NCBI GenBank assembly: GCA_029580855.1
Contig: JAKPQH010000189.1
Coordinates: 62,001 to 126,000 of the forward strand
Origin: a bacterium
Lineage (GTDB): Bacteria; Methylomirabilota; Methylomirabilia; Methylomirabilales; 2-02-FULL-66-22
Length of the DNA: 64,000 bases
Reading direction: 5' to 3'
Of this stretch, positions 1-64,000 are shown one piece after another (the stretch's first letter is position 1; each line of letters opens with the position of its first letter). The notes beneath the pieces were generated by a model that searched no databases, was not told the origin of the DNA, and worked only from the letters and a program-made list of their open reading frames with translations. Both the position numbers and the translations under genes were made by a program.

Positions 1-618
1 CGCGGCGTCCGTCCGCGTCAGGATACGGACCCCCGCGTCCGTCAAACGACGCTGGAGGATAGCTGCCGCCTCCTGGTCCAGCATCCGGGTGAGCAGCCGG
101 TCGGACGAGACCGCGATCGTCACCGAGACCCGGAGCTTGAGCAGCGCGTGGACCGTGAGGAGGCAGATGAGCCCGCCCCCCAGGATGACCGCATGTCGCA
201 CCCTCGGCAGTTCGTTGCGGATCCGCAGCGCATCGGCCATCGTCTTGAGCGCGGACACCCCAGGCATGGCGATCCCCTCGACGTTCGGGACCGCGGCCTT
301 GGACCCGGTGGCCACGAGGAGCCGATCGAAGGACAGACGGGACCCGTCGTCCAGCTCCAGGGCGTCGGCGCCAATCCCCACGGCCCGGCGGCCCAGGAGC
401 AGCCGCGCGCGCATCCGCTCGGCATAGCCGGCGGGTCGAAGCGACAGGTCGAGCCGCTCGCCGCTGACCAGATAGGGGAGCAGCACCCGCGAATACGCCG
501 GGATCGCCTCGTCGGCCACCAGCGTGACGGGGGATGTGTTATCCACGCGCCGCACCGCCTCCAGGGCCGCGAGACCGGCCGCGCTGTTACCGACGATGAC
601 GATGCGACGCTGCGACAC
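1..618 (-). CDS. FAD-dependent pyridine nucleotide-disulphide oxidoreductase, C-terminus cut by window edge (AorC-like?)
   Basis: Open frame from GTG at 618 to the window edge, absent from the ORF track; N-terminus reads (M)SQRRIVIVGNSAAGLAALEAVRRVD..., a GxGxxG-like FAD motif. Confidence 0.8.
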   Translation of the reverse strand, partial: MSQRRIVIVGNSAAGLAALEAVRRVDNTSPVTLVADEAIPAYSRVLLPYLVSGERLDLSLRPAGYAERMRARLLLGRRAVGIGADALELDDGSRLSFDRLLVATGSKAAVPNVEGIAMPGVSALKTMADALRIRNELPRVRHAVILGGGLICLLTVHALLKLRVSVTIAVSSDRLLTRMLDQEAAAILQRRLTDAGVRILTRTDAA

Positions 619-911
619 CGCTACTCCTTATGCGGGGTGACCAGACGACTACTCTCTTGCGTCAGTATTTTGCGGACAAATTGAGGCCCTCGGGATCGCC
701 CCGAGCCCGCCGGGCCCGCGGGCCAGCCGGTTTCGGGACGCCGTGGCCGCCCTGGCCCCACACGGTGCAGACACGCCCCTTTCACGGCGCGACGCGCCCC
801 ACAGGGGCGGCGGCGCCGGAACAAGGCTGGCCGGTTCTCGACGAGGCCCCAGGCGGGCGAGGAGCGATCCCGAGGGCCGGTCGAATTGTTCGCGCAGTTC
901 TGATTCGGACA

Positions 912-1379
912 CTAACCTTTCGCCGCCTCCACGATCCTCCGCGCGAAATCCCGCCCCTTGGGCACATCCGCCAACTGCGACTCCCGGAACTCCAGGGCGT
1001 GCGGCGTGCAGAAGCGCACGCACTCCGGATCGCCGTCGCAGGTATCGCACTTGGCGATCACCCCCGCCGCGGTGTCGAACGCGATCACGCCGAACGGACA
1101 GCCCAGCATGCACATGCGGCAGCCGATGCAGGCCTCCGGCACGAACCGCACCAGGCCGTCCCCCTGGACGAGGGCGCCCGCCGGACACACCTTGACGCAG
1201 GGCGCCGAGGCGCACTGGAAACACGCCAGGGGGACGTATTTGAACTCCTCGGCAAAGACGTGGATCCGGATACGGCTTTTGGACGGGGCAAAGGCGCCGG
1301 TCTTCACGAGCGAGCAGGCCAGCTCGCACATCCGGCAGTTGGTGCACTTGGTATGGTCCACGACGATCATGCGACTCAT
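912..1379 (-). CDS. 4Fe-4S ferredoxin-type subunit of aldehyde ferredoxin oxidoreductase
   Basis: 155 aa with several CxxCxxC clusters (CTNCRMCELAC, CIGCRMCMLGCPFG); start overlaps the AOR stop by ATGA. Confidence 0.88.
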   Translation of the reverse strand: MSRMIVVDHTKCTNCRMCELACSLVKTGAFAPSKSRIRIHVFAEEFKYVPLACFQCASAPCVKVCPAGALVQGDGLVRFVPEACIGCRMCMLGCPFGVIAFDTAAGVIAKCDTCDGDPECVRFCTPHALEFRESQLADVPKGRDFARRIVEAAKG

Positions 1380-3295
1380 CGGCCCTCTCCTTTGCCCGCC
1401 AGCTGTCCGACCACATCCGCCAGCCCCAGCTCCGTGAGTTTCGCCTCGGTGGGTGCGCCCGTTTCGCTCCAGCCGCGCAGCCGGTAGTACTCCTGGAGCG
1501 CGGCCTGGATGTCGCGATTGCCGACGACCTGTTCCCGCGACGCGCCGCCGCGCAGCCGCCGGGCCAGCTTGGCCGGCAGGCGGTCGTCGGCCGCGCCGCC
1601 GCTCTCCCGCACCGTGAAGACGCGTGCCAGATTATAGGCACGCTCGCCGATCGCCATCTCCTCCGCCAGGGTGAGATCGCTCCAGCCGGTCGCGGCGGCG
1701 AGCATCCCGGTGATCTCCTCGGTGTTCCGGATCCCGCCGACCGTCAGGCTCATAAAGGAGCACAGCGGCACGGTGTTGATAAACGACGTGTAGTCCTCCG
1801 CCAGGCGCACCGCCCGGGGCTTTCCCTCCAGGGTGAAGCGGTCCATGGCCTCCGTCACGCCGAGTTCGGGCCAGGCGTTGGGCACGGCGAGCGACGGGTC
1901 GTGAAACCCCTCCATGTGGTCCGCGCCGCGGGGCGCCGTCGCGTACGACAGGGCGAGCCCCTTCTTGCCCCGGGCCTCGTGCATCCCGAGCTCCAGCCCC
2001 TTGACCTCCACGGCGAGGTCCGACGCCCCGCGCCCCAGGACCGCCGCCGCCCGGCGCGCTCCCTCGGCGAGGAGATCACCGATCCCCTCGCGCCTGGCGA
2101 TCAGGTCCAGCAGTCGGACCATCGTCGGCGCGTCGCCCCAGGGCAGCGGGAAGCCGATCTCGCGCTCGGTCAGCAATCCCTTCTCAAAACACTCCATGGC
2201 GAACGCGATGGCCGAGCCCGCGCTGATGGTATCCAGGCCGTAGGCGTTGCAGCGCTGGTTCAGCAGCGCGATGGCCTCCAGATCGCGGTTCTCGCAGAGC
2301 GAGCCGAAGGAGGCCACGGTCTCGTACTCGGGCCCGCCGTATTCCGGCCGCACCCCGCCGAACGGCCCGCCCGGGACCCGCACGACGCGCGTGCAGCCCA
2401 CGGGGCACGACTGACAGGCGCGATGCCCGATGAGGATCGTGTTCTTCATGGCCGTGCCGCTGATCCGGTCGGCGTGCTCCCAGGTGCCGGTCTCCCAGTT
2501 CCGCGTCGGCAGAATCCCCATGCTGGAGAGATCCTCGACGCCGCCCGCGGTCCCCAGCGCGCCGGCGCTGGTGGGGCTGTCGCCCAGCCACGGGTGCTTC
2601 CGGATCTTGGCAAGGTCGGCGAGCGCATACTCCCGGAACTTCTTCGGGTCGGCCAGCGTGACCCGGCCGGTCCCGCGGATGGCGATGGCCTTCAGATTCT
2701 TCGCCCCCATCACGGCGCCCAAGCCGGTGCGGCCCGCCGCCCGGTCCGTATCGTTCATGATACAGGCGTACCGCACCCGCTTCTCCCCGGCCAGGCCGGT
2801 GCTGATGATCCGCGTCTCGGAGTCGCCCAGTTCCCTCTTGATCGTCTCCTCGACCTCGAGCGTTCCCCGCCCGGCCAGGTGCCTGGCCGGGCGGATCTCG
2901 ACACGGTCGTTGACGATCGATAGGTAGACCAGCTCCGCGGCCGCGCCCTGTACGACGATGCCGTCGTAGCCGGCGTACTTCAACTCGTGCGCCACGAAGC
3001 CGCCGGTGTAGGCCTCGCCGAAGCCGTCGGTGGCGGGCGATTTCCCCGCGACCACGAACCGGCCCGATCCCGGTGCGTACGTGCCCGTCAGCGGACCGGT
3101 CGCAAAGACCAGCCGGTTCGCCGGCCCGAAGGGATCGCACCCCGGGGGGGTCTCGTCCAGCAGGATGCGCGCGGCCATCCCCCGTCCACCGACGTACCGG
3201 CGCGCGCGCATCGCGTCCAGCGGTTCGACCCAGCTCTTGCCGCTGTCCAGATCCACCCTCAGCCATTGTCCCGCATACCCGTGCATGGCCCCCAC
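1376..3295 (-). CDS. Aldehyde:ferredoxin oxidoreductase family, tungsten/molybdopterin enzyme (start may be ATG 3286)
   Basis: 639 aa; MHGYAGQWLRVDLDSGK..., GGRGMAARIL, CQSCPVGCTR, typical AOR N- and C-terminal domains. Confidence 0.93.
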   Translation of the reverse strand: MGAMHGYAGQWLRVDLDSGKSWVEPLDAMRARRYVGGRGMAARILLDETPPGCDPFGPANRLVFATGPLTGTYAPGSGRFVVAGKSPATDGFGEAYTGGFVAHELKYAGYDGIVVQGAAAELVYLSIVNDRVEIRPARHLAGRGTLEVEETIKRELGDSETRIISTGLAGEKRVRYACIMNDTDRAAGRTGLGAVMGAKNLKAIAIRGTGRVTLADPKKFREYALADLAKIRKHPWLGDSPTSAGALGTAGGVEDLSSMGILPTRNWETGTWEHADRISGTAMKNTILIGHRACQSCPVGCTRVVRVPGGPFGGVRPEYGGPEYETVASFGSLCENRDLEAIALLNQRCNAYGLDTISAGSAIAFAMECFEKGLLTEREIGFPLPWGDAPTMVRLLDLIARREGIGDLLAEGARRAAAVLGRGASDLAVEVKGLELGMHEARGKKGLALSYATAPRGADHMEGFHDPSLAVPNAWPELGVTEAMDRFTLEGKPRAVRLAEDYTSFINTVPLCSFMSLTVGGIRNTEEITGMLAAATGWSDLTLAEEMAIGERAYNLARVFTVRESGGAADDRLPAKLARRLRGGASREQVVGNRDIQAALQEYYRLRGWSETGAPTEAKLTELGLADVVGQLAGKGEGR

Positions 3296-3354
3296 CTTTC
3301 TCTATCCGCTCGCCTATCCCATGGCGGTCATTCTACCGAAACCCATGGCGCCGA

Positions 3355-3374
3355 CAACACGGAACACCGTGTTG
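3355..3374. promoter_or_regulatory. Perfect 8-bp inverted repeat CAACACGG-aaca-CCGTGTTG
   Basis: Read directly, in the gap between the HdrB-like gene and AOR; operator or attenuator possible. Confidence 0.4.
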
Positions 3375-3441
3375 TGCTGGACGCCGGTCAAGCCCCCGAT
3401 GGGTATCCCGGGTGCCCGCGGCGCCAAACGAACCGGACGCA

Positions 3442-4248
3442 TTACACGTCATCGTCCAGCCCCAACGCAGCCGGGCTGACCCCGAGCGCCAGCCCGAGCA
3501 CCTGGGGGTAGAGTATCACGCGCAACCCCTCGGGGGCGGCCGGGGCGAGCTGATCCTGACACCAGGGACAGGCCGTGCAGAGCCAGCCCGCGCCGGCGTC
3601 CCGCGCGTCGGCAAGCTTCGCGGTGCGCAGACGATCCGCCAGCACCGGGCTGCCGGCAGCAATGGGCGCGCCGCAGCATTCGAGGCGCCGCGGCCACTCC
3701 ACGGTCCGTGCCCCCGCGGCGGCCAGCAGGCGCTCGAAGACCGTCGGGGCGTGGGGGTTGTCCAGCGCGACCACGTCGCTCGGACGCAGGGCGTGGCAGC
3801 CGTAGTGGGCCGCCACCCTGCGATCGCCTTGCGGCTTCTTCACCCGCGCCGCGATCGCCTCCGGCCCGATTGCCTTTGCCAGCAGGTCGAGCAGGTGATG
3901 GACGCCGGCCGAGGGCTCGAGGGCGAGACCTTCCTCGGCGAGCGCCGCGGCGACGAAGGTCCGCGCCGCCGGGTCGCCCGCAAGGAGGTGCTGTGCGAAC
4001 CGGAGGCTCCCGTAGCAGCACTGGCACAGCGTCAGCACCTCGAGCCGGCGCGCCGCCGCCAGCGCTAGGTTGCGCGCCGCGAGCAGCAGGTAGGCGTCGA
4101 GGCGCAGGCTGCGCTGCGGATAGCCGCAGCAGCCGAAGTCGAGCCCAACCAGCTCCACGCCCAGCCTCGCCAGCACCGCGCGCGCCGAGGTCTCGTAGGC
4201 CGGCACGGCCGCCGGGATCTTGCAGCCGACGAACAGCGCGACTCTCAT
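3442..4248 (-). CDS. HdrB-like CCG-domain protein (heterodisulfide reductase subunit B / GlpC C-terminal type)
   Basis: ATG 4248 gives MRVALFVGCKIPAAVPAYETSA...GCCGYPQRS...LCQCCYG...ECCGAPI...CTACPWCQ, two CCG motifs; the longer ORF-track start (810 aa) is out-of-frame antisense extension. Confidence 0.87.
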   Translation of the reverse strand: MRVALFVGCKIPAAVPAYETSARAVLARLGVELVGLDFGCCGYPQRSLRLDAYLLLAARNLALAAARRLEVLTLCQCCYGSLRFAQHLLAGDPAARTFVAAALAEEGLALEPSAGVHHLLDLLAKAIGPEAIAARVKKPQGDRRVAAHYGCHALRPSDVVALDNPHAPTVFERLLAAAGARTVEWPRRLECCGAPIAAGSPVLADRLRTAKLADARDAGAGWLCTACPWCQDQLAPAAPEGLRVILYPQVLGLALGVSPAALGLDDDV

Positions 4249-5933
4249 GTCGCCCCGTGTCCCTGAAGGGCGGCCTGCGTCGGACGCGGGAGCGCGCCCA
4301 GGCGTTCGTAGCCGCGGTTTCTGAGCTCGTAGAGGACCTCGGTGACGCGGATGCCGGCGGGGCAGTGCTCCTGACACTGGTAGCAGGTCGCGCAGTCCCA
4401 GACCATGCGCGAGCCCACCGCGAGATCCGCGAGACCGAGGCGGAGGAGGTTCATCACCTTCTGCGGCGTGGCATCCACCCCGCTCACCCGATCGGAGTGG
4501 GCCACCACCGGGCAGACGTTGGTGCAGGTCTGGCACTGCACGCACGCCGAGTAGGTATGGCGGTCGGCGGTGAGCGACGTGTAGCGCGGCAGCGCCGAGC
4601 GGGCGGGCGCCGGGGCCGCGGCCAGCCGATCGGCCCACACCGCGGCGGCGGTCGCCTTCACCCACTCCGGGGCCGGCGGCTCGCCCCGCCGGCGGAGCGC
4701 CGCCTGGCCGGCCGACCACAGGTCGTCGAGCCGGAGCCCCAGCGGACAGCCCGCCGTGCAGCGGCCGCAGTCGCTGCAGGCGTAGACGCCCTCGGCGAGA
4801 CGGGCGTACCCCGAGCCGCGGTCGTGCCCGCCGCGCGCCACGGCCCGCAGGGCGTCCAGTTTGGCGGCGGGCAGTACCGTGGCGTTGGCCAGCAGGGACG
4901 CCAGCGGCGCCACGGAGCAGCGCTCGTCGCAGAGCCCGCAGCGGACACAGGCGTCGAGCGCCAGGGTGCGCCGCGTCCGTCGATTCGGATCCGCCGGCGG
5001 CACGGTTCCGGCCCCGGCGAGCAGCGCCACGGGTGCGGACACCACGTGGAAGGCGCGCCCGAATGGGAGGTAGGCGACGGCCAGCACGCAGAGCAGTTGA
5101 TGCAGCCGCAGCAGCCACACCTCCGCCCCCCGGGAGGCGAGACCCGGGGCGATGCCGCCGAGGACGCGGGACAGCGACCAGGACACCGCGGCGGCCTGCG
5201 GGCGGGCATGACACGCGGCGCACGCCGCCTGGTGGACCGCCTCGCCCGCGGCCAGCTGCGCGGGACCCGGCGCCGCGGTCGGCGGCGGGAAGACGACACC
5301 GTACTCCGCACCCCAGTAGGCCCGCAGCGCCGCCGCCTCGGCGTCGCTCACGCCGGCGTAGTCCCGCAGCATCCGCTCGAAGGCTGGCGCCGATGTGATC
5401 TTGACCGCGCCCAGGACAAAGCCGCTCACGACGATGCCCAGCACGATGACCACGAAGAACGGATCGCGCCGCCGCGGCACAGGCAGGCGTCCCCGTGCGG
5501 CGCGGCGCCGCCCGCTGCCCAGGGCAACGCCGAGGAGGACCAGGAACCCCAACAGATCCCGCAGCCAGAGCCACGGGTTGAGGGTCGGCATGTAATCGGC
5601 TGCGATCCGGACCGCGACCACATCGCCGAGCGCGTGGAGACAGACGAGGCCTGTGAAGCCGACGAACAGCAGGAAGTGCGCTGCCCCGCGGACCGGATCC
5701 CGCGTCCAGAGGCGGCGCTGACCGAGCACGTCGAGGAGGAGGGCCGAGAACGCGCGCCGGGCGCGCTTCCCGTGGGGGCCGTGCGCCAGACTCGCCAGCA
5801 AGGCGCCGGCGCGCTCGCGCGGGGACGACGGGGCGTCGGACAGGTCGCGGCGCAGCCACCCCGCCATGCGCCACAGGCCCCCCGCCGCGGCGGCCGCCGA
5901 GGCGGCGGTGACGGCCCAGCCGAAGCCCGTCAC
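4245..5933 (-). CDS. Membrane cytochrome b / single heme c / iron-sulfur (GlpC/HdrC-like) fusion protein
   Basis: GTG 5933 overlaps upstream stop; hydrophobic N-half, CAACH heme motif, then CVRCGLCDERC, CSDCGRCTAGCP, CVQCQTCTNVCP and CATCYQCQEHCP clusters. Confidence 0.82.
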   Translation of the reverse strand: MTGFGWAVTAASAAAAAGGLWRMAGWLRRDLSDAPSSPRERAGALLASLAHGPHGKRARRAFSALLLDVLGQRRLWTRDPVRGAAHFLLFVGFTGLVCLHALGDVVAVRIAADYMPTLNPWLWLRDLLGFLVLLGVALGSGRRRAARGRLPVPRRRDPFFVVIVLGIVVSGFVLGAVKITSAPAFERMLRDYAGVSDAEAAALRAYWGAEYGVVFPPPTAAPGPAQLAAGEAVHQAACAACHARPQAAAVSWSLSRVLGGIAPGLASRGAEVWLLRLHQLLCVLAVAYLPFGRAFHVVSAPVALLAGAGTVPPADPNRRTRRTLALDACVRCGLCDERCSVAPLASLLANATVLPAAKLDALRAVARGGHDRGSGYARLAEGVYACSDCGRCTAGCPLGLRLDDLWSAGQAALRRRGEPPAPEWVKATAAAVWADRLAAAPAPARSALPRYTSLTADRHTYSACVQCQTCTNVCPVVAHSDRVSGVDATPQKVMNLLRLGLADLAVGSRMVWDCATCYQCQEHCPAGIRVTEVLYELRNRGYERLGALPRPTQAALQGHGAT

Positions 5934-7219
5934 GAGACGCTCCGCGCAGGGCCGAGCTCGTCCGCGAGACGCGCGACCGCCGCGGCGGCCGTGCCGACGG
6001 CCAGCCCGGCCCCGCATTTCATCCGCGCCCAGTCGTGGTGCGCGAGGATGGTGCCCACCGCGAAGAGTCGCGGGTGCACCACGGCGCCGCGGCCGTCGCA
6101 GGCGCGAAACCCGTCGTCCGTCTCGACCCCGGCGCGGTTGAGCGCGTGACCCCGCGGATCGAAGAGGTCGGTCCGGTGCCAGTCGGCGCGCGTCGCCGGC
6201 TGCGCGACGTGCAGGTCCAGCAGCGGCTCGCGCACCCGCGCGCGGTCTGCGGTGAGCCCCTGCCCCATGAACCGGCCCGTCGCCAGGATCACGGCGCGGG
6301 CGCGGAGCGCCACGGGGGCCGGCGTTGCGGCGACGGAGAGCGCGAACTCGTCGCCCATCCGCTGGACGGCGACCACCCGCCCGTGCACCCGCCGGTCTAC
6401 CCCGCGCGCCGCCACCGCCCGCTCCAGCGCGTTCTTCAGCCGGAGGCCCGGCACCGATGTGGGCATGGTCGGCACCTCGAAGATCGGCACGCCCAGCGCC
6501 TCGGTCAAGTCCGCGGCGGCGCGGGCGCTCCGCGTGATCCCGAGCACCGCCGGCAGACCCACGGCGCGCGCGTCGCCGAGGTGCGGCCGGATGAGGTCCG
6601 CCAGCCGCTCGCGCGTCGCCCGGTCCTCGAGCGCCAGCGCGATGTGGGCGGCGTAAACTTCCCCGGCGACCCCGGGGGCCGGAAACGTGAGCCGCAGGGT
6701 ACGCAGGTGAGGCCAGCGCCCCCCGACGCCGGCCGCGAGGGCCTTGGCGCTGTACTCGCGCAGCCCGTCGAAATCCACCAAGAGGCAGGGCACCCCCGCG
6801 GCCAGAGCCGCGGCGCCGGGCTGCATCGTCCGCGGCAGGCAGTAGGTCGATTTCACGGTGCCGACGCCGGTGAGCACCTGGTGGTTGCGCTCCCCGGGCG
6901 CCGTGTAGGCCAGCCCCGCCTCGTCCAGCGTCGCCGCCAGCTCGCCGAACGCCGCGCGCACCTGGGCCGCCGCGAGCTTCGTGTACGGATGGTCGGGCAG
7001 GTCGCGGCGCAGCGCCTCAAAGCCGGCCCAGGGGTCGATCCAACCCCGCGCCTCCGCCATCGGGTGAACCCCCAGCAGATCGAGAAGCCCGCTGGCGAAC
7101 AGGAGCGCCCCGGCGTTGCCCACCTGTACCACGCGCAAACCCCGGTTGGCGGCGAACACGGCCGCACTCATCCCCGCCAGCCCCGCGCCGACGACGGCGA
7201 CGTCGTGCGTCGCGCTCAT
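5930..7219 (-). CDS. glpB: Anaerobic glycerol-3-phosphate dehydrogenase subunit B
   Basis: MSATHDVAVVGAGLAGMSAAVFAANRGLRVVQV..., GlpB-like FAD protein, ATGA overlap with glpA. Confidence 0.85.
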   Translation of the reverse strand: MSATHDVAVVGAGLAGMSAAVFAANRGLRVVQVGNAGALLFASGLLDLLGVHPMAEARGWIDPWAGFEALRRDLPDHPYTKLAAAQVRAAFGELAATLDEAGLAYTAPGERNHQVLTGVGTVKSTYCLPRTMQPGAAALAAGVPCLLVDFDGLREYSAKALAAGVGGRWPHLRTLRLTFPAPGVAGEVYAAHIALALEDRATRERLADLIRPHLGDARAVGLPAVLGITRSARAAADLTEALGVPIFEVPTMPTSVPGLRLKNALERAVAARGVDRRVHGRVVAVQRMGDEFALSVAATPAPVALRARAVILATGRFMGQGLTADRARVREPLLDLHVAQPATRADWHRTDLFDPRGHALNRAGVETDDGFRACDGRGAVVHPRLFAVGTILAHHDWARMKCGAGLAVGTAAAAVARLADELGPARSVS

Positions 7220-8781
7220 GGCCGCGCCGCCCTCCGCTCGGTCAGCTCGCAGCCGTGCAGGCCGCAGTGGATCGCCTCGGCCAACTCGGCCTGCGCCAGC
7301 TGCTCGCCCCACAGGACCGCGTGCTGACCGCGCCAGCGCTCTCGGAAGAACTCGCGCTGCTCGCGCAGGCCCTCCGCGCCCCGGAGCGCCCCCCGCTCGT
7401 AGAGGTGCGCGATGACCCGCACGGCGCAGAACGTGCCCTGGCAGGCCCCCTTGCCGAGGCGGCTGCGCAGGGCGAGGTCGGCGAGGGCCCCCTCGTGTCC
7501 GTCGGACTCCAGCGCCGCCGCCACGCTGTCCAGGGCGCGCCGCGAAACCATCTCGCACTCGCACAGGAGCGCGTCGTCGGGGGCCTGCGCGCGCATCCAG
7601 GCCTGCGGCCCGAAGCCGGGTTCGGTCCACTCGCCCCCGGCGGTCGGGGTCAGCGGCTCGCTGCGGGTGCGGCACGGCGCCGACACGCCGAGGCGCGCGC
7701 AGACCAGGTCGGCCGTGCGCTCGGCCATCAGGCGGCAGGTGGTGAGCTTGCCCCCGGTGATGGTGACAAGATTGGCCACCCCCTCGCGCCCATGATCCAG
7801 GAGGGCGAAGCCGCGACTGACGCCGCGCCCGTCCACGGCGGGCCCGGCGGCGACCAGCGGTCGCACCCCGGCATAGGCGCGGATGCAGCGCGCCTGCTGC
7901 AACGCCGGCAGCAGCGCCGCGGCTCCCTCGACAATGAGGTCGACTTCGGGCACCGTCGGCCGCACATCCTCCAGATCGTCGATCGTCAGCGAGGTCGTCC
8001 CCGCGATCGAGACCGTGCCGCCGGGCATGATGATGTCCGCATCGCCGGGCGGCCGCAGGCGGTTCAGGACGCGATGGGCCAGGCGCGTGTGGGTGACGAC
8101 GAGGGTGCCCTTGGAATAGAGCATCGGCACGTCGACCCCGGCGAGCTGCGCCACGCCCCGCGCCCACGCCCCCGCGGCGTTGACGACAACATCCGCGCCG
8201 AGCGTGCGCTCCTCGCCGGTCCGGCTCTGGCGCAGGCGCACGGCGGCAATCCTGCCGCCGTCGCGCTCGAAGCCGACCACCCCCGTGCGGCGCACGAGCC
8301 GCGCGCCGTACCGCTCCGCCTGGACCATCATCTGGAGCGAGAGCCCGAACGGGTCGATCGAGGCATCCGGAACCAGGTAGGCGGCGATGGCGCGGGGCGA
8401 GAGGGACGGCTCCATCTCGCGCGCCTCGTTCAACGGGACCGGGCGGACGCCGATCCCGCTCGTCGCGCACAGACCGGGGAAGTCGGCGATGTAGCGCTCG
8501 TCGTCGCCGGCCACGGCCACGAACAGGCCGCCCGTGTCCTCGATGCACTGTGGCGCCAGCCGCTTCAACAGCTCGCCCTCGACCCGACACTCGGCCGCCG
8601 CCTCTGCGTCGCGCGCGACATACCGGGCCCCGCTGTGCAGCAGACCGTGATTGCGCCCGGAGGCGCCCGCGTTCAGGTCATCGCGCTCGACCAGAACGCA
8701 GGCGACGCCCCGCAGCGCCAGGTCCCGCGCCACCGCGGTCCCCGTCGCACCGCCGCCGATGATGAGAACCTGGGTATCCAT
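7216..8781 (-). CDS. glpA: Anaerobic glycerol-3-phosphate dehydrogenase subunit A
   Basis: 521 aa; MDTQVLIIGGGATGTAVARDLALRGVACVLVERDDLNAGASGRNHGLLHSGARYV..., C-terminal BFD-like Fe-S region (CECE...GACQGTFCAVR). Confidence 0.92.
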   Translation of the reverse strand: MDTQVLIIGGGATGTAVARDLALRGVACVLVERDDLNAGASGRNHGLLHSGARYVARDAEAAAECRVEGELLKRLAPQCIEDTGGLFVAVAGDDERYIADFPGLCATSGIGVRPVPLNEAREMEPSLSPRAIAAYLVPDASIDPFGLSLQMMVQAERYGARLVRRTGVVGFERDGGRIAAVRLRQSRTGEERTLGADVVVNAAGAWARGVAQLAGVDVPMLYSKGTLVVTHTRLAHRVLNRLRPPGDADIIMPGGTVSIAGTTSLTIDDLEDVRPTVPEVDLIVEGAAALLPALQQARCIRAYAGVRPLVAAGPAVDGRGVSRGFALLDHGREGVANLVTITGGKLTTCRLMAERTADLVCARLGVSAPCRTRSEPLTPTAGGEWTEPGFGPQAWMRAQAPDDALLCECEMVSRRALDSVAAALESDGHEGALADLALRSRLGKGACQGTFCAVRVIAHLYERGALRGAEGLREQREFFRERWRGQHAVLWGEQLAQAELAEAIHCGLHGCELTERRAARP

Positions 8782-8823
8782 CGCGGGAGATGGGCCTTTG
8801 TCAGCAGCCTTCCACGGGATGAA

Positions 8824-9816
8824 TCACCGCGGGGCGTCGCCCATGCGGTACTCGTGCGTCAGCTCGTCCAGGCGCGTCTTGAGCGCCGGATCGAGGGCCA
8901 CGTCAACGGCGGCGAGGCTCGCCCGCAGCTGCCCCGGCCGGCTTGCACCCACCAGGGGCGCCGTGATCGCCGGGTGGGCCAGCACCCAGGCCAGGGCCAG
9001 GGTGGCCGGTTCCAACCCGTGTTCCTTGGCCAGCGCGACGACCGCATCCACGGTGGTGAACTCGCGGTCTTTCCAGTATCGCTCGACGTACGTGGTGGCG
9101 GCCGTTCCCAGCGTAAAGCGCGAGCCGTCCGGCGGCGGCGCGCTGCGGGTGTGTTTGCCGGTCAGGAGGCCTCCGGCGAGCGGGTTGTAGGGGATGACCG
9201 CCAGCCCTTCCTCCAGACACAGCGGCAGCAGTTCCCGCTCGATCTGGCGGAACAAGAGGTTGTAGCGCGGCTGGACGGACACCAGCCGGACGCACCCCAG
9301 CGCCTCGCTCCGACCCAGGGCCCGCGCGACGCGGTAGGCCTGGTAGTTGGATACGCCGATATAACGCGCCTTGCCGCTCCGCACCACCGCATCGAAGGCC
9401 TCGACCGTCTCGTCCAGCGGCGTGTCGGGATCGAACTGGTGCGCCTGGTAGAGGTCCACGTAGTCGGTGCCGAGACGCGCGAGGGATGCGTCGACCGCGG
9501 CGAGCACGTGCTTGCGCGACGTGCCCCGCTGCCAGGGCGCCGGACCCATCTGGCCGCAGCATTTCGTCGCCACGATGAACCGGTCTCGCTTCCCCCGCAG
9601 CCAGCGGCCCAGGATCTCCTCGGTGCGGCCCCGAGTTTCCGGTGTGCCGCCCAGCGGGTACACGTCCGCGGTGTCAAGGAAAGTGATGCCCCCGTCCGCG
9701 GCGGCGTCCAGGATCGCGTGCGATGTGCGCTCGTCGCACTGCAGGCCGAACGTCATGGTGCCGAGGCAGAGTCGCGAGACCTGGAGCCCGGTGCGGCCGA
9801 AGCGAATGTGTTTCAT
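8824..9816 (-). CDS. Aldo/keto reductase
   Basis: ATG 9816: MKHIRFGRTGLQVSRLCLGTMTFG...; FLDTADVYPLG, VDLYQAHQFDPDTPLDETVEA. Confidence 0.92.
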   Translation of the reverse strand: MKHIRFGRTGLQVSRLCLGTMTFGLQCDERTSHAILDAAADGGITFLDTADVYPLGGTPETRGRTEEILGRWLRGKRDRFIVATKCCGQMGPAPWQRGTSRKHVLAAVDASLARLGTDYVDLYQAHQFDPDTPLDETVEAFDAVVRSGKARYIGVSNYQAYRVARALGRSEALGCVRLVSVQPRYNLLFRQIERELLPLCLEEGLAVIPYNPLAGGLLTGKHTRSAPPPDGSRFTLGTAATTYVERYWKDREFTTVDAVVALAKEHGLEPATLALAWVLAHPAITAPLVGASRPGQLRASLAAVDVALDPALKTRLDELTHEYRMGDAPR

Positions 9817-10249
9817 GGACGGTCCCTCCTCGGGATACGCGGTCGCGGGTTTGCGTGAGGGACGTGCCGGCGTCACGCGGAACCCCACGGTCGTTTCACC
9901 ACCAACCCCGACGCTCGGTCTGCACGCGGCCACTCCCAGGCAGGCACCGCAGAGGACGGCATCACAGCGAACCGGATACCGCGGACGGCCGCCGCTTCAC
10001 GAGGGGCGGATCGAACCTCTTGTGAATGGGCAGAGCCCGTTGTCCGTGGGTGTCTTGGCGGTGCCGGCTGCCCCGCAGCCGTCTGGCCGGCAGTATCCGG
10101 CGGACCCGCGCGGGCTGTCAAGGCGAAAGGCGCGCATGTCAGGCATCCCGCAGCTGACCCTGGCCCAAGAAGAGCGCTCAACGGCCGGGGGGGGCGAGGC
10201 GGCTTGGCGGTGCACGGGTCTCGCTTCGGGGCAGCCTCCGGTCCGCGCG

Positions 10250-10897
10250 CCCCTCCGCGGCGCGGCGCTCCGGACGATCAGACAGGGCAAGCCGATCCAG
10301 ACGCCGCGGAGAAGGGCGCCGGGAAGCCAGGTCCCCCCGGCGTAGCGGTCCCCGTCCGGCCACCGACCGGATACCGCCCCGACGTCCGTCCCCGTCAGGA
10401 GCAGACCCGACACCGTCCCGAAATGCGGTCCACCGAAGATATCCGCGGCCCGGGCGCAGACCGTGGACGTAAACCGACCGCCGCCCATCCGCCCCATGCC
10501 ATGACCAAGCCGCGCGTCTGCACGAACCAGTTCGTGAAGGCGGGAGCGATGATAGGCCACCCGGCCAGCCCGTCGCCGAGCGGCACGAGGAGCCCGAAAA
10601 GCCTATGGAAGTGCCAGAGCTTCCCGGCCCCGACGTACCCCGCGATCGCCACGCCCAGAACGGCGGCCCCCCGGCGGTATCCACACCCGGACCCTTCACC
10701 GATCCGCCAGAATCCCCGCCGCAGGCGCCGGAAACCGGTACAGGAAAATATTCACCGACACCATGATGGAGACCTTCTCGCGGCTCCAATGGAAATCAGC
10801 CAGAAAGGGGGCTGAAGAAGACGGCAAAGGAATGACGCGTCCCGTAGGCCAAGACCATGCCGAGGGTGCCCCTCCCGACGATCTTCCGTCGATAGAA
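10250..10897 (-). pseudogene. Decayed MFS transporter (frameshifts plus internal deletion)
   Basis: Fragments in successive frames: FYRRKIVGRGTLGMVLAYGTRHSFAVFFSP / FLADFHWSREKVSIMVSVNIFLYRFPAPAAGILADR / AGYVGAGKLWHFHRLFGLLVPLGDGLAGWPIIAPAFTNWFVQTRGLVMAWGG / RAADIFGGPHFGTVSGLLLTGTDVGAVSGRW. Confidence 0.72.
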
Positions 10898-11114
10898 CGG
10901 GATCGAGGTTCGTTGCGGACGATGGAATGCCGGTTCCACGGCCGCATCGCCGTGATGACGGAACGCGCCTTCACCCCACGGAATTCTCGCGCAGAGCGTC
11001 TGAGCGCCGCAGCGATCCTCTCGCGGACCTGGCATCACGCGCTGTCCCGCGCTTTCGGCTCGGAACCTACGACAACGACACGGGCCGGGGGGTCCCGTGT
11101 TGCGCGTTGCGTCC

Positions 11115-11285
11115 TCAACCCGCAAAGCACTGCGAGCCGCCGTCCACTCGGATGACTTGACCGGTAATGTAGCTCGCGTCATCGGAGGCGAGGAAGGCAA
11201 CCGCGCGGGCTATTTCCATAGGGTGGCCGTACCGCTGGAGCGTTCCCGTTTCGACCGTCTTGGCTTCGTCCCCTGAGATGCTCGC
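11115..11285 (-). pseudogene. C-terminal fragment of a short-chain dehydrogenase/reductase
   Basis: [46 protein letters not shown]-terminus without Rossmann fold or YxxxK upstream. Confidence 0.78.
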
Positions 11286-11439
11286 ACGCTTCGCCCGACT
11301 CCCCCGGAATCCCGCCGAGGCCTGACAGGGCGGAATCGTCCGGATGCCCGCTTGGGTCGACAAGGGGCCGGATGGAAAGCCGTACCGCCCGTGGTGCGCT
11401 TTCTAGGTCAGCCTCCGGACCGGACTCGTCAACCAGAAG

Positions 11440-13200
11440 ATGGACACGGAGACTGGGGCGAACGATCCTGCCCTGCTCCTTGAGGCGCTCTTGGAATTCG
11501 GCCTCAACCGGCAGCTTGCGGGCTGCCGGCCCAGCCGCGTCGAGGTGGCGACCGAGGAACTCGCCGGCTATCTCCGCCAGGCACTCGGCGATGTCGGCGT
11601 GGCGGTCACCGTGGTCAAGGAGTTAGCTGTCCTCAAGGCGGTCCTCGCGGATCTTGGCAGTCACATGCGCGGGAAACCGCTGCCGCCGGACGCGATGGAT
11701 GGCTCCGGGGTGACGGTGGACCGCATGCACGCTTTCGCGTCCGCGGCCCACGACTTTTATCGGGCCGCACCCTGGCGGCATCTTTCCGACGAGGATCTCG
11801 TCCACGTGGAGAGTTCGATCGCCAAGGAGCTCCGTCATCTGACGGTCCTCGGCTGCGCGGGCCAGACGTTCGGTGTGGGTTTCTATCAAACGCCGAAGGA
11901 ATTCGAGGCCCTCTTCGACTCGTCCGATCCCGAGACGTATTTCGAGCGGCACGGAAAATGGGCCATCCTCTATGCCCCCGTAAGCGACATGTCGTTCCGC
12001 GACGCGGACCTGTGGGAGGAACACGGCCTTCCCGTCGCCGGGGATCAGGCATACCCCGTGGCGGTCTGGTTCGGCCCCGGCGAAGAGGTGCGCCGACCCG
12101 ACGCCCGCACCCTCGCCGACATGGAAGGTGTCCTGCGGGCGCTGGCGGCGACGACTGAGGACGAGATTGACCAGGGCCGCTGGTCCAAGGACGTCGGGAC
12201 GGCCGACGGACCGAGGACGGTCACGCTCTGCCTCCCCGAACTGTTGGAGCCGCTCGACGCGCCGCCGAAGCGTTACCCGGGACGCATCCCCGATCGCCGG
12301 GCCATGGAGCGAGCCGTGGCGGACGTGGAGCGTTTCATGGCCGAATCCGGTTTTCAGAACATCGATGAGGCGAACGCGGCGCTCCAGGCCCGCTTCTCCG
12401 GCCCGATGGATGCGCGACCCTCGACTGCCACGACGCCGCTGGAAAAGGCGCAGGACCTCATGTACCGCGCCTTCGATGCGCGAGGCCGGCGCCGGACCCA
12501 GCTCGCGCGCAAGGCGCTGGCGCTTTCCCCCGACTGCGCCGATGCGTACGTCCTCTTGGCCGAAGAGGCCACCGAACCGGACGCGTCCCTCGATCTATAC
12601 CGCCAGGCGATCGCTGCCGGCGAGCGGGCCATCGGGCCCGAGACCATGCGGAACGAGGTTGGCCACTTCTGGGAAATCGTCAAGACGCGTCCATACATGC
12701 GGGCCAAGATGGGCCTCGCGCATTGCCTGCAGACGATGAACCGAGGCCAGGAGGCTATCGGCGAGTGCCAGGATCTGCTCCGTCTCAACCCGAACGACAA
12801 TCAGGGTGTGCGCGACGTCCTGCTTCCGCTGCTGCTTGTCGCGGGGCGCGATGCCGATGCCGGCGCCTTGCTGACGCAGTACGAAGACGATCCGAGCGCG
12901 ACGTGGAAGTATGGATGGGCCCTCTGGATGTTCCGCAAGGAAGGCGACAGCCCGACGGCCCGGGAGCGATTGCGAGACGCGATCAAGAGCAATCGGCACG
13001 TCCCGAAGTATCTGACCGGCAAGGCGGCGTTCCCGGATATACTCCCGGAGTCGTACGCCCTCGGCAGCGTCGAGGAGGCTGTCCTCTGCGCCGACGCGTT
13101 CTTCGATGTCTGGAAAGCCACGCCTGGAGCGGACCGGTGGCTGCAGTCCTCGGCCCCCGCCAAGCCCAAGGCACGCCCCAAGAAACCTCGCCGGCGATAA
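11440..13200 (+). CDS. TPR-containing protein of unknown function (C-terminus resembles ST7-like/TPR proteins)
   Basis: 586 aa; RNEVGHFWEIVKTRPYMRAKMGLAHCLQTMNRGQEAIGECQDLLRLNPNDNQGVRDVLLPLLL. Confidence 0.75.
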   Translation: MDTETGANDPALLLEALLEFGLNRQLAGCRPSRVEVATEELAGYLRQALGDVGVAVTVVKELAVLKAVLADLGSHMRGKPLPPDAMDGSGVTVDRMHAFASAAHDFYRAAPWRHLSDEDLVHVESSIAKELRHLTVLGCAGQTFGVGFYQTPKEFEALFDSSDPETYFERHGKWAILYAPVSDMSFRDADLWEEHGLPVAGDQAYPVAVWFGPGEEVRRPDARTLADMEGVLRALAATTEDEIDQGRWSKDVGTADGPRTVTLCLPELLEPLDAPPKRYPGRIPDRRAMERAVADVERFMAESGFQNIDEANAALQARFSGPMDARPSTATTPLEKAQDLMYRAFDARGRRRTQLARKALALSPDCADAYVLLAEEATEPDASLDLYRQAIAAGERAIGPETMRNEVGHFWEIVKTRPYMRAKMGLAHCLQTMNRGQEAIGECQDLLRLNPNDNQGVRDVLLPLLLVAGRDADAGALLTQYEDDPSATWKYGWALWMFRKEGDSPTARERLRDAIKSNRHVPKYLTGKAAFPDILPESYALGSVEEAVLCADAFFDVWKATPGADRWLQSSAPAKPKARPKKPRRR

Positions 13201-13237
13201 ACCAAGGCGGACGCCCTCGGATGCCCGAAGAGCACTG

Positions 13238-13315
13238 TGTGTTGGGGTCAGGTCTTGAAATATCAGTAGGACGTTGTGTTGGGGTCACGATCTCATATTT
13301 CAAGACCTGACCCCA
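13238..13315. repeat. Repetitive-extragenic-like element: 21-bp perfect inverted repeat TGGGGTCAGGTCTTGAAATAT plus a direct repeat of TGTGTTGGGGTCA
   Basis: Arms 13243-13263 and 13295-13315; direct repeat 13238-13250 / 13275-13287. Confidence 0.8.
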
Positions 13316-13388
13316 TTCCGTGAGATGGATCTTCTGGAGGGGCGTCCGGCGGTCGAAGCCGATCATTCATAGTGCCGTCGTCTGCCTG

Positions 13389-14693
13389 CTATGACAGGCG
13401 CTGCATGAGTTCGAGATACTGCCCCTTGGTCAGCCGCGGCTGGAATTCTTTCTTGACGCGCCGGGCTTCCGCGCCGCCGTCCGCCAGCAGGTCGATCACG
13501 CACATGGCCATCAGCTTCGCCGGCAGCACGACCGCGGCCTCGTAGTCCGTGATGCAGAAGTCGGCGGTATGCAGGTATCCCCGGGTCCCCGTCACCATGG
13601 GGTGGACGACGGGAAGGAGGTGCGACAGATCGCCCACATCAAACGACCCGCCCATGAAACCTGCCTCCAGCGCGCCCCGGTCGCCCAGAAGCGTCCCGCC
13701 GTTCCTGCCGGCGATCGCGGTGAGGTTGCGATCCTGGAAAATCGGCAGGTATCCGGGGACGTTGGTGATCGTCGTTCCCGCGCCGACGGCGTCCCCGCCC
13801 GCCTTGAACGCCCGGTCCACCTTGGCCGAGGCATCGAGAATGGCATCGAGGTTCCGGCCTCGCACGTAGGTCTCGATCCGGACATCCGAGGGCACCACGT
13901 TGACCACGTCCCCGCCCTTGGTGACGATCGGGTGGACCCGGACGGCGTCCTCGTCCTGAAAGGTCTCCCGCTGCGCGTGGACCGCCATGATCCCGAGGCA
14001 GGCCGCGTTGAGCGCGTTGACCCCGCGGTGCGGGGCCGCCCCCGCGTGGGAGGCCTTGCCCTCGTAGCGGATGAACTTGGCGAGAAAGCCGTTGCTCGAG
14101 GCGTTCATGAGAAACGCCGGCTCCGGCGTGTCGGCAAACGCGTGGACCATCATGGCCGCGTCCACGTCGTCGAAATAGCCAATTTTGATGAGTTCCTGCT
14201 TACCGCCCAAAAAACTGATCTTTCCGTCGGCCCTGAGCTTCAACCGGTACTCGACCTCCACATACTCCTCGGCGGGGCTGCCCAGGAACTTCACCTGACC
14301 GGACAGATGGTGCGCCGCGCCGGCGCCGGCAAGGCCCATCGCGCAGCCCAGCATGCTCGCCACCTGGATATGGTGGCCGCAGAGATGCGCGGCACCCGTG
14401 ACCGGGTCGGCCACGGGCGACGCCTTCTCCATCACCGAATCCAGCTCGCCCATCACCACGACCGTGGGGCCCGCCTCCTTTCCCGACAGCGTGCCCTCGA
14501 TCCCGGTGAGCGCAAGGCCTTCCCGGATGGGCAGATTCAGCTTCTGCAGCTCCTCCTTGACCAGCGCGGCCGTCTTGACTTCGCGGTACCCCAGCTCGGG
14601 CTGCTTCAGTATCCGCTGGGCGATCGCAATCATCTCGTCCCGGCGCCGATCGATGTGTTCGCAGACTGTCTTCTTCAGCGTGTCCGTATTCAT
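13389..14693 (-). CDS. M20-family amidohydrolase/peptidase (AbgB-like)
   Basis: ATG 14693: MNTDTLKKTVCEHIDRRRDEMIAIAQRILKQPELGYREVKTAALV; CGHHIQ, GKASHAGAAPHRGVNALNA. Confidence 0.9.
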   Translation of the reverse strand: MNTDTLKKTVCEHIDRRRDEMIAIAQRILKQPELGYREVKTAALVKEELQKLNLPIREGLALTGIEGTLSGKEAGPTVVVMGELDSVMEKASPVADPVTGAAHLCGHHIQVASMLGCAMGLAGAGAAHHLSGQVKFLGSPAEEYVEVEYRLKLRADGKISFLGGKQELIKIGYFDDVDAAMMVHAFADTPEPAFLMNASSNGFLAKFIRYEGKASHAGAAPHRGVNALNAACLGIMAVHAQRETFQDEDAVRVHPIVTKGGDVVNVVPSDVRIETYVRGRNLDAILDASAKVDRAFKAGGDAVGAGTTITNVPGYLPIFQDRNLTAIAGRNGGTLLGDRGALEAGFMGGSFDVGDLSHLLPVVHPMVTGTRGYLHTADFCITDYEAAVVLPAKLMAMCVIDLLADGGAEARRVKKEFQPRLTKGQYLELMQRLS

Positions 14694-14826
14694 GGCTGTC
14701 CTCGCGTCGTCGGAGCCGCCGCGCGGGCGGATGCAGATCGCGTCCTGCGCCCTCACTGCTGCATCGGTTCCCAACGGTCAACGCCACGCGCCACCGAGGG
14801 CTGAACCGTGTCGCTCGGCGAACACC

Positions 14827-16470
14827 TCAGAATAAGCCCCTGATGTTTCCCGCTTCGTCGATGTCGATGCTCTCGGCGGCGGGCTCGCGAGGAAGGCCGG
14901 GCATGAGCATGATCTCGCCGCAGACCGCCACCACGAAACCGGCGCCGGCCGAAAGAAAGACCCGATCGACGTCGATGGCGAAGTTACGCGGCCGGCCCAG
15001 TGCTTTGGGGTCGTCGGACAGCGAATTCGGAGTCTTGGCGACGATCACGTGCAGCCCGTCGTAGCCGAGCTCGGTGAGAGACTCGATATCCTTCCGCGCC
15101 TGCCGCGTGTAGTTGATGCGGGCGGCGCCGTACATGGTGGCGGCGATCGTCTCGATCTTCTTCACGATGCTCCATTCCGGCTCGTAGATGGGTTTCACCT
15201 TCGCCCCGGAGCGCGTCGCCTCTGTCACCGCCCGGGCCAGATCGAGACAGCCTTCACCGCCCTTGTTGTACGGATCGCCGACCAGACCCGTGACGTCGCG
15301 ATCAAGAACGTGGCGCAGGGTCAACTGCAGCTCCTCGGCGTCGTTGTTGGGGAAGTAATTGACGGCCACGATGAGGGGCACCCCGAAAGCCTGCATGTTC
15401 TCGATGTGCTTGTCCAGATTGTCGAAGCCCCTGACCAGCGCCTCCAGGTTCTTCTCGGTCAGATCGTTCTTACCCGCACTGCCGTGGTACTTCAGCGCCC
15501 GGAGGGTGGTGACCAGCACGACGGCGTCCACGTTGAACTTGCCGGTGCGGCTGACAAAATCCATGAATTTCTCGCCGCCCAGCTCCGAGGCGAAACCGGC
15601 CTCGGTGACCGTGATTTCCGAAAGCGCCTGGGCCAGGCGGATGGCCTGGATGGAGTTGGTGCCGTGGGCGATGTTCGCGAAGGGGCCGCCGTGGATGATG
15701 GCGGGTGTGCCCTCCGAGGTCTGCACCAGGTTGGGCTTGATGGCGTCCTTGAGGAGCAGCGCCATGGAGCCCACGGCCTTCAGATCGGCGGCCGTGACGG
15801 GCTTGCCCTTCAACGTGTAGCCGACGACCATGCGCGCCAGGCGCTCCTTCAGATCCGGGAAATCCTCGGCCAGGCACAGGACGGCCATGACCTCCGAGGC
15901 CACTGAAATGGTGAAGACGTCCTCGCGGGCGAAACCGTTCTGCCGGCCGCCGAGGCCGATGACGATCTCACGCAAGGCGCGGTCGTTCATGTCAATGACC
16001 CGGCGCCAGGCGATGCGCCGCGTGTCGATGCCCAGCCGGTTTCCCTGGTGGATGTGATTGTCGATCATGGCCGCGAGCAGGTTGTTGGCCGCGGTCACGG
16101 CGTGGATGTCACCGGTGAAATGGAGGTCGATCTCATCGGCCGGCAGGACCTGGGCTGCGCCGCCGCCGGTGGCCCCACCCTTCATGCCGAATACCGGTCC
16201 CAAGGAAGGCTCGCGCAGGGTGACAATGGACTTGACGCCGAGACGGTTCAGCGCCATCGACAGGCCGATGGCCATGGTCGTCTTGCCCTCTCCCGCCGGT
16301 GTGGGCGTGGTGGCGGTGACCAGCACTTGGCGGCCCCGCTGCGCCCCACACAGGCGCCGAGCCAGTGCCGGCTCCAGCTTGGCCTTGTGGGGACCGTAGT
16401 AATACAGTTCTTCTTCGGTGATACCGAACCGCGCGGCCACGTCCTTGATCCGGAGCATTCTCTCGGCCAC
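14827..16470 (-). CDS. fhs: Formate--tetrahydrofolate ligase
   Basis: 547 aa; TPTPAGEGKTTMAIGLSMAL, REPSLGPVFGMKGGATGGGAAQVLP, NLDKHIENMQAFGVPLIVAVNYFPNND. Confidence 0.97.
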   Translation of the reverse strand: MAERMLRIKDVAARFGITEEELYYYGPHKAKLEPALARRLCGAQRGRQVLVTATTPTPAGEGKTTMAIGLSMALNRLGVKSIVTLREPSLGPVFGMKGGATGGGAAQVLPADEIDLHFTGDIHAVTAANNLLAAMIDNHIHQGNRLGIDTRRIAWRRVIDMNDRALREIVIGLGGRQNGFAREDVFTISVASEVMAVLCLAEDFPDLKERLARMVVGYTLKGKPVTAADLKAVGSMALLLKDAIKPNLVQTSEGTPAIIHGGPFANIAHGTNSIQAIRLAQALSEITVTEAGFASELGGEKFMDFVSRTGKFNVDAVVLVTTLRALKYHGSAGKNDLTEKNLEALVRGFDNLDKHIENMQAFGVPLIVAVNYFPNNDAEELQLTLRHVLDRDVTGLVGDPYNKGGEGCLDLARAVTEATRSGAKVKPIYEPEWSIVKKIETIAATMYGAARINYTRQARKDIESLTELGYDGLHVIVAKTPNSLSDDPKALGRPRNFAIDVDRVFLSAGAGFVVAVCGEIMLMPGLPREPAAESIDIDEAGNIRGLF

Positions 16471-16569
16471 ATTCGCCTCCTCAAACGATCCGTAAACTGC
16501 GATTCTCCCAGTCGAATTCGTGCGCTCCTGAGGTCACACTCCGAGGGATTCGATGCCCCGCTTCGCTCC

Positions 16570-17523
16570 CTACTGCTTCTTGATCTCCTGGATCAGTTTG
16601 GCGTAGCGGTCGTGGTCCGCGGCCATCACCTTCCCGAACTCCACGGGGTCCAGATACGCCAAGTTGACGGTCATGTCCTGGGCGGTCTTGACAAAGCCCG
16701 GATCCTCCATTCCTTTCTTGAAGGCATCGTGGAGCGTCTTGACGATATCCGGAGGGGTTCCCTTGGGGGCCGCCAGACCGCGCCATTGGCCCATCGCGAA
16801 GTTCACCCCTTGCTCGCGCACGGTGGGAACGGCGGGAAACGCCTCGAAGCGCTTCTCGGAGAACAGAGCGATGATCCGGAGCTTCCCGGCCCGTACATGG
16901 GCGATCCCCTCCGGCGGGGAGCAGGAGACGGCGTGGACGTGCCCGCCGAGGAGTGCGGTGATAGACGGCCCGCCGCCGGCGAAGGGGATATGGTTGAACT
17001 TCACACCGGCAGCCTTCTCGAAGGCGAGAGCGATGAGGTGAACGCCGCCGCCCGCGCCGGAGTTTCCCACGGTGATCGTATCGGGATTCTTCTTGGCGTA
17101 CTCCAGGAACTCCGACAGCGTCTTCCACTGGGCGTCGGCCCGCACCTGGAACATGGCCGGGTCCTGGACCACGTTGATGACGGGATCGAAGCTCTGGTAG
17201 GTAAAGGCGGTCGTAGCCTGGTGAGGAAGAATGGTGAGCGGCGTGACGGCCGTGACCAATGTGTAGCCGTCCGGGCGCGCCTGCATGGCTTCGGTGTAGC
17301 CGACGGCGCCCCCTCCGCCCGCCTTGTTGACTACGACGACGGCTTTTCCGAGGTGCTTCGAGGTGCCGGCCGCCAGGGCGCGGAACACCAAGTCCGTCGC
17401 GCCGCCGGGCGCCCAGGGGATGATGATCTGCACCTCCTTGGCGGGAAACTCGGCGGCCAGGCCTGCCCCGGCCAGTCCAGCGCACAGCGTCAGAGCCAGG
17501 ACGATACCGGCAACACTTCGCAT
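16570..17523 (-). CDS. TTT family substrate-binding protein (TctC/Bug)
   Basis: MRSVAGIVLALTLCAGLAGAGLAAEFPAKEVQIIIPWAPGGATDLVFRALA. Confidence 0.93.
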   Translation of the reverse strand: MRSVAGIVLALTLCAGLAGAGLAAEFPAKEVQIIIPWAPGGATDLVFRALAAGTSKHLGKAVVVVNKAGGGGAVGYTEAMQARPDGYTLVTAVTPLTILPHQATTAFTYQSFDPVINVVQDPAMFQVRADAQWKTLSEFLEYAKKNPDTITVGNSGAGGGVHLIALAFEKAAGVKFNHIPFAGGGPSITALLGGHVHAVSCSPPEGIAHVRAGKLRIIALFSEKRFEAFPAVPTVREQGVNFAMGQWRGLAAPKGTPPDIVKTLHDAFKKGMEDPGFVKTAQDMTVNLAYLDPVEFGKVMAADHDRYAKLIQEIKKQ

Positions 17524-17558
17524 GATGACCCTCCTTCTCCCGGGCGAATGCGCACCGC

Positions 17559-19079
17559 CTACACCGCGGCGGCCCGATGCCCGAGAGATCGAACGGTATA
17601 CCGGAGGAGCGGCAGGAGCAGGAAGCCCAGCGTGGCCACGAGGAAGACCAGCGACACCGGCCGCTCGACGAAAATGCCGAAACCGCCGTGAGAGATCATG
17701 AGACTTTGGCGAAAAGCAACCTCCAGCTTCGGACCAAGGACCAAGGCCAAGAGCAGGGGCGCCCCCTCGTAGGCCCATTTACGCATGAGATAGCCGAGGG
17801 CCCCGCAGCCCAGCATGACCCAGAGATCGAGCATGAAGTTGTTCACACTGTACATCCCGGTGAGACAGAACAGCATGACCAGCGGCAGCAACACCTTCTT
17901 CGGGATGCGCAGGATATTGGCGAAGAGCGGCACAAAGGGAAGGTTGAGCAGGAGTAGGATGACGTTGCCGATGTACATGCTGGCCACAACGCCCCAGAAG
18001 AGCTGCGGATGTTCCGCGATCATGGCAGGTCCGGGGTTGACGCCGTGGATGAGCAGCGCGCCCAGAAGAATGGCCGTGGGCGGTGCGAAGGGAATCCCCA
18101 GCACGAAGAGCGGGATGAAGGCGGCCTGACAGGCGGCATTGTTCGCCGATTCCGGACCCGCGACACCCTCGATGGCACCATGCCCGAACGTCTCCGGGTG
18201 ATCGGAGATCCGCTTCTCCACCATATAGGAAGCGTAGGTGGCGATGACCGGTGCCGGGCCCGGCACCAGGCCCACGCCAAAACCAATACCTGTCCCGCGC
18301 AGGATGGCGCCCACGGACTGTTTGAGATCCCGGAGACTCGGATAGAGGTCGCGGAGGCGCGGCACCAGGACTCGCTGCTCCAGGATCTCGACGGGTTGCT
18401 CCGCATTCATCAAGACCTCGCCGATGCCGAACAGGCCGATCGCGACGGCGACGAACTCGATGCCGCCCAGGAGCGACACATATCCGAATGTGAAGCGGGG
18501 ATTGCCGGACACGGGATCCAGCCCGATGGTCCCGATGATGAGGCCCACCACGGCCATCATCAGTGACTTGATCAGCGAGCCGCCCGTCACGTTGCTCAGG
18601 ACCACAAAGCCGAAGACCATCAGGGAGAAGAACTCGGGCGGCCCGAACGCCAGCGCCGCCTCAGCGAGCGGCGGGGCGAGAAACACCAGCCCGAGGATGG
18701 CCAGCCCGCCCGCAACAAAAGAGCCGATGGCGCAGATGGCCAGGGCCGGCCCGGCCCGGCCTTTTTTCGCCATCTGGTAGCCGTCTATGCAGGTCATGAC
18801 CGAGGCGGTCTCGCCGGGAACGTTGAGCAGGATCGATGTCGTCGATCCCCCGTACATCGCTCCGTAATAGATCCCGGCCAGCATGATGATGGCCGAGGTG
18901 GCGTTCAGATTGAAGGTCGCCGGGATGAGCAGCGCGATCCCTGCGATCGGGCCGAGGCCGGGGAGCACGCCGACCAGGGTCCCGACGATAGCCCCCGCCA
19001 GACAGTAAAACAGATTCTCGGACGTCGTCGCCACGCCGAATCCGGTCGCCAGGTACTGCAGCGAGCCCAGCGCGTCCAT
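17559..19079 (-). CDS. TTT family large permease (TctA)
   Basis: 506 aa; GTLVGVLPGLGPIAGIALLIPATFNL, YYGAMYGGSTTSILLNVPGE. Confidence 0.96.
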   Translation of the reverse strand: MDALGSLQYLATGFGVATTSENLFYCLAGAIVGTLVGVLPGLGPIAGIALLIPATFNLNATSAIIMLAGIYYGAMYGGSTTSILLNVPGETASVMTCIDGYQMAKKGRAGPALAICAIGSFVAGGLAILGLVFLAPPLAEAALAFGPPEFFSLMVFGFVVLSNVTGGSLIKSLMMAVVGLIIGTIGLDPVSGNPRFTFGYVSLLGGIEFVAVAIGLFGIGEVLMNAEQPVEILEQRVLVPRLRDLYPSLRDLKQSVGAILRGTGIGFGVGLVPGPAPVIATYASYMVEKRISDHPETFGHGAIEGVAGPESANNAACQAAFIPLFVLGIPFAPPTAILLGALLIHGVNPGPAMIAEHPQLFWGVVASMYIGNVILLLLNLPFVPLFANILRIPKKVLLPLVMLFCLTGMYSVNNFMLDLWVMLGCGALGYLMRKWAYEGAPLLLALVLGPKLEVAFRQSLMISHGGFGIFVERPVSLVFLVATLGFLLLPLLRYTVRSLGHRAAAV

Positions 19080-19091
19080 TACGCGTCGCCC

Positions 19092-19538
19092 CTACAGACC
19101 GAAACGTCCGGTTGGCAGCGGGATCTGCAGCCAGCGGACAAAGAGCGCGTACGACGCTCCCGCCGCGCAGACCGCGATGACCACGACATGCGCCCAGCGC
19201 CGAACACCCAGAACGTACAAGAGGAGCGCCATGAGCACGAAAGCGGCGAGTGGGTACCCGACGACTGTGAGCGATCCCGTGGAGAGCACCGTGGCCACCA
19301 GGAAGAGGAGAACCCGTTGCCAGGAGCCATGCGGCGCCGCGTCCGCGCTGTCATCGGGAAGGTCGCTGCGCCACCGCCACGACTGGGCAAGGTGGATCCC
19401 CGCCAGGAGTATGAGAAGGAGGCCGAGGTAGAAGGGGAAGAAGCCCGGGCCCGGAGCGCGGAGGGTCCCCACCCGAATTTGGAAAGACAGCCCGGCGGTA
19501 ACCGCTCCGAACAGCAGGAGAAGGAGGGCGGGGATCAT
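19092..19538 (-). CDS. TTT family small permease (TctB)
   Basis: 148 aa; RAPGPGFFPFYLGLLLILLAG, four hydrophobic segments. Confidence 0.9.
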   Translation of the reverse strand: MIPALLLLLFGAVTAGLSFQIRVGTLRAPGPGFFPFYLGLLLILLAGIHLAQSWRWRSDLPDDSADAAPHGSWQRVLLFLVATVLSTGSLTVVGYPLAAFVLMALLLYVLGVRRWAHVVVIAVCAAGASYALFVRWLQIPLPTGRFGL

Positions 19539-19839
19539 ATCGGCTTCACGGACTTCAAGCGAATCGCCAGGTCGCGCGTGTCACGTATGGAAATGTCGCG
19601 TTACACGCTATCTCGTACCGCTGGACATGTCAACTGCCAATTCCGTGTCGGGCGGTGATCGCATCCGGACGGGACGCCGGGAGTTTTTCGCGCGTCTCCC
19701 GCTCCGTCGCCGGCCCCCGCGTCATCCGGGGACCCGAAAGCCGCCGGGCAGCCCACGCCCGGGAAAGCTCTTGACGCCGCCTGGGCCATGGTTTAGAAAC
19801 GACGCAGTCCGTGCGAATTTATCCAGCGGAGGTGCCCGG

Positions 19840-21282
19840 ATGGAACACTCTGTGCCTCTTTCCACACAGCTCGCCGACCGGTTGGCCGCGTTCCGTCTCA
19901 AGGATGTCCCGGGGGAAGTCCTCGCCCACGCCAAGCTGATGCTGCTCGACACGGTGGGCGCCATGCTGGCGGCGTCCAACCCCAAGTACTCCGCGACGCG
20001 CATTCTGGTGGACTTCGCGAAGCGGCTGGGAGGTCGGCCCGAGTCCAGCCTGGTGGGCCAGAGGTTCAAGACGTCCTGCGTCAATGCGTCGCTCGTCAAC
20101 GGGACGCTAGGCTATTACTGCGACATCGAGCCGCATCACGTGGGGGGCATCCTGCACGCCCCGGCCGCCATGGTACCGGCCGGCCTGGCGGTCGCCGAGA
20201 AGGAACGCGCGGGCGGGAGGCAGTTCCTGGAGGCCATGATCCTCGGCATCGAGGTCACCTGCCGGGTGAGCTACGCCCTGAACCCCGTGGCCCTCTACAA
20301 CCGCGGCTTTCACCCCAGCGCCATCTGCGGGGCGTTCGGCGCCGCCGCGGCCGCGGGGAAGCTTTTCCGGCTCAACCCCAAGAAGTTCGGCATCGCCCTG
20401 GGGCTCGCCATGCAACAGGCATCGGGCCTGCTGGCGTGGGCGTCCGATCATACCGAGAACTCGCGGCCGTTCAATCCAGGCCTGGCCGCTCGAAACGGGA
20501 CGACTGCCGCGTATCTCGCCTCCCTCGGGTTCGGCGGCCCGCCGACCCCCTTCGAAGGAAAATACGACGCGTACACCGCCTTCTCCGGCGAGCGCCATCC
20601 CGACGCCCTGCTGGGCGAATGGGGAAAACACTTCCACACACCGGAGTTCGCCTACAAGCTCTACTCCAGCTGCTCCTTCACGCATCCCGGGCTGGACGCT
20701 CTGCTGGGCATCGCGCGCCAGCACACACTCACGTCCGCCGATGTGCAGACCATCGTCCTTCGCTTCCCCAAGTCCGGCGCCCACATGATCGACAACAACG
20801 AGCTGAAGTCCCACTGCGCCCAGTACATTCTTCCCGTCGGGCTCGTTTTCGGCGGCGTGACGATCGACGACATCCTCGAAGACCGGCTCCGGCACCCAGA
20901 GGTCGCGCGCCTCCGCGCCGCCACCCGCATGGTGGCGGACCCCGAGCTGGACGGCGGTTGGCCCGAGGTGTACGCGTCCATCGTCGAGGTGACCACAACC
21001 GACGGTCGGCGCCTCTCCGCGCGCGTAGATCATGCCAAGGGTACAAAGGAAAATCCGCTGACGGCCGACGAGATTCGGCAGAAGTACCTCAAGTTGGCCA
21101 CCACGGTCACCACGCGCGCCCATGCCGAGCGTATCGCCGAGGCGGTCCAGGGGATCGACCGCGCGCCGGATGTCGTACGTCTCGGCGGGTTGTTTCGAAC
21201 CCTGAACGCGAGAAAGTCCACCGGACGGAACACAAGGGCCGGAACGAGTCGGTCAGGCAGCACGAGCGAGGTCGTACGCTAG
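19840..21282 (+). CDS. MmgE/PrpD family protein
   Basis: MEHSVPLSTQLADRLAAFRLKDVPGEVLAHAKLMLLDTVGAMLAASNPKY; QQASGLLAWASDHTENSRPFNPGLAARNG. Confidence 0.92.
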   Translation: MEHSVPLSTQLADRLAAFRLKDVPGEVLAHAKLMLLDTVGAMLAASNPKYSATRILVDFAKRLGGRPESSLVGQRFKTSCVNASLVNGTLGYYCDIEPHHVGGILHAPAAMVPAGLAVAEKERAGGRQFLEAMILGIEVTCRVSYALNPVALYNRGFHPSAICGAFGAAAAAGKLFRLNPKKFGIALGLAMQQASGLLAWASDHTENSRPFNPGLAARNGTTAAYLASLGFGGPPTPFEGKYDAYTAFSGERHPDALLGEWGKHFHTPEFAYKLYSSCSFTHPGLDALLGIARQHTLTSADVQTIVLRFPKSGAHMIDNNELKSHCAQYILPVGLVFGGVTIDDILEDRLRHPEVARLRAATRMVADPELDGGWPEVYASIVEVTTTDGRRLSARVDHAKGTKENPLTADEIRQKYLKLATTVTTRAHAERIAEAVQGIDRAPDVVRLGGLFRTLNARKSTGRNTRAGTSRSGSTSEVVR

Positions 21283-21448
21283 GAATCCAGCGCGGGGCGT
21301 TCTTGGAGAACTCGACGGACCGCATCTCACCTGATCGTGCCCGCCCATAACCCGATCAGAAAGGCCGTGGATCTTTCCGAAAAGCGCCTTGGAGGCCCGC
21401 GTGTGGGCGCCAAGAAGTACTGGTCACGAACAAACCGCAGAGTCAAAC

Positions 21449-21572
21449 GTCTTCCGGAGTCCCGTGGGGTTCATCGGGTTCGAAAACCCGTCGGGGGGCT
21501 TTACGGCCCTCCAGGGCGGCTCGGTTGATGTCTGTACGAACGACGGTCCCGTCGTGTACGGGTTTCTCGAGA
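21449..21572 (+). pseudogene. Possible remnant of a family 3 (amino-acid) solute-binding protein
   Basis: PVGFIGFENPSGGFTALQGGSVDVCTNDGPVVYGFLE resembles the ALxxGxVDAxxxDxPV segment; no flanking domain. Confidence 0.4.
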
Positions 21573-21834
21573 TCACGCCTGACCCTGCGAAGGGGCGGGC
21601 TTTTGATTCGGGCGTGGGCGCCTCGCCCCACGCGTTTCCGATCCGCCAGAACAGTTCCAGCTTCGCCATGTTCGTCAACCCGGTTCAGGTCAAACCCATT
21701 TGGGTTTGTTCCATCCTGGCGGCGCTCTATCTTGTGTTGTGTTTCACGTTCAGCCGGTGCGTGCATCGAATCGAGCGGAGAACGGCAAAGCTGTTGCCAT
21801 CTGATTCCGCTCTCTCATCCGCGCACGCGGAGCG

Positions 21835-23001
21835 ATGGCCCGTTTGGGGTCGGAGGACGCCGTGAGGATCACTCGAATCGAAACCCGCATCGTCGAGATC
21901 CCGGTCAAAGCTCCCTACGTATTCTCGCACGGCACGTTGAGGGTCTTCAGCAATGTCTTGGTGTGGATCCACACGGACGAGGGAATCACCGGGGTCGGCG
22001 AATCCTCGTTCGTCCCCGGCGGAGGAGTCTCCGAGGAGACGCCCGAAAGCACCAAGCCGATGATCGACCGCTATCTGGCCCCCCAGGTGGTAGGCGAGGA
22101 CCCCTTCGACATCGAGCGTATCCACCGGAAGATGGACAGCGCGGTCCCAAGAAACCTGATCGCAAAATGCGGCATCGACCTGGCGCTCTGGGACCTCATG
22201 GGGAAGGCCGTGAGGCAGCCGGCCTGCACGCTTCTGGGCGGGATCGTCGATTCGCGGATTCTCTGCACCTACACGCTGAGCATCGACACTCCGGAACGGA
22301 TGGCGGAGCAAGCATCGCTCAGGAAGAGCCAGCGGTACAAAACGCTCGTCGTCAAGATCGGCCCAGACCCGGAGACCGACATCCAGCGGCTCAAATTAGT
22401 GCGAGAGGCCGTCGGCGACGACGTAAATCTGCGCCTGGACGCCAATGAGGCGTACTGGCCGGATCAGGCCATCGGGATCATCCGCAGGATGGAAAAATAC
22501 CACCCGGAGTTCGTCGAGGAGCCGGTCAAACGATGGGACCTCGATGGGATGGCCAAGGTGGCCCGTATGGTCGGCACGCCTATCAGCTCCGATGAGAGCA
22601 ATACGTCTCTCGACAGCGTCCTGCAGATCATCCGCAAGCGCGCGGCGGGGATCATCAACATCAAGATCTCGAAAAACGGCGGGCTGTATCGTTCAAAAAA
22701 GATCGCCGCGGTTGCTGAAGCGGCCGGCATCCCCTGCATCGTGGGAGGAGCCAATACCTACGAGATCGGACGACAGGCCTGCCGGCATTTTGCCGTCTCG
22801 ACGGCACAGGCGCAAATGGGGATGGGATCCGAAGGGTGTGCGCCGGCGTCGCAATCCAAGATCGACGACGTGACCACCCGGGTGCTTGCCTACGAGGACG
22901 TGACCGCCGGGAACGGATACGTGGGACTGATGGAAGGGCCAGGCCTGGGCGTGGAGATCGACGCGGAAAAGGTGCGGAAGTACGCGGCCGTGTCGTCCTG
23001 A
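21835..23001 (+). CDS. Mandelate racemase/muconate-lactonizing enzyme family (enolase superfamily); alternative GTG start 21862
   Basis: RITRIETRIVEIPVKAPYVFSHGTL; LVVKIGPDPETD, LRLDANEAYWPDQAI, EEPVKRWD, SSDESNTS. Confidence 0.92.
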   Translation: MARLGSEDAVRITRIETRIVEIPVKAPYVFSHGTLRVFSNVLVWIHTDEGITGVGESSFVPGGGVSEETPESTKPMIDRYLAPQVVGEDPFDIERIHRKMDSAVPRNLIAKCGIDLALWDLMGKAVRQPACTLLGGIVDSRILCTYTLSIDTPERMAEQASLRKSQRYKTLVVKIGPDPETDIQRLKLVREAVGDDVNLRLDANEAYWPDQAIGIIRRMEKYHPEFVEEPVKRWDLDGMAKVARMVGTPISSDESNTSLDSVLQIIRKRAAGIINIKISKNGGLYRSKKIAAVAEAAGIPCIVGGANTYEIGRQACRHFAVSTAQAQMGMGSEGCAPASQSKIDDVTTRVLAYEDVTAGNGYVGLMEGPGLGVEIDAEKVRKYAAVSS

Positions 23002-23049
23002 GGGGGCGACTCGCCACGGGGCGCGGAATGCGCGGGCATCCGCATACGG

Positions 23050-23092
23050 AAAAAGCCGGGACCCCCGGGCGTCAGCTCCCGAGGCACCCGGC
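23050..23092 (-). terminator. Rho-independent terminator of the NIPSNAP operon
   Basis: GCCGGG...CCCGGC stem with nested CCCGGG/CCCGAG pairing, T-tract on minus strand (aaaaa at 23050-23054). Confidence 0.7.
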
Positions 23093-23125
23093 TCATGGGT
23101 TTCAGCGCAACCGTCTACGGTCGAC

Positions 23126-23440
23126 TTATTTCAGCGACGAGAACTCCGTCGGCGAGAGGATCTTGTTGCTCTGGCTGACGACGCAGGCGCGTAGGCGCGG
23201 GACGATCTCGGCGCGGCGCGGGTCCTTGAACCACACGCCCCACTTCGCCTGCCGCTCGTTGAGGTCGGTGAACGCCCACAGGTGGACGACCTCGTTCAGC
23301 GTCCCGATGTCGGTGGTCCAGAACCCGACCGGCTTGAGCCCGTGCTCGGCGAGCAGCGGCAGGAGCTTCGTCCGGATCAGATCCAGGTACTCCGCCATCC
23401 CGCCGACCGCCAGTTGATAGGTCCGCAGCTCGTAGATCAT
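23126..23440 (-). CDS. NIPSNAP family protein
   Basis: MIYELRTYQLAVGGMAEYLDLIRTKLLPLLAEHGLKPVGFWTTDIG. Confidence 0.9.
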   Translation of the reverse strand: MIYELRTYQLAVGGMAEYLDLIRTKLLPLLAEHGLKPVGFWTTDIGTLNEVVHLWAFTDLNERQAKWGVWFKDPRRAEIVPRLRACVVSQSNKILSPTEFSSLK

Positions 23441-23525
23441 CGTTCTCTCCTCGCTGGTTGTGTCGAGAGCGCACCCGCTGCAAGGGGTGCTGGGCATGCT
23501 CGTGGGGCTTGCCCGCTCGGCGGCG

Positions 23526-24560
23526 CTAGGCCCGTGGCTCGCTGAGTCCGATCTTTTCCGCGTAGGCTCGATCGACGGCTACTGTCTCGACCGGATTCCG
23601 CAATACGCCGATCCCCTCGATCTCGGATTCGATGACATCGCCGGGGAAGATGGGCCCCGCCATGGGGCTCGCGGTGGTGATGAGATCCCCCGGCTCCAGC
23701 GTCCAGAACGTTGAGACGAAAGCCACGATGTCGTCGAAGCGGAAAATCATGTTCGAGGTATTCGACTCCGCCTCGACCGTGCCGTTCCGCCGCCGCAGGA
23801 TCCGAAGGTTGTACAGGTCCTCGGGCATCTCGTCCGGCGTGACGATCCATGGCCCCATGGGGCCGTACGTGTCGATCGACTTGCCCCACGGCTGGTACTC
23901 CCGACTCGCCGCCTCCAGCGCCCGCCCCGTGATGTCGTGGAAGATCGTGTAGCCTGCGATGAACTCGTATGCGCGCTCCTTCGGCACCGCCTTGCACCGT
24001 TTGCCGATCACGCAGGCAAACTCGTACTCGTGATAGACCTCGCCGTACCCGTCGGGGATCCGGATGGGGTCGTCCGGCCCCACCACGCAGGACGGGGCCT
24101 TGAGAAACACCAGCGGCACGGCCGACTTGGCGAGACCGATGACCTGCCGATAATCTTCGTAGTTCACGCCGGTGCAAACGATCTTCGGCGGCCGCGGGAC
24201 GGGTGCGCGCAGCGGGAGCTGGCCCAGACCGAACACGGCGCCCGGCAGATCGTACTTGAGGTCGACGGCGTACTGCAGCGCGCGCCGGGCGGCGTCCATG
24301 GTCTCGTCGCCGCCCCGCAGGAAACCGAGCATGTCGGCCGGCAGCATGCGATCGGCCACGACCGCCGGTCCCTGGTCGCCCATCTCGGCCAGCTCGTCGA
24401 ACCGGCATCGGCGCGAGAGCTCCGGTTCCATCTTCGCCGGTTCCCTGCTCCCCATCTCCACCAACGCCGCCGTGAAGGCCGCATTCAAGTCGATCAGCCG
24501 TCCGTCCTGCACCGCGCCCACGCGGTCCCGCCCGCACAGATCGAAGGTGACGAGTTTCAT
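23526..24560 (-). CDS. Fumarylacetoacetate hydrolase family protein
   Basis: 344 aa; PPKIVCTGVNYEDYRQV, EYEFACVIGKRCKAVPKERAYEFIAGYTIFHDITGR. Confidence 0.93.
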   Translation of the reverse strand: MKLVTFDLCGRDRVGAVQDGRLIDLNAAFTAALVEMGSREPAKMEPELSRRCRFDELAEMGDQGPAVVADRMLPADMLGFLRGGDETMDAARRALQYAVDLKYDLPGAVFGLGQLPLRAPVPRPPKIVCTGVNYEDYRQVIGLAKSAVPLVFLKAPSCVVGPDDPIRIPDGYGEVYHEYEFACVIGKRCKAVPKERAYEFIAGYTIFHDITGRALEAASREYQPWGKSIDTYGPMGPWIVTPDEMPEDLYNLRILRRRNGTVEAESNTSNMIFRFDDIVAFVSTFWTLEPGDLITTASPMAGPIFPGDVIESEIEGIGVLRNPVETVAVDRAYAEKIGLSEPRA

Positions 24561-24654
24561 CCGAACTCCTATGTCGACGGGTCAAAGGGTCGATTGCTCA
24601 ACCGGTCGATTCGTCTCGGGCCGTCATTGGGCCTCCCCCGATTGACCAATCGAC

Positions 24655-26181
24655 TCATCGACCACTCGACTGTTCCAAGGCCGCAAGCTGTTCCGCCTCT
24701 TGCTTCAGGGCCTGGCGCTGCCGACGCACGGCGACAATCGTGGTGAAAGCCGCAAGCGCCAAGATTGCCAGGGCGATGGGCCGCGTGAGGAACTGGGTCA
24801 CGTCCCCGTGGAACATGACGACGGCGCGCCGATAATTGGACTCCATCATGCTGCCCAGGATCTGGGCCAGGACCATGGGCGCCACGGGGTAGTCGTAGCG
24901 GATCATGAGGTAACCCAGGAAACCAAAGACCGCGCAGGTGATCAGATCATAAAGAACGTTATTGATCGCGTAGGAGCCCACCATACACGTGATGAAGATG
25001 AGGGGTACCAGGTACTTCCGATCGATGTTGATCACCTGGGCGAAGAACCGCGCGAAGATGAGGCCCAAGATCACGAACATGGAATTCGCCGCGATCATGC
25101 CCGCGAAGATCTGGTGCACCACCTCCGGATGGGCCTGGAACAGCATGGGGCCGGGCTGCAGATTGTGGATGGTGAGGGCGCCCATGAGGACGGCCGTCGC
25201 CGCGTCGCCGGGGATCCCGAGGGTGATCATGGGCAGGACGTCGCCGCCGGTGCTGGCGTTTTCGCCGCACTGCGCCGCCGCCACGCCGGCCGGATTGCCC
25301 TTGCCGAAGCTCTCCGGCCTCTTCGACGCTCGCTTGGTCTCGGCGTAGCTCAGGAACGCGGCGGTATCGGCGCCGATGGCGGGCGTGATCCCCACGATCA
25401 GGCCGATGGGGCAGGCGCGAAGATACGCCGGCAAGCACTCCTTCATATCCTTCAATGTCGGCAGAATGTTCTTCAGCACGGCGCTCACCCGCGGCGCCGT
25501 GAGGATGATCTCCACTTGCCGGAAGCCCTCCGACAGCGCGAACAGGCCGATCAACATGGGTACGAAGGACAGGCCGCCGGTCAGCTCCGCGAAACCGAAC
25601 GTGAACCGCTGGAACCCCCCCATCGGGTCGAGGCCGACCATGGCCAGGAGCAGGCCCAGCAGGCCGGAAATGACCCCCTTGACCGGCGACCGCCCCGACA
25701 GCGTAATCGTGACCGCCAGGCCGAAGACCGCCAGCGCAAAATACTCCGGGGCGGAGAAGCGTAGGGCGAAGTTGGCGAGAATGGGGGCGAAGAACGTCAG
25801 GCAGAGGGCGGTGAACGTTCCGCCGATGCCGGAGGAAATTGTGGCAATACCGATGGCCTTCCCCGCCATTCCCGCTTGCGCCATTGGGTAGCCGTCGAAC
25901 ACGGTGGCTGCCGCCGCGGGGGTTCCCGGCGTCTTGATCAGGATCGAGGCGATGCCGCCCCCGTAGATGGCCCCCGTGTAGATTCCCAGCAGCATGACAA
26001 TCCCAGTGATAGGGGTCATGCCGAAGGTGAACGGCACCAGGATAGCGATCCCCATGGTCGCGGTGAGTCCCGGGATGGCGCCGATGATGATGCCGAAGAA
26101 CGAGCCCAGGACCAGTGCGACAAGATTGTAGCCCGAGAGGACCGTGCCAAAGCCGTGCAGCAGAAGACCGAGATCAACCAT
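24655..26181 (-). CDS. TTT family large permease (TctA)
   Basis: 508 aa; GIIIGAIPGLTATMGIAILVPFTFGM, YTGAIYGGGIASILIKTPGTPAAAATVFDGYPMAQAG. Confidence 0.97.
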   Translation of the reverse strand: MVDLGLLLHGFGTVLSGYNLVALVLGSFFGIIIGAIPGLTATMGIAILVPFTFGMTPITGIVMLLGIYTGAIYGGGIASILIKTPGTPAAAATVFDGYPMAQAGMAGKAIGIATISSGIGGTFTALCLTFFAPILANFALRFSAPEYFALAVFGLAVTITLSGRSPVKGVISGLLGLLLAMVGLDPMGGFQRFTFGFAELTGGLSFVPMLIGLFALSEGFRQVEIILTAPRVSAVLKNILPTLKDMKECLPAYLRACPIGLIVGITPAIGADTAAFLSYAETKRASKRPESFGKGNPAGVAAAQCGENASTGGDVLPMITLGIPGDAATAVLMGALTIHNLQPGPMLFQAHPEVVHQIFAGMIAANSMFVILGLIFARFFAQVINIDRKYLVPLIFITCMVGSYAINNVLYDLITCAVFGFLGYLMIRYDYPVAPMVLAQILGSMMESNYRRAVVMFHGDVTQFLTRPIALAILALAAFTTIVAVRRQRQALKQEAEQLAALEQSSGR

Positions 26182-26202
26182 GGGTCACGCTCTCAAACCC
26201 CG

Positions 26203-26664
26203 CTAACGGAACAGTCCGCGCGGGAGCGGCACGTTGAGGGCTCGATCGAAGACGAGATACGTCGCCACCGGAACGACCACGGAGAAGAGAATCAGCCGCA
26301 TCCACCGGCGCTCACCCAGCGCCACACAGAAGCCGAGCAGGTACGGAGCCGTTGCCGTCATGAAGCCCAAACGCTCTATGACGACCACGTAGACGCCGGT
26401 CAGGGCGGCGACCCACAGAACACGGGCCCGGTCTGCCCCCGCCAGCCGCTCCGGGAGGGTGAGAGAGCGGCCGGTCAACGCCTTGCCGAGAAGAACTAGC
26501 CCCGCCGCGAACAGCAACGCCGCCACCCCGCGCGGGATCCAGGCAGGATTGCCCAGGTCGGGCAGGATGGGCCAGCGGCCGGATTCCCAGAAAACATAGA
26601 CGCAGACGGGAATCAGAAAGAGTGCCGAGAGGATGTCGATCTTCTTCATTGAGACGTGCGACAT
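26203..26664 (-). CDS. TTT family small permease (TctB)
   Basis: MSHVSMKKIDILSALFLIPVCVYVFWESGRWPILPDLGNPAWIPRGVAALL. Confidence 0.88.
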   Translation of the reverse strand: MSHVSMKKIDILSALFLIPVCVYVFWESGRWPILPDLGNPAWIPRGVAALLFAAGLVLLGKALTGRSLTLPERLAGADRARVLWVAALTGVYVVVIERLGFMTATAPYLLGFCVALGERRWMRLILFSVVVPVATYLVFDRALNVPLPRGLFR

Positions 26665-26750
26665 GTGGACTCCATCCCCAGGCGATTGCGAAGCGCCCCG
26701 CGACCGACGGCCGCGGGGCGCCATCGGGCCGATCCAGAAAACAGGTCCTC

Positions 26751-27719
26751 CTACTTCTTCTTCAACAGGCCGACCGCTTCCAGTGCGGGCTCCAAGCTTT
26801 TCTCCATCCCCACCAGGAACTCCGCGAACTTGTCATGCTCAAGGAAGGCCCGCGGCAGGGCCAGCTTATCCATCAGGGCGATGTACTCCGGATCCTCCGC
26901 GGCCTTCCGGAATCCATCGCGCAGCACCTTCAGCACCTCGGGCGGCGTACCCTTGGGTGCGCCCAGGCCACGCCAGTCGAAGATCGGGTCTTTGATCGGA
27001 AACCCCGCCTCCGCCATGGTGGGCACATCCGGAAACGCGGGATGCCGGTTGGGTGCGTTGGCGGCCAGGATCCGCACCTGCTTCGTCTGGTAGAACTGAA
27101 GCACCTCGTCCATCCCGCTTGAGCACACCGTGATGTGTCCGCCCACGAGAGCCGTTCGGGTGGGCGCCGCACCGTCAAATGGCACGAAGGTGAACTTGAC
27201 TCCCGTATCCTGGGCAATGGCCACGGCCGCCAGATGCCAGGCGCCGGCCGGCCCGGAGTGACCCACCGTGACCACACCGGGATTGGCTTTGGCGTAGTCC
27301 ATGAGGTCCTTCAGAGTCTTGAATTGCGAATCCGCCTTCACCGTGAGGCCCGCGATGCTGCGGTTGAGCAGCGCGATGAGATCGAAGTCCCGGTAGGACA
27401 GCTCGGACTGGGCGAGGAGCCGATAGGTGCTGAGGTTGAACGTGATGAGGCCGACCGTGTACCCGTCCGCCCTGGCCCGGGCCACCTGGTTCATGCCGAT
27501 GACGCCCGTCCCACCGGTCACGTTCTGCACGTTGATGTTGACGCCGAAATACTTCTTCCCGTTCTTCACCAGGGTACGCGCCAGGGTGTCGGTCCCGCCG
27601 CCGGCCGCCCACGGCACGATCAGCGTGATGTCGCGCTCGGGGAACGCCGCCTTCGCCGGCGCCGGAACCAGCAGCGCCACGACCAGCACAGCCACCATCA
27701 GGAATCCGATCTTCCGCAT
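26751..27719 (-). CDS. TTT family substrate-binding protein (TctC/Bug)
   Basis: MRKIGFLMVAVLVVALLVPAPAKAAFPERDITLIVPWAAGGGTDTLART. Confidence 0.94.
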   Translation of the reverse strand: MRKIGFLMVAVLVVALLVPAPAKAAFPERDITLIVPWAAGGGTDTLARTLVKNGKKYFGVNINVQNVTGGTGVIGMNQVARARADGYTVGLITFNLSTYRLLAQSELSYRDFDLIALLNRSIAGLTVKADSQFKTLKDLMDYAKANPGVVTVGHSGPAGAWHLAAVAIAQDTGVKFTFVPFDGAAPTRTALVGGHITVCSSGMDEVLQFYQTKQVRILAANAPNRHPAFPDVPTMAEAGFPIKDPIFDWRGLGAPKGTPPEVLKVLRDGFRKAAEDPEYIALMDKLALPRAFLEHDKFAEFLVGMEKSLEPALEAVGLLKKK

Positions 27720-27931
27720 GACTGCCTCCTTTCGAGGGCCGATCTCGCCACCCAATTCCGGAATACGCTCACGAAACCCACGGCCGCATATTACTTTGAC
27801 ACAGCCAGCTCGCATTCCTTCATGCTGAACTCCCAATTGTCTAGTCGTGTAAACCTTTCGCCCGCCGGACCAAAAGGGCAATCCGTGCCGGACGGCTATC
27901 GGGCCGGACCTTGCCTCCCGCCCGTTCCTTA

Positions 27932-28225
27932 CTACGGGACAGGGGGCCGCCTGAAGGCCCTCACCATCCGCGCGATCGTGTATCCGATTATCACCACGCC
28001 GGACCCGGGGACGGCCGCATACCAAAACGGGCGAGGTAAGACCAGCATGCGCGAGGTGTTACCTAGCGACTGCAGCGTGAGGAGCCAGCCGTACCAGGTG
28101 AACACGCCCAGAAATCCCAGCAGCAGCACGCCAACGACCACTTCCACTGCCCGTCCGGCCCCGGAATCGGCCGGCGCCATGTACACCTCGGGGAAGGTGA
28201 TAGCGACGGTCACGGCGCGATGGAC
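27932..28225 (-). pseudogene. C-terminal remnant of a TRAP transporter small permease (DctQ)
   Basis: VEVVVGVLLLGFLGVFTWYGWLLTLQSLGNTSRMLVLPRPFWYAAVPGSGVVIIGYTIARMVRAF; no DctM/DctP nearby. Confidence 0.65.
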
Positions 28226-28284
28226 ATGGTCGCCGCCGGGTGCCCGGGGTGGCCATCGTTCGACGGTTGAGCTGTTCAGATATA

Positions 28285-28311
28285 TGAGACAGGATTTGGC
28301 ATGCTGTCTCA
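28285..28311. promoter_or_regulatory. Perfect palindrome TGAGACAG-N11-CTGTCTCA upstream of iclR
   Basis: Ends 24 bp before the IclR start codon; candidate operator. Confidence 0.55.
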
Positions 28312-28335
28312 TTTTATGAAACGAGGGATATCCCC

Positions 28336-29127
28336 ATGGACAGCCGGCGCCCCCAGACCCACCAGTCCCTCGAACGCAGGCTGCGGGTCATCGAAGCGAC
28401 CGCCGCCAGCGGCGGGGCCGCGACGCTGGCCGAGATCGCCCGCAAGACCGCCCTCCCGCGGAGCACCGCCCATCACATCCTGCGCGCGCTCGTCGACTTC
28501 GGCTACCTGATCCAGGACGGCGGCGCACAACCTTACCGGCTCGGCCCCAGGCTGTTTCGGCTGACCGGCGAGACTTGGACCAAGGAGCAGCTGGCGGAGA
28601 TCGCCATGCCTTACCTGGACGAGCTGAGCCGCCGGACCGGCGAGGGCACCAGCCTTGCCACCCTGCGGGACGGCGTCGTGACCGTGGTGGCAAAGCGCGA
28701 GTCCGAGGACGCGGTGGGGGTTGTTCAGGAGGTGGGCGCCCAACGGCCGATCTACTGCACCGCGGTGGGAAAGGCGCTGGCCACGTGGCTGCCGGATCGG
28801 GAGCTCGACGGGATCATCGCTCGGACCGTGTTCGCGAGGCAGACGCCACGGACCATCACCACCCCTGTCGCGTCTCGACGGGCGCTGGGCCCCATCCGGG
28901 CGAGCGGCTTCGCCATCGACAACGAGGAACATATCGCCGGCATTCGCTGCATTGCCGCACCCGTCCGGGATCATTCCGGTGATGTGCGCGCGTCGTTGTG
29001 CGTGGTGGGGCCGACGAGCCGGCTTCCGAAGCGGCGGCTCGCGGAGATCCGCAAGGTGCTGGCAGCCGTGGCGGTGGACCTGTCGGCGCGACTCGGATAC
29101 GGTCCCACGGCCACGCCGACTCGGTAG
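28336..29127 (+). CDS. IclR family transcriptional regulator
   Basis: QSLERRLRVIEATAASGGAATLAEIARKTALPRSTAHHILRALVDFGYL; GxxxxIYCTAVGKALATWLP effector domain. Confidence 0.95.
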   Translation: MDSRRPQTHQSLERRLRVIEATAASGGAATLAEIARKTALPRSTAHHILRALVDFGYLIQDGGAQPYRLGPRLFRLTGETWTKEQLAEIAMPYLDELSRRTGEGTSLATLRDGVVTVVAKRESEDAVGVVQEVGAQRPIYCTAVGKALATWLPDRELDGIIARTVFARQTPRTITTPVASRRALGPIRASGFAIDNEEHIAGIRCIAAPVRDHSGDVRASLCVVGPTSRLPKRRLAEIRKVLAAVAVDLSARLGYGPTATPTR

Positions 29128-29376
29128 CCGGCCCACGGCGAACGATGCCGCAGCGCTACACCAGGTGACCGAACGTGCGGCAGAAAGGAGGCAAGCCCGG
29201 GGTCGTGCCGGATTTGATCCTTGGAAGGATCTGGGCCGCGAGAACCGCATGGACAATCGCGATGGATGGACTTGACAGCTCGGCGAAATACGGAGTATCT
29301 CTCATCCACTTGATGGGATCGGCGCGCCCCGCGCCTGCCCGCGGTAACCATGTCCGAGCGCAATAGGAGGTGTGCA

Positions 29377-30657
29377 ATGCCACGTGGGAGTCGAAAGTGG
29401 GTCGTCGGCGCGTTGTTCATCGGTTTCGCCATCGTTCTTGCCGTGCCTGCGGCGGCCCAGGTCAAGATCCGGTTCCAGACCTGGCACTGGGGTGAGAAGC
29501 CGTGGGTCAACGCGCTCGATGCGTTCAAGGACGATTTCAACAAGGCAAATCCCGGCATCGAGGTCGTTCGCGACGAGAGCCGGTACGCCGACAAAGAGAC
29601 CGTGTACACGGCCACGTCCCAGGCCAAGGCGGCAGCCGACATCGCACATTTCCAGCATCGGCCCATCCCCATGTTTGCGGAGCGTGGCTATCTCCTGGCC
29701 CTCGACCCCTTCATCGAGAAGGAAGGCGGCCAGAAGTTCCTCGCCCAGTACGATCAGGCAGCCCTGGAAATCTGCAAGTACAAGGGGAAGATCTACTGCC
29801 TTCCCGATTTCGTGAATCCCATGGGCATGCTCATCAACATGGCGCATTACAAAGAGGTCGGCTTGGACCCCGCCAAGCCGCCGGCCACGTGGGACCAGCT
29901 GGTCGAGTACGCCAAGAAGCTGACGACCGGCTCGCGGTACGGCATTGGCCTCATCGGGGCCCGCCAGGAGGGGCTCTTCATGCGCCTCAACCCCTTCATC
30001 TGGGGCGCCGGCGGTGAGTACCTCACGCCGGACGGCAAACGCTCGGCCATGGACACGCCGGAATTCCTTGAGGGCTTCAAATTCTACGTCGAGCTGTTCA
30101 CGAAATACAAGGTGGTGCCGCCGGGCGTTATCGAGCAAGGTGCGCAGGAGGTCCGAACCCAGGTCGCGCACGAGAAAGTTTCCATGAACATCTCGGTGCC
30201 CCAGGCCTGGAAGATCGTACAGGCCATCAATCCTAACATGAAGGTGCCCGAGACGCTGACGGCGGTCCCGGTCCCGGCGGGGCCCAAGAAGAAGGTGACC
30301 GCGGCCGAGTACGGGATGCGCGTCATCAGCGCTTACACGAAAAACCCCGAGGCGGCCTGGAAGGTGTACAAGTACTGGTACAGCCATGACATCCAGCTGC
30401 GGAACTTCCAAATCGCGGCTGTCCTGTCCGCACGCCTTGATGTCAAGAACGGACCCGAGATGCAGAACGACAAGTTCGCGAAGGTCTACTCGGCCCAGGC
30501 CCAATATGCGAAGCTCGAGCCGCGCATTCCCGAATGGCCGAAGATCGGCGACGCGGTGATCACGGCGGTCCAGGAGGCATTCTCGGGCGTGAAGACTCCC
30601 GAACAGGCCCTGAAGGATGCTCACGCATCCGCCAATCGAACGCTTAGCGGTCAGTAG
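29377..30657 (+). CDS. ABC sugar transporter family 1 solute-binding protein
   Basis: Signal peptide then QVKIRFQTWHWGEKPWVNALDAFKDDFNKANPGIEV. Confidence 0.92.
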   Translation: MPRGSRKWVVGALFIGFAIVLAVPAAAQVKIRFQTWHWGEKPWVNALDAFKDDFNKANPGIEVVRDESRYADKETVYTATSQAKAAADIAHFQHRPIPMFAERGYLLALDPFIEKEGGQKFLAQYDQAALEICKYKGKIYCLPDFVNPMGMLINMAHYKEVGLDPAKPPATWDQLVEYAKKLTTGSRYGIGLIGARQEGLFMRLNPFIWGAGGEYLTPDGKRSAMDTPEFLEGFKFYVELFTKYKVVPPGVIEQGAQEVRTQVAHEKVSMNISVPQAWKIVQAINPNMKVPETLTAVPVPAGPKKKVTAAEYGMRVISAYTKNPEAAWKVYKYWYSHDIQLRNFQIAAVLSARLDVKNGPEMQNDKFAKVYSAQAQYAKLEPRIPEWPKIGDAVITAVQEAFSGVKTPEQALKDAHASANRTLSGQ

Positions 30658-30682
30658 TCAGGCGTTTCTCGGTTGACTCCGG

Positions 30683-30719
30683 ACGAGCCAGGGGGAATAA
30701 TTCCTCCCCCCTGGCTCGT
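30683..30719 (+). terminator. Strong GC hairpin between SBP and permease genes
   Basis: ACGAGCCAGGGGG aataattcct CCCCCTGGCTCGT. Confidence 0.65.
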
Positions 30720-30741
30720 TGTCTAATGGCAGGAGTTCGGA

Positions 30742-31617
30742 ATGCGTTCTGGCCATGCCTGGCACGATAGGCACCTCGGGTATTTCTTTGTCCTGCCTGC
30801 TACGTTGATGCTGGCCGCCGTCTTGATCTTTCCGGCCTTCATCACCGTGAAGGCAAGCATCACCCCCGAGGGGGGCAGCGGCTGGAATCTCACCCTGGTC
30901 CATTACCTGAAGGCGTTCCGGGATCCGGTGCTCTGGCAGACCTTCAAGAACACTTTTGCCTTCGTTGCCTGGAGCCTCCTTGGCCATTTCGTTCTCGGCC
31001 TCGGCCTGGCGCTTGCGCTGAATCAGGCCCTCCCGGGTCAGACCTTCTTCCGCTTGGTGACGCTCATCCCCTGGACCATTCCCGACGTCGTGGCTGGTAT
31101 TCTCTTTCGCTGGGTCCTGAACCCGATCCACGGGGCAATGAACCCGCTGATCCGGCTCGTTTTCCCAAGCTTCCCTGCCGAGTTTCAATGGCTCTCCAAC
31201 CCGACCCTCGCTTTCCCCTCTGTGATCGTTGCCAACATCTGGCGAGGCTATCCGTTGGTGATGGTAATGCTGCTCGCCGGTCTCATGGCGATCCCGCGTG
31301 AGTTGTACGAGGCGGCGGCCGTGGATGGCGCGGGAAAGGCGCGGCGGTTCTTTCACATCACGCTCCCCGGGCTCAGCACCATCATCCTCATTGCCTTGGC
31401 TCTCGATATGGTGTGGGAGTTCCGCCGCTTCGCCTTGGTCGTCGCCATGACTGGCGGCGGACCCGGCACGCTGACCGAGGTCCTCTCCACGCTGGTGTAC
31501 AAGACCTACTTCCAGTTCTTTACCTTCGAGTACGCATCGGCCATGGCCATCCTGATGAGCGCGGTACTCTTCATTCTGAGCTTGCCGTACATCATCCTCG
31601 TCGGGAGGGAGCAATGA
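30742..31617 (+). CDS. ABC sugar transporter permease (MalF/UgpA-like)
   Basis: 291 aa; EAAAVDGAGKARRFFHITLPGLS EAA motif. Confidence 0.93.
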   Translation: MRSGHAWHDRHLGYFFVLPATLMLAAVLIFPAFITVKASITPEGGSGWNLTLVHYLKAFRDPVLWQTFKNTFAFVAWSLLGHFVLGLGLALALNQALPGQTFFRLVTLIPWTIPDVVAGILFRWVLNPIHGAMNPLIRLVFPSFPAEFQWLSNPTLAFPSVIVANIWRGYPLVMVMLLAGLMAIPRELYEAAAVDGAGKARRFFHITLPGLSTIILIALALDMVWEFRRFALVVAMTGGGPGTLTEVLSTLVYKTYFQFFTFEYASAMAILMSAVLFILSLPYIILVGREQ

Positions 31618-32471
31618 AGAGCGCGGCGCTGGCATCCGAGCAGCGGGAAAGGCGAATGGACGCCGTCCTCTCGTATGGCCTCCTTCTCTTGTCTGTGGTA
31701 TTCGCCATTTTTCCCTTTGTCTTCATGCTTTCCACGTCCCTCAAGAGCGAGGCCGAGGCCTTGAGTCTCCCCGTCACCTGGATCCCGAAGCAGTTCACGC
31801 TCCAGGCGTACAGCGAGATGTGGACGCTGAAGCCGTTTGGCAGCTATTTCTTGAACAGCATCGTGGTGTCGGGCGTGACCGCGCTGCTTTCGACCATCGT
31901 TGGCGCCCTGGCGGGTTACGGCTTTTCCCGGTTCCATTTCCGCGGCCGGACAAGCCTTCTCGCCTTCTTCCTCGCTACCCAGATGATCTCCGGCGTCCTC
32001 GTGATCGGTCCCTACTTCCAGATATTGGCGGCACTCGATCTGTACAACACGCTCACTGGGCTCATCATCGCGTACGTGACCATCTGCCTTCCTTTCGCAG
32101 CCTGGATGTCCAAAGGCTATTTCGACTCGATCCCGAGAGAGTTGGACGAGGCCGGTTTAGTGGACGGCGCCTCACGTCTACAGATCTTTTTTCGGGTCAT
32201 CTGCCCGATCGCCGTGCCGGGGACCGTATCCACGCTCCTCTTTGCCTTCCTCCTCGCATGGCAGGACCTCCTCTGGGCGCTTTGCCTGATCTCCATCGAC
32301 GAGAAGCGCACCGTGACGCTGGGTGTCGCCTTCCTCGTCGGCGAATTCGTCATCAAATGGCCCATGCTGACGGCCGCCTCGCTCATCGGGAGCCTCCCGA
32401 CCATCCTCCTGTACCTCTTCCTACAGCGGTACTACGTGGAAGGTCTGGCGCGCGGCGCGGTGAAAGGTTAG
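31614..32471 (+). CDS. ABC sugar transporter permease (MalG/UgpE-like)
   Basis: ATG 31614 overlaps previous stop; DEAGLVDGASRLQIFFRVICPIAVPG EAA-type motif. Confidence 0.93.
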   Translation: MKSAALASEQRERRMDAVLSYGLLLLSVVFAIFPFVFMLSTSLKSEAEALSLPVTWIPKQFTLQAYSEMWTLKPFGSYFLNSIVVSGVTALLSTIVGALAGYGFSRFHFRGRTSLLAFFLATQMISGVLVIGPYFQILAALDLYNTLTGLIIAYVTICLPFAAWMSKGYFDSIPRELDEAGLVDGASRLQIFFRVICPIAVPGTVSTLLFAFLLAWQDLLWALCLISIDEKRTVTLGVAFLVGEFVIKWPMLTAASLIGSLPTILLYLFLQRYYVEGLARGAVKG

Positions 32472-32535
32472 CCCGGCAGGTTGCCCCGCCGCCTCCGCGT
32501 GGCCGCTTGATCCGTTACTCGTCAAATGGAAAGGG

Positions 32536-32972
32536 TTACGGCGTGGTTGTGGTAAGGAAGGTCTGTGGTGTGTGGGTCTGAACGACCGCTGCGCCCCGCT
32601 CCAGCTGCTCGGAATCCAGGGTGACCAATTCGGCGGCAAACATCGCTGCAGCCGCGACAAAGACCGCGTCGGCGCCTCGTAACCTGTGTTGGGACGCAAG
32701 CGCCGCCGTCTGCTGGGCTACCCCGTCGTCTAGAGCCACCAACACGTATTCGGGAGGCGACCGATCGCGAGGGCGTACCGTTGCGCGACCTCACGGTCGC
32801 TGCCGGTTCGACTCAGCGCTGCGGCGACTTCCGGGATCGCGAGCGTCTGGATAAAGAGGCGGGGCCGCCTCGCGCGCACCCACTACAGAAAAGCCGCACT
32901 CTCCGGGTGGCCCGGTTCCCGGGCGCGTGCCCGGCTGACAAAGACACTGGAGTCGATCGTGAGTAACCGCAT
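32536..32972 (-). pseudogene. VapC-like PIN-domain toxin with in-frame TAG and frameshift
   Basis: MRLLTIDSSVFVSRARAREPGHPESAAFL* then WVRARRPRLFIQTLAIPEVAAALSRTGSDREVAQRYALAIGRLPN, then in another frame LVALDDGVAQQTAALASQHRLRGADAVFVAAAAMFAAELVTLDSEQLERG. Confidence 0.75.
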
Positions 32973-33293
32973 CTATCGCCTCATCCCCGCGAGTTCCGCG
33001 ACGGCTGAGCGACGCTTGCCGGGTCTCTCGGAGGCGAGTGCGGTCGCCAACGCGTCCCAGGCATCCCAAGCACGGTCCTGCTGGGGGGTTGCGAGGAGCC
33101 GTTCCCCGGCATCCACGGGAACGATCAGGGCTTCCACCGCGCCCCGCCGCGTCACGGCATAGGTTACGCGACGGGTCCGGACGTCCTTTATAACGGCCGA
33201 AGCATTGGTTTTGAGCGCGCGGATGCCGATGGACGCCCGCCCGGTGGGTGTTTTCCCGCCGTGTTGTTTTGGTCTGGGCACCGATTTTCGCAT
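32973..33293 (-). CDS. Phd/YefM-like type II antitoxin
   Basis: TGRASIGIRALKTNASAVIKDVRTRRVTYAVTRRGAVEALIVP; directly upstream of PIN remnant. Confidence 0.82.
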   Translation of the reverse strand: MRKSVPRPKQHGGKTPTGRASIGIRALKTNASAVIKDVRTRRVTYAVTRRGAVEALIVPVDAGERLLATPQQDRAWDAWDALATALASERPGKRRSAVAELAGMRR

Positions 33294-33643
33294 CGTGGTC
33301 ACGTCCGGATAATATGCCACCACATCCTCGTATCCGTGTCAATACAGGGTTCCGTCCGGGGGCGTTCCGAAGGACGCGCCATCGCTCGCCAAGAAAACAT
33401 CCGCCGCAATGACGTCGTCGGGATCGGCGCCGGTCGGGGCGAAGCCCTTGGCCGGTGCGCCGCAGAGCGTACCGCCGCCGTGATCATGGCGGTCCTGCCG
33501 GCGCAGCCGAAGGTCGGTTTTCCCACTCGTTTGCAGGGATGCGCACGCTCACGACGCGGCAGACTACCCTGCGCGCGTGATCGAATTCGTCCGATGCCGC
33601 ACGGATCCGCCACAGACCGGGAGTCGAACAGTTCACCCGCGCT

Positions 33644-34729
33644 TTACCGGAAGATCGTCTCCAGCTCCGCCAGCATGCCCACGTCCTCGGCAAGGCCCTG
33701 AAGGTTGACCAGGACGTAATCCGGGAGCTGCATGCCGTTCCGCAACGCCGTGTCTCGCCGCTCCCACTCCATCTCGCCGGGAAGGTAGATGCGCTCGGCA
33801 CTGACCGCCTTGGGCGCCTGCTTGATCTCACGGATCATGGCATCCATGCGCGCTTTGAACGCGTCCAGGGGCATCATCGCGCCGATGTCGATGGCGATAA
33901 AGGCATGCCCCTGATCGGCCGGTGGGGCGTTCTCGCCGACCCACGCCTTGATGCCGCTCAAGAACGACGCACCGGTCAGGATGCCGGCCAGGACCTCGAC
34001 AAGGACGGCCAATCCGTACCCCTTGTAGCCGGCCATGGGCTGCAGGACGCTCCGGTCGGGGTAACCGCTGGGATCGGTCGTGGGCCGGCCCTCGGGATCG
34101 CACAGCCACCCCGCGGGCACCGACCGGCCCATGGCCTTGGCGATCATGACCTTCGTCACGGCGACGATGCTCGTGGCGACGTCCAGGAAGACCGGCCGCT
34201 CCTGCCCGGCGGGAACGGCGAAAGAGATGGGGTTCGTGCCGATGACCGGCGTCCGACCGCCGGTAACCGCAACGCAGGGATCGCAGTTGGTCATGGACAG
34301 GCCGATCATGTCGTGCCGGAGGGCCAGGGTCGCGTAGTAGCCCGCCGCCCCGAAATGGCTGCTGTGAGCGACGCCGGCGTAGCCCACGCCGGCGGACTTC
34401 GCCTTGGCGATGGCGATCTCCATGGCGCGGCAGGCCACCACCATGGGCATGGCGCAATTCGCATCCACGACCGCCCAGCCCGGGCCTTCGCGCCGGATGG
34501 CCGACTGCGCGCCGGGGCGGATGCCGCCCGCCTTGACGGCGCGCATGAGCGGGCGGATCTGTCGCGTGCCGTGACTGTGGGTGCCCCAGGTGTCGGTCGT
34601 GGTGAGGACCTCGGCCGTCACCGCGGCATCCTCGCGCGAGAGGCCGCAGCGCACCATGGCCTCGGCGCAGAACCGCTGGAGGTCCGCCGGGGCGACGCGC
34701 TTGGTCATGAGGGTGTCCAGGGTTGCCAT
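33644..34729 (-). CDS. Ldh (malate/L-lactate dehydrogenase) family oxidoreductase
   Basis: 361 aa; DTWGTHSHGTRQI, HSSHFGAAGYYA, GTNPISFAVPAG, GYKGYGLAVLVEVLAGILTGA. Confidence 0.94.
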   Translation of the reverse strand: MATLDTLMTKRVAPADLQRFCAEAMVRCGLSREDAAVTAEVLTTTDTWGTHSHGTRQIRPLMRAVKAGGIRPGAQSAIRREGPGWAVVDANCAMPMVVACRAMEIAIAKAKSAGVGYAGVAHSSHFGAAGYYATLALRHDMIGLSMTNCDPCVAVTGGRTPVIGTNPISFAVPAGQERPVFLDVATSIVAVTKVMIAKAMGRSVPAGWLCDPEGRPTTDPSGYPDRSVLQPMAGYKGYGLAVLVEVLAGILTGASFLSGIKAWVGENAPPADQGHAFIAIDIGAMMPLDAFKARMDAMIREIKQAPKAVSAERIYLPGEMEWERRDTALRNGMQLPDYVLVNLQGLAEDVGMLAELETIFR

Positions 34730-35088
34730 GTCGTTTCTCCTCCTCTGGGCCAGCCAGTCATACCGAGCCCCTCGTCGATGGCCGCCGGTTCCTTTCCCGG
34801 ACCGTCGTGGGGGTCTCGCGGACGCTCTAGTCGATCATTCGGCAAGGGCAACCCAATTCGAATTCCGCCGCCCTCCGGACCGGAAAACGGTTGAAGCGCT
34901 GCCCACGAGTTGCCCGTGCCGATGGCGCCTAATCTATTCCGGACCGGTTGCTTTCGCAAGGGTGCACGGCGGGTTTTCTGCATTCGAATCATCCGCAGAC
35001 TCCCCACCGCCGCGCCCGGATGACACCGCCGGGAGGAGGTGATAGACTCCGCCCCGTTCCTGTCTCGTCGACCAGCGGAGGAGCCCGT

Positions 35089-35394
35089 ATGGACTACACA
35101 TGTATCATTCAAGGCGAGTCCGGCGCGCCCGACGACGGGTACCGGGCCGTCATCGAGATCACCGCGTACATCCCCGTCCCCGACAGCGACAAAGCCGTCC
35201 GGGGTCTCTCGCCGTGGATCACCACGGTCCTCCCCTGCCCGGATTGCGGGCAGACCATGATCTGGGCGGAGAGGGGCTACGAAGCCTGGCACCGCATCTG
35301 TAACGGATGCGGCTCGCACTGGTCCGTCACGCCCACGGACGTGGTCGACGACCGCCAGCGCATCGTGATCGAGCGCGCGCGATTTGCCCGGTAG
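35089..35394 (+). CDS. Small zinc-ribbon-like hypothetical protein
   Basis: 101 aa with CPDC...CNGC. Confidence 0.65.
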   Translation: MDYTCIIQGESGAPDDGYRAVIEITAYIPVPDSDKAVRGLSPWITTVLPCPDCGQTMIWAERGYEAWHRICNGCGSHWSVTPTDVVDDRQRIVIERARFAR

Positions 35395-35421
35395 CCCCCC
35401 GCGGGTTGAGGGTGACGGCGG

Positions 35422-36099
35422 ATGATCCCCTGGGAGTTCCTCGACAGCGCCCGCGTTCCGGACGGAGACGGTGAAATCGGTCTGTACCGGCGCGGTCAGG
35501 AATACTCGATTCGGGTGGGCAATCGCGAGCTGATGAACAGCCGCGTCCACGCGTCGGAAGAGGCACTGGCCGAGATGGCGTGCGCACGGATCGCCAACCG
35601 GACGCGACCGTGGATTCTCGTCGGGGGGCTGGGCATGGGTTTCACCCTGGCCGCGGTGCTGCGTGGTCTTTCGGCCGGGGGCGCCGTTCTGGTAGCCGAG
35701 CTGGTGCCGGCCGTCGTGTCATGGAACCGCGGACCCCTGGCGGCGCTCGCGGGTCATCCGCTGCGGGATGCGCGGGTCACCGTGAAGGAGGTGGACGTCG
35801 GCCACATCTTGCGCGCCGAACGCCAGGCCTTCGACGCGATCCTCCTGGATGTGGACAACGGCCCGGCGGCCCTCGGACGGCAGAAAAACGATTGGCTGTA
35901 CGCGCGGCCCGGCCTCGAGGCCGCGCACGCGGCCCTGCGCCCCGCAGGAGTGCTGGCCGTCTGGTCCGCCGCGCCGAATCGCATCTTCACCCAGCGCTTG
36001 CGCCGCAACGGTTTCACCGTGGATGAAGTCCGTACGTCGGCGCACAGCTCCGGCAAGGGGCGGCGCCACACGATTTGGCTCGCCGGGCGGACATCCTGA
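35422..36099 (+). CDS. Spermidine synthase-like methyltransferase-fold protein
   Basis: 225 aa; ILVGGLGMGFTLAAVL, FDAILLDVDNGP. Confidence 0.82.
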   Translation: MIPWEFLDSARVPDGDGEIGLYRRGQEYSIRVGNRELMNSRVHASEEALAEMACARIANRTRPWILVGGLGMGFTLAAVLRGLSAGGAVLVAELVPAVVSWNRGPLAALAGHPLRDARVTVKEVDVGHILRAERQAFDAILLDVDNGPAALGRQKNDWLYARPGLEAAHAALRPAGVLAVWSAAPNRIFTQRLRRNGFTVDEVRTSAHSSGKGRRHTIWLAGRTS

Positions 36100-36137
36100 C
36101 CACGCAGGCGATCACCTTTTCGGGTGAAACGATCGTC

Positions 36138-36578
36138 TCACGGGACGGGCGGAGCGTCGTGAATCTCCATCCATCGTCCGGGGTCTTTGAGGTCCGTCCA
36201 CCCGAACTGCCGGTAGAGCTCGTGGGCGTCGCGCGTGGCCAGCATCCAGCGCCGCAATCCCTGCAGTCCCGGGTGTCCCATGACGGCGGACAGCAGCCAC
36301 TTCCCCAATCCCCGGCCGCGATACGACTCGTCGATGAAGACATCGCACAGGTACCCGAACGTGGCGCAGTCCGTCACGACGCGCGCGAACCCGATCTGGC
36401 GTCCGCCGGCGTAGAGGCCGAAGCACAGAGAGTGTTCGATCGAGCGCTCGATGACGTCTCGCGTCCTCCCCTGCGCCCAGTAGGCTTGGGACAGGAAGGC
36501 GACAATCGCCTCCCGCTGGAGGCGCACTTTCTCCGTGCTGATCGCGAACTCGCCGCGGTGAAGCTCGTACGGCGGCAT
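36138..36578 (-). CDS. GNAT family N-acetyltransferase
   Basis: 146 aa; GYLCDVFIDESYRGRGLGKWLLSAVMGHP. Confidence 0.92.
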   Translation of the reverse strand: MPPYELHRGEFAISTEKVRLQREAIVAFLSQAYWAQGRTRDVIERSIEHSLCFGLYAGGRQIGFARVVTDCATFGYLCDVFIDESYRGRGLGKWLLSAVMGHPGLQGLRRWMLATRDAHELYRQFGWTDLKDPGRWMEIHDAPPVP

Positions 36579-36649
36579 CCCGTGTTTCGCCCTCCCTGAC
36601 CCAGACCTGGCGCCAACCGCGTCCGTCCGGGGAGGAATGACGCGGCCTG

Positions 36650-37612
36650 TCAGATCTTCCCGATGAAGTGGGTGCCGGCGCGGCCGTCCATGGCGTCACC
36701 GAGCCGCGCGGGGCTGGTGATGAGGCCGCGCTTCCCACCGGTCTTGAGGAAATTGACGATCGCCTCGACCTTCGGGCCCATGCTCCCCTTCGCGAAATGT
36801 CCCTCGCCTTGCAGGACCTCGATCTCTTTCAGCGTCACGGCGTCCAGGGCGCGCTGCTCCGGCTTGCCGTAATGAACATACACCTGGGGCACATCGGTGA
36901 GGATGATGAGCAGCTCGGCTCCGATCTCCGCCGCCAGAACCGAGGACGTCAGGTCCTTGTCGATGACCGCCTCGATCCCCTCGTAGTCGCGGTTTTCCCC
37001 CCGGACGATGGGGATCCCGCCGCCGCCGCACGCGACCACGATGTGGCCGGCGCAGGCCGCATCGCGGATCATGGAACGCTGAACCACGCGCACGGGGCGC
37101 GGCGACGCCACCAGGCGCCGCCAACCGCGACCGGCGTCGTCGAGGATCTTCCACCCCAGGCGATCGCGCCGCTCCTCCGCTTGCTCCTTCGTGAGAAAGG
37201 GGCCGATGGGTTTTGACGGGTTCTGGAAAGCGGGGTCGTCCCGCTCCACCAGGACCTGTGTGATCATCGTCACGACGTAGCGCTTGATGTCCCGGCGGCG
37301 CAGATGGTTGAGCAGAGCCTGCTGGAGGACATAGCCCAGGAACCCTTCGGTGTTGGCGACCAGCACGTCCAGCGGCATGGAGGGCACGCTGTCCCGCGTC
37401 AGCTCGTTCTGCAGGAGCAGGTTCCCCACCTGGGGTCCGTTCCCATGGGTCACGACGAGATTGTAGTTACGCTCCACGAGCGTCATGAGCGACCCGCAGA
37501 TCGCCGCGGCGTTGCGCTCGTGGTCGCGGATGTCGCCCGCCTCGCCGCGCTGCATGAAGGCATGACCGCCCATGGCCACCAGGACGATGGGACGGTTGGT
37601 GGAATCCGTCAT
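36650..37612 (-). CDS. arcC: Carbamate kinase
   Basis: 320 aa; VALGGHAFMQRGE-type start, VTHGNGPQVGNLLLQNE, ACGGGGIPIVR, DKDLTSSVLAAEIGAELLIILTDV. Confidence 0.95.
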   Translation of the reverse strand: MTDSTNRPIVLVAMGGHAFMQRGEAGDIRDHERNAAAICGSLMTLVERNYNLVVTHGNGPQVGNLLLQNELTRDSVPSMPLDVLVANTEGFLGYVLQQALLNHLRRRDIKRYVVTMITQVLVERDDPAFQNPSKPIGPFLTKEQAEERRDRLGWKILDDAGRGWRRLVASPRPVRVVQRSMIRDAACAGHIVVACGGGGIPIVRGENRDYEGIEAVIDKDLTSSVLAAEIGAELLIILTDVPQVYVHYGKPEQRALDAVTLKEIEVLQGEGHFAKGSMGPKVEAIVNFLKTGGKRGLITSPARLGDAMDGRAGTHFIGKI

Positions 37613-37624
37613 GGCCTGCTCCCG

Positions 37625-38956
37625 TCAGCCCTTGCCCATCGTCTTCAGCGCGTCCTCCACCCGCGTCAGCGTCTCGTCGATGTCCGCCGGTGTGTGGGCC
37701 GCCGAAAAGCCGTGGTGCCCGAGGGCCAGCTTCCCGTAGTTGTGGAAGTACACGCCCCGCGCGAAGCAGGCGCGGATGAACCGGTAGCCGAGCTCGCCGT
37801 CGATCCGGGCGGCGTCCTGGTAGGCCTGCACCTCGTGGGTCACGCCGAAGTAGATGCCGAAGCGGGCCCCGAGGCCCTGCACCCGGGCCGGGACGCCGTG
37901 GGCGGCGAAGAGCGCGGTCAGGCCGCGGTAGAGCCGGTCCGCGGTGGCGGCGATCCGGTCGTAGAAGCCCGGCTGCGCGATGTCGTGGAGGGCGGCCCGG
38001 GCGGCGAGGATGGCGAACAGGTGGCCGGAGTAGGTCCCGGAGTGCGCCGCGGGCCCTTGGGGGCTCAGGACCTGCATGAACTCGCGCTTGCCGGCCACCA
38101 CCGCCAGCGGCAGGCCGTTCGCCACCGCCTTGGCCAGGGTGCAGAGATCGGGGGTCACCCCGTAGTAGGCCTGGGCGCCGCCCGGCGCCATCCGGAAGGC
38201 GCTCAGCACCTCGTCAAAGATGAGGCAAATCCCCCGCTGCGCCGTCTCCGCCCGCAGCAGCTCCAGCAGCCCCGGCGCGGGGGGGATGCAGCCCGAGTTG
38301 TAGTTCACCGGCTCGCAGATGACCGCCGCCAGCTCGTCGCCGTGCTCGCGCAGCGCCTGGCGGATCGCCGCCGGATCGTTCCAGGGGATCACCAGGACCA
38401 GGTCCGCGAGGGCCGGCGGGACCCCGGCGGATTCCACCTGGGGCGGCACATAGGGGTAGGTCGGGAACGTCTCGCGGGCCGGCCCGTGCGCGTTCCACAC
38501 CACGGCGTCGTGCAGCCCGTGGAAGTGCCCTTCGAACTTCAGGATCTTGGCCCGTCCGGTCACGGCCCGGGCCACCCGGAGCGCCGCGAAGGTCGCCTCG
38601 GACCCGGAGTTCGCGAAGCGGACCTGCTCCGCGCAGGGGACGAGGCGGCAGAGCGTCTCGGCCACCTGGCTGTGGTGTTCCGTCTCGTAGGCGCAGATCA
38701 CGCCCATGTCCAGCGCCTGCTGGATGGCCTTGCGCACCCCCGGGTGGTTGTGGCCGAGAAAGCTCGCGCCGTGGGAGAGGTTGTAGTCGAGATAGGTCCG
38801 CCCGTCCACATCGTAGAGGCGGCAGCCGTCCCCGTGGGTGAGGTACACCGGCCGCCCGAGGGCGGCGTTCAGCCGGGCCGAGCCGGACACGCCGGCGACC
38901 AGGTACTGACTGGCGAACTCGAAGAGGGTCTCGCTCTTGCTCGTCTCAGGCGTCAT
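37625..38956 (-). CDS. Class III aminotransferase (glutamate-1-semialdehyde aminomutase-like)
   Basis: ATG 38956; LYDVDGRTYLDYNLSHGASFLGHNHPGVRKAI, LIFDEVLSAFRMAPGGAQAYYGVTPDLCTLAKAVANG. Confidence 0.93.
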   Translation of the reverse strand: MTPETSKSETLFEFASQYLVAGVSGSARLNAALGRPVYLTHGDGCRLYDVDGRTYLDYNLSHGASFLGHNHPGVRKAIQQALDMGVICAYETEHHSQVAETLCRLVPCAEQVRFANSGSEATFAALRVARAVTGRAKILKFEGHFHGLHDAVVWNAHGPARETFPTYPYVPPQVESAGVPPALADLVLVIPWNDPAAIRQALREHGDELAAVICEPVNYNSGCIPPAPGLLELLRAETAQRGICLIFDEVLSAFRMAPGGAQAYYGVTPDLCTLAKAVANGLPLAVVAGKREFMQVLSPQGPAAHSGTYSGHLFAILAARAALHDIAQPGFYDRIAATADRLYRGLTALFAAHGVPARVQGLGARFGIYFGVTHEVQAYQDAARIDGELGYRFIRACFARGVYFHNYGKLALGHHGFSAAHTPADIDETLTRVEDALKTMGKG

Positions 38957-39000
38957 GGCTTCTCCCTGGTTTGAGTGTCCGGAAGCCGGACGATGACCTG

Positions 39001-40011
39001 CTACCCGTTCCAGTCGGTGGCCAGGTGCGCGACGCAGTCCCCGCGCTCCACCCGGCCGAGGTGCCGCTGGCTGACCACGGTGCCCGAGGCGCGGAACCGC
39101 GCCACCACGGGCTCTCGCCCCGGGTCGTCCACGAAATGCACCTGGCCGCACACCTCGCCCGCCTCGACGTTTGCCCCCAGCGCCACCAGCGGCTCGAAAA
39201 GCCCGGCATCGGGTGCCAACACGAAGTAGTCCCGGTTGCGCACCTCCACAACCCGCGTGGGCCGCGACACCTCGGTCGGCAGAGCCTCCGCGGGCATGCA
39301 GCCGGCGTGGACGAGGAATCTCCGGATGCCTCGCTCGACGATCTGCAAGCCCTCCCGGGACACCGATCCGCCGCCGCCGAACTCCCCACCGAGGCTCACC
39401 AGACCGTGGCGCAGCGCCGCCGTCTGGGCGAATCCCGCATCGATCGTGTGCGCCCAGACCATGCCGAGGGGCGCACCGAACGCCCGGAGGGCCGCCATCG
39501 CGCGACCATCGAGGGCCCCATCGCCGCTCGTCCGCATCGACACGAAGGGCATATAGTCCAGCGAGGAGCCTCCGGAATGCAGATCGAGGAAGAATTCCAC
39601 CATGGGAAACAAGACGCTGTCGACGTAGTGGGCGATGGCGTACGTGGGGGTGCCATTCGGATCCCCGGGGAACGCCCGGTTGAAATTCACCCCGTCGATG
39701 GGGGATACACGGGCGCTCGCCAGGGCCGCCGGAAGGTTGATGCCCGGCACGACGATCACCCGCCCGCGGATGTCCTTCGGCTCCAGCGTCCTAATCAGCT
39801 TGCAGAGGCCGATCTGCCCCTCGAACTCGTCGCCGTGGTTCCCCGCCATGAGCAGGACGCTGGGCCCGTCCCCGTTTCTGATCACGGTGGCGGGAATGGC
39901 GATGTTCCCGTAGGCGGATCGGGTCGTCGAGTACGGGAGATAGAGCCACCCGATCTGCTTGCCGTCCTTTTCGTAGTCCACGTCCGTGAATATGCGCGTC
40001 GGTTTGTTCAT
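39001..40011 (-). CDS. Succinylglutamate desuccinylase/aspartoacylase family deacylase (DoeB-like)
   Basis: 336 aa; VLLMAGNHGDEFEGQIGLCKLIR, VNFNRAFPGDPNGT, FLDLHSGGSS. Confidence 0.88.
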   Translation of the reverse strand: MNKPTRIFTDVDYEKDGKQIGWLYLPYSTTRSAYGNIAIPATVIRNGDGPSVLLMAGNHGDEFEGQIGLCKLIRTLEPKDIRGRVIVVPGINLPAALASARVSPIDGVNFNRAFPGDPNGTPTYAIAHYVDSVLFPMVEFFLDLHSGGSSLDYMPFVSMRTSGDGALDGRAMAALRAFGAPLGMVWAHTIDAGFAQTAALRHGLVSLGGEFGGGGSVSREGLQIVERGIRRFLVHAGCMPAEALPTEVSRPTRVVEVRNRDYFVLAPDAGLFEPLVALGANVEAGEVCGQVHFVDDPGREPVVARFRASGTVVSQRHLGRVERGDCVAHLATDWNG

Positions 40012-40147
40012 GGCGCGCGCCTTTTGAATACCGCTCCCCCGATCACGGGCCTATGCCGTCCGGTTGTAAGCTTTCCCACAGTACGCAAGACCCCAGTTCC
40101 ACACCGAACGCTGCGCCGGATATCCAACAGGCAGCCAAGTCCAGGCT

Positions 40148-40268
40148 GCTGCTCAAAAAGGCTCAGATGCAAGCCGGTTCGCGGAAGGCCGCGTGAGGCG
40201 TCCTGGGTGGTACGCCGCAGCGGGCGCCCGACCACACCAACCCCGCCGATGGGCCTTTTTCAGCAACC
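40148..40268. repeat. ~120-bp interspersed palindromic repeat (GCT-x-AAAAAGG ... CCTTTTT-x-AGC)
   Basis: GCTcAAAAAGGctCAGATGCAAGCCGG ... CCCCGCCGATGggCCTTTTTcAGC; imperfect inverted termini just after the zwf stop. Confidence 0.65.
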
Positions 40269-40271
40269 GGT

Positions 40272-41855
40272 TCACGGATTCACCCACGCGCGTCCAGCCG
40301 ACTGGATGAACCGATCGGCCTCCGTAGGTCCCCAGCTGCCCGCCGGATAATATGCCAGGCCGTCGCGGCCCGCAGACTCCCAGGCCTGCAGAAGTGGGGT
40401 CACCAACCCCCATGCGGTCTCGACCTCGTCCCGCCGGATGAAAAGCGTGGAGTCGCCGAGCATGCAGTCCAAAAGCAATCGCTCGTAGGCTTCGGCCGGG
40501 TCCACGCCGAAGGTATCCCGGTACGCGAAGCCGAGGCGCGCGGGCACAAGGCTGATGCGGGGTCCGGGTGGCTTCAAGCCTACCCGCAGCGAGATGCCCT
40601 CGTCGGGCTGGATGCGAAGCGTGAGGCGGTTGGGCTCGATCTCATCGCCCGGTTTGTGGCCGGGATGCGGCGCGTGCTCGAAAAGCCGCAAGGGGGGTCG
40701 GCGGTACTGGATCGTCACCTCGGTGACCTGCTTCGGAAGGGCCTTGCCGGTCCGGAGGTAGAAGGGAACGCCGGCCCAGCGCCAGTTGTCGACTTCCAGC
40801 CGGGTGGCCGCATAGGTCTCCGTAGTCGTGTCCTCCGCCACGCGCGGCTCGTCGGCGTAGGCCGGCAGCCGCTTCCCCCGCGCCGTCCCGCGCACGTACT
40901 GGCCGCGCACGGCTAGCTCCGCCACGCGTGCGACATCGATCGGCCGGATGGCCCGGAGCACCTTGACTTTCTCGTCGCGTACGGCCTCGGCGTCAAAGGT
41001 CGCCGGCGGCTCCATGGCGATCAGGGAGAGAAGCTGCAGCATGTGGTTCTGCATCATGTCCCGCACCGCGCCGGCGGTGTCGTAGTAGCCACCCCGCCCC
41101 TCCACCCCCAAGTCTTCGGCGACGAGAACCTGGACGTGATCCACGTATCGCCGGTTCCACAGCGGCTCGAAGATGCTGTTACCGAACCGAAACGTCAGGA
41201 TGTTCTGGACGGTCTCTTTCCCCAGGTAGTGGTCGATGCGGTAGACCTGGGTCTCGTGGAAGACCTTGTGGATCTCCACGTTCAGCGCGGCCGCCGTCGC
41301 CAGATCGCGGCCAAACGGCTTCTCGACGATCACGCGGCTCCAGCATGGCCAGTCGGGGCTCGACAATTCCGGCCAAGGCTCGCTGACCAGCTTGGCCGCT
41401 CCCAGCTGCGCGACGACGGTAGGATAGCTGGCCGGCGGCGTGGCCAGGTAGTATATGCGGTTGCCGCACGTTCCGTAGCGGGCTTCCAACTCGGCCAACT
41501 GTTTGCCGAGCGCCTCGTACCCGGCGGGATCTTCAAAGGCGGCCTGCACATAATAGATACCGCCGGCCAGCCGATCCCAGATCTCCGTCTGGACCGGCCG
41601 GAGCCGCGAGAACTCGTCGACGGCGGCGCGCATCTCCGCCCGGAAGGCCTCGTGGCCCATTTCCCGGCGTGCGAAACCGATGACCGCGAACCGCTCGGGC
41701 AAAAGCTTGTCATGCGCCAAGGCGTAAAGCGCGGGGAACAGCTTGCGTCGCGTGAGGTCTCCCGACGCGCCGAAGATCACCAGGCTGAAGGCCTGGGGGA
41801 TCTCGTAGCGGGACGGAGCCACACTGATCTCGGGAACCACGGGAGCCGTCGCCAT
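40272..41855 (-). CDS. zwf: Glucose-6-phosphate 1-dehydrogenase
   Basis: ATG 41855; SLVIFGASGDLTRRKLFPALYAL, YRIDHYLGKETVQNILTFRFGN. Confidence 0.96.
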   Translation of the reverse strand: MATAPVVPEISVAPSRYEIPQAFSLVIFGASGDLTRRKLFPALYALAHDKLLPERFAVIGFARREMGHEAFRAEMRAAVDEFSRLRPVQTEIWDRLAGGIYYVQAAFEDPAGYEALGKQLAELEARYGTCGNRIYYLATPPASYPTVVAQLGAAKLVSEPWPELSSPDWPCWSRVIVEKPFGRDLATAAALNVEIHKVFHETQVYRIDHYLGKETVQNILTFRFGNSIFEPLWNRRYVDHVQVLVAEDLGVEGRGGYYDTAGAVRDMMQNHMLQLLSLIAMEPPATFDAEAVRDEKVKVLRAIRPIDVARVAELAVRGQYVRGTARGKRLPAYADEPRVAEDTTTETYAATRLEVDNWRWAGVPFYLRTGKALPKQVTEVTIQYRRPPLRLFEHAPHPGHKPGDEIEPNRLTLRIQPDEGISLRVGLKPPGPRISLVPARLGFAYRDTFGVDPAEAYERLLLDCMLGDSTLFIRRDEVETAWGLVTPLLQAWESAGRDGLAYYPAGSWGPTEADRFIQSAGRAWVNP

Positions 41856-42183
41856 GTGTCCTCCTACGCCTGTGCCGCGTGCCGCCGGCTCGAAATGCGC
41901 CGGCCCGGGCGGCCCGCTGCCGGCCTCGATTGCCGGCATTCTCACCCATGACCGTCGAGTTTGCAAGGCAACATGTTGACAGACCCCCCCACGGTTCGTG
42001 TATCTTTCACGTACTTCCAGGGTTCGGAGCGCCGCCGGGCGCGCCGGGCTCGTCCAGCCGAACCGTGAACGTCCGGAAACCGAGTCTCGCGCCGCGAGGT
42101 CCCGAGGGTCCCCGTGATCTCTCGATGCAGCTCTGTCCGCCGGCGGCACCCGCGTTGGCCCCGACGTGACGAAAGGAGCCCCC

Positions 42184-43071
42184 ATGTACGAGCATATCTT
42201 CGGTATTGTTCCCCCCATGACCACCCCGTTCCGCCAAGACGATACCATCGACGAGGACGCCCTCCGTGCCGAGACCCGCTACATGATCGAGGTCGCGAAG
42301 GTGCACGGTCTGGCGGTCTGCGGCAGCACGGGCGAGGGCCACACGCTGACCACGGCCGAGACTCGGCGGATCACCGAGATCGTCGTGGAGGAGGCCAAGG
42401 AGCGGATCCCCATCATCACCGGGATCATCACCGACAGCACCGCCTCCGGCATCGAGCGCGGCTTGGCCGTGAAAGACCTCGGTGTGGCCGCGCTGCAGGT
42501 TACGCCGCCTCACTACCTGTTCCGACCCGACGATGATTCCATGCTCAAGCACTTCGAGGCACTCGCCAAGGGGACCGGAATGCCGATCATGATCTATAAC
42601 GTTGTGCCCTGGTGTTACCTCTCCCCGCAGTTGCTGACCCGGATCATCGACAACGTGGACGGCGTCATCGGCGTCAAGCAGAGCGCCGGCGACATGAAGA
42701 TGCTGGCGGACCTCATCATCCTCCTGGGCAACCGGGGTCGGATCATGAGCGCCGTGGATGCCCTCATGTACCCCTCCTTCTCGCTGGGGGCCCATGGAGG
42801 CATCGCGGCCATCTTGACTGCGGTTCCCGGTCTGTACGTGCAGCTTTGGGACGCCGTGCAGGGGGGAGATCACAAGCTCGCCCTGATGCTGCACGAAAAG
42901 CTTCTGCCCCTCTGGAACGCCTTGTTGGCCGACAACCTACCGGCCAACGTGAAGTGCGCCCAGGCGCTGCTGGGACGTAAGGCCGGCGTGCCCCGGTCCC
43001 CGATGCCGTCAAGCACCCCCGCACAGGTCGCCGCGATCCGCGCAGCGCTGCACAACGCGGGTGCGATCTGA
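42184..43071 (+). CDS. Dihydrodipicolinate synthase/N-acetylneuraminate lyase family
   Basis: MYEHIFGIVPPMTTPFRQDDTIDEDALR; VCGSTGEGHTLTTAE, IMIYNVVPWC, GVKQSAGD. Confidence 0.92.
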   Translation: MYEHIFGIVPPMTTPFRQDDTIDEDALRAETRYMIEVAKVHGLAVCGSTGEGHTLTTAETRRITEIVVEEAKERIPIITGIITDSTASGIERGLAVKDLGVAALQVTPPHYLFRPDDDSMLKHFEALAKGTGMPIMIYNVVPWCYLSPQLLTRIIDNVDGVIGVKQSAGDMKMLADLIILLGNRGRIMSAVDALMYPSFSLGAHGGIAAILTAVPGLYVQLWDAVQGGDHKLALMLHEKLLPLWNALLADNLPANVKCAQALLGRKAGVPRSPMPSSTPAQVAAIRAALHNAGAI

Positions 43072-43185
43072 GCGCCGCACTGTCCGCCTGAGATTCCGCG
43101 AGGGAGGGCGAGGCGCCGCGCCCGACGGACTGCGGCGCCGGGTGAGGGCGCGGCGGCGGAAATCGTCTGAAAGGGTGAGACGAAG

Positions 43186-44193
43186 ATGCTGGCGCTGGTC
43201 AAGGACTTCTCGCAGCGCGGGGTCTCCCTCCGGGAGGTTCCCCGACCGGAATTCAGCCCGTACGAGGTGACGGTTCGGGTGCAGGCGGTGGGGATCTGCG
43301 GCAGCGATCTTCGGATGTTCCATGAGGTCAAACCGGGACGAAAGACAATCATCCTCGGCCACGAGCTGGCGGGCGAGATCGCCGATATCGGGGAGAAGGT
43401 CCACGGTGTGAAACCGGGGGACCGTGTGGCGACCTCCATTTGCATCGGGTGCGCCAGCTGCCGGTATTGCCGGAAAGGATACTTCAACCTCTGCGACAAG
43501 CTCGAAGAGATCGGCGTCACCATCGACGGGGGCATGGCGGAATACGTGTCGGTCCCCGCGCGGAACGTCCATCGGATCCCGAAGTCGGTCACCCTGGAAG
43601 AAGCGACGCTGGCGGATCCGCTGGCCTGTTCCATCCGCGGCCTGGAAATGGTCAGCGTTCAGAAAGACGCCTGGGTCACCGTGCTGGGCCCCGGCACGAT
43701 CGGCCTGCTGGCCGTCCAGATCGCCAAGCGCGTCCTGCGGGCCCGGGTCATCGTGACCGGCACGCGGGAGGATCGTCTCGCGCTGGCTCGCCAGTTCGGC
43801 GCGGACCATGTCGTCGACGTGAATCACGAGGACCCGGTCCGATTCATCCTCGACAAAACCGACGGCGGGGCGGACTTCGCCTTTGAGGCGACGGGGTCCG
43901 GCAAAGCCCTGGAGGATGCCTTCTTCTCCACCAAGCGCAACGGTTCCATTGTCGCCATGACGGTGCACAAGCAGGTGCAGATCAACATGGAGCCCGTCAT
44001 ACGGAACGAACTGAAGGTCTATGGGTCCATCTGTTACAACTACAAGGAATTCGACCAAGCCCTGGATTTGATCGGCAAGAAGAAAGTCGACCTGGAGCCG
44101 TTCACCCGGCATCTCTTCCCGCTGAGAGAATACGACACGGCGTTCGCCTTTGCCGTGTCTCGTCAGGGAATCAAGGCGATCCTGAAACCCTAA
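43186..44193 (+). CDS. Zinc-dependent medium-chain alcohol/polyol dehydrogenase
   Basis: 335 aa; GICGSDLRMFHE, GHELAGEIADIGEKV, CIGCASCRYCRKGYFNLC. Confidence 0.92.
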   Translation: MLALVKDFSQRGVSLREVPRPEFSPYEVTVRVQAVGICGSDLRMFHEVKPGRKTIILGHELAGEIADIGEKVHGVKPGDRVATSICIGCASCRYCRKGYFNLCDKLEEIGVTIDGGMAEYVSVPARNVHRIPKSVTLEEATLADPLACSIRGLEMVSVQKDAWVTVLGPGTIGLLAVQIAKRVLRARVIVTGTREDRLALARQFGADHVVDVNHEDPVRFILDKTDGGADFAFEATGSGKALEDAFFSTKRNGSIVAMTVHKQVQINMEPVIRNELKVYGSICYNYKEFDQALDLIGKKKVDLEPFTRHLFPLREYDTAFAFAVSRQGIKAILKP

Positions 44194-44213
44194 CACCCAG
44201 GGGAGGCACACGT

Positions 44214-44456
44214 ATGGTGGCGGGCGTGCTCGTCCGGACAGCCCCCCAGAAGTCCACGGAAGTCTATTGGCGGCTGAAAAACCTGGAAGGCGTAGCCAAC
44301 ATCGTGCCCGTGTTCGGCCGCTACGATCTGGTATTGATGATCCGCGCGCTGGACATCGATGCCGCGGGAAAGCTGGTGGCACGGATCCGGGAGATCGAAG
44401 GCGTCGGTTATACCGAGACCCTGATTGCCGCGCCCCCGCCGGAACACGAGGGATGA
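44214..44456 (+). CDS. Stand-alone Lrp/AsnC ligand-binding (RAM) domain
   Basis: 80 aa VAGVLVRTAPQKSTEVYWRLKNLEGVANIVPVFGRYDLVLMIRALD; no HTH. Confidence 0.85.
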   Translation: MVAGVLVRTAPQKSTEVYWRLKNLEGVANIVPVFGRYDLVLMIRALDIDAAGKLVARIREIEGVGYTETLIAAPPPEHEG

Positions 44457-44659
44457 CACGCAGGGGTGGTCTGCGCTCGGTCTAGGGCGGGCATCGGCAA
44501 GAAGACGCTCAACCGCTGCCTCCGCGAGGACCGCGCGCAGCCGGGACATTGCGCCCAGAGCCCGTCGCCCCATACGCCGGCCGCGGCGCTCCCCGGTGAA
44601 GGTGTGTGTCAACGGTGCGGCCTCCGGCGTGCGCTGGAGGCGAAAGGGAGGTGACCGCC

Positions 44660-45997
44660 ATGACGCCGTATGCCATTGCCCGTGATGTCTGTGGCGGGCT
44701 GAGTCGTCGTAGCTTCCTGGGATTGGCCGGCCTGACCGCCGCCGGGGTCGCAGCCGGGTGCGCCACCAACCCGGTGACGGGGAGCACCCAGTTCATGACC
44801 GTCTCCGAGGAGGAGGAGATCCAGATCGACCGGGCCTATGCGCCCATGCAGTTCTCCGAGGACTTCGGGCCCGTCCAGGACACGGCCTTGAACGCGTACG
44901 TCGGCGGGGTCGGCCGCGCCCTGGTGCCGGGGACCCACCGGCCCCACATGCCCTACTCGTTCCGGGTGGTCAACGCCACGTACATCAACGCCTACGCCTT
45001 TCCCGGCGGCAGCGTCGCCTGCACGCGGGGCATCCTCGCCAACCTGAACAACGAAGCCGAGCTTGGGGCCCTGCTCGGGCACGAGATCGGCCACGTGAAC
45101 GCCCGGCACACGGCCGAGCAGCTCTCCAAGGGCCAGCTGTCCAGCGTGCTGGTCGGGGGGCTGGCGGGCCTCGTCGGGGCCGCCTCGCCCGGCCTGGGCC
45201 AGCTCACGGCCGCCCTCGGCGAAGTCGGCGCCGGGGCGTTCCTCGCGAAATACAGCCGCGACAACGAGCGCCAGGCCGACGCGCTCGGCACCGAATACCT
45301 GGTGAAAGCCGGCTACGGCCCCGACGGGATGACGGGCCTCATGGAGCTGCTCAACAGCCTGAACAAGTCCAAGCCGAGCGCCATCCAGCTCATGTTCGCC
45401 ACCCACCCCATGAGCGACGAGCGCTACCAGACCGCGGTGCAGACCGCGAGCACCAAGTACGCCGCCGCCCGGGGTCTGCCGCTCCACCGCGAGCGCTACA
45501 TGGATAACACGGCGCGGCTGCGCGCCATCAGCGGCGCCCTCCGCGAGATGCAGCAGGGCGACGCGGCGCTCGGCGCCGAGAAGTTCGGCCAGGCCGAAAG
45601 CCACTACCAGGCCGCGCTACGGCAGGCGCCCAACGACTACGCCGGGCTGGTCTCCATGGCCAAGTGCCAGCTCATCCAGAAGAAGTATGGTGAGGGGGCG
45701 CGGTACGCGCGCCAGGCCAAGGCGGTCTATCCCCAAGAAGCCCAGGGCCACCACCTGAGCGGGTTCGCGGCGCTGACCTTGAAAGAGTACGACGCCGCCT
45801 ATCAGGATTTCCAGACGGCGCACCGGCTGCTGCCCGGGAACCCGAGCCCTCTGTTTTTCATGGGCTTCGCCCAGGAAGCCATGGGGCGCCGGCCCGAGGC
45901 CGCCCGCGAATACGCCCGCTATCTGGAGCGGGTACAGCAGGGGAAGTTCGCCCAGCACGCCGCCCAGCGGCTGAAGGATTGGGGCTACGCGCGCTAG
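44660..45997 (+). CDS. M48 family metalloprotease with C-terminal TPRs, predicted Tat lipoprotein
   Basis: RRSFLGLAGLTAAGVAAGCATNPVTG; GALLGHEIGHVNARHTAEQ (HExxH); TPR-like C-terminus. Confidence 0.93.
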   Translation: MTPYAIARDVCGGLSRRSFLGLAGLTAAGVAAGCATNPVTGSTQFMTVSEEEEIQIDRAYAPMQFSEDFGPVQDTALNAYVGGVGRALVPGTHRPHMPYSFRVVNATYINAYAFPGGSVACTRGILANLNNEAELGALLGHEIGHVNARHTAEQLSKGQLSSVLVGGLAGLVGAASPGLGQLTAALGEVGAGAFLAKYSRDNERQADALGTEYLVKAGYGPDGMTGLMELLNSLNKSKPSAIQLMFATHPMSDERYQTAVQTASTKYAAARGLPLHRERYMDNTARLRAISGALREMQQGDAALGAEKFGQAESHYQAALRQAPNDYAGLVSMAKCQLIQKKYGEGARYARQAKAVYPQEAQGHHLSGFAALTLKEYDAAYQDFQTAHRLLPGNPSPLFFMGFAQEAMGRRPEAAREYARYLERVQQGKFAQHAAQRLKDWGYAR

Positions 45998-46104
45998 CCG
46001 GCGTCGGCGCTGGGGCCGGTTCCGCGCCGGCCCGGGCCTGGCCTGCGCTCGACCTCAGGATCGCGGAAGCACGTCCATGACGCCCGACTGAAGGGACGGA
46101 CGAC

Positions 46105-46872
46105 CTAAGGAGCCTCACCCGCCGGCGGCGGCGCGCCGGTTTTGCGTGCCACGATCATGATCTCGGTCTCGTCGAGATCGAGGGCTCGTCGCCCCCAGTT
46201 TCCCGCGGTGCCGCCCCAGATGTTGAGCACGGACATGCCCGCGAGGCGGAAAAACAAGGTGAGCTCCGTCGGCACGAATCCCCGCTCCCGAACCGCCACG
46301 CCAGGCTGTCCCTCCCGCGGCGGGCATACCGACGACTCAACCATGGTCAGCGGGTCAAAGCGCCCTTCCGCAACGTCCGCATTCGTGTGCCTACGAAGCA
46401 TGGCGACCGCATTGAGAACCGTGAACACGGCTTTTGCCTGTGGTTTTAGACTCCGGGAGACGTTGCGCACGATGGACAGCGGCTGGCCCATCGGATCGTC
46501 CCTCTGGCCCAGAAGCCCGAAGGCCCCCTCGCACAGGCAAACGACGCCGTCGTATTTCTCGGAGAGCGCGAACCGTGTCGCATCCGCCTGCACCCAGGCC
46601 ACGTTCACACCGGCGGCCTTGGCGGCGTCCGCGGCCCTGGCAAGCATCCCCAAAGACAAGTCGATCCCCGTGACGGCATAGCCGCGCTTGGCCAGTTCAA
46701 TGGCGTGACGTCCCGTCCCGCATCCGACGTCAAGAATCGATCCGCCCGGCGGAAGCGACAACTCCTCGAGCAGGAAGTCCACCTCAGGGATCGTGCTCTT
46801 CGTAAACGCGTTCTTTTCGTAGATCGGTGCGTGCGCGTCAAAAAAGGCTTGCCACGTGCTCTTCTCCGTCAT
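46105..46872 (-). CDS. Class I SAM-dependent methyltransferase
   Basis: ATG 46872; GSILDVGCGTGRHAIELAKRGYAVTGIDLS. Confidence 0.93.
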   Translation of the reverse strand: MTEKSTWQAFFDAHAPIYEKNAFTKSTIPEVDFLLEELSLPPGGSILDVGCGTGRHAIELAKRGYAVTGIDLSLGMLARAADAAKAAGVNVAWVQADATRFALSEKYDGVVCLCEGAFGLLGQRDDPMGQPLSIVRNVSRSLKPQAKAVFTVLNAVAMLRRHTNADVAEGRFDPLTMVESSVCPPREGQPGVAVRERGFVPTELTLFFRLAGMSVLNIWGGTAGNWGRRALDLDETEIMIVARKTGAPPPAGEAP

Positions 46873-47635
46873 CACGCCTCCCGTTTTCTGCCGAACTCGC
46901 ATGGCGGTTGGCCACCCGACGCGTCCGAACCGGTCGCCGTCCCGCGCCCGTCGCTCACATGGCGGTCCGGGGAGGCCGGCACCGCATCGCGCGCTTCGAG
47001 GAGAGCGCACACCCGAACGGCACGAAGCCAGCAAGCCGGATGCGTCGCGTGGCATCGCGGCCCCCGGCGCTCGGGTCATCCGATCCCGCGGCTCACACCC
47101 GGCGAACCCGGGGTCCAGATTGCCGAGCGCCCGGAACCCCATGGCGTGCCGGTTTCCGGTCGCGGCGGTCCCCATGGGCGGCATCGGCAACGGCTGGGGA
47201 GCTTCCGACATTCCGGGTGGATGTCCGGCTCGCTCTTGTGGCCGTCCAGGCCGGCGGCGGCCGGCCTCCCCCGGCTCGAGAGCCGCAATCCGGGCGTCAT
47301 CGCCGACCACGGGGCGGCGGTTGGCATTCACGACGATCGCGCCATGTCCTTTCGGAGGCGGCCCGCTACCGCCATCGGCAGCTTGCAGGCCGCACGAACG
47401 AGGAGGTGCATGTTATCACGGAGGGCGCAACCCGGACAGCCGGTTGAGCGGACCGCCTCCGCGCGCCGGATCCAGCCTCGGGATGACAGCGCCCCACGAC
47501 CCGCTTGACGGATGCTCGCGTTTCTAGAAGAATACGGACCTGCGACCGCGCAGATCGCATTCCATCCTCCGCGCACGCTCTCACCGCCAATCGGATGGGG
47601 AGGGAGCGGAGCTTCTCGCACAAAGGAGGCCACCC

Positions 47636-48637
47636 GTGAAGAAGATCATCAACGACCCGTTCGCCTTCGTGGATGAAATGCTGGAGGGCATCATCCTGGC
47701 CCATCCGGACAAGCTCCGGCTCGTCGGCGCCGACCGGCGCGCCGTCGTGCGCGCGGATGCGCCCATCAAGGGGAAGGTCGGCATCGCCACGGGCGGCGGC
47801 TCCGGCCACCTGCCGGTGTTCATGGGCTACGTCGGGAAGGGGTTTGCGGACGGCTGCTCCATCGGCAACGTCTTCTCCTCCCCCACCGTCGAGCAGATGC
47901 TCGCCGCCACGCAGGCCATCGACGGCGGGGCCGGCGTCCTCTACCTGTTCGGCAACTACCAAGGGGATGTCCTGAACTTCGGCATGGCGGCCGAAATGGC
48001 GGACGCCGAGGGCATCAAGATCGAGACGGTCTTGGCGGCCGACGACGTCGCCTCCGCCCCCAAGGGGCAGGAGGCCAAACGCCGGGGCGTGGCCGGCATC
48101 TTCTACGCCTACAAGCTGGCCGGGGCCAAGGCCGAGACGAAGGCGCCGCTCGCCGAGGTGAAGCGGGTGGCCGAGAAAGCCGTCGCCGCCACCCGCTCCA
48201 TGGGCGTGGCCCTCTCCCCGTGCACGGTCCCCGCGGCCGGCCGACCGACATTCACCCTCGGCGAGGACGAGATGGAGATCGGCATGGGTATCCACGGCGA
48301 GCCGGGTGTCCGCCGGGGCAAGCTGGAGCCGGCCGACAAGATCACGACCAACCTCACGGAAACGATTCTCGCCGACATGGACCTCGCCAAGGGCGACGAA
48401 GTCTCGGTCCTGATAAACGGGCTGGGGGCCACCCCGAAAGAAGAGCTGTACGTCATGTACCGCCAGGTCCACAAGATCCTGAGCGGGCGCGGCGTGAAGA
48501 TCCACCGGCCGTACATCGGCGAGTACGCCACCTCCATGGAGATGGCGGGCGCCTCGGTGAGCCTGTGCAAGCTCGACGGGGAGCTGAAGGCGCTCCTCGA
48601 CGCGCCGGCCTCCACCCCCTTTGTGGTGCAGGTGTGA
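47636..48637 (+). CDS. dhaK: Dihydroxyacetone kinase subunit DhaK
   Basis: 333 aa; MKKIINDPFAFVDEMLEGIILAHPD, GVALSPCTVPAAGRPTFTLGEDEMEIGMGIHGEPG. Confidence 0.96.
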   Translation: MKKIINDPFAFVDEMLEGIILAHPDKLRLVGADRRAVVRADAPIKGKVGIATGGGSGHLPVFMGYVGKGFADGCSIGNVFSSPTVEQMLAATQAIDGGAGVLYLFGNYQGDVLNFGMAAEMADAEGIKIETVLAADDVASAPKGQEAKRRGVAGIFYAYKLAGAKAETKAPLAEVKRVAEKAVAATRSMGVALSPCTVPAAGRPTFTLGEDEMEIGMGIHGEPGVRRGKLEPADKITTNLTETILADMDLAKGDEVSVLINGLGATPKEELYVMYRQVHKILSGRGVKIHRPYIGEYATSMEMAGASVSLCKLDGELKALLDAPASTPFVVQV

Positions 48638-48639
48638 CT

Positions 48640-49278
48640 ATGCGGACGACGATCACCAGCGCGGACCTCCTTGCCGTCCTGGCGAAGATGGCGACGGACA
48701 TGGAGGCACAGAAGGACTATCTCTGCGCGCTCGACGGCGCCATGGGCGACGGGGATCAGGGCGTCACCATGGCCATCGGGTTCGGGGCCGTCCGCAAGGT
48801 CCTGGACTCGCTGAAAGATCAGGATATCGGGACGATCATCACCAAGTGCGGGCTCGCCTTCAACGCTACTGCAGCCTCGACGATCGGCGCCCTCTTGGCC
48901 ATCGCGTGCATGCGGGGCGGGCGCGAGGCCAAGGGGCAGCACGAGATCGGCCTGGCCGACGTGGGCAGGATGCTCGAGGCGGCCCAGCTCGGCATCCAGG
49001 AGCGGGGCAAAGCCCAGGTGGGGGACAAGACGGTCCTGGACGCGCTGGCGCCCACGGTGGCGGCCCTCAAGGCGGCGGCCGCAACGGGCACGCCGCTGGT
49101 CGAGGCCTTGAAGCAATCCCTCGCCGCGGCCGAGGCCGGCGTCAAGGCCACCATCCCGATGAAGTCCAAGATGGGCCGCGCCGCCTGGATCGCCGAGCGC
49201 AGCGTGGGTCACCAGGACCCCGGGGCGACCTCGTTCTACCTGATGTGGAAGTCGGCGGTGGAGTACCTGACGGCGTGA
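48640..49278 (+). CDS. dhaL: Dihydroxyacetone kinase subunit DhaL
   Basis: ATG 48640, 2 bp after dhaK stop; LDGAMGDGDQGVTMAIGF, VGHQDPGATSFYLM. Confidence 0.95.
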   Translation: MRTTITSADLLAVLAKMATDMEAQKDYLCALDGAMGDGDQGVTMAIGFGAVRKVLDSLKDQDIGTIITKCGLAFNATAASTIGALLAIACMRGGREAKGQHEIGLADVGRMLEAAQLGIQERGKAQVGDKTVLDALAPTVAALKAAAATGTPLVEALKQSLAAAEAGVKATIPMKSKMGRAAWIAERSVGHQDPGATSFYLMWKSAVEYLTA

Positions 49279-49603
49279 ACACCCCCGACCCGCCCGAGGA
49301 CGACCGACGCCTGATCAGCGCCGAGCCCCGGGCGGGTCGTATTTGTGGTCTCAGGTGCACCGCTCCCGGTTTCCCCGACACCCCGCGCACACGGTTATAC
49401 CGCCTCGGACCGGGTGGCAGCCGGGGCGTCGGCGCGCCCCAAGCGCGATCTCGGCGATAAGCCGCCAAGCGACGCGGACCGCGGCGGAGCGGCGCAGGAT
49501 CCATCCGCGCGCGCTAGAGTCATCGGGTCAAGGTCGCGGGGATCCGCTTGGGCGGCGCAACCTCCCGGTTTACGGACGCTGTGCGATCTTCGCCACCCGA
49601 GCG

Positions 49604-50104
49604 TCAGGACTTCCGCAGACAGACGCGGAGTTTTTTGTCCAGGAGATCCGCCTCGTCGGGGCTCAGCTCGGGTGCGAGTGATCGTATCCCTATCTCGGTC
49701 ACCAGGTGCGCCCGCAACATCGCGCGGACAAACTCGACGTCCTTCGCCCGTCCCGCAAGAAGCTTACGAACGGCCAGATCCTCCGGCGCAAGACACAGAC
49801 CGATCACGCCTCCCGTGTTCTCGCTTTCGAGGCGCAGGACGCGCCTTCTCCAACCGCTCGGAAGCCTGGCGGTCTCGGGCCCGATTCCGTGCGCATAATA
49901 GCCGAAGGTTTCGTGAAACGGCGAAAGTTCTCCGATCGACCCATCGATCAAATCCGCCTTGGTCGGATCGTCGAGAGGATAACAATCGACCTCCATCGAA
50001 CGTAGCAATTTCTCGGGAGCGTCGGGGCAAGACGCCAAGAGCGCCTGACTACCTATGATAACGATCTCGCGCGATGCCGCCGCAGGCGCGAAGAATGTGT
50101 TCAA
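49604..50104 (-). CDS. DUF6036-like nucleotidyltransferase (possible toxin)
   Basis: 166 aa; IVIIGSQALLAS, SMEVDCYPLDDPTKADLIDGSIGELSPFHETFGYYAHGIGPETARLPSGW. Confidence 0.75.
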   Translation of the reverse strand: MNTFFAPAAASREIVIIGSQALLASCPDAPEKLLRSMEVDCYPLDDPTKADLIDGSIGELSPFHETFGYYAHGIGPETARLPSGWRRRVLRLESENTGGVIGLCLAPEDLAVRKLLAGRAKDVEFVRAMLRAHLVTEIGIRSLAPELSPDEADLLDKKLRVCLRKS

Positions 50105-50424
50105 GCTGTGTGATGTTCATGCGCGAATTGCCTGTAGATCTCCCAGCGCTCCCGAGGTACGAGGACGCCGCAGAACGGGTTGCTTTGACGGAGACGGCGT
50201 CCCTCTTCTCCCGGATCCAGCAGGAAAAGACGAATCGCTTCCCATTCGCGTTCCAGGATGCGGCTCCATTCCGCTACTGCCGGCGCTGGAGCCTGAAGCT
50301 GCCACCGTCTGCACGTGGACCGCGCGCGCTCGAGGCCGGCCCTGGAGGGATCCCGGTCAATGGCATCCACAACAGCGCGCGCGAGCGCAAGGCTCCTTCG
50401 ATCGATCTGCTCATGGGTCTTCAT
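50101..50424 (-). CDS. Small protein coupled to the nucleotidyltransferase (possible antitoxin)
   Basis: MKTHEQIDRRSLALARAVVDAIDRDPSRAGLERARSTCRRWQ...; 4-nt overlap with next gene. Confidence 0.65.
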   Translation of the reverse strand: MKTHEQIDRRSLALARAVVDAIDRDPSRAGLERARSTCRRWQLQAPAPAVAEWSRILEREWEAIRLFLLDPGEEGRRLRQSNPFCGVLVPRERWEIYRQFAHEHHTA

Positions 50425-50564
50425 GGCAGCAAGTGTAGCACCCCCGAGGGCAGCACTCAATCCGTGGACCGCTCCCCGTGTCCAGGACACGACAACCGCA
50501 GGCTGCCGCGGCCTCGGGTCCGACCGCAACCCACGCCCTGGCACCCCTCCGAGCACGATCCCGC

Positions 50565-50745
50565 GAGAGGCGATCCGAGTTGTTGGGCTCGTGGATGGCG
50601 GTGCGCCCTCGGGGATCGGTGACGGTGAGAAGGTTCCCGCTGGGGTCGTAGGTGAAGGCGGACAGCTGACTCCGGGGATCGATGGTGGCCGTCGGGCGGT
50701 TCGACGCACCAGAGACGAACTGGGTGGTCCGCGAGAACGTGGTTG
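50565..50745 (-). pseudogene. RHS/YD-repeat remnant
   Basis: TFSRTTQFVSGASNRPTATIDPRSQLSAFTYDPSGNLLTVTDPRGRTAIHEPNNSDRLS; not in the ORF track. Confidence 0.7.
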
Positions 50746-50842
50746 ATGCGAGTTGCGGAACCGCTGCGCTCCGCTCAGATGAGACGACGCTCGATTGTCG
50801 GTCGAGGCTCTTATTGGGGCGGCTGCGCGACGCCTCCCCGCG

Positions 50843-52006
50843 TCACCTTTTCTCGGTGAGCCGGCGGATCTCCTCCTCGAGCCGGAACACGATCCCCACG
50901 CCCGGCAGACCGGTGTCGGGGTCCCGGTCCACCCGGACCACGTGGCCGGGCATGGCCGCGGCCAGCTGGTCCGACTCGAGGAGCGTCACTTCGACCTCGG
51001 AGCTGAGCTCCGGCGTATCGGGAACGACCACGTACGTCCCGGTCAGCGTCAGATTCACGAGAAAACCCTCGGCGTCCATGGGGGACCCGTCCGACCGCCG
51101 CCCGCGCACGCGGACAGGAAGACGCGTCGTCACTCGCGGTCCGACACGGGGACTGGTGCTCTCGAAGGCCACCGCCGGCGTCCGGACGGCCGCCTGTAGT
51201 CCTTCGGCGGCCGCGCACGTCTCCGGCCATTGTTCGCGCGCCATTTGCACGAATCGCCCGATCGACGCGTCATCGGAATCCGGGTCGTGGTGGAAGAGCA
51301 CCAGGGCGCGGGCGCGGGCGCTCTTCGCCACGGCCACTCCCTCCAGCCAGGAGCTGTGCCCCCAGCCCTGGCGGTGCCGCAGCATGGCGGGTGGATACTG
51401 CGAGTCGTAGATTAGGAGATCGGCGTCCCGGGCCAGATGCCGGACCGCGTCGTCGCCTTTTGGGTCGCCCGGCTCGTTGTCGGTGGCGTACACCACGACC
51501 CCCTGATCGGTCTCGATCCGGAACCCCAGGCAGCCCTGCGGGTGGTTGAGCGGGACGGCCTCGACTGTCGCATCTTCAATCTGCCAGCGAGACTCCGGCT
51601 CTACATCCTTGAAGGCTTGCGCTGCGACCAGGAGCGACATATCCACGGGAAAGTACGGGCGCAGCATCTGGCCCTGCAGCGTAGCTTCGATGCCTCCGCC
51701 GCCGTCGGGCTTCAGGCCGTAGAACTGGAACCGATTGCGCGCCTCGTACAGCGGCGGGAAGAACGGAATCCCCTGGATGTGATCCCAGTGATAGTGGGAC
51801 ATGAGCCACGAGGCCTGGATCGGCACCGAATCCGGGCCCCACCCCGCCCCGCGGCCCAACGACCTGAGGCCGGTGCCGCCATCGATGATGATCCGGTAGC
51901 CTGCCGGCGTCTCCACCTCGACACAGGGGGTATTCCCCCCGTAATGCCAGGTGCGCACATCACAGGTCGGATTGGATCCTCGCACGCCATGGAATCGCAC
52001 GAACAT
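50843..52006 (-). CDS. Metallo-beta-lactamase-fold hydrolase fused to a C-terminal PilZ-like domain
   Basis: MFVRFHGVRGSNPTC...HYHWDHIQGIPFF...; C-terminus RVTTRLPVRVRG...AEGFLVNLTLTGTYVVV. Confidence 0.85.
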   Translation of the reverse strand: MFVRFHGVRGSNPTCDVRTWHYGGNTPCVEVETPAGYRIIIDGGTGLRSLGRGAGWGPDSVPIQASWLMSHYHWDHIQGIPFFPPLYEARNRFQFYGLKPDGGGGIEATLQGQMLRPYFPVDMSLLVAAQAFKDVEPESRWQIEDATVEAVPLNHPQGCLGFRIETDQGVVVYATDNEPGDPKGDDAVRHLARDADLLIYDSQYPPAMLRHRQGWGHSSWLEGVAVAKSARARALVLFHHDPDSDDASIGRFVQMAREQWPETCAAAEGLQAAVRTPAVAFESTSPRVGPRVTTRLPVRVRGRRSDGSPMDAEGFLVNLTLTGTYVVVPDTPELSSEVEVTLLESDQLAAAMPGHVVRVDRDPDTGLPGVGIVFRLEEEIRRLTEKR

Positions 52007-52159
52007 TCGACTGACCCTTCACGCGGCCGCCCATCGCCGCCCGCACCCGCCGGGAGATCGGCACCCATGCTGCGTGACGGTTTTGCGGATGTCAAGGCCG
52101 GCGCCGATCCCGCCGCAGCCGCTCGACGCCCGCCGGCGCGCCGCCGGCGCCGCCGGCCG

Positions 52160-53101
52160 TCAGCGAGTCGTGCTCAACAGGGCCTTGGCTGCCTGGGCCA
52201 CGTGCTTCGGCGTCAAGCCGTATTTCTCCAGGATGGCGTCGTTGGCGCCGGACTCGCCGTAACAGTCCTGCAAGCCGTGGATCCGCATGGGGGTGGGGGC
52301 GTGCTGTCCCAGCACCTCGGCCACCGCCCCGCCCAGACCGCCGATGACGTTGTGATCCTCGGTCGTGAGGACGCGGCCCGTCTTCTTGGCCGCCGCCACG
52401 ATCCCGTCCACGTCGAGGGGCTTCAGCGTGTGGATGTGCACCAGGTGGGCGCTGATGCCCTCCTGCGCCAGCAGATCGCACGCCTCCAGGGCGCGGACGC
52501 TCTGGACCCCGGTCCCGAAGATCGTGATATCCGTCCCGTGGCGCAGCGTCACCGCCTTGCCGAAGACGAACTGGTAGTCCTCGCCGAAGATAATCGGGGT
52601 CGCGTCGCGCGTGAGCCGCAGGTACGCCGGTCCCGGCATGTCCGTGAGGGCCAGCGTGGCCAGCCGGCACTCGACGCCGTCCGCCGGAGCCACGACGACC
52701 ATGTTCGGCATGGCCCGCATGATCGCGATATCTTCCACATCGATGTGCGTCTTGCCCGTCTTGGCGGTCAGGATACCGCTGTACGAGCCACCCAGCTTGA
52801 CCGTCAGCTTCGGCTGCGCCACGGTCACCCGCAACTGATCCAGCGCCCGGTTGGCCAGGAAGCAGGCAAAACTGCTGAGCCACGGGACGAGGCCGACGGT
52901 CGCCATCCCGGCGGCCACACCCATCATGTTCTGCTCGGCGATCCCCAGGTTCAGGAAGAACTCGGGGGCGTTGTACGCCACCGTCTGCGCCATGGTGGAG
53001 CTGGCCAGATCCGCATCCAGCACCATGACGTTGGGGTGCGTCTTGGTGAGCTCCAGCAGGGCATCGCCCCAGGCGACTCGCATCTCCATCGTTTGTCCCA
53101 T
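52160..53101 (-). CDS. Transketolase C-terminal subunit
   Basis: ATG 53101; MGQTMEMRVAWGDALLELTKTHPNVMVLDADLASSTM...LNLGIAEQNMMGVAAGMA. Confidence 0.93.
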   Translation of the reverse strand: MGQTMEMRVAWGDALLELTKTHPNVMVLDADLASSTMAQTVAYNAPEFFLNLGIAEQNMMGVAAGMATVGLVPWLSSFACFLANRALDQLRVTVAQPKLTVKLGGSYSGILTAKTGKTHIDVEDIAIMRAMPNMVVVAPADGVECRLATLALTDMPGPAYLRLTRDATPIIFGEDYQFVFGKAVTLRHGTDITIFGTGVQSVRALEACDLLAQEGISAHLVHIHTLKPLDVDGIVAAAKKTGRVLTTEDHNVIGGLGGAVAEVLGQHAPTPMRIHGLQDCYGESGANDAILEKYGLTPKHVAQAAKALLSTTR

Positions 53102-53201
53102 CGCGATCCTCCGCATTCTCGAAGCCGCGGGCGCGCCTGCCCAGCGCCGCGCGCGACTGTTCGGATCACAACCCGAATTCCGATCGACCGTCCGAATGCC
53201 C

Positions 53202-54062
53202 TCAGGCGCGCGGACGCTGCAGCTCCAGTTCGGCGAGCGCCTTGGCCAGCTCCTCCGCGTTCGGAACCTTGGCGTGCCAGTTGTAGTCGCCCTCCATGAA
53301 GGAAACGCCCTTCCCCTTGACGGTGTGGGCCACGATGCACGTGGGTTGCCCCTTGGTCGCTTTGGCCCGCTCCATGGCCGGCACCAGGGCGTCGAAGTCG
53401 TGACCGTCCACCTCGAGGACGTTCCAGCCGAAGGCACGCCACTTCTCGGGGACATTGGGCAGGGGATTGATCCGGTGTTTCAGGTTCCCGTCCTTGGGGA
53501 ACCCGAACTGCTGGACCTTGTTCCAGTCCACGATGGCCGTCAGATTGTCCGCCTTGTAGTAGCTCGCCGCCCAGGCCATCTCCCAGACCTGTCCTTCCTC
53601 GATCTCCCCGTCGCCCAGGAGCACCCAGGTGTGGAACGTCTTCCCCAACCGCCGCGCGCCCAGCGCCATGCCCAGCGGGGGGCTCGCCCCCGTCCCCAGC
53701 GAGCCGGAGGCCATATCGATTCCCGGCGTCTTGGTCATGTCCGGGTGGCCCTGCATGCGCGAGCCGATGGCGTCGAAGGTGAACACCTCCTCCACCGGGA
53801 AGTAGCCCTTGAGCGCCAGGATTGCGTACAGCGCGATGCAGGAGTGGCCCTTGGAGAGCACAAAGCGGTCCCGGTCCGGCCACTGCGGGTTCTGCGGATC
53901 CACCCGCAGCATCTTGAAGTACAGCGCGACGCCGATTTCCACCATGGACAGCGGGCCCCCGATGTGGCCCGCGCCCGCGCGGTGGACCGCCTCCAGGATG
54001 AGCCTCCGCACCTGGACCGCCTTCTCCTGCAGGTCCCGCTTCAACACAGGATCCATGGGCAT
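53202..54062 (-). CDS. Transketolase N-terminal subunit
   Basis: ATG 54062; RLILEAVHRAGAGHIGGPLSM, DRFVLSKGHSCIALYAIL, GDGEIEEGQVWEM. Confidence 0.94.
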   Translation of the reverse strand: MPMDPVLKRDLQEKAVQVRRLILEAVHRAGAGHIGGPLSMVEIGVALYFKMLRVDPQNPQWPDRDRFVLSKGHSCIALYAILALKGYFPVEEVFTFDAIGSRMQGHPDMTKTPGIDMASGSLGTGASPPLGMALGARRLGKTFHTWVLLGDGEIEEGQVWEMAWAASYYKADNLTAIVDWNKVQQFGFPKDGNLKHRINPLPNVPEKWRAFGWNVLEVDGHDFDALVPAMERAKATKGQPTCIVAHTVKGKGVSFMEGDYNWHAKVPNAEELAKALAELELQRPRA

Positions 54063-54318
54063 GCGAACCTCCTTCCCCCGTACCGGATGAGACATCACTC
54101 CCCTACCAACGCCAACAGATCTTCACCGCAACTTAGAACTCGGACCTCATCGCGGCCCCCGCCAAGGGCAGGCGGCTGCAGCCTCCACCGGGTCGCGGCT
54201 GCGCAAAAAGCTCCCCCGGTGCGACGGCGCGCTGCGTGGCGTGCGGGCGCATCGGACCGCAGGTCGCAGCGCCGCACAAGCCAGCCAACGCCGCAGATAC
54301 GCCGTGGTCAGCAGCCTC

Positions 54319-55200
54319 TCAGATGTTGAAGTTGTCCCGCAGGTATTGCCGATTCCGGCGCGCGGCGATCAGGGGCGGGTCGGGCGACGTGTCCTCCTCG
54401 ATGACCATCCAACCCGAAAATTCCGCCCGCCGCAGACCCTCCACGAATCCCTGCAGGTCCACACTCCCCTTGCCGAGCCCGCAGAAGATGTACCGCCGCA
54501 GCGCGGCCAGAAAGCCGAGACCCTGCGCCCGGCATTCCGCCAACACTTCGGGATTCACATCTTTGATGTGCACGTACCGGACGCGGGACCCGAAGGACCG
54601 GACGACTTCTACGGGATCGGCGCCGCCGTACACCAAATGCCCGGCATCCACACACAGACCCAGCGCCCTGGGGTCGGTGTAATGGAGCAGCGCGTCCAGC
54701 TCTTGGCGGGTCTCCACGTACGATCCGGCATGCGGATGCACGGCGAGTCGCACGCCCAGCGGCTCGCACGCCGCGGCCAGGGCATGGACACCGTCTCTCA
54801 CCGCCCTCCACTGCGCCTCGGTCAGCCCGGCACTGCCGTCCGCGGGAACACGGCCGGCCTGTGCGATGCGCTCGGCTCCACCGCGCAGGCCGAGGATCAG
54901 GACGTGTACGCGCATGGCCGACAGGGTTCGGGCCACCGCCAGCGCCCGTGCGATTTGCTCCGCGTGCCCGCGCCGATCCTCCAGCGCGATCCAGCAGAAG
55001 TTCGAGGCCAGGGCCAGGCCGTAGCGCTGGAGCAGAGGTTTCAGCTCCGCCGGGTCGAGCGGCAGGCCTGTCCCGTACTCCGTCCCCTCGTAGCCGGCCT
55101 CCACCATTTCTGCCAACACCCGATCGATGGGAATGATCGGACGAAGATCCGGCAGGTCATCGCTGTTCCAGTTCATCGGCGCCGTCGCCACACGAATCAT
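54319..55200 (-). CDS. Sugar phosphate isomerase/epimerase family, IolE-like
   Basis: 293 aa; MVEAGYEGTEYGTGLPLDP, LAVHPHAGSYVETRQELDALL, LCVDAGHLVYGG, VHIKDVNPEV. Confidence 0.83.
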   Translation of the reverse strand: MIRVATAPMNWNSDDLPDLRPIIPIDRVLAEMVEAGYEGTEYGTGLPLDPAELKPLLQRYGLALASNFCWIALEDRRGHAEQIARALAVARTLSAMRVHVLILGLRGGAERIAQAGRVPADGSAGLTEAQWRAVRDGVHALAAACEPLGVRLAVHPHAGSYVETRQELDALLHYTDPRALGLCVDAGHLVYGGADPVEVVRSFGSRVRYVHIKDVNPEVLAECRAQGLGFLAALRRYIFCGLGKGSVDLQGFVEGLRRAEFSGWMVIEEDTSPDPPLIAARRNRQYLRDNFNI

Positions 55201-55408
55201 GCGCCCCCTCCCTCACGCGTCTCCGGCCGTCGCGGGCGGCGCTCGCCTTCGATTGTCAGAGATCGCACCACCCGATGGCGCGGGCGGCGTACAGGCCCCG
55301 TAGACTAGCCGAAGTGCCCGTCCCGCGCAAGACTTCCCTGGAGCGGCGCGACGTACCGGCCGCCCGGCGCCCCACCGCATCCTCCTGCCCGCCGACGGTC
55401 AAGTTGTT

Positions 55409-55422
55409 AGCGTTAACGTTAC
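55409..55422. promoter_or_regulatory. LacI-family-like operator palindrome TAGCGTTAACGTTA
   Basis: Central CGTTAACG in a divergent intergenic region. Confidence 0.55.
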
Positions 55423-55556
55423 ACAAATAAAACAAAGTCCGCAACCCATGACTCCCCCCTTGACAGGGATCGCCCCTCGCGGGGAGAGTAGGAGCCGGAA
55501 AATCGGTTCGCTTTCCCGTGGCCGTCGCAAGGGATGCGGCAACAAGGAGGATTGTC

Positions 55557-56729
55557 ATGAAGGCACTGGTGCTGGATGCGAAGTGGGAGCCGAAACCGGG
55601 CTACGTTGTCAGCGAGTTCGAAAAGACGACGGGCAAGGCCGTTACGGGGAACGGCGTCTACAAGGCCCCGACACTCGCCCTCCGGGAGGTCCCGGTCCCC
55701 AAGATCGGCCCCAAGGACGTCCTGCTCAAGGTGAAAGCCTGCGGCGTGTGCGGGTCGGACATCCACATGTACGAGACCGACGCGCAGGGCTACGTCATGT
55801 ACCCGGGTCTCATGAAGCTGCCCTGCGTCACCGGCCACGAGTTCTCCGGCGTCGTCCAGGAAGTGGGCAAGGAGGTCCGCGACCTGAAGGTGGGCGACAT
55901 GGTGACCGCCGAGGAGATGATCTGGTGCGGCGAGTGTACCCCCTGTCGGAACGGCTACCCGAACCAGTGCACCAACCTCGAAGAGATCGGCTTCACCATC
56001 GACGGGGCCTTTGCCGAGTATCTCGCCATCGGCAGCAAGTACTGCTGGAAGCTGGACGCGATTGCGGAGCGCTACCCCGACCCCGAGACGGTGTTCGAGC
56101 TGGGCGCCACCGTGGAGCCGTCCTGCGTCGCCTACAACGCCGTCTTCATCCGCGGCGGCGGCTTTAAGCCGGGGGCCTATGCGGTCGTCTACGGCGGGGG
56201 CTGCATCGGCCTCTCCGCCATCGCCATGATCAAGGCGGCCGGAGCCGCCAAACTCATCGCCTTCGAGACGGTCGAGGCCCGGCGCCGGCTCTGCGCCACC
56301 ATGGGTGCCGACCACGTCTACGACCCGGTGGCTCTCACCAAGCAGGGGACGCGGCCGTCCGACGTCGTCCTCGACCTGACCCGCGGGGAGGGGGCCAACT
56401 TCCAGCTGGAGGCGGCCGGGGCCCCGACCCTGACCTTCCCCGAGATGGAGCGGTCCATGGCCGTCAACGGAAAGATCGCCCAGGTCGGTCGGGCCGCGGA
56501 CCGGGTCCCCGTGTACCTGGACCAGTTCCAGGTCCGCCACGCGCAGTTCTTCGGGTCCCAGGGCCACTCCGGCGACGAGATTTTCCCCAACGTCATCCGC
56601 CTCATGGCCAGCGGTGCCCTGGACAACCGGAAGATCATCACGGCGCGCTTCGCCCTGGACAACGTGGTGGAAGGCATCAAGCAATCCGGTAGCCGGACCG
56701 ACGGCAAGATCTTGGTGAAGCCGCGCTGA
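55557..56729 (+). CDS. Zinc-binding dehydrogenase, scyllo-inosose 3-dehydrogenase (IolM)-like
   Basis: ATG 55557 after AAGGAGG; MKALVLDAKWEPKPGYVVSEFEKTTGKAVTGNGVYKAP..., CGVCGSDIHMYETDAQGYVMYPGL. Confidence 0.8.
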   Translation: MKALVLDAKWEPKPGYVVSEFEKTTGKAVTGNGVYKAPTLALREVPVPKIGPKDVLLKVKACGVCGSDIHMYETDAQGYVMYPGLMKLPCVTGHEFSGVVQEVGKEVRDLKVGDMVTAEEMIWCGECTPCRNGYPNQCTNLEEIGFTIDGAFAEYLAIGSKYCWKLDAIAERYPDPETVFELGATVEPSCVAYNAVFIRGGGFKPGAYAVVYGGGCIGLSAIAMIKAAGAAKLIAFETVEARRRLCATMGADHVYDPVALTKQGTRPSDVVLDLTRGEGANFQLEAAGAPTLTFPEMERSMAVNGKIAQVGRAADRVPVYLDQFQVRHAQFFGSQGHSGDEIFPNVIRLMASGALDNRKIITARFALDNVVEGIKQSGSRTDGKILVKPR

Positions 56730-56742
56730 GTTGGGGGATTGC

Positions 56743-58233
56743 ATGATCGAACCACTCCTGAAGATGGAGGGGGTGTCTAAGTCCTTTCCGGGCGTCACGG
56801 CCCTCTCGCGGGTGGACTTCGATCTCCTCCACGGTGAAGTTCACGTTCTCATCGGCGAGAATGGAGCCGGCAAGTCTACCCTGATCAAACTGCTCTCCGG
56901 GGTCTATGCCTGCGACGAGGGTCGGATATTTCTCGACGGCCGTCAGGTGGCCATCAGTTCGGTGCGGGCCGCGCAGGAGTTGGGGGTAGCTACTATCTAC
57001 CAGGAGATGAATCTTATCTCTGAGCTGACAGTGGCCCAGAACATCCTCTTGGGCCGCGAGCCGCGCAAGGCGGCCGGACTTCTGCTGGACAAGAGAGCAG
57101 CCCGGCGCCAGAGCGCGGAGCTACTCGCTTCGTTGGGCCAGCACATCGACCCTGATGCCCAGGTGAAAACGCTGTCGGTTCCGCAACAGCAGATGGTGGA
57201 GGTCGCCAAAGCTCTATCGATGGCCGCGCGCATCGTCATTTTCGATGAGCCGACGGACACCCTGGCCGAGAAGGAGACCGCCGCGCTCTTTCGAATGATT
57301 CGGATCCTCAAAACCAAGGGGATGGGTATCATCTATATCTCCCACCGGCTGGAAGAGATCCGGGAAATCGGCGACCGAGTCACCGTTCTACGCGACGGGC
57401 ATCTGATCGGAACGCTCCCCGTCGCCGAAACTCGTATCGAGGGCTTGATCCGGATGATGGTGGGGCGGGAGATCACCGACCAGTTCCCTCGGCGCCGCCA
57501 CCCACGGGGCGAAGTCGCTCTGGAGGTGAAACATTTGTTCGTGCGGGGGGTGCTCCACGACGTCAGTCTCACGGTTCACCGCGGGGAGGTCGTGGGTCTT
57601 TCCGGTCTGGTGGGTTCGGGGCGGACGTCGCTAGCCCGCGTCCTCTTCGGCGTGGACAAGCGTGACGCGGGAGAGATTCGCCTCTTCGGAGCGCCGGCGG
57701 CCATCGACTCTCCCTTCGCGGCGAGTAGGCTGGGGATCGCCTTTCTCACCGAGGACCGTAAAGCCCTGGGCCTTTTCCAGACCCTATCAGTTGCCGATAA
57801 CATCATCCTGGCGGCTATCCGACAACTCTTTCCACGCTTGTGGATCGATGCCCAGGGTGCGCGGGCCGCGGCACAAGAATATGTCACACGATTACGGATT
57901 CAGACCCCGAGCCTGAGCCAGTTGGTCCAGTTCCTCTCCGGCGGCAACCAGCAAAAGGTGGTCTTAGCCAAGTGGCTGGCCACTCATGCCAAACTTCTCA
58001 TCCTTGACGAGCCCACCCGGGGGATCGACGTGGGAGCCAAGCTGGAGATCCACAGCCTGATGGACGAACTGGTGGCTCAGGGTACCCCTATCGTCATGAT
58101 CTCTTCGGAGATGCCAGAGATCTTGGGTATGAGCGATCGCATCTACGTCATGCGAGAGGGCCGAATCGTTGGAGAATTCTCCCACCACGAGGCCACTCAG
58201 GAGCACCTCTTGACCTGTGCGGTGGGAGGCTAG
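56743..58233 (+). CDS. Sugar ABC transporter ATP-binding protein (RbsA/MglA-like, duplicated)
   Basis: GENGAGKSTLIKLLSG; second half LSGGNQQKVVLAKWL. Confidence 0.95.
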   Translation: MIEPLLKMEGVSKSFPGVTALSRVDFDLLHGEVHVLIGENGAGKSTLIKLLSGVYACDEGRIFLDGRQVAISSVRAAQELGVATIYQEMNLISELTVAQNILLGREPRKAAGLLLDKRAARRQSAELLASLGQHIDPDAQVKTLSVPQQQMVEVAKALSMAARIVIFDEPTDTLAEKETAALFRMIRILKTKGMGIIYISHRLEEIREIGDRVTVLRDGHLIGTLPVAETRIEGLIRMMVGREITDQFPRRRHPRGEVALEVKHLFVRGVLHDVSLTVHRGEVVGLSGLVGSGRTSLARVLFGVDKRDAGEIRLFGAPAAIDSPFAASRLGIAFLTEDRKALGLFQTLSVADNIILAAIRQLFPRLWIDAQGARAAAQEYVTRLRIQTPSLSQLVQFLSGGNQQKVVLAKWLATHAKLLILDEPTRGIDVGAKLEIHSLMDELVAQGTPIVMISSEMPEILGMSDRIYVMREGRIVGEFSHHEATQEHLLTCAVGG

Positions 58234-58237
58234 GCCC

Positions 58238-59209
58238 ATGGAGCGCCTCGCAGCCCGTATCGCGTCGTTGCTTTCGGGGCCGATCGTTATTACGTTGGTG
58301 ATGATCTTGCTGTTTTCCTTCCTGTCGGAGGGCTTTTTCTCTGCATCCAATGCGGTGAACATTATCCGTCAGGCCAGCGTTCTGGCGCTGGTCTCCTTCG
58401 GACAGACCTTCGTCATTTTGCTGGCCGGTATCGACCTGTCGGTGGGAGCGGTTATGGGGCTCACGTCCTGCGTCACTGCCCAGTTGATGCTTGCTGGCCA
58501 CGTCCACCCGGTCCTGGCGGCCCTGATCGGCATCGCGATCGCCGCCTTGTGCGGTCTCATCAACGGGATTGTTCACAGTTTCTTGGGCCTCAACCCCTTC
58601 GTTCCCACTTTCGGGATGTGGGGCATGGCGCTGGGGGCAGCGTTGATCATCACCGAGGAGCGGGTCATTACCGGTTTTCCCGGCACCCTCCGGTACCTGC
58701 ACGACGGGGAGGTCCTGGGCCTGCCGGCGCCGCTTCTCCTAGTAGTCGCGGCCTTTTTCTTCTTGCACATCGTCCTGCGGGCAACACCGGCAGGGGTCGC
58801 GACATACGCCATCGGAGGCAACGAAGGCGCAGCCAGGCTCTCCGGCATCCGGGTTCGACTTCACAAAACGGCCATCTACACGTTCTCGGGCTTGATGGCC
58901 GGCATCGCAGGGATCTTATTCCTGGCCCGCTCCAATGCCGCCCAGGCCATCGACACGATTGGTTACGAGTTCGATTCCATCGCGGCCGTGGTGGTAGGCG
59001 GGACGTCACTCATGGGCGGTAGAGGAGGCGTGACCCGGACCCTCGTGGGCGTGGCCTTGATCGCGACGTTACGGAATGGGCTCAACATGGTTGGAGTGAA
59101 CCTGTACCTACAGCTGGTCTTCATTGGGTTGGGATTGATCTTGGCTTATGTCTCTGAGAATCGGAGGTTGCTCCCGCTTCTCGGTCTACGGCGGGCAAAG
59201 GAGGCTTGA
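58238..59209 (+). CDS. Sugar ABC transporter permease (RbsC-like)
   Basis: FVILLAGIDLSVGAVMGLTSC, YAIGGNEGAARLSGIRV. Confidence 0.94.
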   Translation: MERLAARIASLLSGPIVITLVMILLFSFLSEGFFSASNAVNIIRQASVLALVSFGQTFVILLAGIDLSVGAVMGLTSCVTAQLMLAGHVHPVLAALIGIAIAALCGLINGIVHSFLGLNPFVPTFGMWGMALGAALIITEERVITGFPGTLRYLHDGEVLGLPAPLLLVVAAFFFLHIVLRATPAGVATYAIGGNEGAARLSGIRVRLHKTAIYTFSGLMAGIAGILFLARSNAAQAIDTIGYEFDSIAAVVVGGTSLMGGRGGVTRTLVGVALIATLRNGLNMVGVNLYLQLVFIGLGLILAYVSENRRLLPLLGLRRAKEA

Positions 59210-60147
59210 GGGTGCCCCTCTCCTCGCGTGCGCTTTACCGTGTGGCGGCCATGTTGGTCATTCTGGCGGCCGCCTGGCTCCTCGTTCCCCGCTTCGGCAC
59301 GGAGTCGAACATCATCAACCTCCTGCGCCAAGCCTTTCTTTTGGCCCTAGTCGCCACGGGCGTTTCCCTCAGCATGCTGGTGGCCGGGCTGGATTTGTCT
59401 ATCGGGGCGGTAGCCGCCCTTTCCTCCTGCCTCGCGGCGACCGTGATTGTCCAGGGCCACGTGATCCTCGGTATCCTGGTAGGCCTGGCCGTGGGCGCCG
59501 TGGGCGGCCTCTTCAATGGCGTCATGATCGCCAAGCTCAAGCTTCCATTCTTTATCATGACCTTCAGCATGATGTTCATCGTCCGGGGCGTAGCACTGAC
59601 GTACACGCAGGGCACCTCGATCCACGGCTTCCCGCCGAGCTTCACCTGGTTGGGTAAGAGCTTCGTCGGCCCCATCCCGATGCCGGTGATCCTCGGCGCC
59701 GCAGTCCTGGGACTCCTCCACCTTGTGTTGACCAAGACTACGTTCGGGCGGATTACGTATGCCGTGGGGGCTAACGCGGAAGCGGCCCGCTTCTCTGGGC
59801 TGGCCGTAGACCGGAATCTCATCCATGTGTACGCGCTTTCGGGCCTGCTGGCGAGTCTGTCCGGTCTCATCTACATTGCCCGCCTGAATGCCGCGGACGC
59901 CGACCTGGGGATGATGTGGCCGCTGGAAGGGATCGCTGTGGCGGTCATCGGCGGTATCGCCTTTTCCGGCGGAGAGGGAAATATCCTCGGTTTGATCCTG
60001 GGCGGCATTGTCATGGCCGTGGTAGGCAACTGTGTCAATCTGCTGGGCCTACCGGCCCGCTTTCAGGACTTCTTCATCGGTTTTGTCATCATTCTGGTGG
60101 TTCTCGCAGACCACCTCACCCGGAAGCGCGGAAAGGCTGCCACGTGA
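59206..60147 (+). CDS. Second sugar ABC transporter permease (RbsC-like); GTG 59212 alternative start
   Basis: LSMLVAGLDLSIGAVAALSSC, YAVGANAEAARFSGLAVDR. Confidence 0.93.
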   Translation: MRVPLSSRALYRVAAMLVILAAAWLLVPRFGTESNIINLLRQAFLLALVATGVSLSMLVAGLDLSIGAVAALSSCLAATVIVQGHVILGILVGLAVGAVGGLFNGVMIAKLKLPFFIMTFSMMFIVRGVALTYTQGTSIHGFPPSFTWLGKSFVGPIPMPVILGAAVLGLLHLVLTKTTFGRITYAVGANAEAARFSGLAVDRNLIHVYALSGLLASLSGLIYIARLNAADADLGMMWPLEGIAVAVIGGIAFSGGEGNILGLILGGIVMAVVGNCVNLLGLPARFQDFFIGFVIILVVLADHLTRKRGKAAT

Positions 60148-60188
60148 TTGGCAGCGTACGCGCACTATACCAAAAAGGAGGGCGGACT

Positions 60189-61169
60189 ATGAAATGGTTT
60201 GTGTGGCTCGGCTGTTTCACCTGCGTTGCTGTCGCGGTGCTGTCGGGCGGCGCGCTCGCGGCCAAGGCTCCCGGTGACGTCCACGTGGCTTTGGTGGTCA
60301 AGGACCTCACCAACCGCTTCTTCGTCGAGATGAAGTGGGGCGGCGAAGCCGCCGCCAGGCAGCATGGCATCAAGATCACCGTCCTAGCCCCCGAGAAGTA
60401 CGCCGTGGACAACCAGATCCGCATTATGGAGGACCTGATCCAGAAAAAGGTGGATGCCATCGTCATCGTGCCTATCGACGGCGCCGGGATCGTCTCGGGG
60501 ATCGAGCGAGCCAACAAGGCTAGGATTCCCGTTTTCAACCTGAATACGCTGGCCACGGGCGGCGAGGTGATTGGCTTCGCTGGCATCGACCACGTGCAGT
60601 TGGGCCGCATCCAAGGCCAGTGGGCCGTGGATACTTTGAAAGGTAGAGGCAACGTGGTGATCTTGGAAGGGACGACTGGCGCCTCCTCGGCCATTGAGCG
60701 GCAGCAGGGGGTCATGGAGGCTCTCAAGAAAACCCCTGGCGTCAAAATACTGGCCTCTACGACGGCCAAATACAACCGGCAACAGGCGATGAAGGTCATG
60801 GAGGACCTCCTGACTCGCTTCCCGGCAATCGACATGGTCCTCTGCGCCAACGACGCCATGGCGCTCGGCGCCAAGGAGGCCATCAAGGACGCACGGCGCA
60901 CGATGGGTGTGGTGGGCATCGACGCCATCCCGGAGACCCTGGAGGCCATCCAGAAGGGCGAGGTGGCGGGCACCGTGGACAGCAACGGCTTCGATCAGGG
61001 CTTCGTAGCCGTGGATCTGACGGCCAAGTATCTGTTGAAGGATCAGAAGCCGCCCAAAGACACCCTGGTCGGCTCGGGCATGGCCACCGTGATCAGCAAG
61101 GAAAATGCTCTCGCCTTTGAGCAGAGCAAAACGGAGAAGTTCAAAAAGTTTGGGATCAAGGTGGAGTAG
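60189..61169 (+). CDS. Sugar ABC transporter substrate-binding protein (RbsB-like)
   Basis: Signal peptide; MEDLIQKKVDAIVIVPIDGAGIVSGIERANKARIPVFNLNT. Confidence 0.94.
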   Translation: MKWFVWLGCFTCVAVAVLSGGALAAKAPGDVHVALVVKDLTNRFFVEMKWGGEAAARQHGIKITVLAPEKYAVDNQIRIMEDLIQKKVDAIVIVPIDGAGIVSGIERANKARIPVFNLNTLATGGEVIGFAGIDHVQLGRIQGQWAVDTLKGRGNVVILEGTTGASSAIERQQGVMEALKKTPGVKILASTTAKYNRQQAMKVMEDLLTRFPAIDMVLCANDAMALGAKEAIKDARRTMGVVGIDAIPETLEAIQKGEVAGTVDSNGFDQGFVAVDLTAKYLLKDQKPPKDTLVGSGMATVISKENALAFEQSKTEKFKKFGIKVE

Positions 61170-61289
61170 GCGAGATGAGCGGTGCGCCCCGAACCGCTCG
61201 GTGGAAACACGAGGCGCCGGGCCGGCTTACGGTTGGGCTGGGGCCTGGCGTTTGGAACACATCCGGTTTTTGAAAGAAGGAGACGAACG

Positions 61290-62258
61290 ATGACTGAGTG
61301 GACACTACCTCCGAAGGGCGGACACATGGAATCCGCAGATCAGATCTACCTGCAGAACATGACCTGGAAGCAGATCGAAGCCCGGCTGAAGCAGAACGAC
61401 ATCATCATCGTGCCCATAGGATCCACCGAAGCGCACGGCCCGCACGCCTGTATTGGCGAGGACACATTCCTCGTGACACGCATGGCCGAGGCGGTGGCGA
61501 TGAAGGTGGGTTGCACCGTGGCCCAGCCTGTCTGGTACGGATCTCACCCATACCACCACATGGGGATGCCGGGCACCATCGTGGTGCCCGAAGAGATCTT
61601 TGTCGGGCAGCTCAAGGCCATCATGGTCGGCCTTTGGAACATGGGACTCCGCAAGCAGATCCTCCTGAACGGCCACGGGCAGGAGTACGTGATTCCAACG
61701 GCGATCCACCAGTTCGCCAAGACATTCCAGGTGCCGGGGATCTTTATCAACTTGAACTGGTATCACGCTATCCAAGATCACTTCAAGACCACGAAAGACG
61801 GCGGCCCGTACGAGACACCTTTCATCCACGCCGACGAGGTGGAGACGTCTTGGTCGCTGGCGCTCTTCCCGGAGTTTATAGACATGAAGGAGGCCGTGGA
61901 CACCGAGCCGCGCGGGTACCTCCCTGACGGCCACATCGACAAGGCGGGCAACCTGCTCCACCGGGCCATCGCCTGGTACGGCCAGGTCGGTTGCGGCCCC
62001 ATGGAGATCGCTGCGTATCAGCCGGGTGTCGTGGGCAAAGCCACCAAGGCGTCCGCTGAGAAAGCTTATCCGGGGGTCCGTGCCCTGCTGGACTACATGG
62101 TCAAGCTTCACGACGACATCAAAAAGACCTTTCCGCCCGGGAAGCTTCCGCCGATCGACGAGATCACGATGCGGCCTAGGGAGGAGATCGAGGCAGTCCT
62201 CAAGGGCCCCTTTGCGCCCGGTGGGCGAAGTATCTACAGCTTGCATTGGCCGTTCTGA
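61290..62258 (+). CDS. Creatininase family protein, 3-dehydro-scyllo-inosose hydrolase (IolN)-like
   Basis: IIIVPIGSTEAHGPHACIGEDTFLVTRMAEAVA; NGHGQEYVIPTA. Confidence 0.8.
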   Translation: MTEWTLPPKGGHMESADQIYLQNMTWKQIEARLKQNDIIIVPIGSTEAHGPHACIGEDTFLVTRMAEAVAMKVGCTVAQPVWYGSHPYHHMGMPGTIVVPEEIFVGQLKAIMVGLWNMGLRKQILLNGHGQEYVIPTAIHQFAKTFQVPGIFINLNWYHAIQDHFKTTKDGGPYETPFIHADEVETSWSLALFPEFIDMKEAVDTEPRGYLPDGHIDKAGNLLHRAIAWYGQVGCGPMEIAAYQPGVVGKATKASAEKAYPGVRALLDYMVKLHDDIKKTFPPGKLPPIDEITMRPREEIEAVLKGPFAPGGRSIYSLHWPF

Positions 62259-62272
62259 TAAATAAACACCAC

Positions 62273-62299
62273 GGGCGGCGAGATATGATCTCGCCGCCC
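62273..62299 (+). terminator. 12-bp perfect hairpin downstream of the creatininase-family gene
   Basis: GGGCGGCGAGAT atg ATCTCGCCGCCC; no obvious U-tract. Confidence 0.5.
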
Positions 62300-62383
62300 C
62301 CTCGCGAGTAGGTGGCATGTCTTGATTTGTCGTATTCAGCCGCCCGCTGACCGCCCAACGCTGACAGCTACGTCGGAGGTCCC

Positions 62384-63196
62384 ATGGGACGATATCGGTA
62401 CTTCCTGGCCATCCAGACGCGGTTGCCCGACGATTACCTGACGGATGCGGGGTTTCGCCGGAACCTGGAGGTGCTGCAGCGGCTCGGGTTCGACGGGGTG
62501 GAACTGAACATCCGCGAGCCGGAATCCGTAGACCCCGCCCGCCTCAAGGCCTACCTCGCGGAATTCGGCTTGGTCCTCTCCATGTTCGCTTCAGGGCTCA
62601 CGGCCAAGAGCGCCCAGCTTTCGCTGGCGACAACCGACCAGGAGCGCCGCCGGAAGTCCATCGCCCGCACCGTGCGCTTCCTGGAGTTCGCGCAGGAGTT
62701 CGGCGCGGGTGTCATCGCCGGGTACCTCAAGGGCGCGCCGCAGGAGAACGGCCCGGGGGCGCGCGAGCGGCTGGCCGCCTCCGTCGTAGAGCTGGGGCCG
62801 GTCGCGGACCGGCTCAAGACCCCCCTGCTCATCGAGGCGGTCAATCGGTACGAATCACCTGTCGGCCACAGCCTGGCCGACACCTGGGATATCGCCCGCC
62901 GCGCCAACAGCCCGTACGTTTGGATCCTCCCGGACACCTTCCACATGAACATTGAAGAGGCGAATATGCGGCGGGCCATCGGCGACCACCGGGCCTGCTT
63001 TGGCTCCTTCCACCTTTCGGACAACACGCGGCACTTCCCCGGATTCGGCGCGCTCGATTTCGGGGCCATCGTCGCCATGCTGGACGAGATAGACTACCAG
63101 GGAAAGCTGGCCATCGAGGGCAACATTCGGACAAGTTTCGCGGAGGACGTGGAAATGGCCATGCGGTGCCTCGGGCCGCACCTGACCCGCAGATAG
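62384..63196 (+). CDS. Sugar phosphate isomerase/epimerase (IolO-like)
   Basis: 270 aa TIM-barrel; LIEAVNRYESPVG, ILPDTFHMNIEEANM, FGSFHLSDNTRHFPGFGALDF. Confidence 0.85.
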   Translation: MGRYRYFLAIQTRLPDDYLTDAGFRRNLEVLQRLGFDGVELNIREPESVDPARLKAYLAEFGLVLSMFASGLTAKSAQLSLATTDQERRRKSIARTVRFLEFAQEFGAGVIAGYLKGAPQENGPGARERLAASVVELGPVADRLKTPLLIEAVNRYESPVGHSLADTWDIARRANSPYVWILPDTFHMNIEEANMRRAIGDHRACFGSFHLSDNTRHFPGFGALDFGAIVAMLDEIDYQGKLAIEGNIRTSFAEDVEMAMRCLGPHLTRR

Positions 63197-63511
63197 ACGG
63201 CGCGGCGCCGGCGGGAGGCAGCGCACGACGACGGGGACGCCGATCGCGACCCGGCGGAACGGGCGGATGGCGCGGGGCATCCGCCGCAGCGAGATCCGGC
63301 CGAGGCTGCAGACGCCGAAGCGGAAGACATCGGCGGGCGGCGTGAGGAGGCCGCTGGAAAAAGACAAGCGCCCGGGACGAGATGCACCCGGCCGGCCATA
63401 CCGGCCCGCGGCAGCGGCGTATTGGCCGGGACCCCGGCGACTACCGCGCGCCGGCGCTCTCGCGCCAACGTGATCCGAAAGTAGAACTCCGGCACCGGCG
63501 ATTCCGGGGTC

Positions 63512-63859
63512 CTACCGATCCGTGTACGTCAGCGGCTCCATGATGTTCCGGGGCGGCGTGAACACATCGATCAGCTTCGCCGGCGTGTCCGACACCACCC
63601 GGGCTGAATGCACGGCGTTCGGGGGGATGACGAACGCGCTCCCGACCGAGCACAACTTGCTCTCGCCGTCGATCGTGTAGTGGAGCGCGCCGTCCGTCAC
63701 GATGCCGATCTGCTCGTTGGGGTGCACGTGGGGCGGAATCGTGGAGTAGGCCGGGAATTCCAGGAAGGACACCGAGACGCTCTCCCCGTACACCGCCTTG
63801 ATGGTGATGCCGTTGACCAGCGGGATCTCCTGGATGTCCTTCAGTTCGTAGAACGGCAT
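63512..63859 (-). CDS. Cupin-domain protein
   Basis: 115 aa; PPHVHPNEQIGIVTDGALHYTIDGE. Confidence 0.92.
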   Translation of the reverse strand: MPFYELKDIQEIPLVNGITIKAVYGESVSVSFLEFPAYSTIPPHVHPNEQIGIVTDGALHYTIDGESKLCSVGSAFVIPPNAVHSARVVSDTPAKLIDVFTPPRNIMEPLTYTDR

Positions 63860-64000
63860 GGCGTACCTCCCGCGCGTGTCGTGCGCGCCCGGATGCCCTG
63901 TGGGCATCGCCCACTGGCGATGCAGGACAGCACCGCACGCGACGCCACCCACCTCCAATGCGAAAAACGGGCCGTCGCGATGCAGCGGGCACGTTGGCCA

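Follow-up and report, generated by a model that had tools for sequence, protein, structure and literature searches.

Within the 64,000-nucleotide stretch of bacterial DNA analyzed here (the window), genes for the GlpA and GlpB subunits of a G3P dehydrogenase are followed by genes for two further proteins, p3 and p4, neither of which is a normal GlpC. This raises the question of what takes the place of GlpC and where the electrons from G3P would go.

Gene layout and the GlpAB pair

The genes are consecutive on the minus strand in the order glpA (7216..8781; FAD G3P dehydrogenase subunit, 521 aa), glpB (5930..7219; second flavin subunit of the NF003725 subfamily, 429 aa), p3 (4245..5933; membrane electron-transfer subunit, 562 aa, GTG start, assigned by profile and motif comparisons), and p4 (3442..4248; HdrB-like protein, 268 aa). 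All four are tied together by three 4-nt overlaps, ATGA at 7216-7219, GTGA at 5930-5933, and ATGA at 4245-4248, exactly as a preliminary description of this locus had them. Overlaps of 4 nt are, by themselves, ordinary operon structure. An aldo/keto reductase gene (8824..9822, minus strand; PF00248, 1e-76) lies 42 nt upstream of glpA and is possibly the first gene of the transcription unit.

Both GlpA (TIGR03377, 557.3 bits versus a cut-off of 552.8) and GlpB (NF003725, 555.3 bits versus 345) pass their equivalog cut-offs. The C-terminal GlpA cysteines C407, C409, C447, and C452 fit the pattern of the BFD-type [2Fe-2S] site in canonical GlpA and are invariant with Halapricum and Vibrio GlpA. 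No product of the block passes a GlpC cut-off, with p3 scoring 55.5 (cut-off, 278) and 30.7 (279.9) and p4 scoring 17.2 (278), which bears out the earlier claim that this GlpAB pair lacks a normal GlpC. A GlpC split over two genes was considered and rejected, since p4 is HdrB type (TIGR03288, 172 bits versus 17 for GlpC). NF003725 gave no match above its cut-off in 195 Anaeromyxobacter-phylum genomes or in 400 genomes of the G154 phylum.

The membrane protein p3

The preliminary description gave p3 as a protein of ~560 aa with a cytochrome b-like half, a CxxCH heme site, and four Fe-S cysteine clusters, and its 562 residues do hold about five hydrophobic segments, one CxxCH, and four CxxCxxCxxxC motifs. 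It is a fusion of an EtfD/FadF/HdrF-type cytochrome b plus dicluster (residues 1 to 440) with an HdrC-type dicluster (residues 455 to 540). Based on hydropathy, charges, and mapping on EtfD (PDB 9ojn) and paralogues, the membrane part (5025..5921, minus strand) is predicted to contain helices TM1 (residues 5 to 27), TM2 (84 to 105), TM3 (120 to 140), TM4 (158 to 179), and TM5 (269 to 303). The EtfD-type [4Fe-4S] dicluster (C329-C339 and C386-C396; 4746..4949, minus strand) was located by cysteine alignment; its eight cysteines are invariant in alignment A4 and align with EtfD clusters D3/D4. The HdrC-type [4Fe-4S] dicluster (C464-C474 and C514-C524; 4362..4544, minus strand) matches TIGR03290 (4e-16), Fer4_8 (3.6e-19), and PDB 5odc_C (1.5e-11). 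The domain matches of p3 and p4 are far beyond chance, and CCG domains are absent from p3 and present in p4.

The type of cytochrome b differs from the one first proposed. A profile of p3 and seven EtfD-like paralogues matches EtfD 9ojn at an E value of 3e-160, and p3 is below the cut-offs for a DsrM/NarI identity (PF02665, 19.1 versus 22.9; DsrK, 21.3 versus 400), so the DsrM/NarI-like assignment gives way to the EtfD/FadF/HdrF type. Nor is the fusion likely to be a frameshift artefact of assembly, a source that had been raised for it, since p3 is a single uninterrupted frame, its codon-position GC is like that of its neighbors, and both halves match real families. An AlphaFold model from the single sequence (pLDDT, 44.6) was too poor to use.

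In the Mycobacterium smegmatis EtfD structure 9ojn, a wire runs from cluster to heme b to menaquinone (PMC13083937). The EtfD heme b ligands H78 and H241 correspond to H86 and H296 of p3 and are conserved in all eight rows of the alignment (p3 and the seven paralogues). Two other positions set p3 apart. H100, which lies opposite H278, is found in p3 only, the corresponding residue being Tyr in EtfD and V, A, or a gap in the seven paralogues; and the menaquinone-stacking Phe230 of EtfD, which is Phe in 7/7 paralogues, is Ala285 in p3. Together, H100 and Ala285 fit a second heme and an altered quinone site.

A third difference is an insert of ~75 aa between TM4 and TM5 (within residues 180 to 268; nucleotides 5130-5396) that is missing from all seven paralogues and holds a CxxCH heme c attachment motif, CAACH (C238-C241-H242; residues 238 to 242, 5208..5222, minus strand). 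By the positive-inside rule, the TM4-TM5 loop is predicted to be periplasmic, the inside loops having net charges of +7 and +7 and the outside loops 0 and 0. Shuffled p3 yields CxxCH in only 1.5% of cases. For a full cytochrome c fold the insert is on the short side, and none is recognized in p3 (PF13442, 16.6 versus a cut-off of 27). Close homologues of p3 were not found, so CxxCH and H100 are each seen in p3 alone.

Whether electrons leave p3 by its predicted heme c is, in our judgment, evenly balanced. The strongest competitor, to which we give appreciable but clearly lower weight, is a plain G3P:menaquinone oxidoreductase in which p3 is EtfD-like, electrons end on menaquinone at heme b, and the insert is minor or nonfunctional. 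The GlpABC of E. coli reduces quinone, EtfD binds menaquinone with the same heme b ligands, and the menaquinone-contacting Phe85 of EtfD has a conserved counterpart in p3 F93. However, this alternative is at odds with the loss of the Phe230 contact in p3 and with an H100 and a CxxCH insert that p3 alone possesses.

p4, the substrate, and the proposed electron path

As the preliminary description had proposed, the CCG (HdrB) domain is encoded by a separate gene. The p4 protein has two complete CCG motifs, C9/C40/C41/C75/C78 and C151/C191/C192/C227/C230, and matches TIGR03288 (1.1e-50) and PDB 5odc_B (3.2e-39). Compared with 5odc_B, it keeps 10 of the 10 cysteines of the HdrB noncubane [4Fe-4S] clusters, with C78 and C230 corresponding to the bridging C81 and C234 of HdrB, while one or more of the ten are missing from each of the four other proteins compared (three GlpCs and an EtfD-like protein). 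In Hdr, the corresponding clusters act on a disulfide, and one could imagine that p4 is a catalytic HdrB and that electrons are exchanged among G3P, the chain in the membrane, and a cytoplasmic disulfide, for instance that of a DsrC- or thioredoxin-like partner. We regard such a disulfide-coupled enzyme as improbable: p4 misses the HdrB family cut-off (TIGR03288, 172.5 versus 345.15), the annotated parts of the window contain no disulfide partner or CoM/CoB system, and kept ligands are no proof of open catalytic clusters.

It is equally doubtful that the GlpAB-like pair has moved away from G3P and takes its electrons from a different compound, for example a dicarboxylate or some other sugar phosphate. 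Strittmatter et al. tie the glpAB-hdrF genes of Desulfobacterium autotrophicum to dicarboxylate degradation, the present genome has two further GlpD-type genes, and there is no glycerol kinase among the annotated ORFs. Nevertheless, GlpA not only exceeds its equivalog cut-off but also aligns with structurally known G3P dehydrogenases, with R53/Y54, R307, R323, and K345 invariant among the compared GlpAs, and the upstream aldo/keto reductase is related to L-glyceraldehyde-3-phosphate reductase (below cut-off). The least probable reading of all is a branched enzyme that joins G3P oxidation toward the periplasm (through two b hemes and heme c) to a cytoplasmic catalytic HdrB disulfide site, which, if true, would bypass the quinone pool and allow an electron pair to be split or two pathways to be balanced.

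We consider it probable, from the sequence comparisons, that the four genes encode one membrane-anchored G3P dehydrogenase complex of the GlpAB-HdrF type. In this complex, GlpA would use FAD to oxidize G3P in the cytoplasm to DHAP, and the electrons would pass through GlpB to the C-terminal HdrC-type dicluster of p3 and to p4, which jointly would replace GlpC. From there, electrons would travel via the EtfD-type dicluster of p3 to the heme b at H86/H296, would probably cross the membrane via a second heme b at H100/H278 to a heme c at the periplasmic face, and would end on a c-type carrier in the periplasm; menaquinone could accept them instead of this carrier or in addition to it. The combined reading, a membrane-anchored G3P dehydrogenase with a heme c/menaquinone exit, is somewhat favored. 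The G3P/Hdr membrane hybrid of the preliminary description survives in its GlpAB pair, in the membrane Hdr-like module in place of GlpC, and in its possible exit to a quinone or a c-type carrier, but not as a DsrM/NarI-type complex.

Genome survey and known systems

A survey for the same gene arrangement, which had been suggested earlier, found this exact build in no other genome searched. No p3 match at an E value of ≤1e-20 occurs in the 388 genomes, and none of the 110 other GlpB loci has a membrane Fe-S partner; the D. autotrophicum lineage is outside both sets. In one genome survey, only three candidates were scored per genome. There were no matches to p3 in plasmids and none to p3, GlpB, or GlpA in viral contigs.

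The contamination estimate for the genome is 9.24%. Contamination as the source of this region was rejected, since the flanks at 1-3300 (82 to 86% identical) and 8813-9816 (73 to 83% identical) have counterparts in the same-genus genome G006. From these counterparts, we conclude that the region is native and that the glp block, which is absent from G006, reflects either a gain in the present genome or a loss in the other. In that same-genus genome, an aldolase gene precedes the AOR gene, and the AKR copy is on another contig. The block has a GC content of 0.75 versus 0.67, and this is not taken as proof of transfer because the excess is mostly at the first and second codon positions.

The canonical GlpABC of E. 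coli and of most GlpB loci examined has the GlpA and GlpB subunits in the same order as here, but its GlpC is one soluble protein with a dicluster and a CCG domain, in place of which this locus has p3 and p4. Bacterial glpA has been stated to co-occur consistently with glpB and glpC (PMC11962113); contrary to that statement, the present locus suggests that bacterial GlpAB can sit on an EtfD/Hdr-type membrane base. The archaeal variants GlpA-SdhBCD and GlpA-CoxG (PMC11962113) likewise combine G3P dehydrogenase subunits with a different membrane or electron-transfer partner; unlike the present locus, they are archaeal and without Hdr-type membrane partners. With HdrBC of HdrABC (PDB 5odc), our block shares an HdrC-like dicluster and an HdrB with ten cluster cysteines, but it has no HdrA, its HdrC part belongs to the same chain as a membrane cytochrome, and its scores are under the HdrB and HdrC family cut-offs.

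The general pairing of GlpAB with membrane Hdr proteins has been known since 2009, when glpAB was found clustered with a membrane HdrF in D. autotrophicum HRM2 and a GlpAB-HdrF that moves electrons from GlpAB into the membrane was proposed (Strittmatter et al. 2009, PMC2702500). HdrF has multiple TM helices and domains homologous to HdrC and HdrB, and hdrF1 is split over two genes (PMC2702500). By description, the exact build is what sets the present locus apart: HdrF consists of larger proteins that unite the TM, CCG, and HdrC regions, with no mention of heme c, whereas at this locus the EtfD-type core carries an extra HdrC dicluster in the same chain, HdrB has a gene of its own, and there is a CxxCH insert. 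This suggests a route from cytoplasmic sugar-phosphate oxidation to periplasmic cytochromes. With EtfD/FadF, p3 shares the five-helix cytochrome b, the same His pair, and the [4Fe-4S] dicluster that follows; it differs in its partner genes (glpAB rather than etfAB), in having no C-terminal CCG domain, and in its second HdrC dicluster, the extra TM2 His, Ala at Phe230, and the heme c insert, and the EtfD structure turns the histidine, quinone-site, and heme c changes into concrete, testable predictions.

Layout and genomic setting of the glp genes

The preliminary description placed glpA (8781-7216), glpB (7219-5930), p3 (5933-4245), and p4 (4248-3442) on the minus strand, with successive overlaps of 4 nt (ATGA, GTGA, and ATGA), and our re-reading of the sequence confirms both coordinates and overlaps. 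These overlaps are ordinary operon architecture; the oddity of the locus is the content of p3 (a 562-aa cytochrome b-like protein with a haem c motif and Fe-S clusters) and p4 (a 268-aa HdrB-like protein). Upstream, glpA is separated by 42 nt from the end of an aldo/keto reductase gene; on the downstream side, 146 nt lie between p4 and the start of an aldehyde ferredoxin oxidoreductase (AOR) gene (1376-3295). The p4/AOR intergenic region contains a perfect inverted repeat at 3354-3375 (9-bp arms, 4-nt spacer; ACAACACGG-AACA-CCGTGTTGT), possibly an operator or hairpin, for which loci of other genomes had no match at ≤4 mismatches.

Both flanks have counterparts in G006, a genome of the same genus (82 to 86% identity on the AOR side, 83% for the aldo/keto reductase), which indicates that the contig is native to the host genome. 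Each flank has different neighbours in G006, and the glp block has no counterpart there; by this comparison it was either acquired in the host lineage or lost in the G006 lineage. The AOR and HycB-like ferredoxin pair (912-3295) is 86% identical to its G006 counterpart, beside which an aldolase gene sits at the glp-block position. Elsewhere in the window are a gene with a Dak1 (dihydroxyacetone kinase type) domain (47636-48637) and two tripartite tricarboxylate transporter gene sets (17559-28025; TctA at 17559 and 24655, TctB at 19092, TctC at 26751). Since the host genome also has two GlpD-type glycerol-3-phosphate (G3P) dehydrogenase genes (L031:1426-3138 and L032:1018-2691), the GlpAB complex appears to be a third, additional G3P dehydrogenase.

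Domain content of p3 and p4

GlpA (557.3 bits; curated cut-off, 552.8) and GlpB (NF003725, 555.3 bits; cut-off, 345) both score above threshold, and the C-terminal [2Fe-2S]-type domain of GlpA retains the cysteines of that domain in canonical GlpA. No protein of the locus reaches a GlpC profile cut-off (p3 scores 55.5 against 278 and 30.7 against 279.9; p4 scores 17.2). Residues 455 to 540 of p3 are an HdrC-type dicluster (TIGR03290, 4e-16; PDB 5odc_C, 1.5e-11), and almost the whole of p4 aligns with HdrB (TIGR03288, 1.1e-50; PDB 5odc_B, 3.2e-39). All 10 cysteines of the two non-cubane clusters are present in p4; at least one is missing in each of the three GlpC proteins and the one EtfD-like protein compared. 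Based on the p3 dicluster and HdrB-like p4, we conclude from sequence that HdrC and HdrB equivalents stand in for GlpC and that p3 links both to an EtfD-type membrane base.

Residues 1 to ~440 of p3 align with a cytochrome-b/Fe-S/CCG protein family found elsewhere in the host phylum. A profile of p3 and seven such paralogues matched mycobacterial EtfD (PDB 9ojn) at E 3e-160, a score mostly owed to the paralogues, and the residue mapping weighs more than this E value. In the EtfD structure, [4Fe-4S] clusters lead to a single haem b (ligands H78 and H241) with menaquinone adjacent (PMC13083937). The corresponding p3 residues, H86 and H296, are conserved in every row of the alignment of p3 and paralogues.

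Three features separate p3 from EtfD and the paralogues. H100, in TM2 and 14 residues past H86, is Tyr in EtfD and V, A, or a gap in the paralogues. Ala285 occupies the position of EtfD Phe230, a menaquinone contact (PMC13083937) that is Phe in the paralogues. The third is an insert of ~75 residues within 180-268, in the TM4-TM5 interval, that includes CAACH. H278 is also conserved and would be a natural partner for H100, making a second haem b possible. Because the loops at 28-83 and 141-157 each have a net charge of +7, versus 0 for 106-119 and 180-268, the insert is predicted to lie on the outer face, which is where c-type haem is attached.

Proposed electron path

G3P would be oxidized at the FAD of GlpA, from which electrons would pass through GlpB to the HdrC dicluster with p4, then to the EtfD-type dicluster and haem b. 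Beyond haem b they would pass to menaquinone or, alternatively, by way of a second haem b to haem c on the outer side. The predicted wire as far as haem b is based on homology to the solved EtfD structure, while for the last step, via H100, A285, and CxxCH, the chances are about even. An outward haem c in a GlpAB-HdrF-like enzyme is probable. A single structure prediction was of too poor quality for use.

Distribution and comparison with known systems

No match to p3 was found at E≤1e-15 among the other 94 genomes of the host phylum, or at 1e-20 across 388 genomes spanning the domain (p3 itself excluded; three candidates scored per genome in one search). GlpB is missing from all other genomes of the host phylum, and no further genome passed the NF003725 cut-off in searches that included 195 genomes of the Anaeromyxobacter phylum and 400 of another phylum. 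In 110 other GlpB loci, an uneven sample not aimed at Desulfobacterota and classified by a simple motif rule, the next gene is canonical GlpC-like in 69, a short gene encoding a dicluster (in most cases lacking CCG) in 8, and dicluster genes without a CC motif in 3 (haloarchaea); 29 have no such gene next (contig end in 2), and glpB was not recovered in 1. By the same rule, none of the 110 has a membrane Fe-S protein beside glpB. In an Anaeromyxobacter MAG (L050:6064-6486) and at L071, L079, L097, L099, and L101, glpA-glpB precedes a gene for a dicluster protein without CCG domains, these proteins ranging from 130 to 230 aa; judged by sequence, this is a truncated GlpC-like third subunit present in several lineages.

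The pairing of GlpAB with a membrane Hdr has a precedent. Three membrane Hdr proteins (HdrF) are described in Desulfobacterium autotrophicum (Strittmatter et al. 2009; PMC2702500), two of them clustered with glpAB and one of them divided over two genes, and those authors proposed that electrons flow from GlpAB by way of these proteins; the pairing is therefore not new. We found no literature description of an EtfD core with an additional HdrC dicluster in a single chain, of a separate, fully ligated HdrB in such a system, or of a haem-c insert together with an extra histidine. From its sequence, we conclude that the glp block is a real, coherent GlpAB-HdrF-like G3P dehydrogenase variant, the only one in the searched set. 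A 2025 survey reported that glpB and glpC consistently accompany bacterial glpA (PMC11962113); this rule does not hold for the glp block, for D. autotrophicum, or for the loci with a short dicluster gene.
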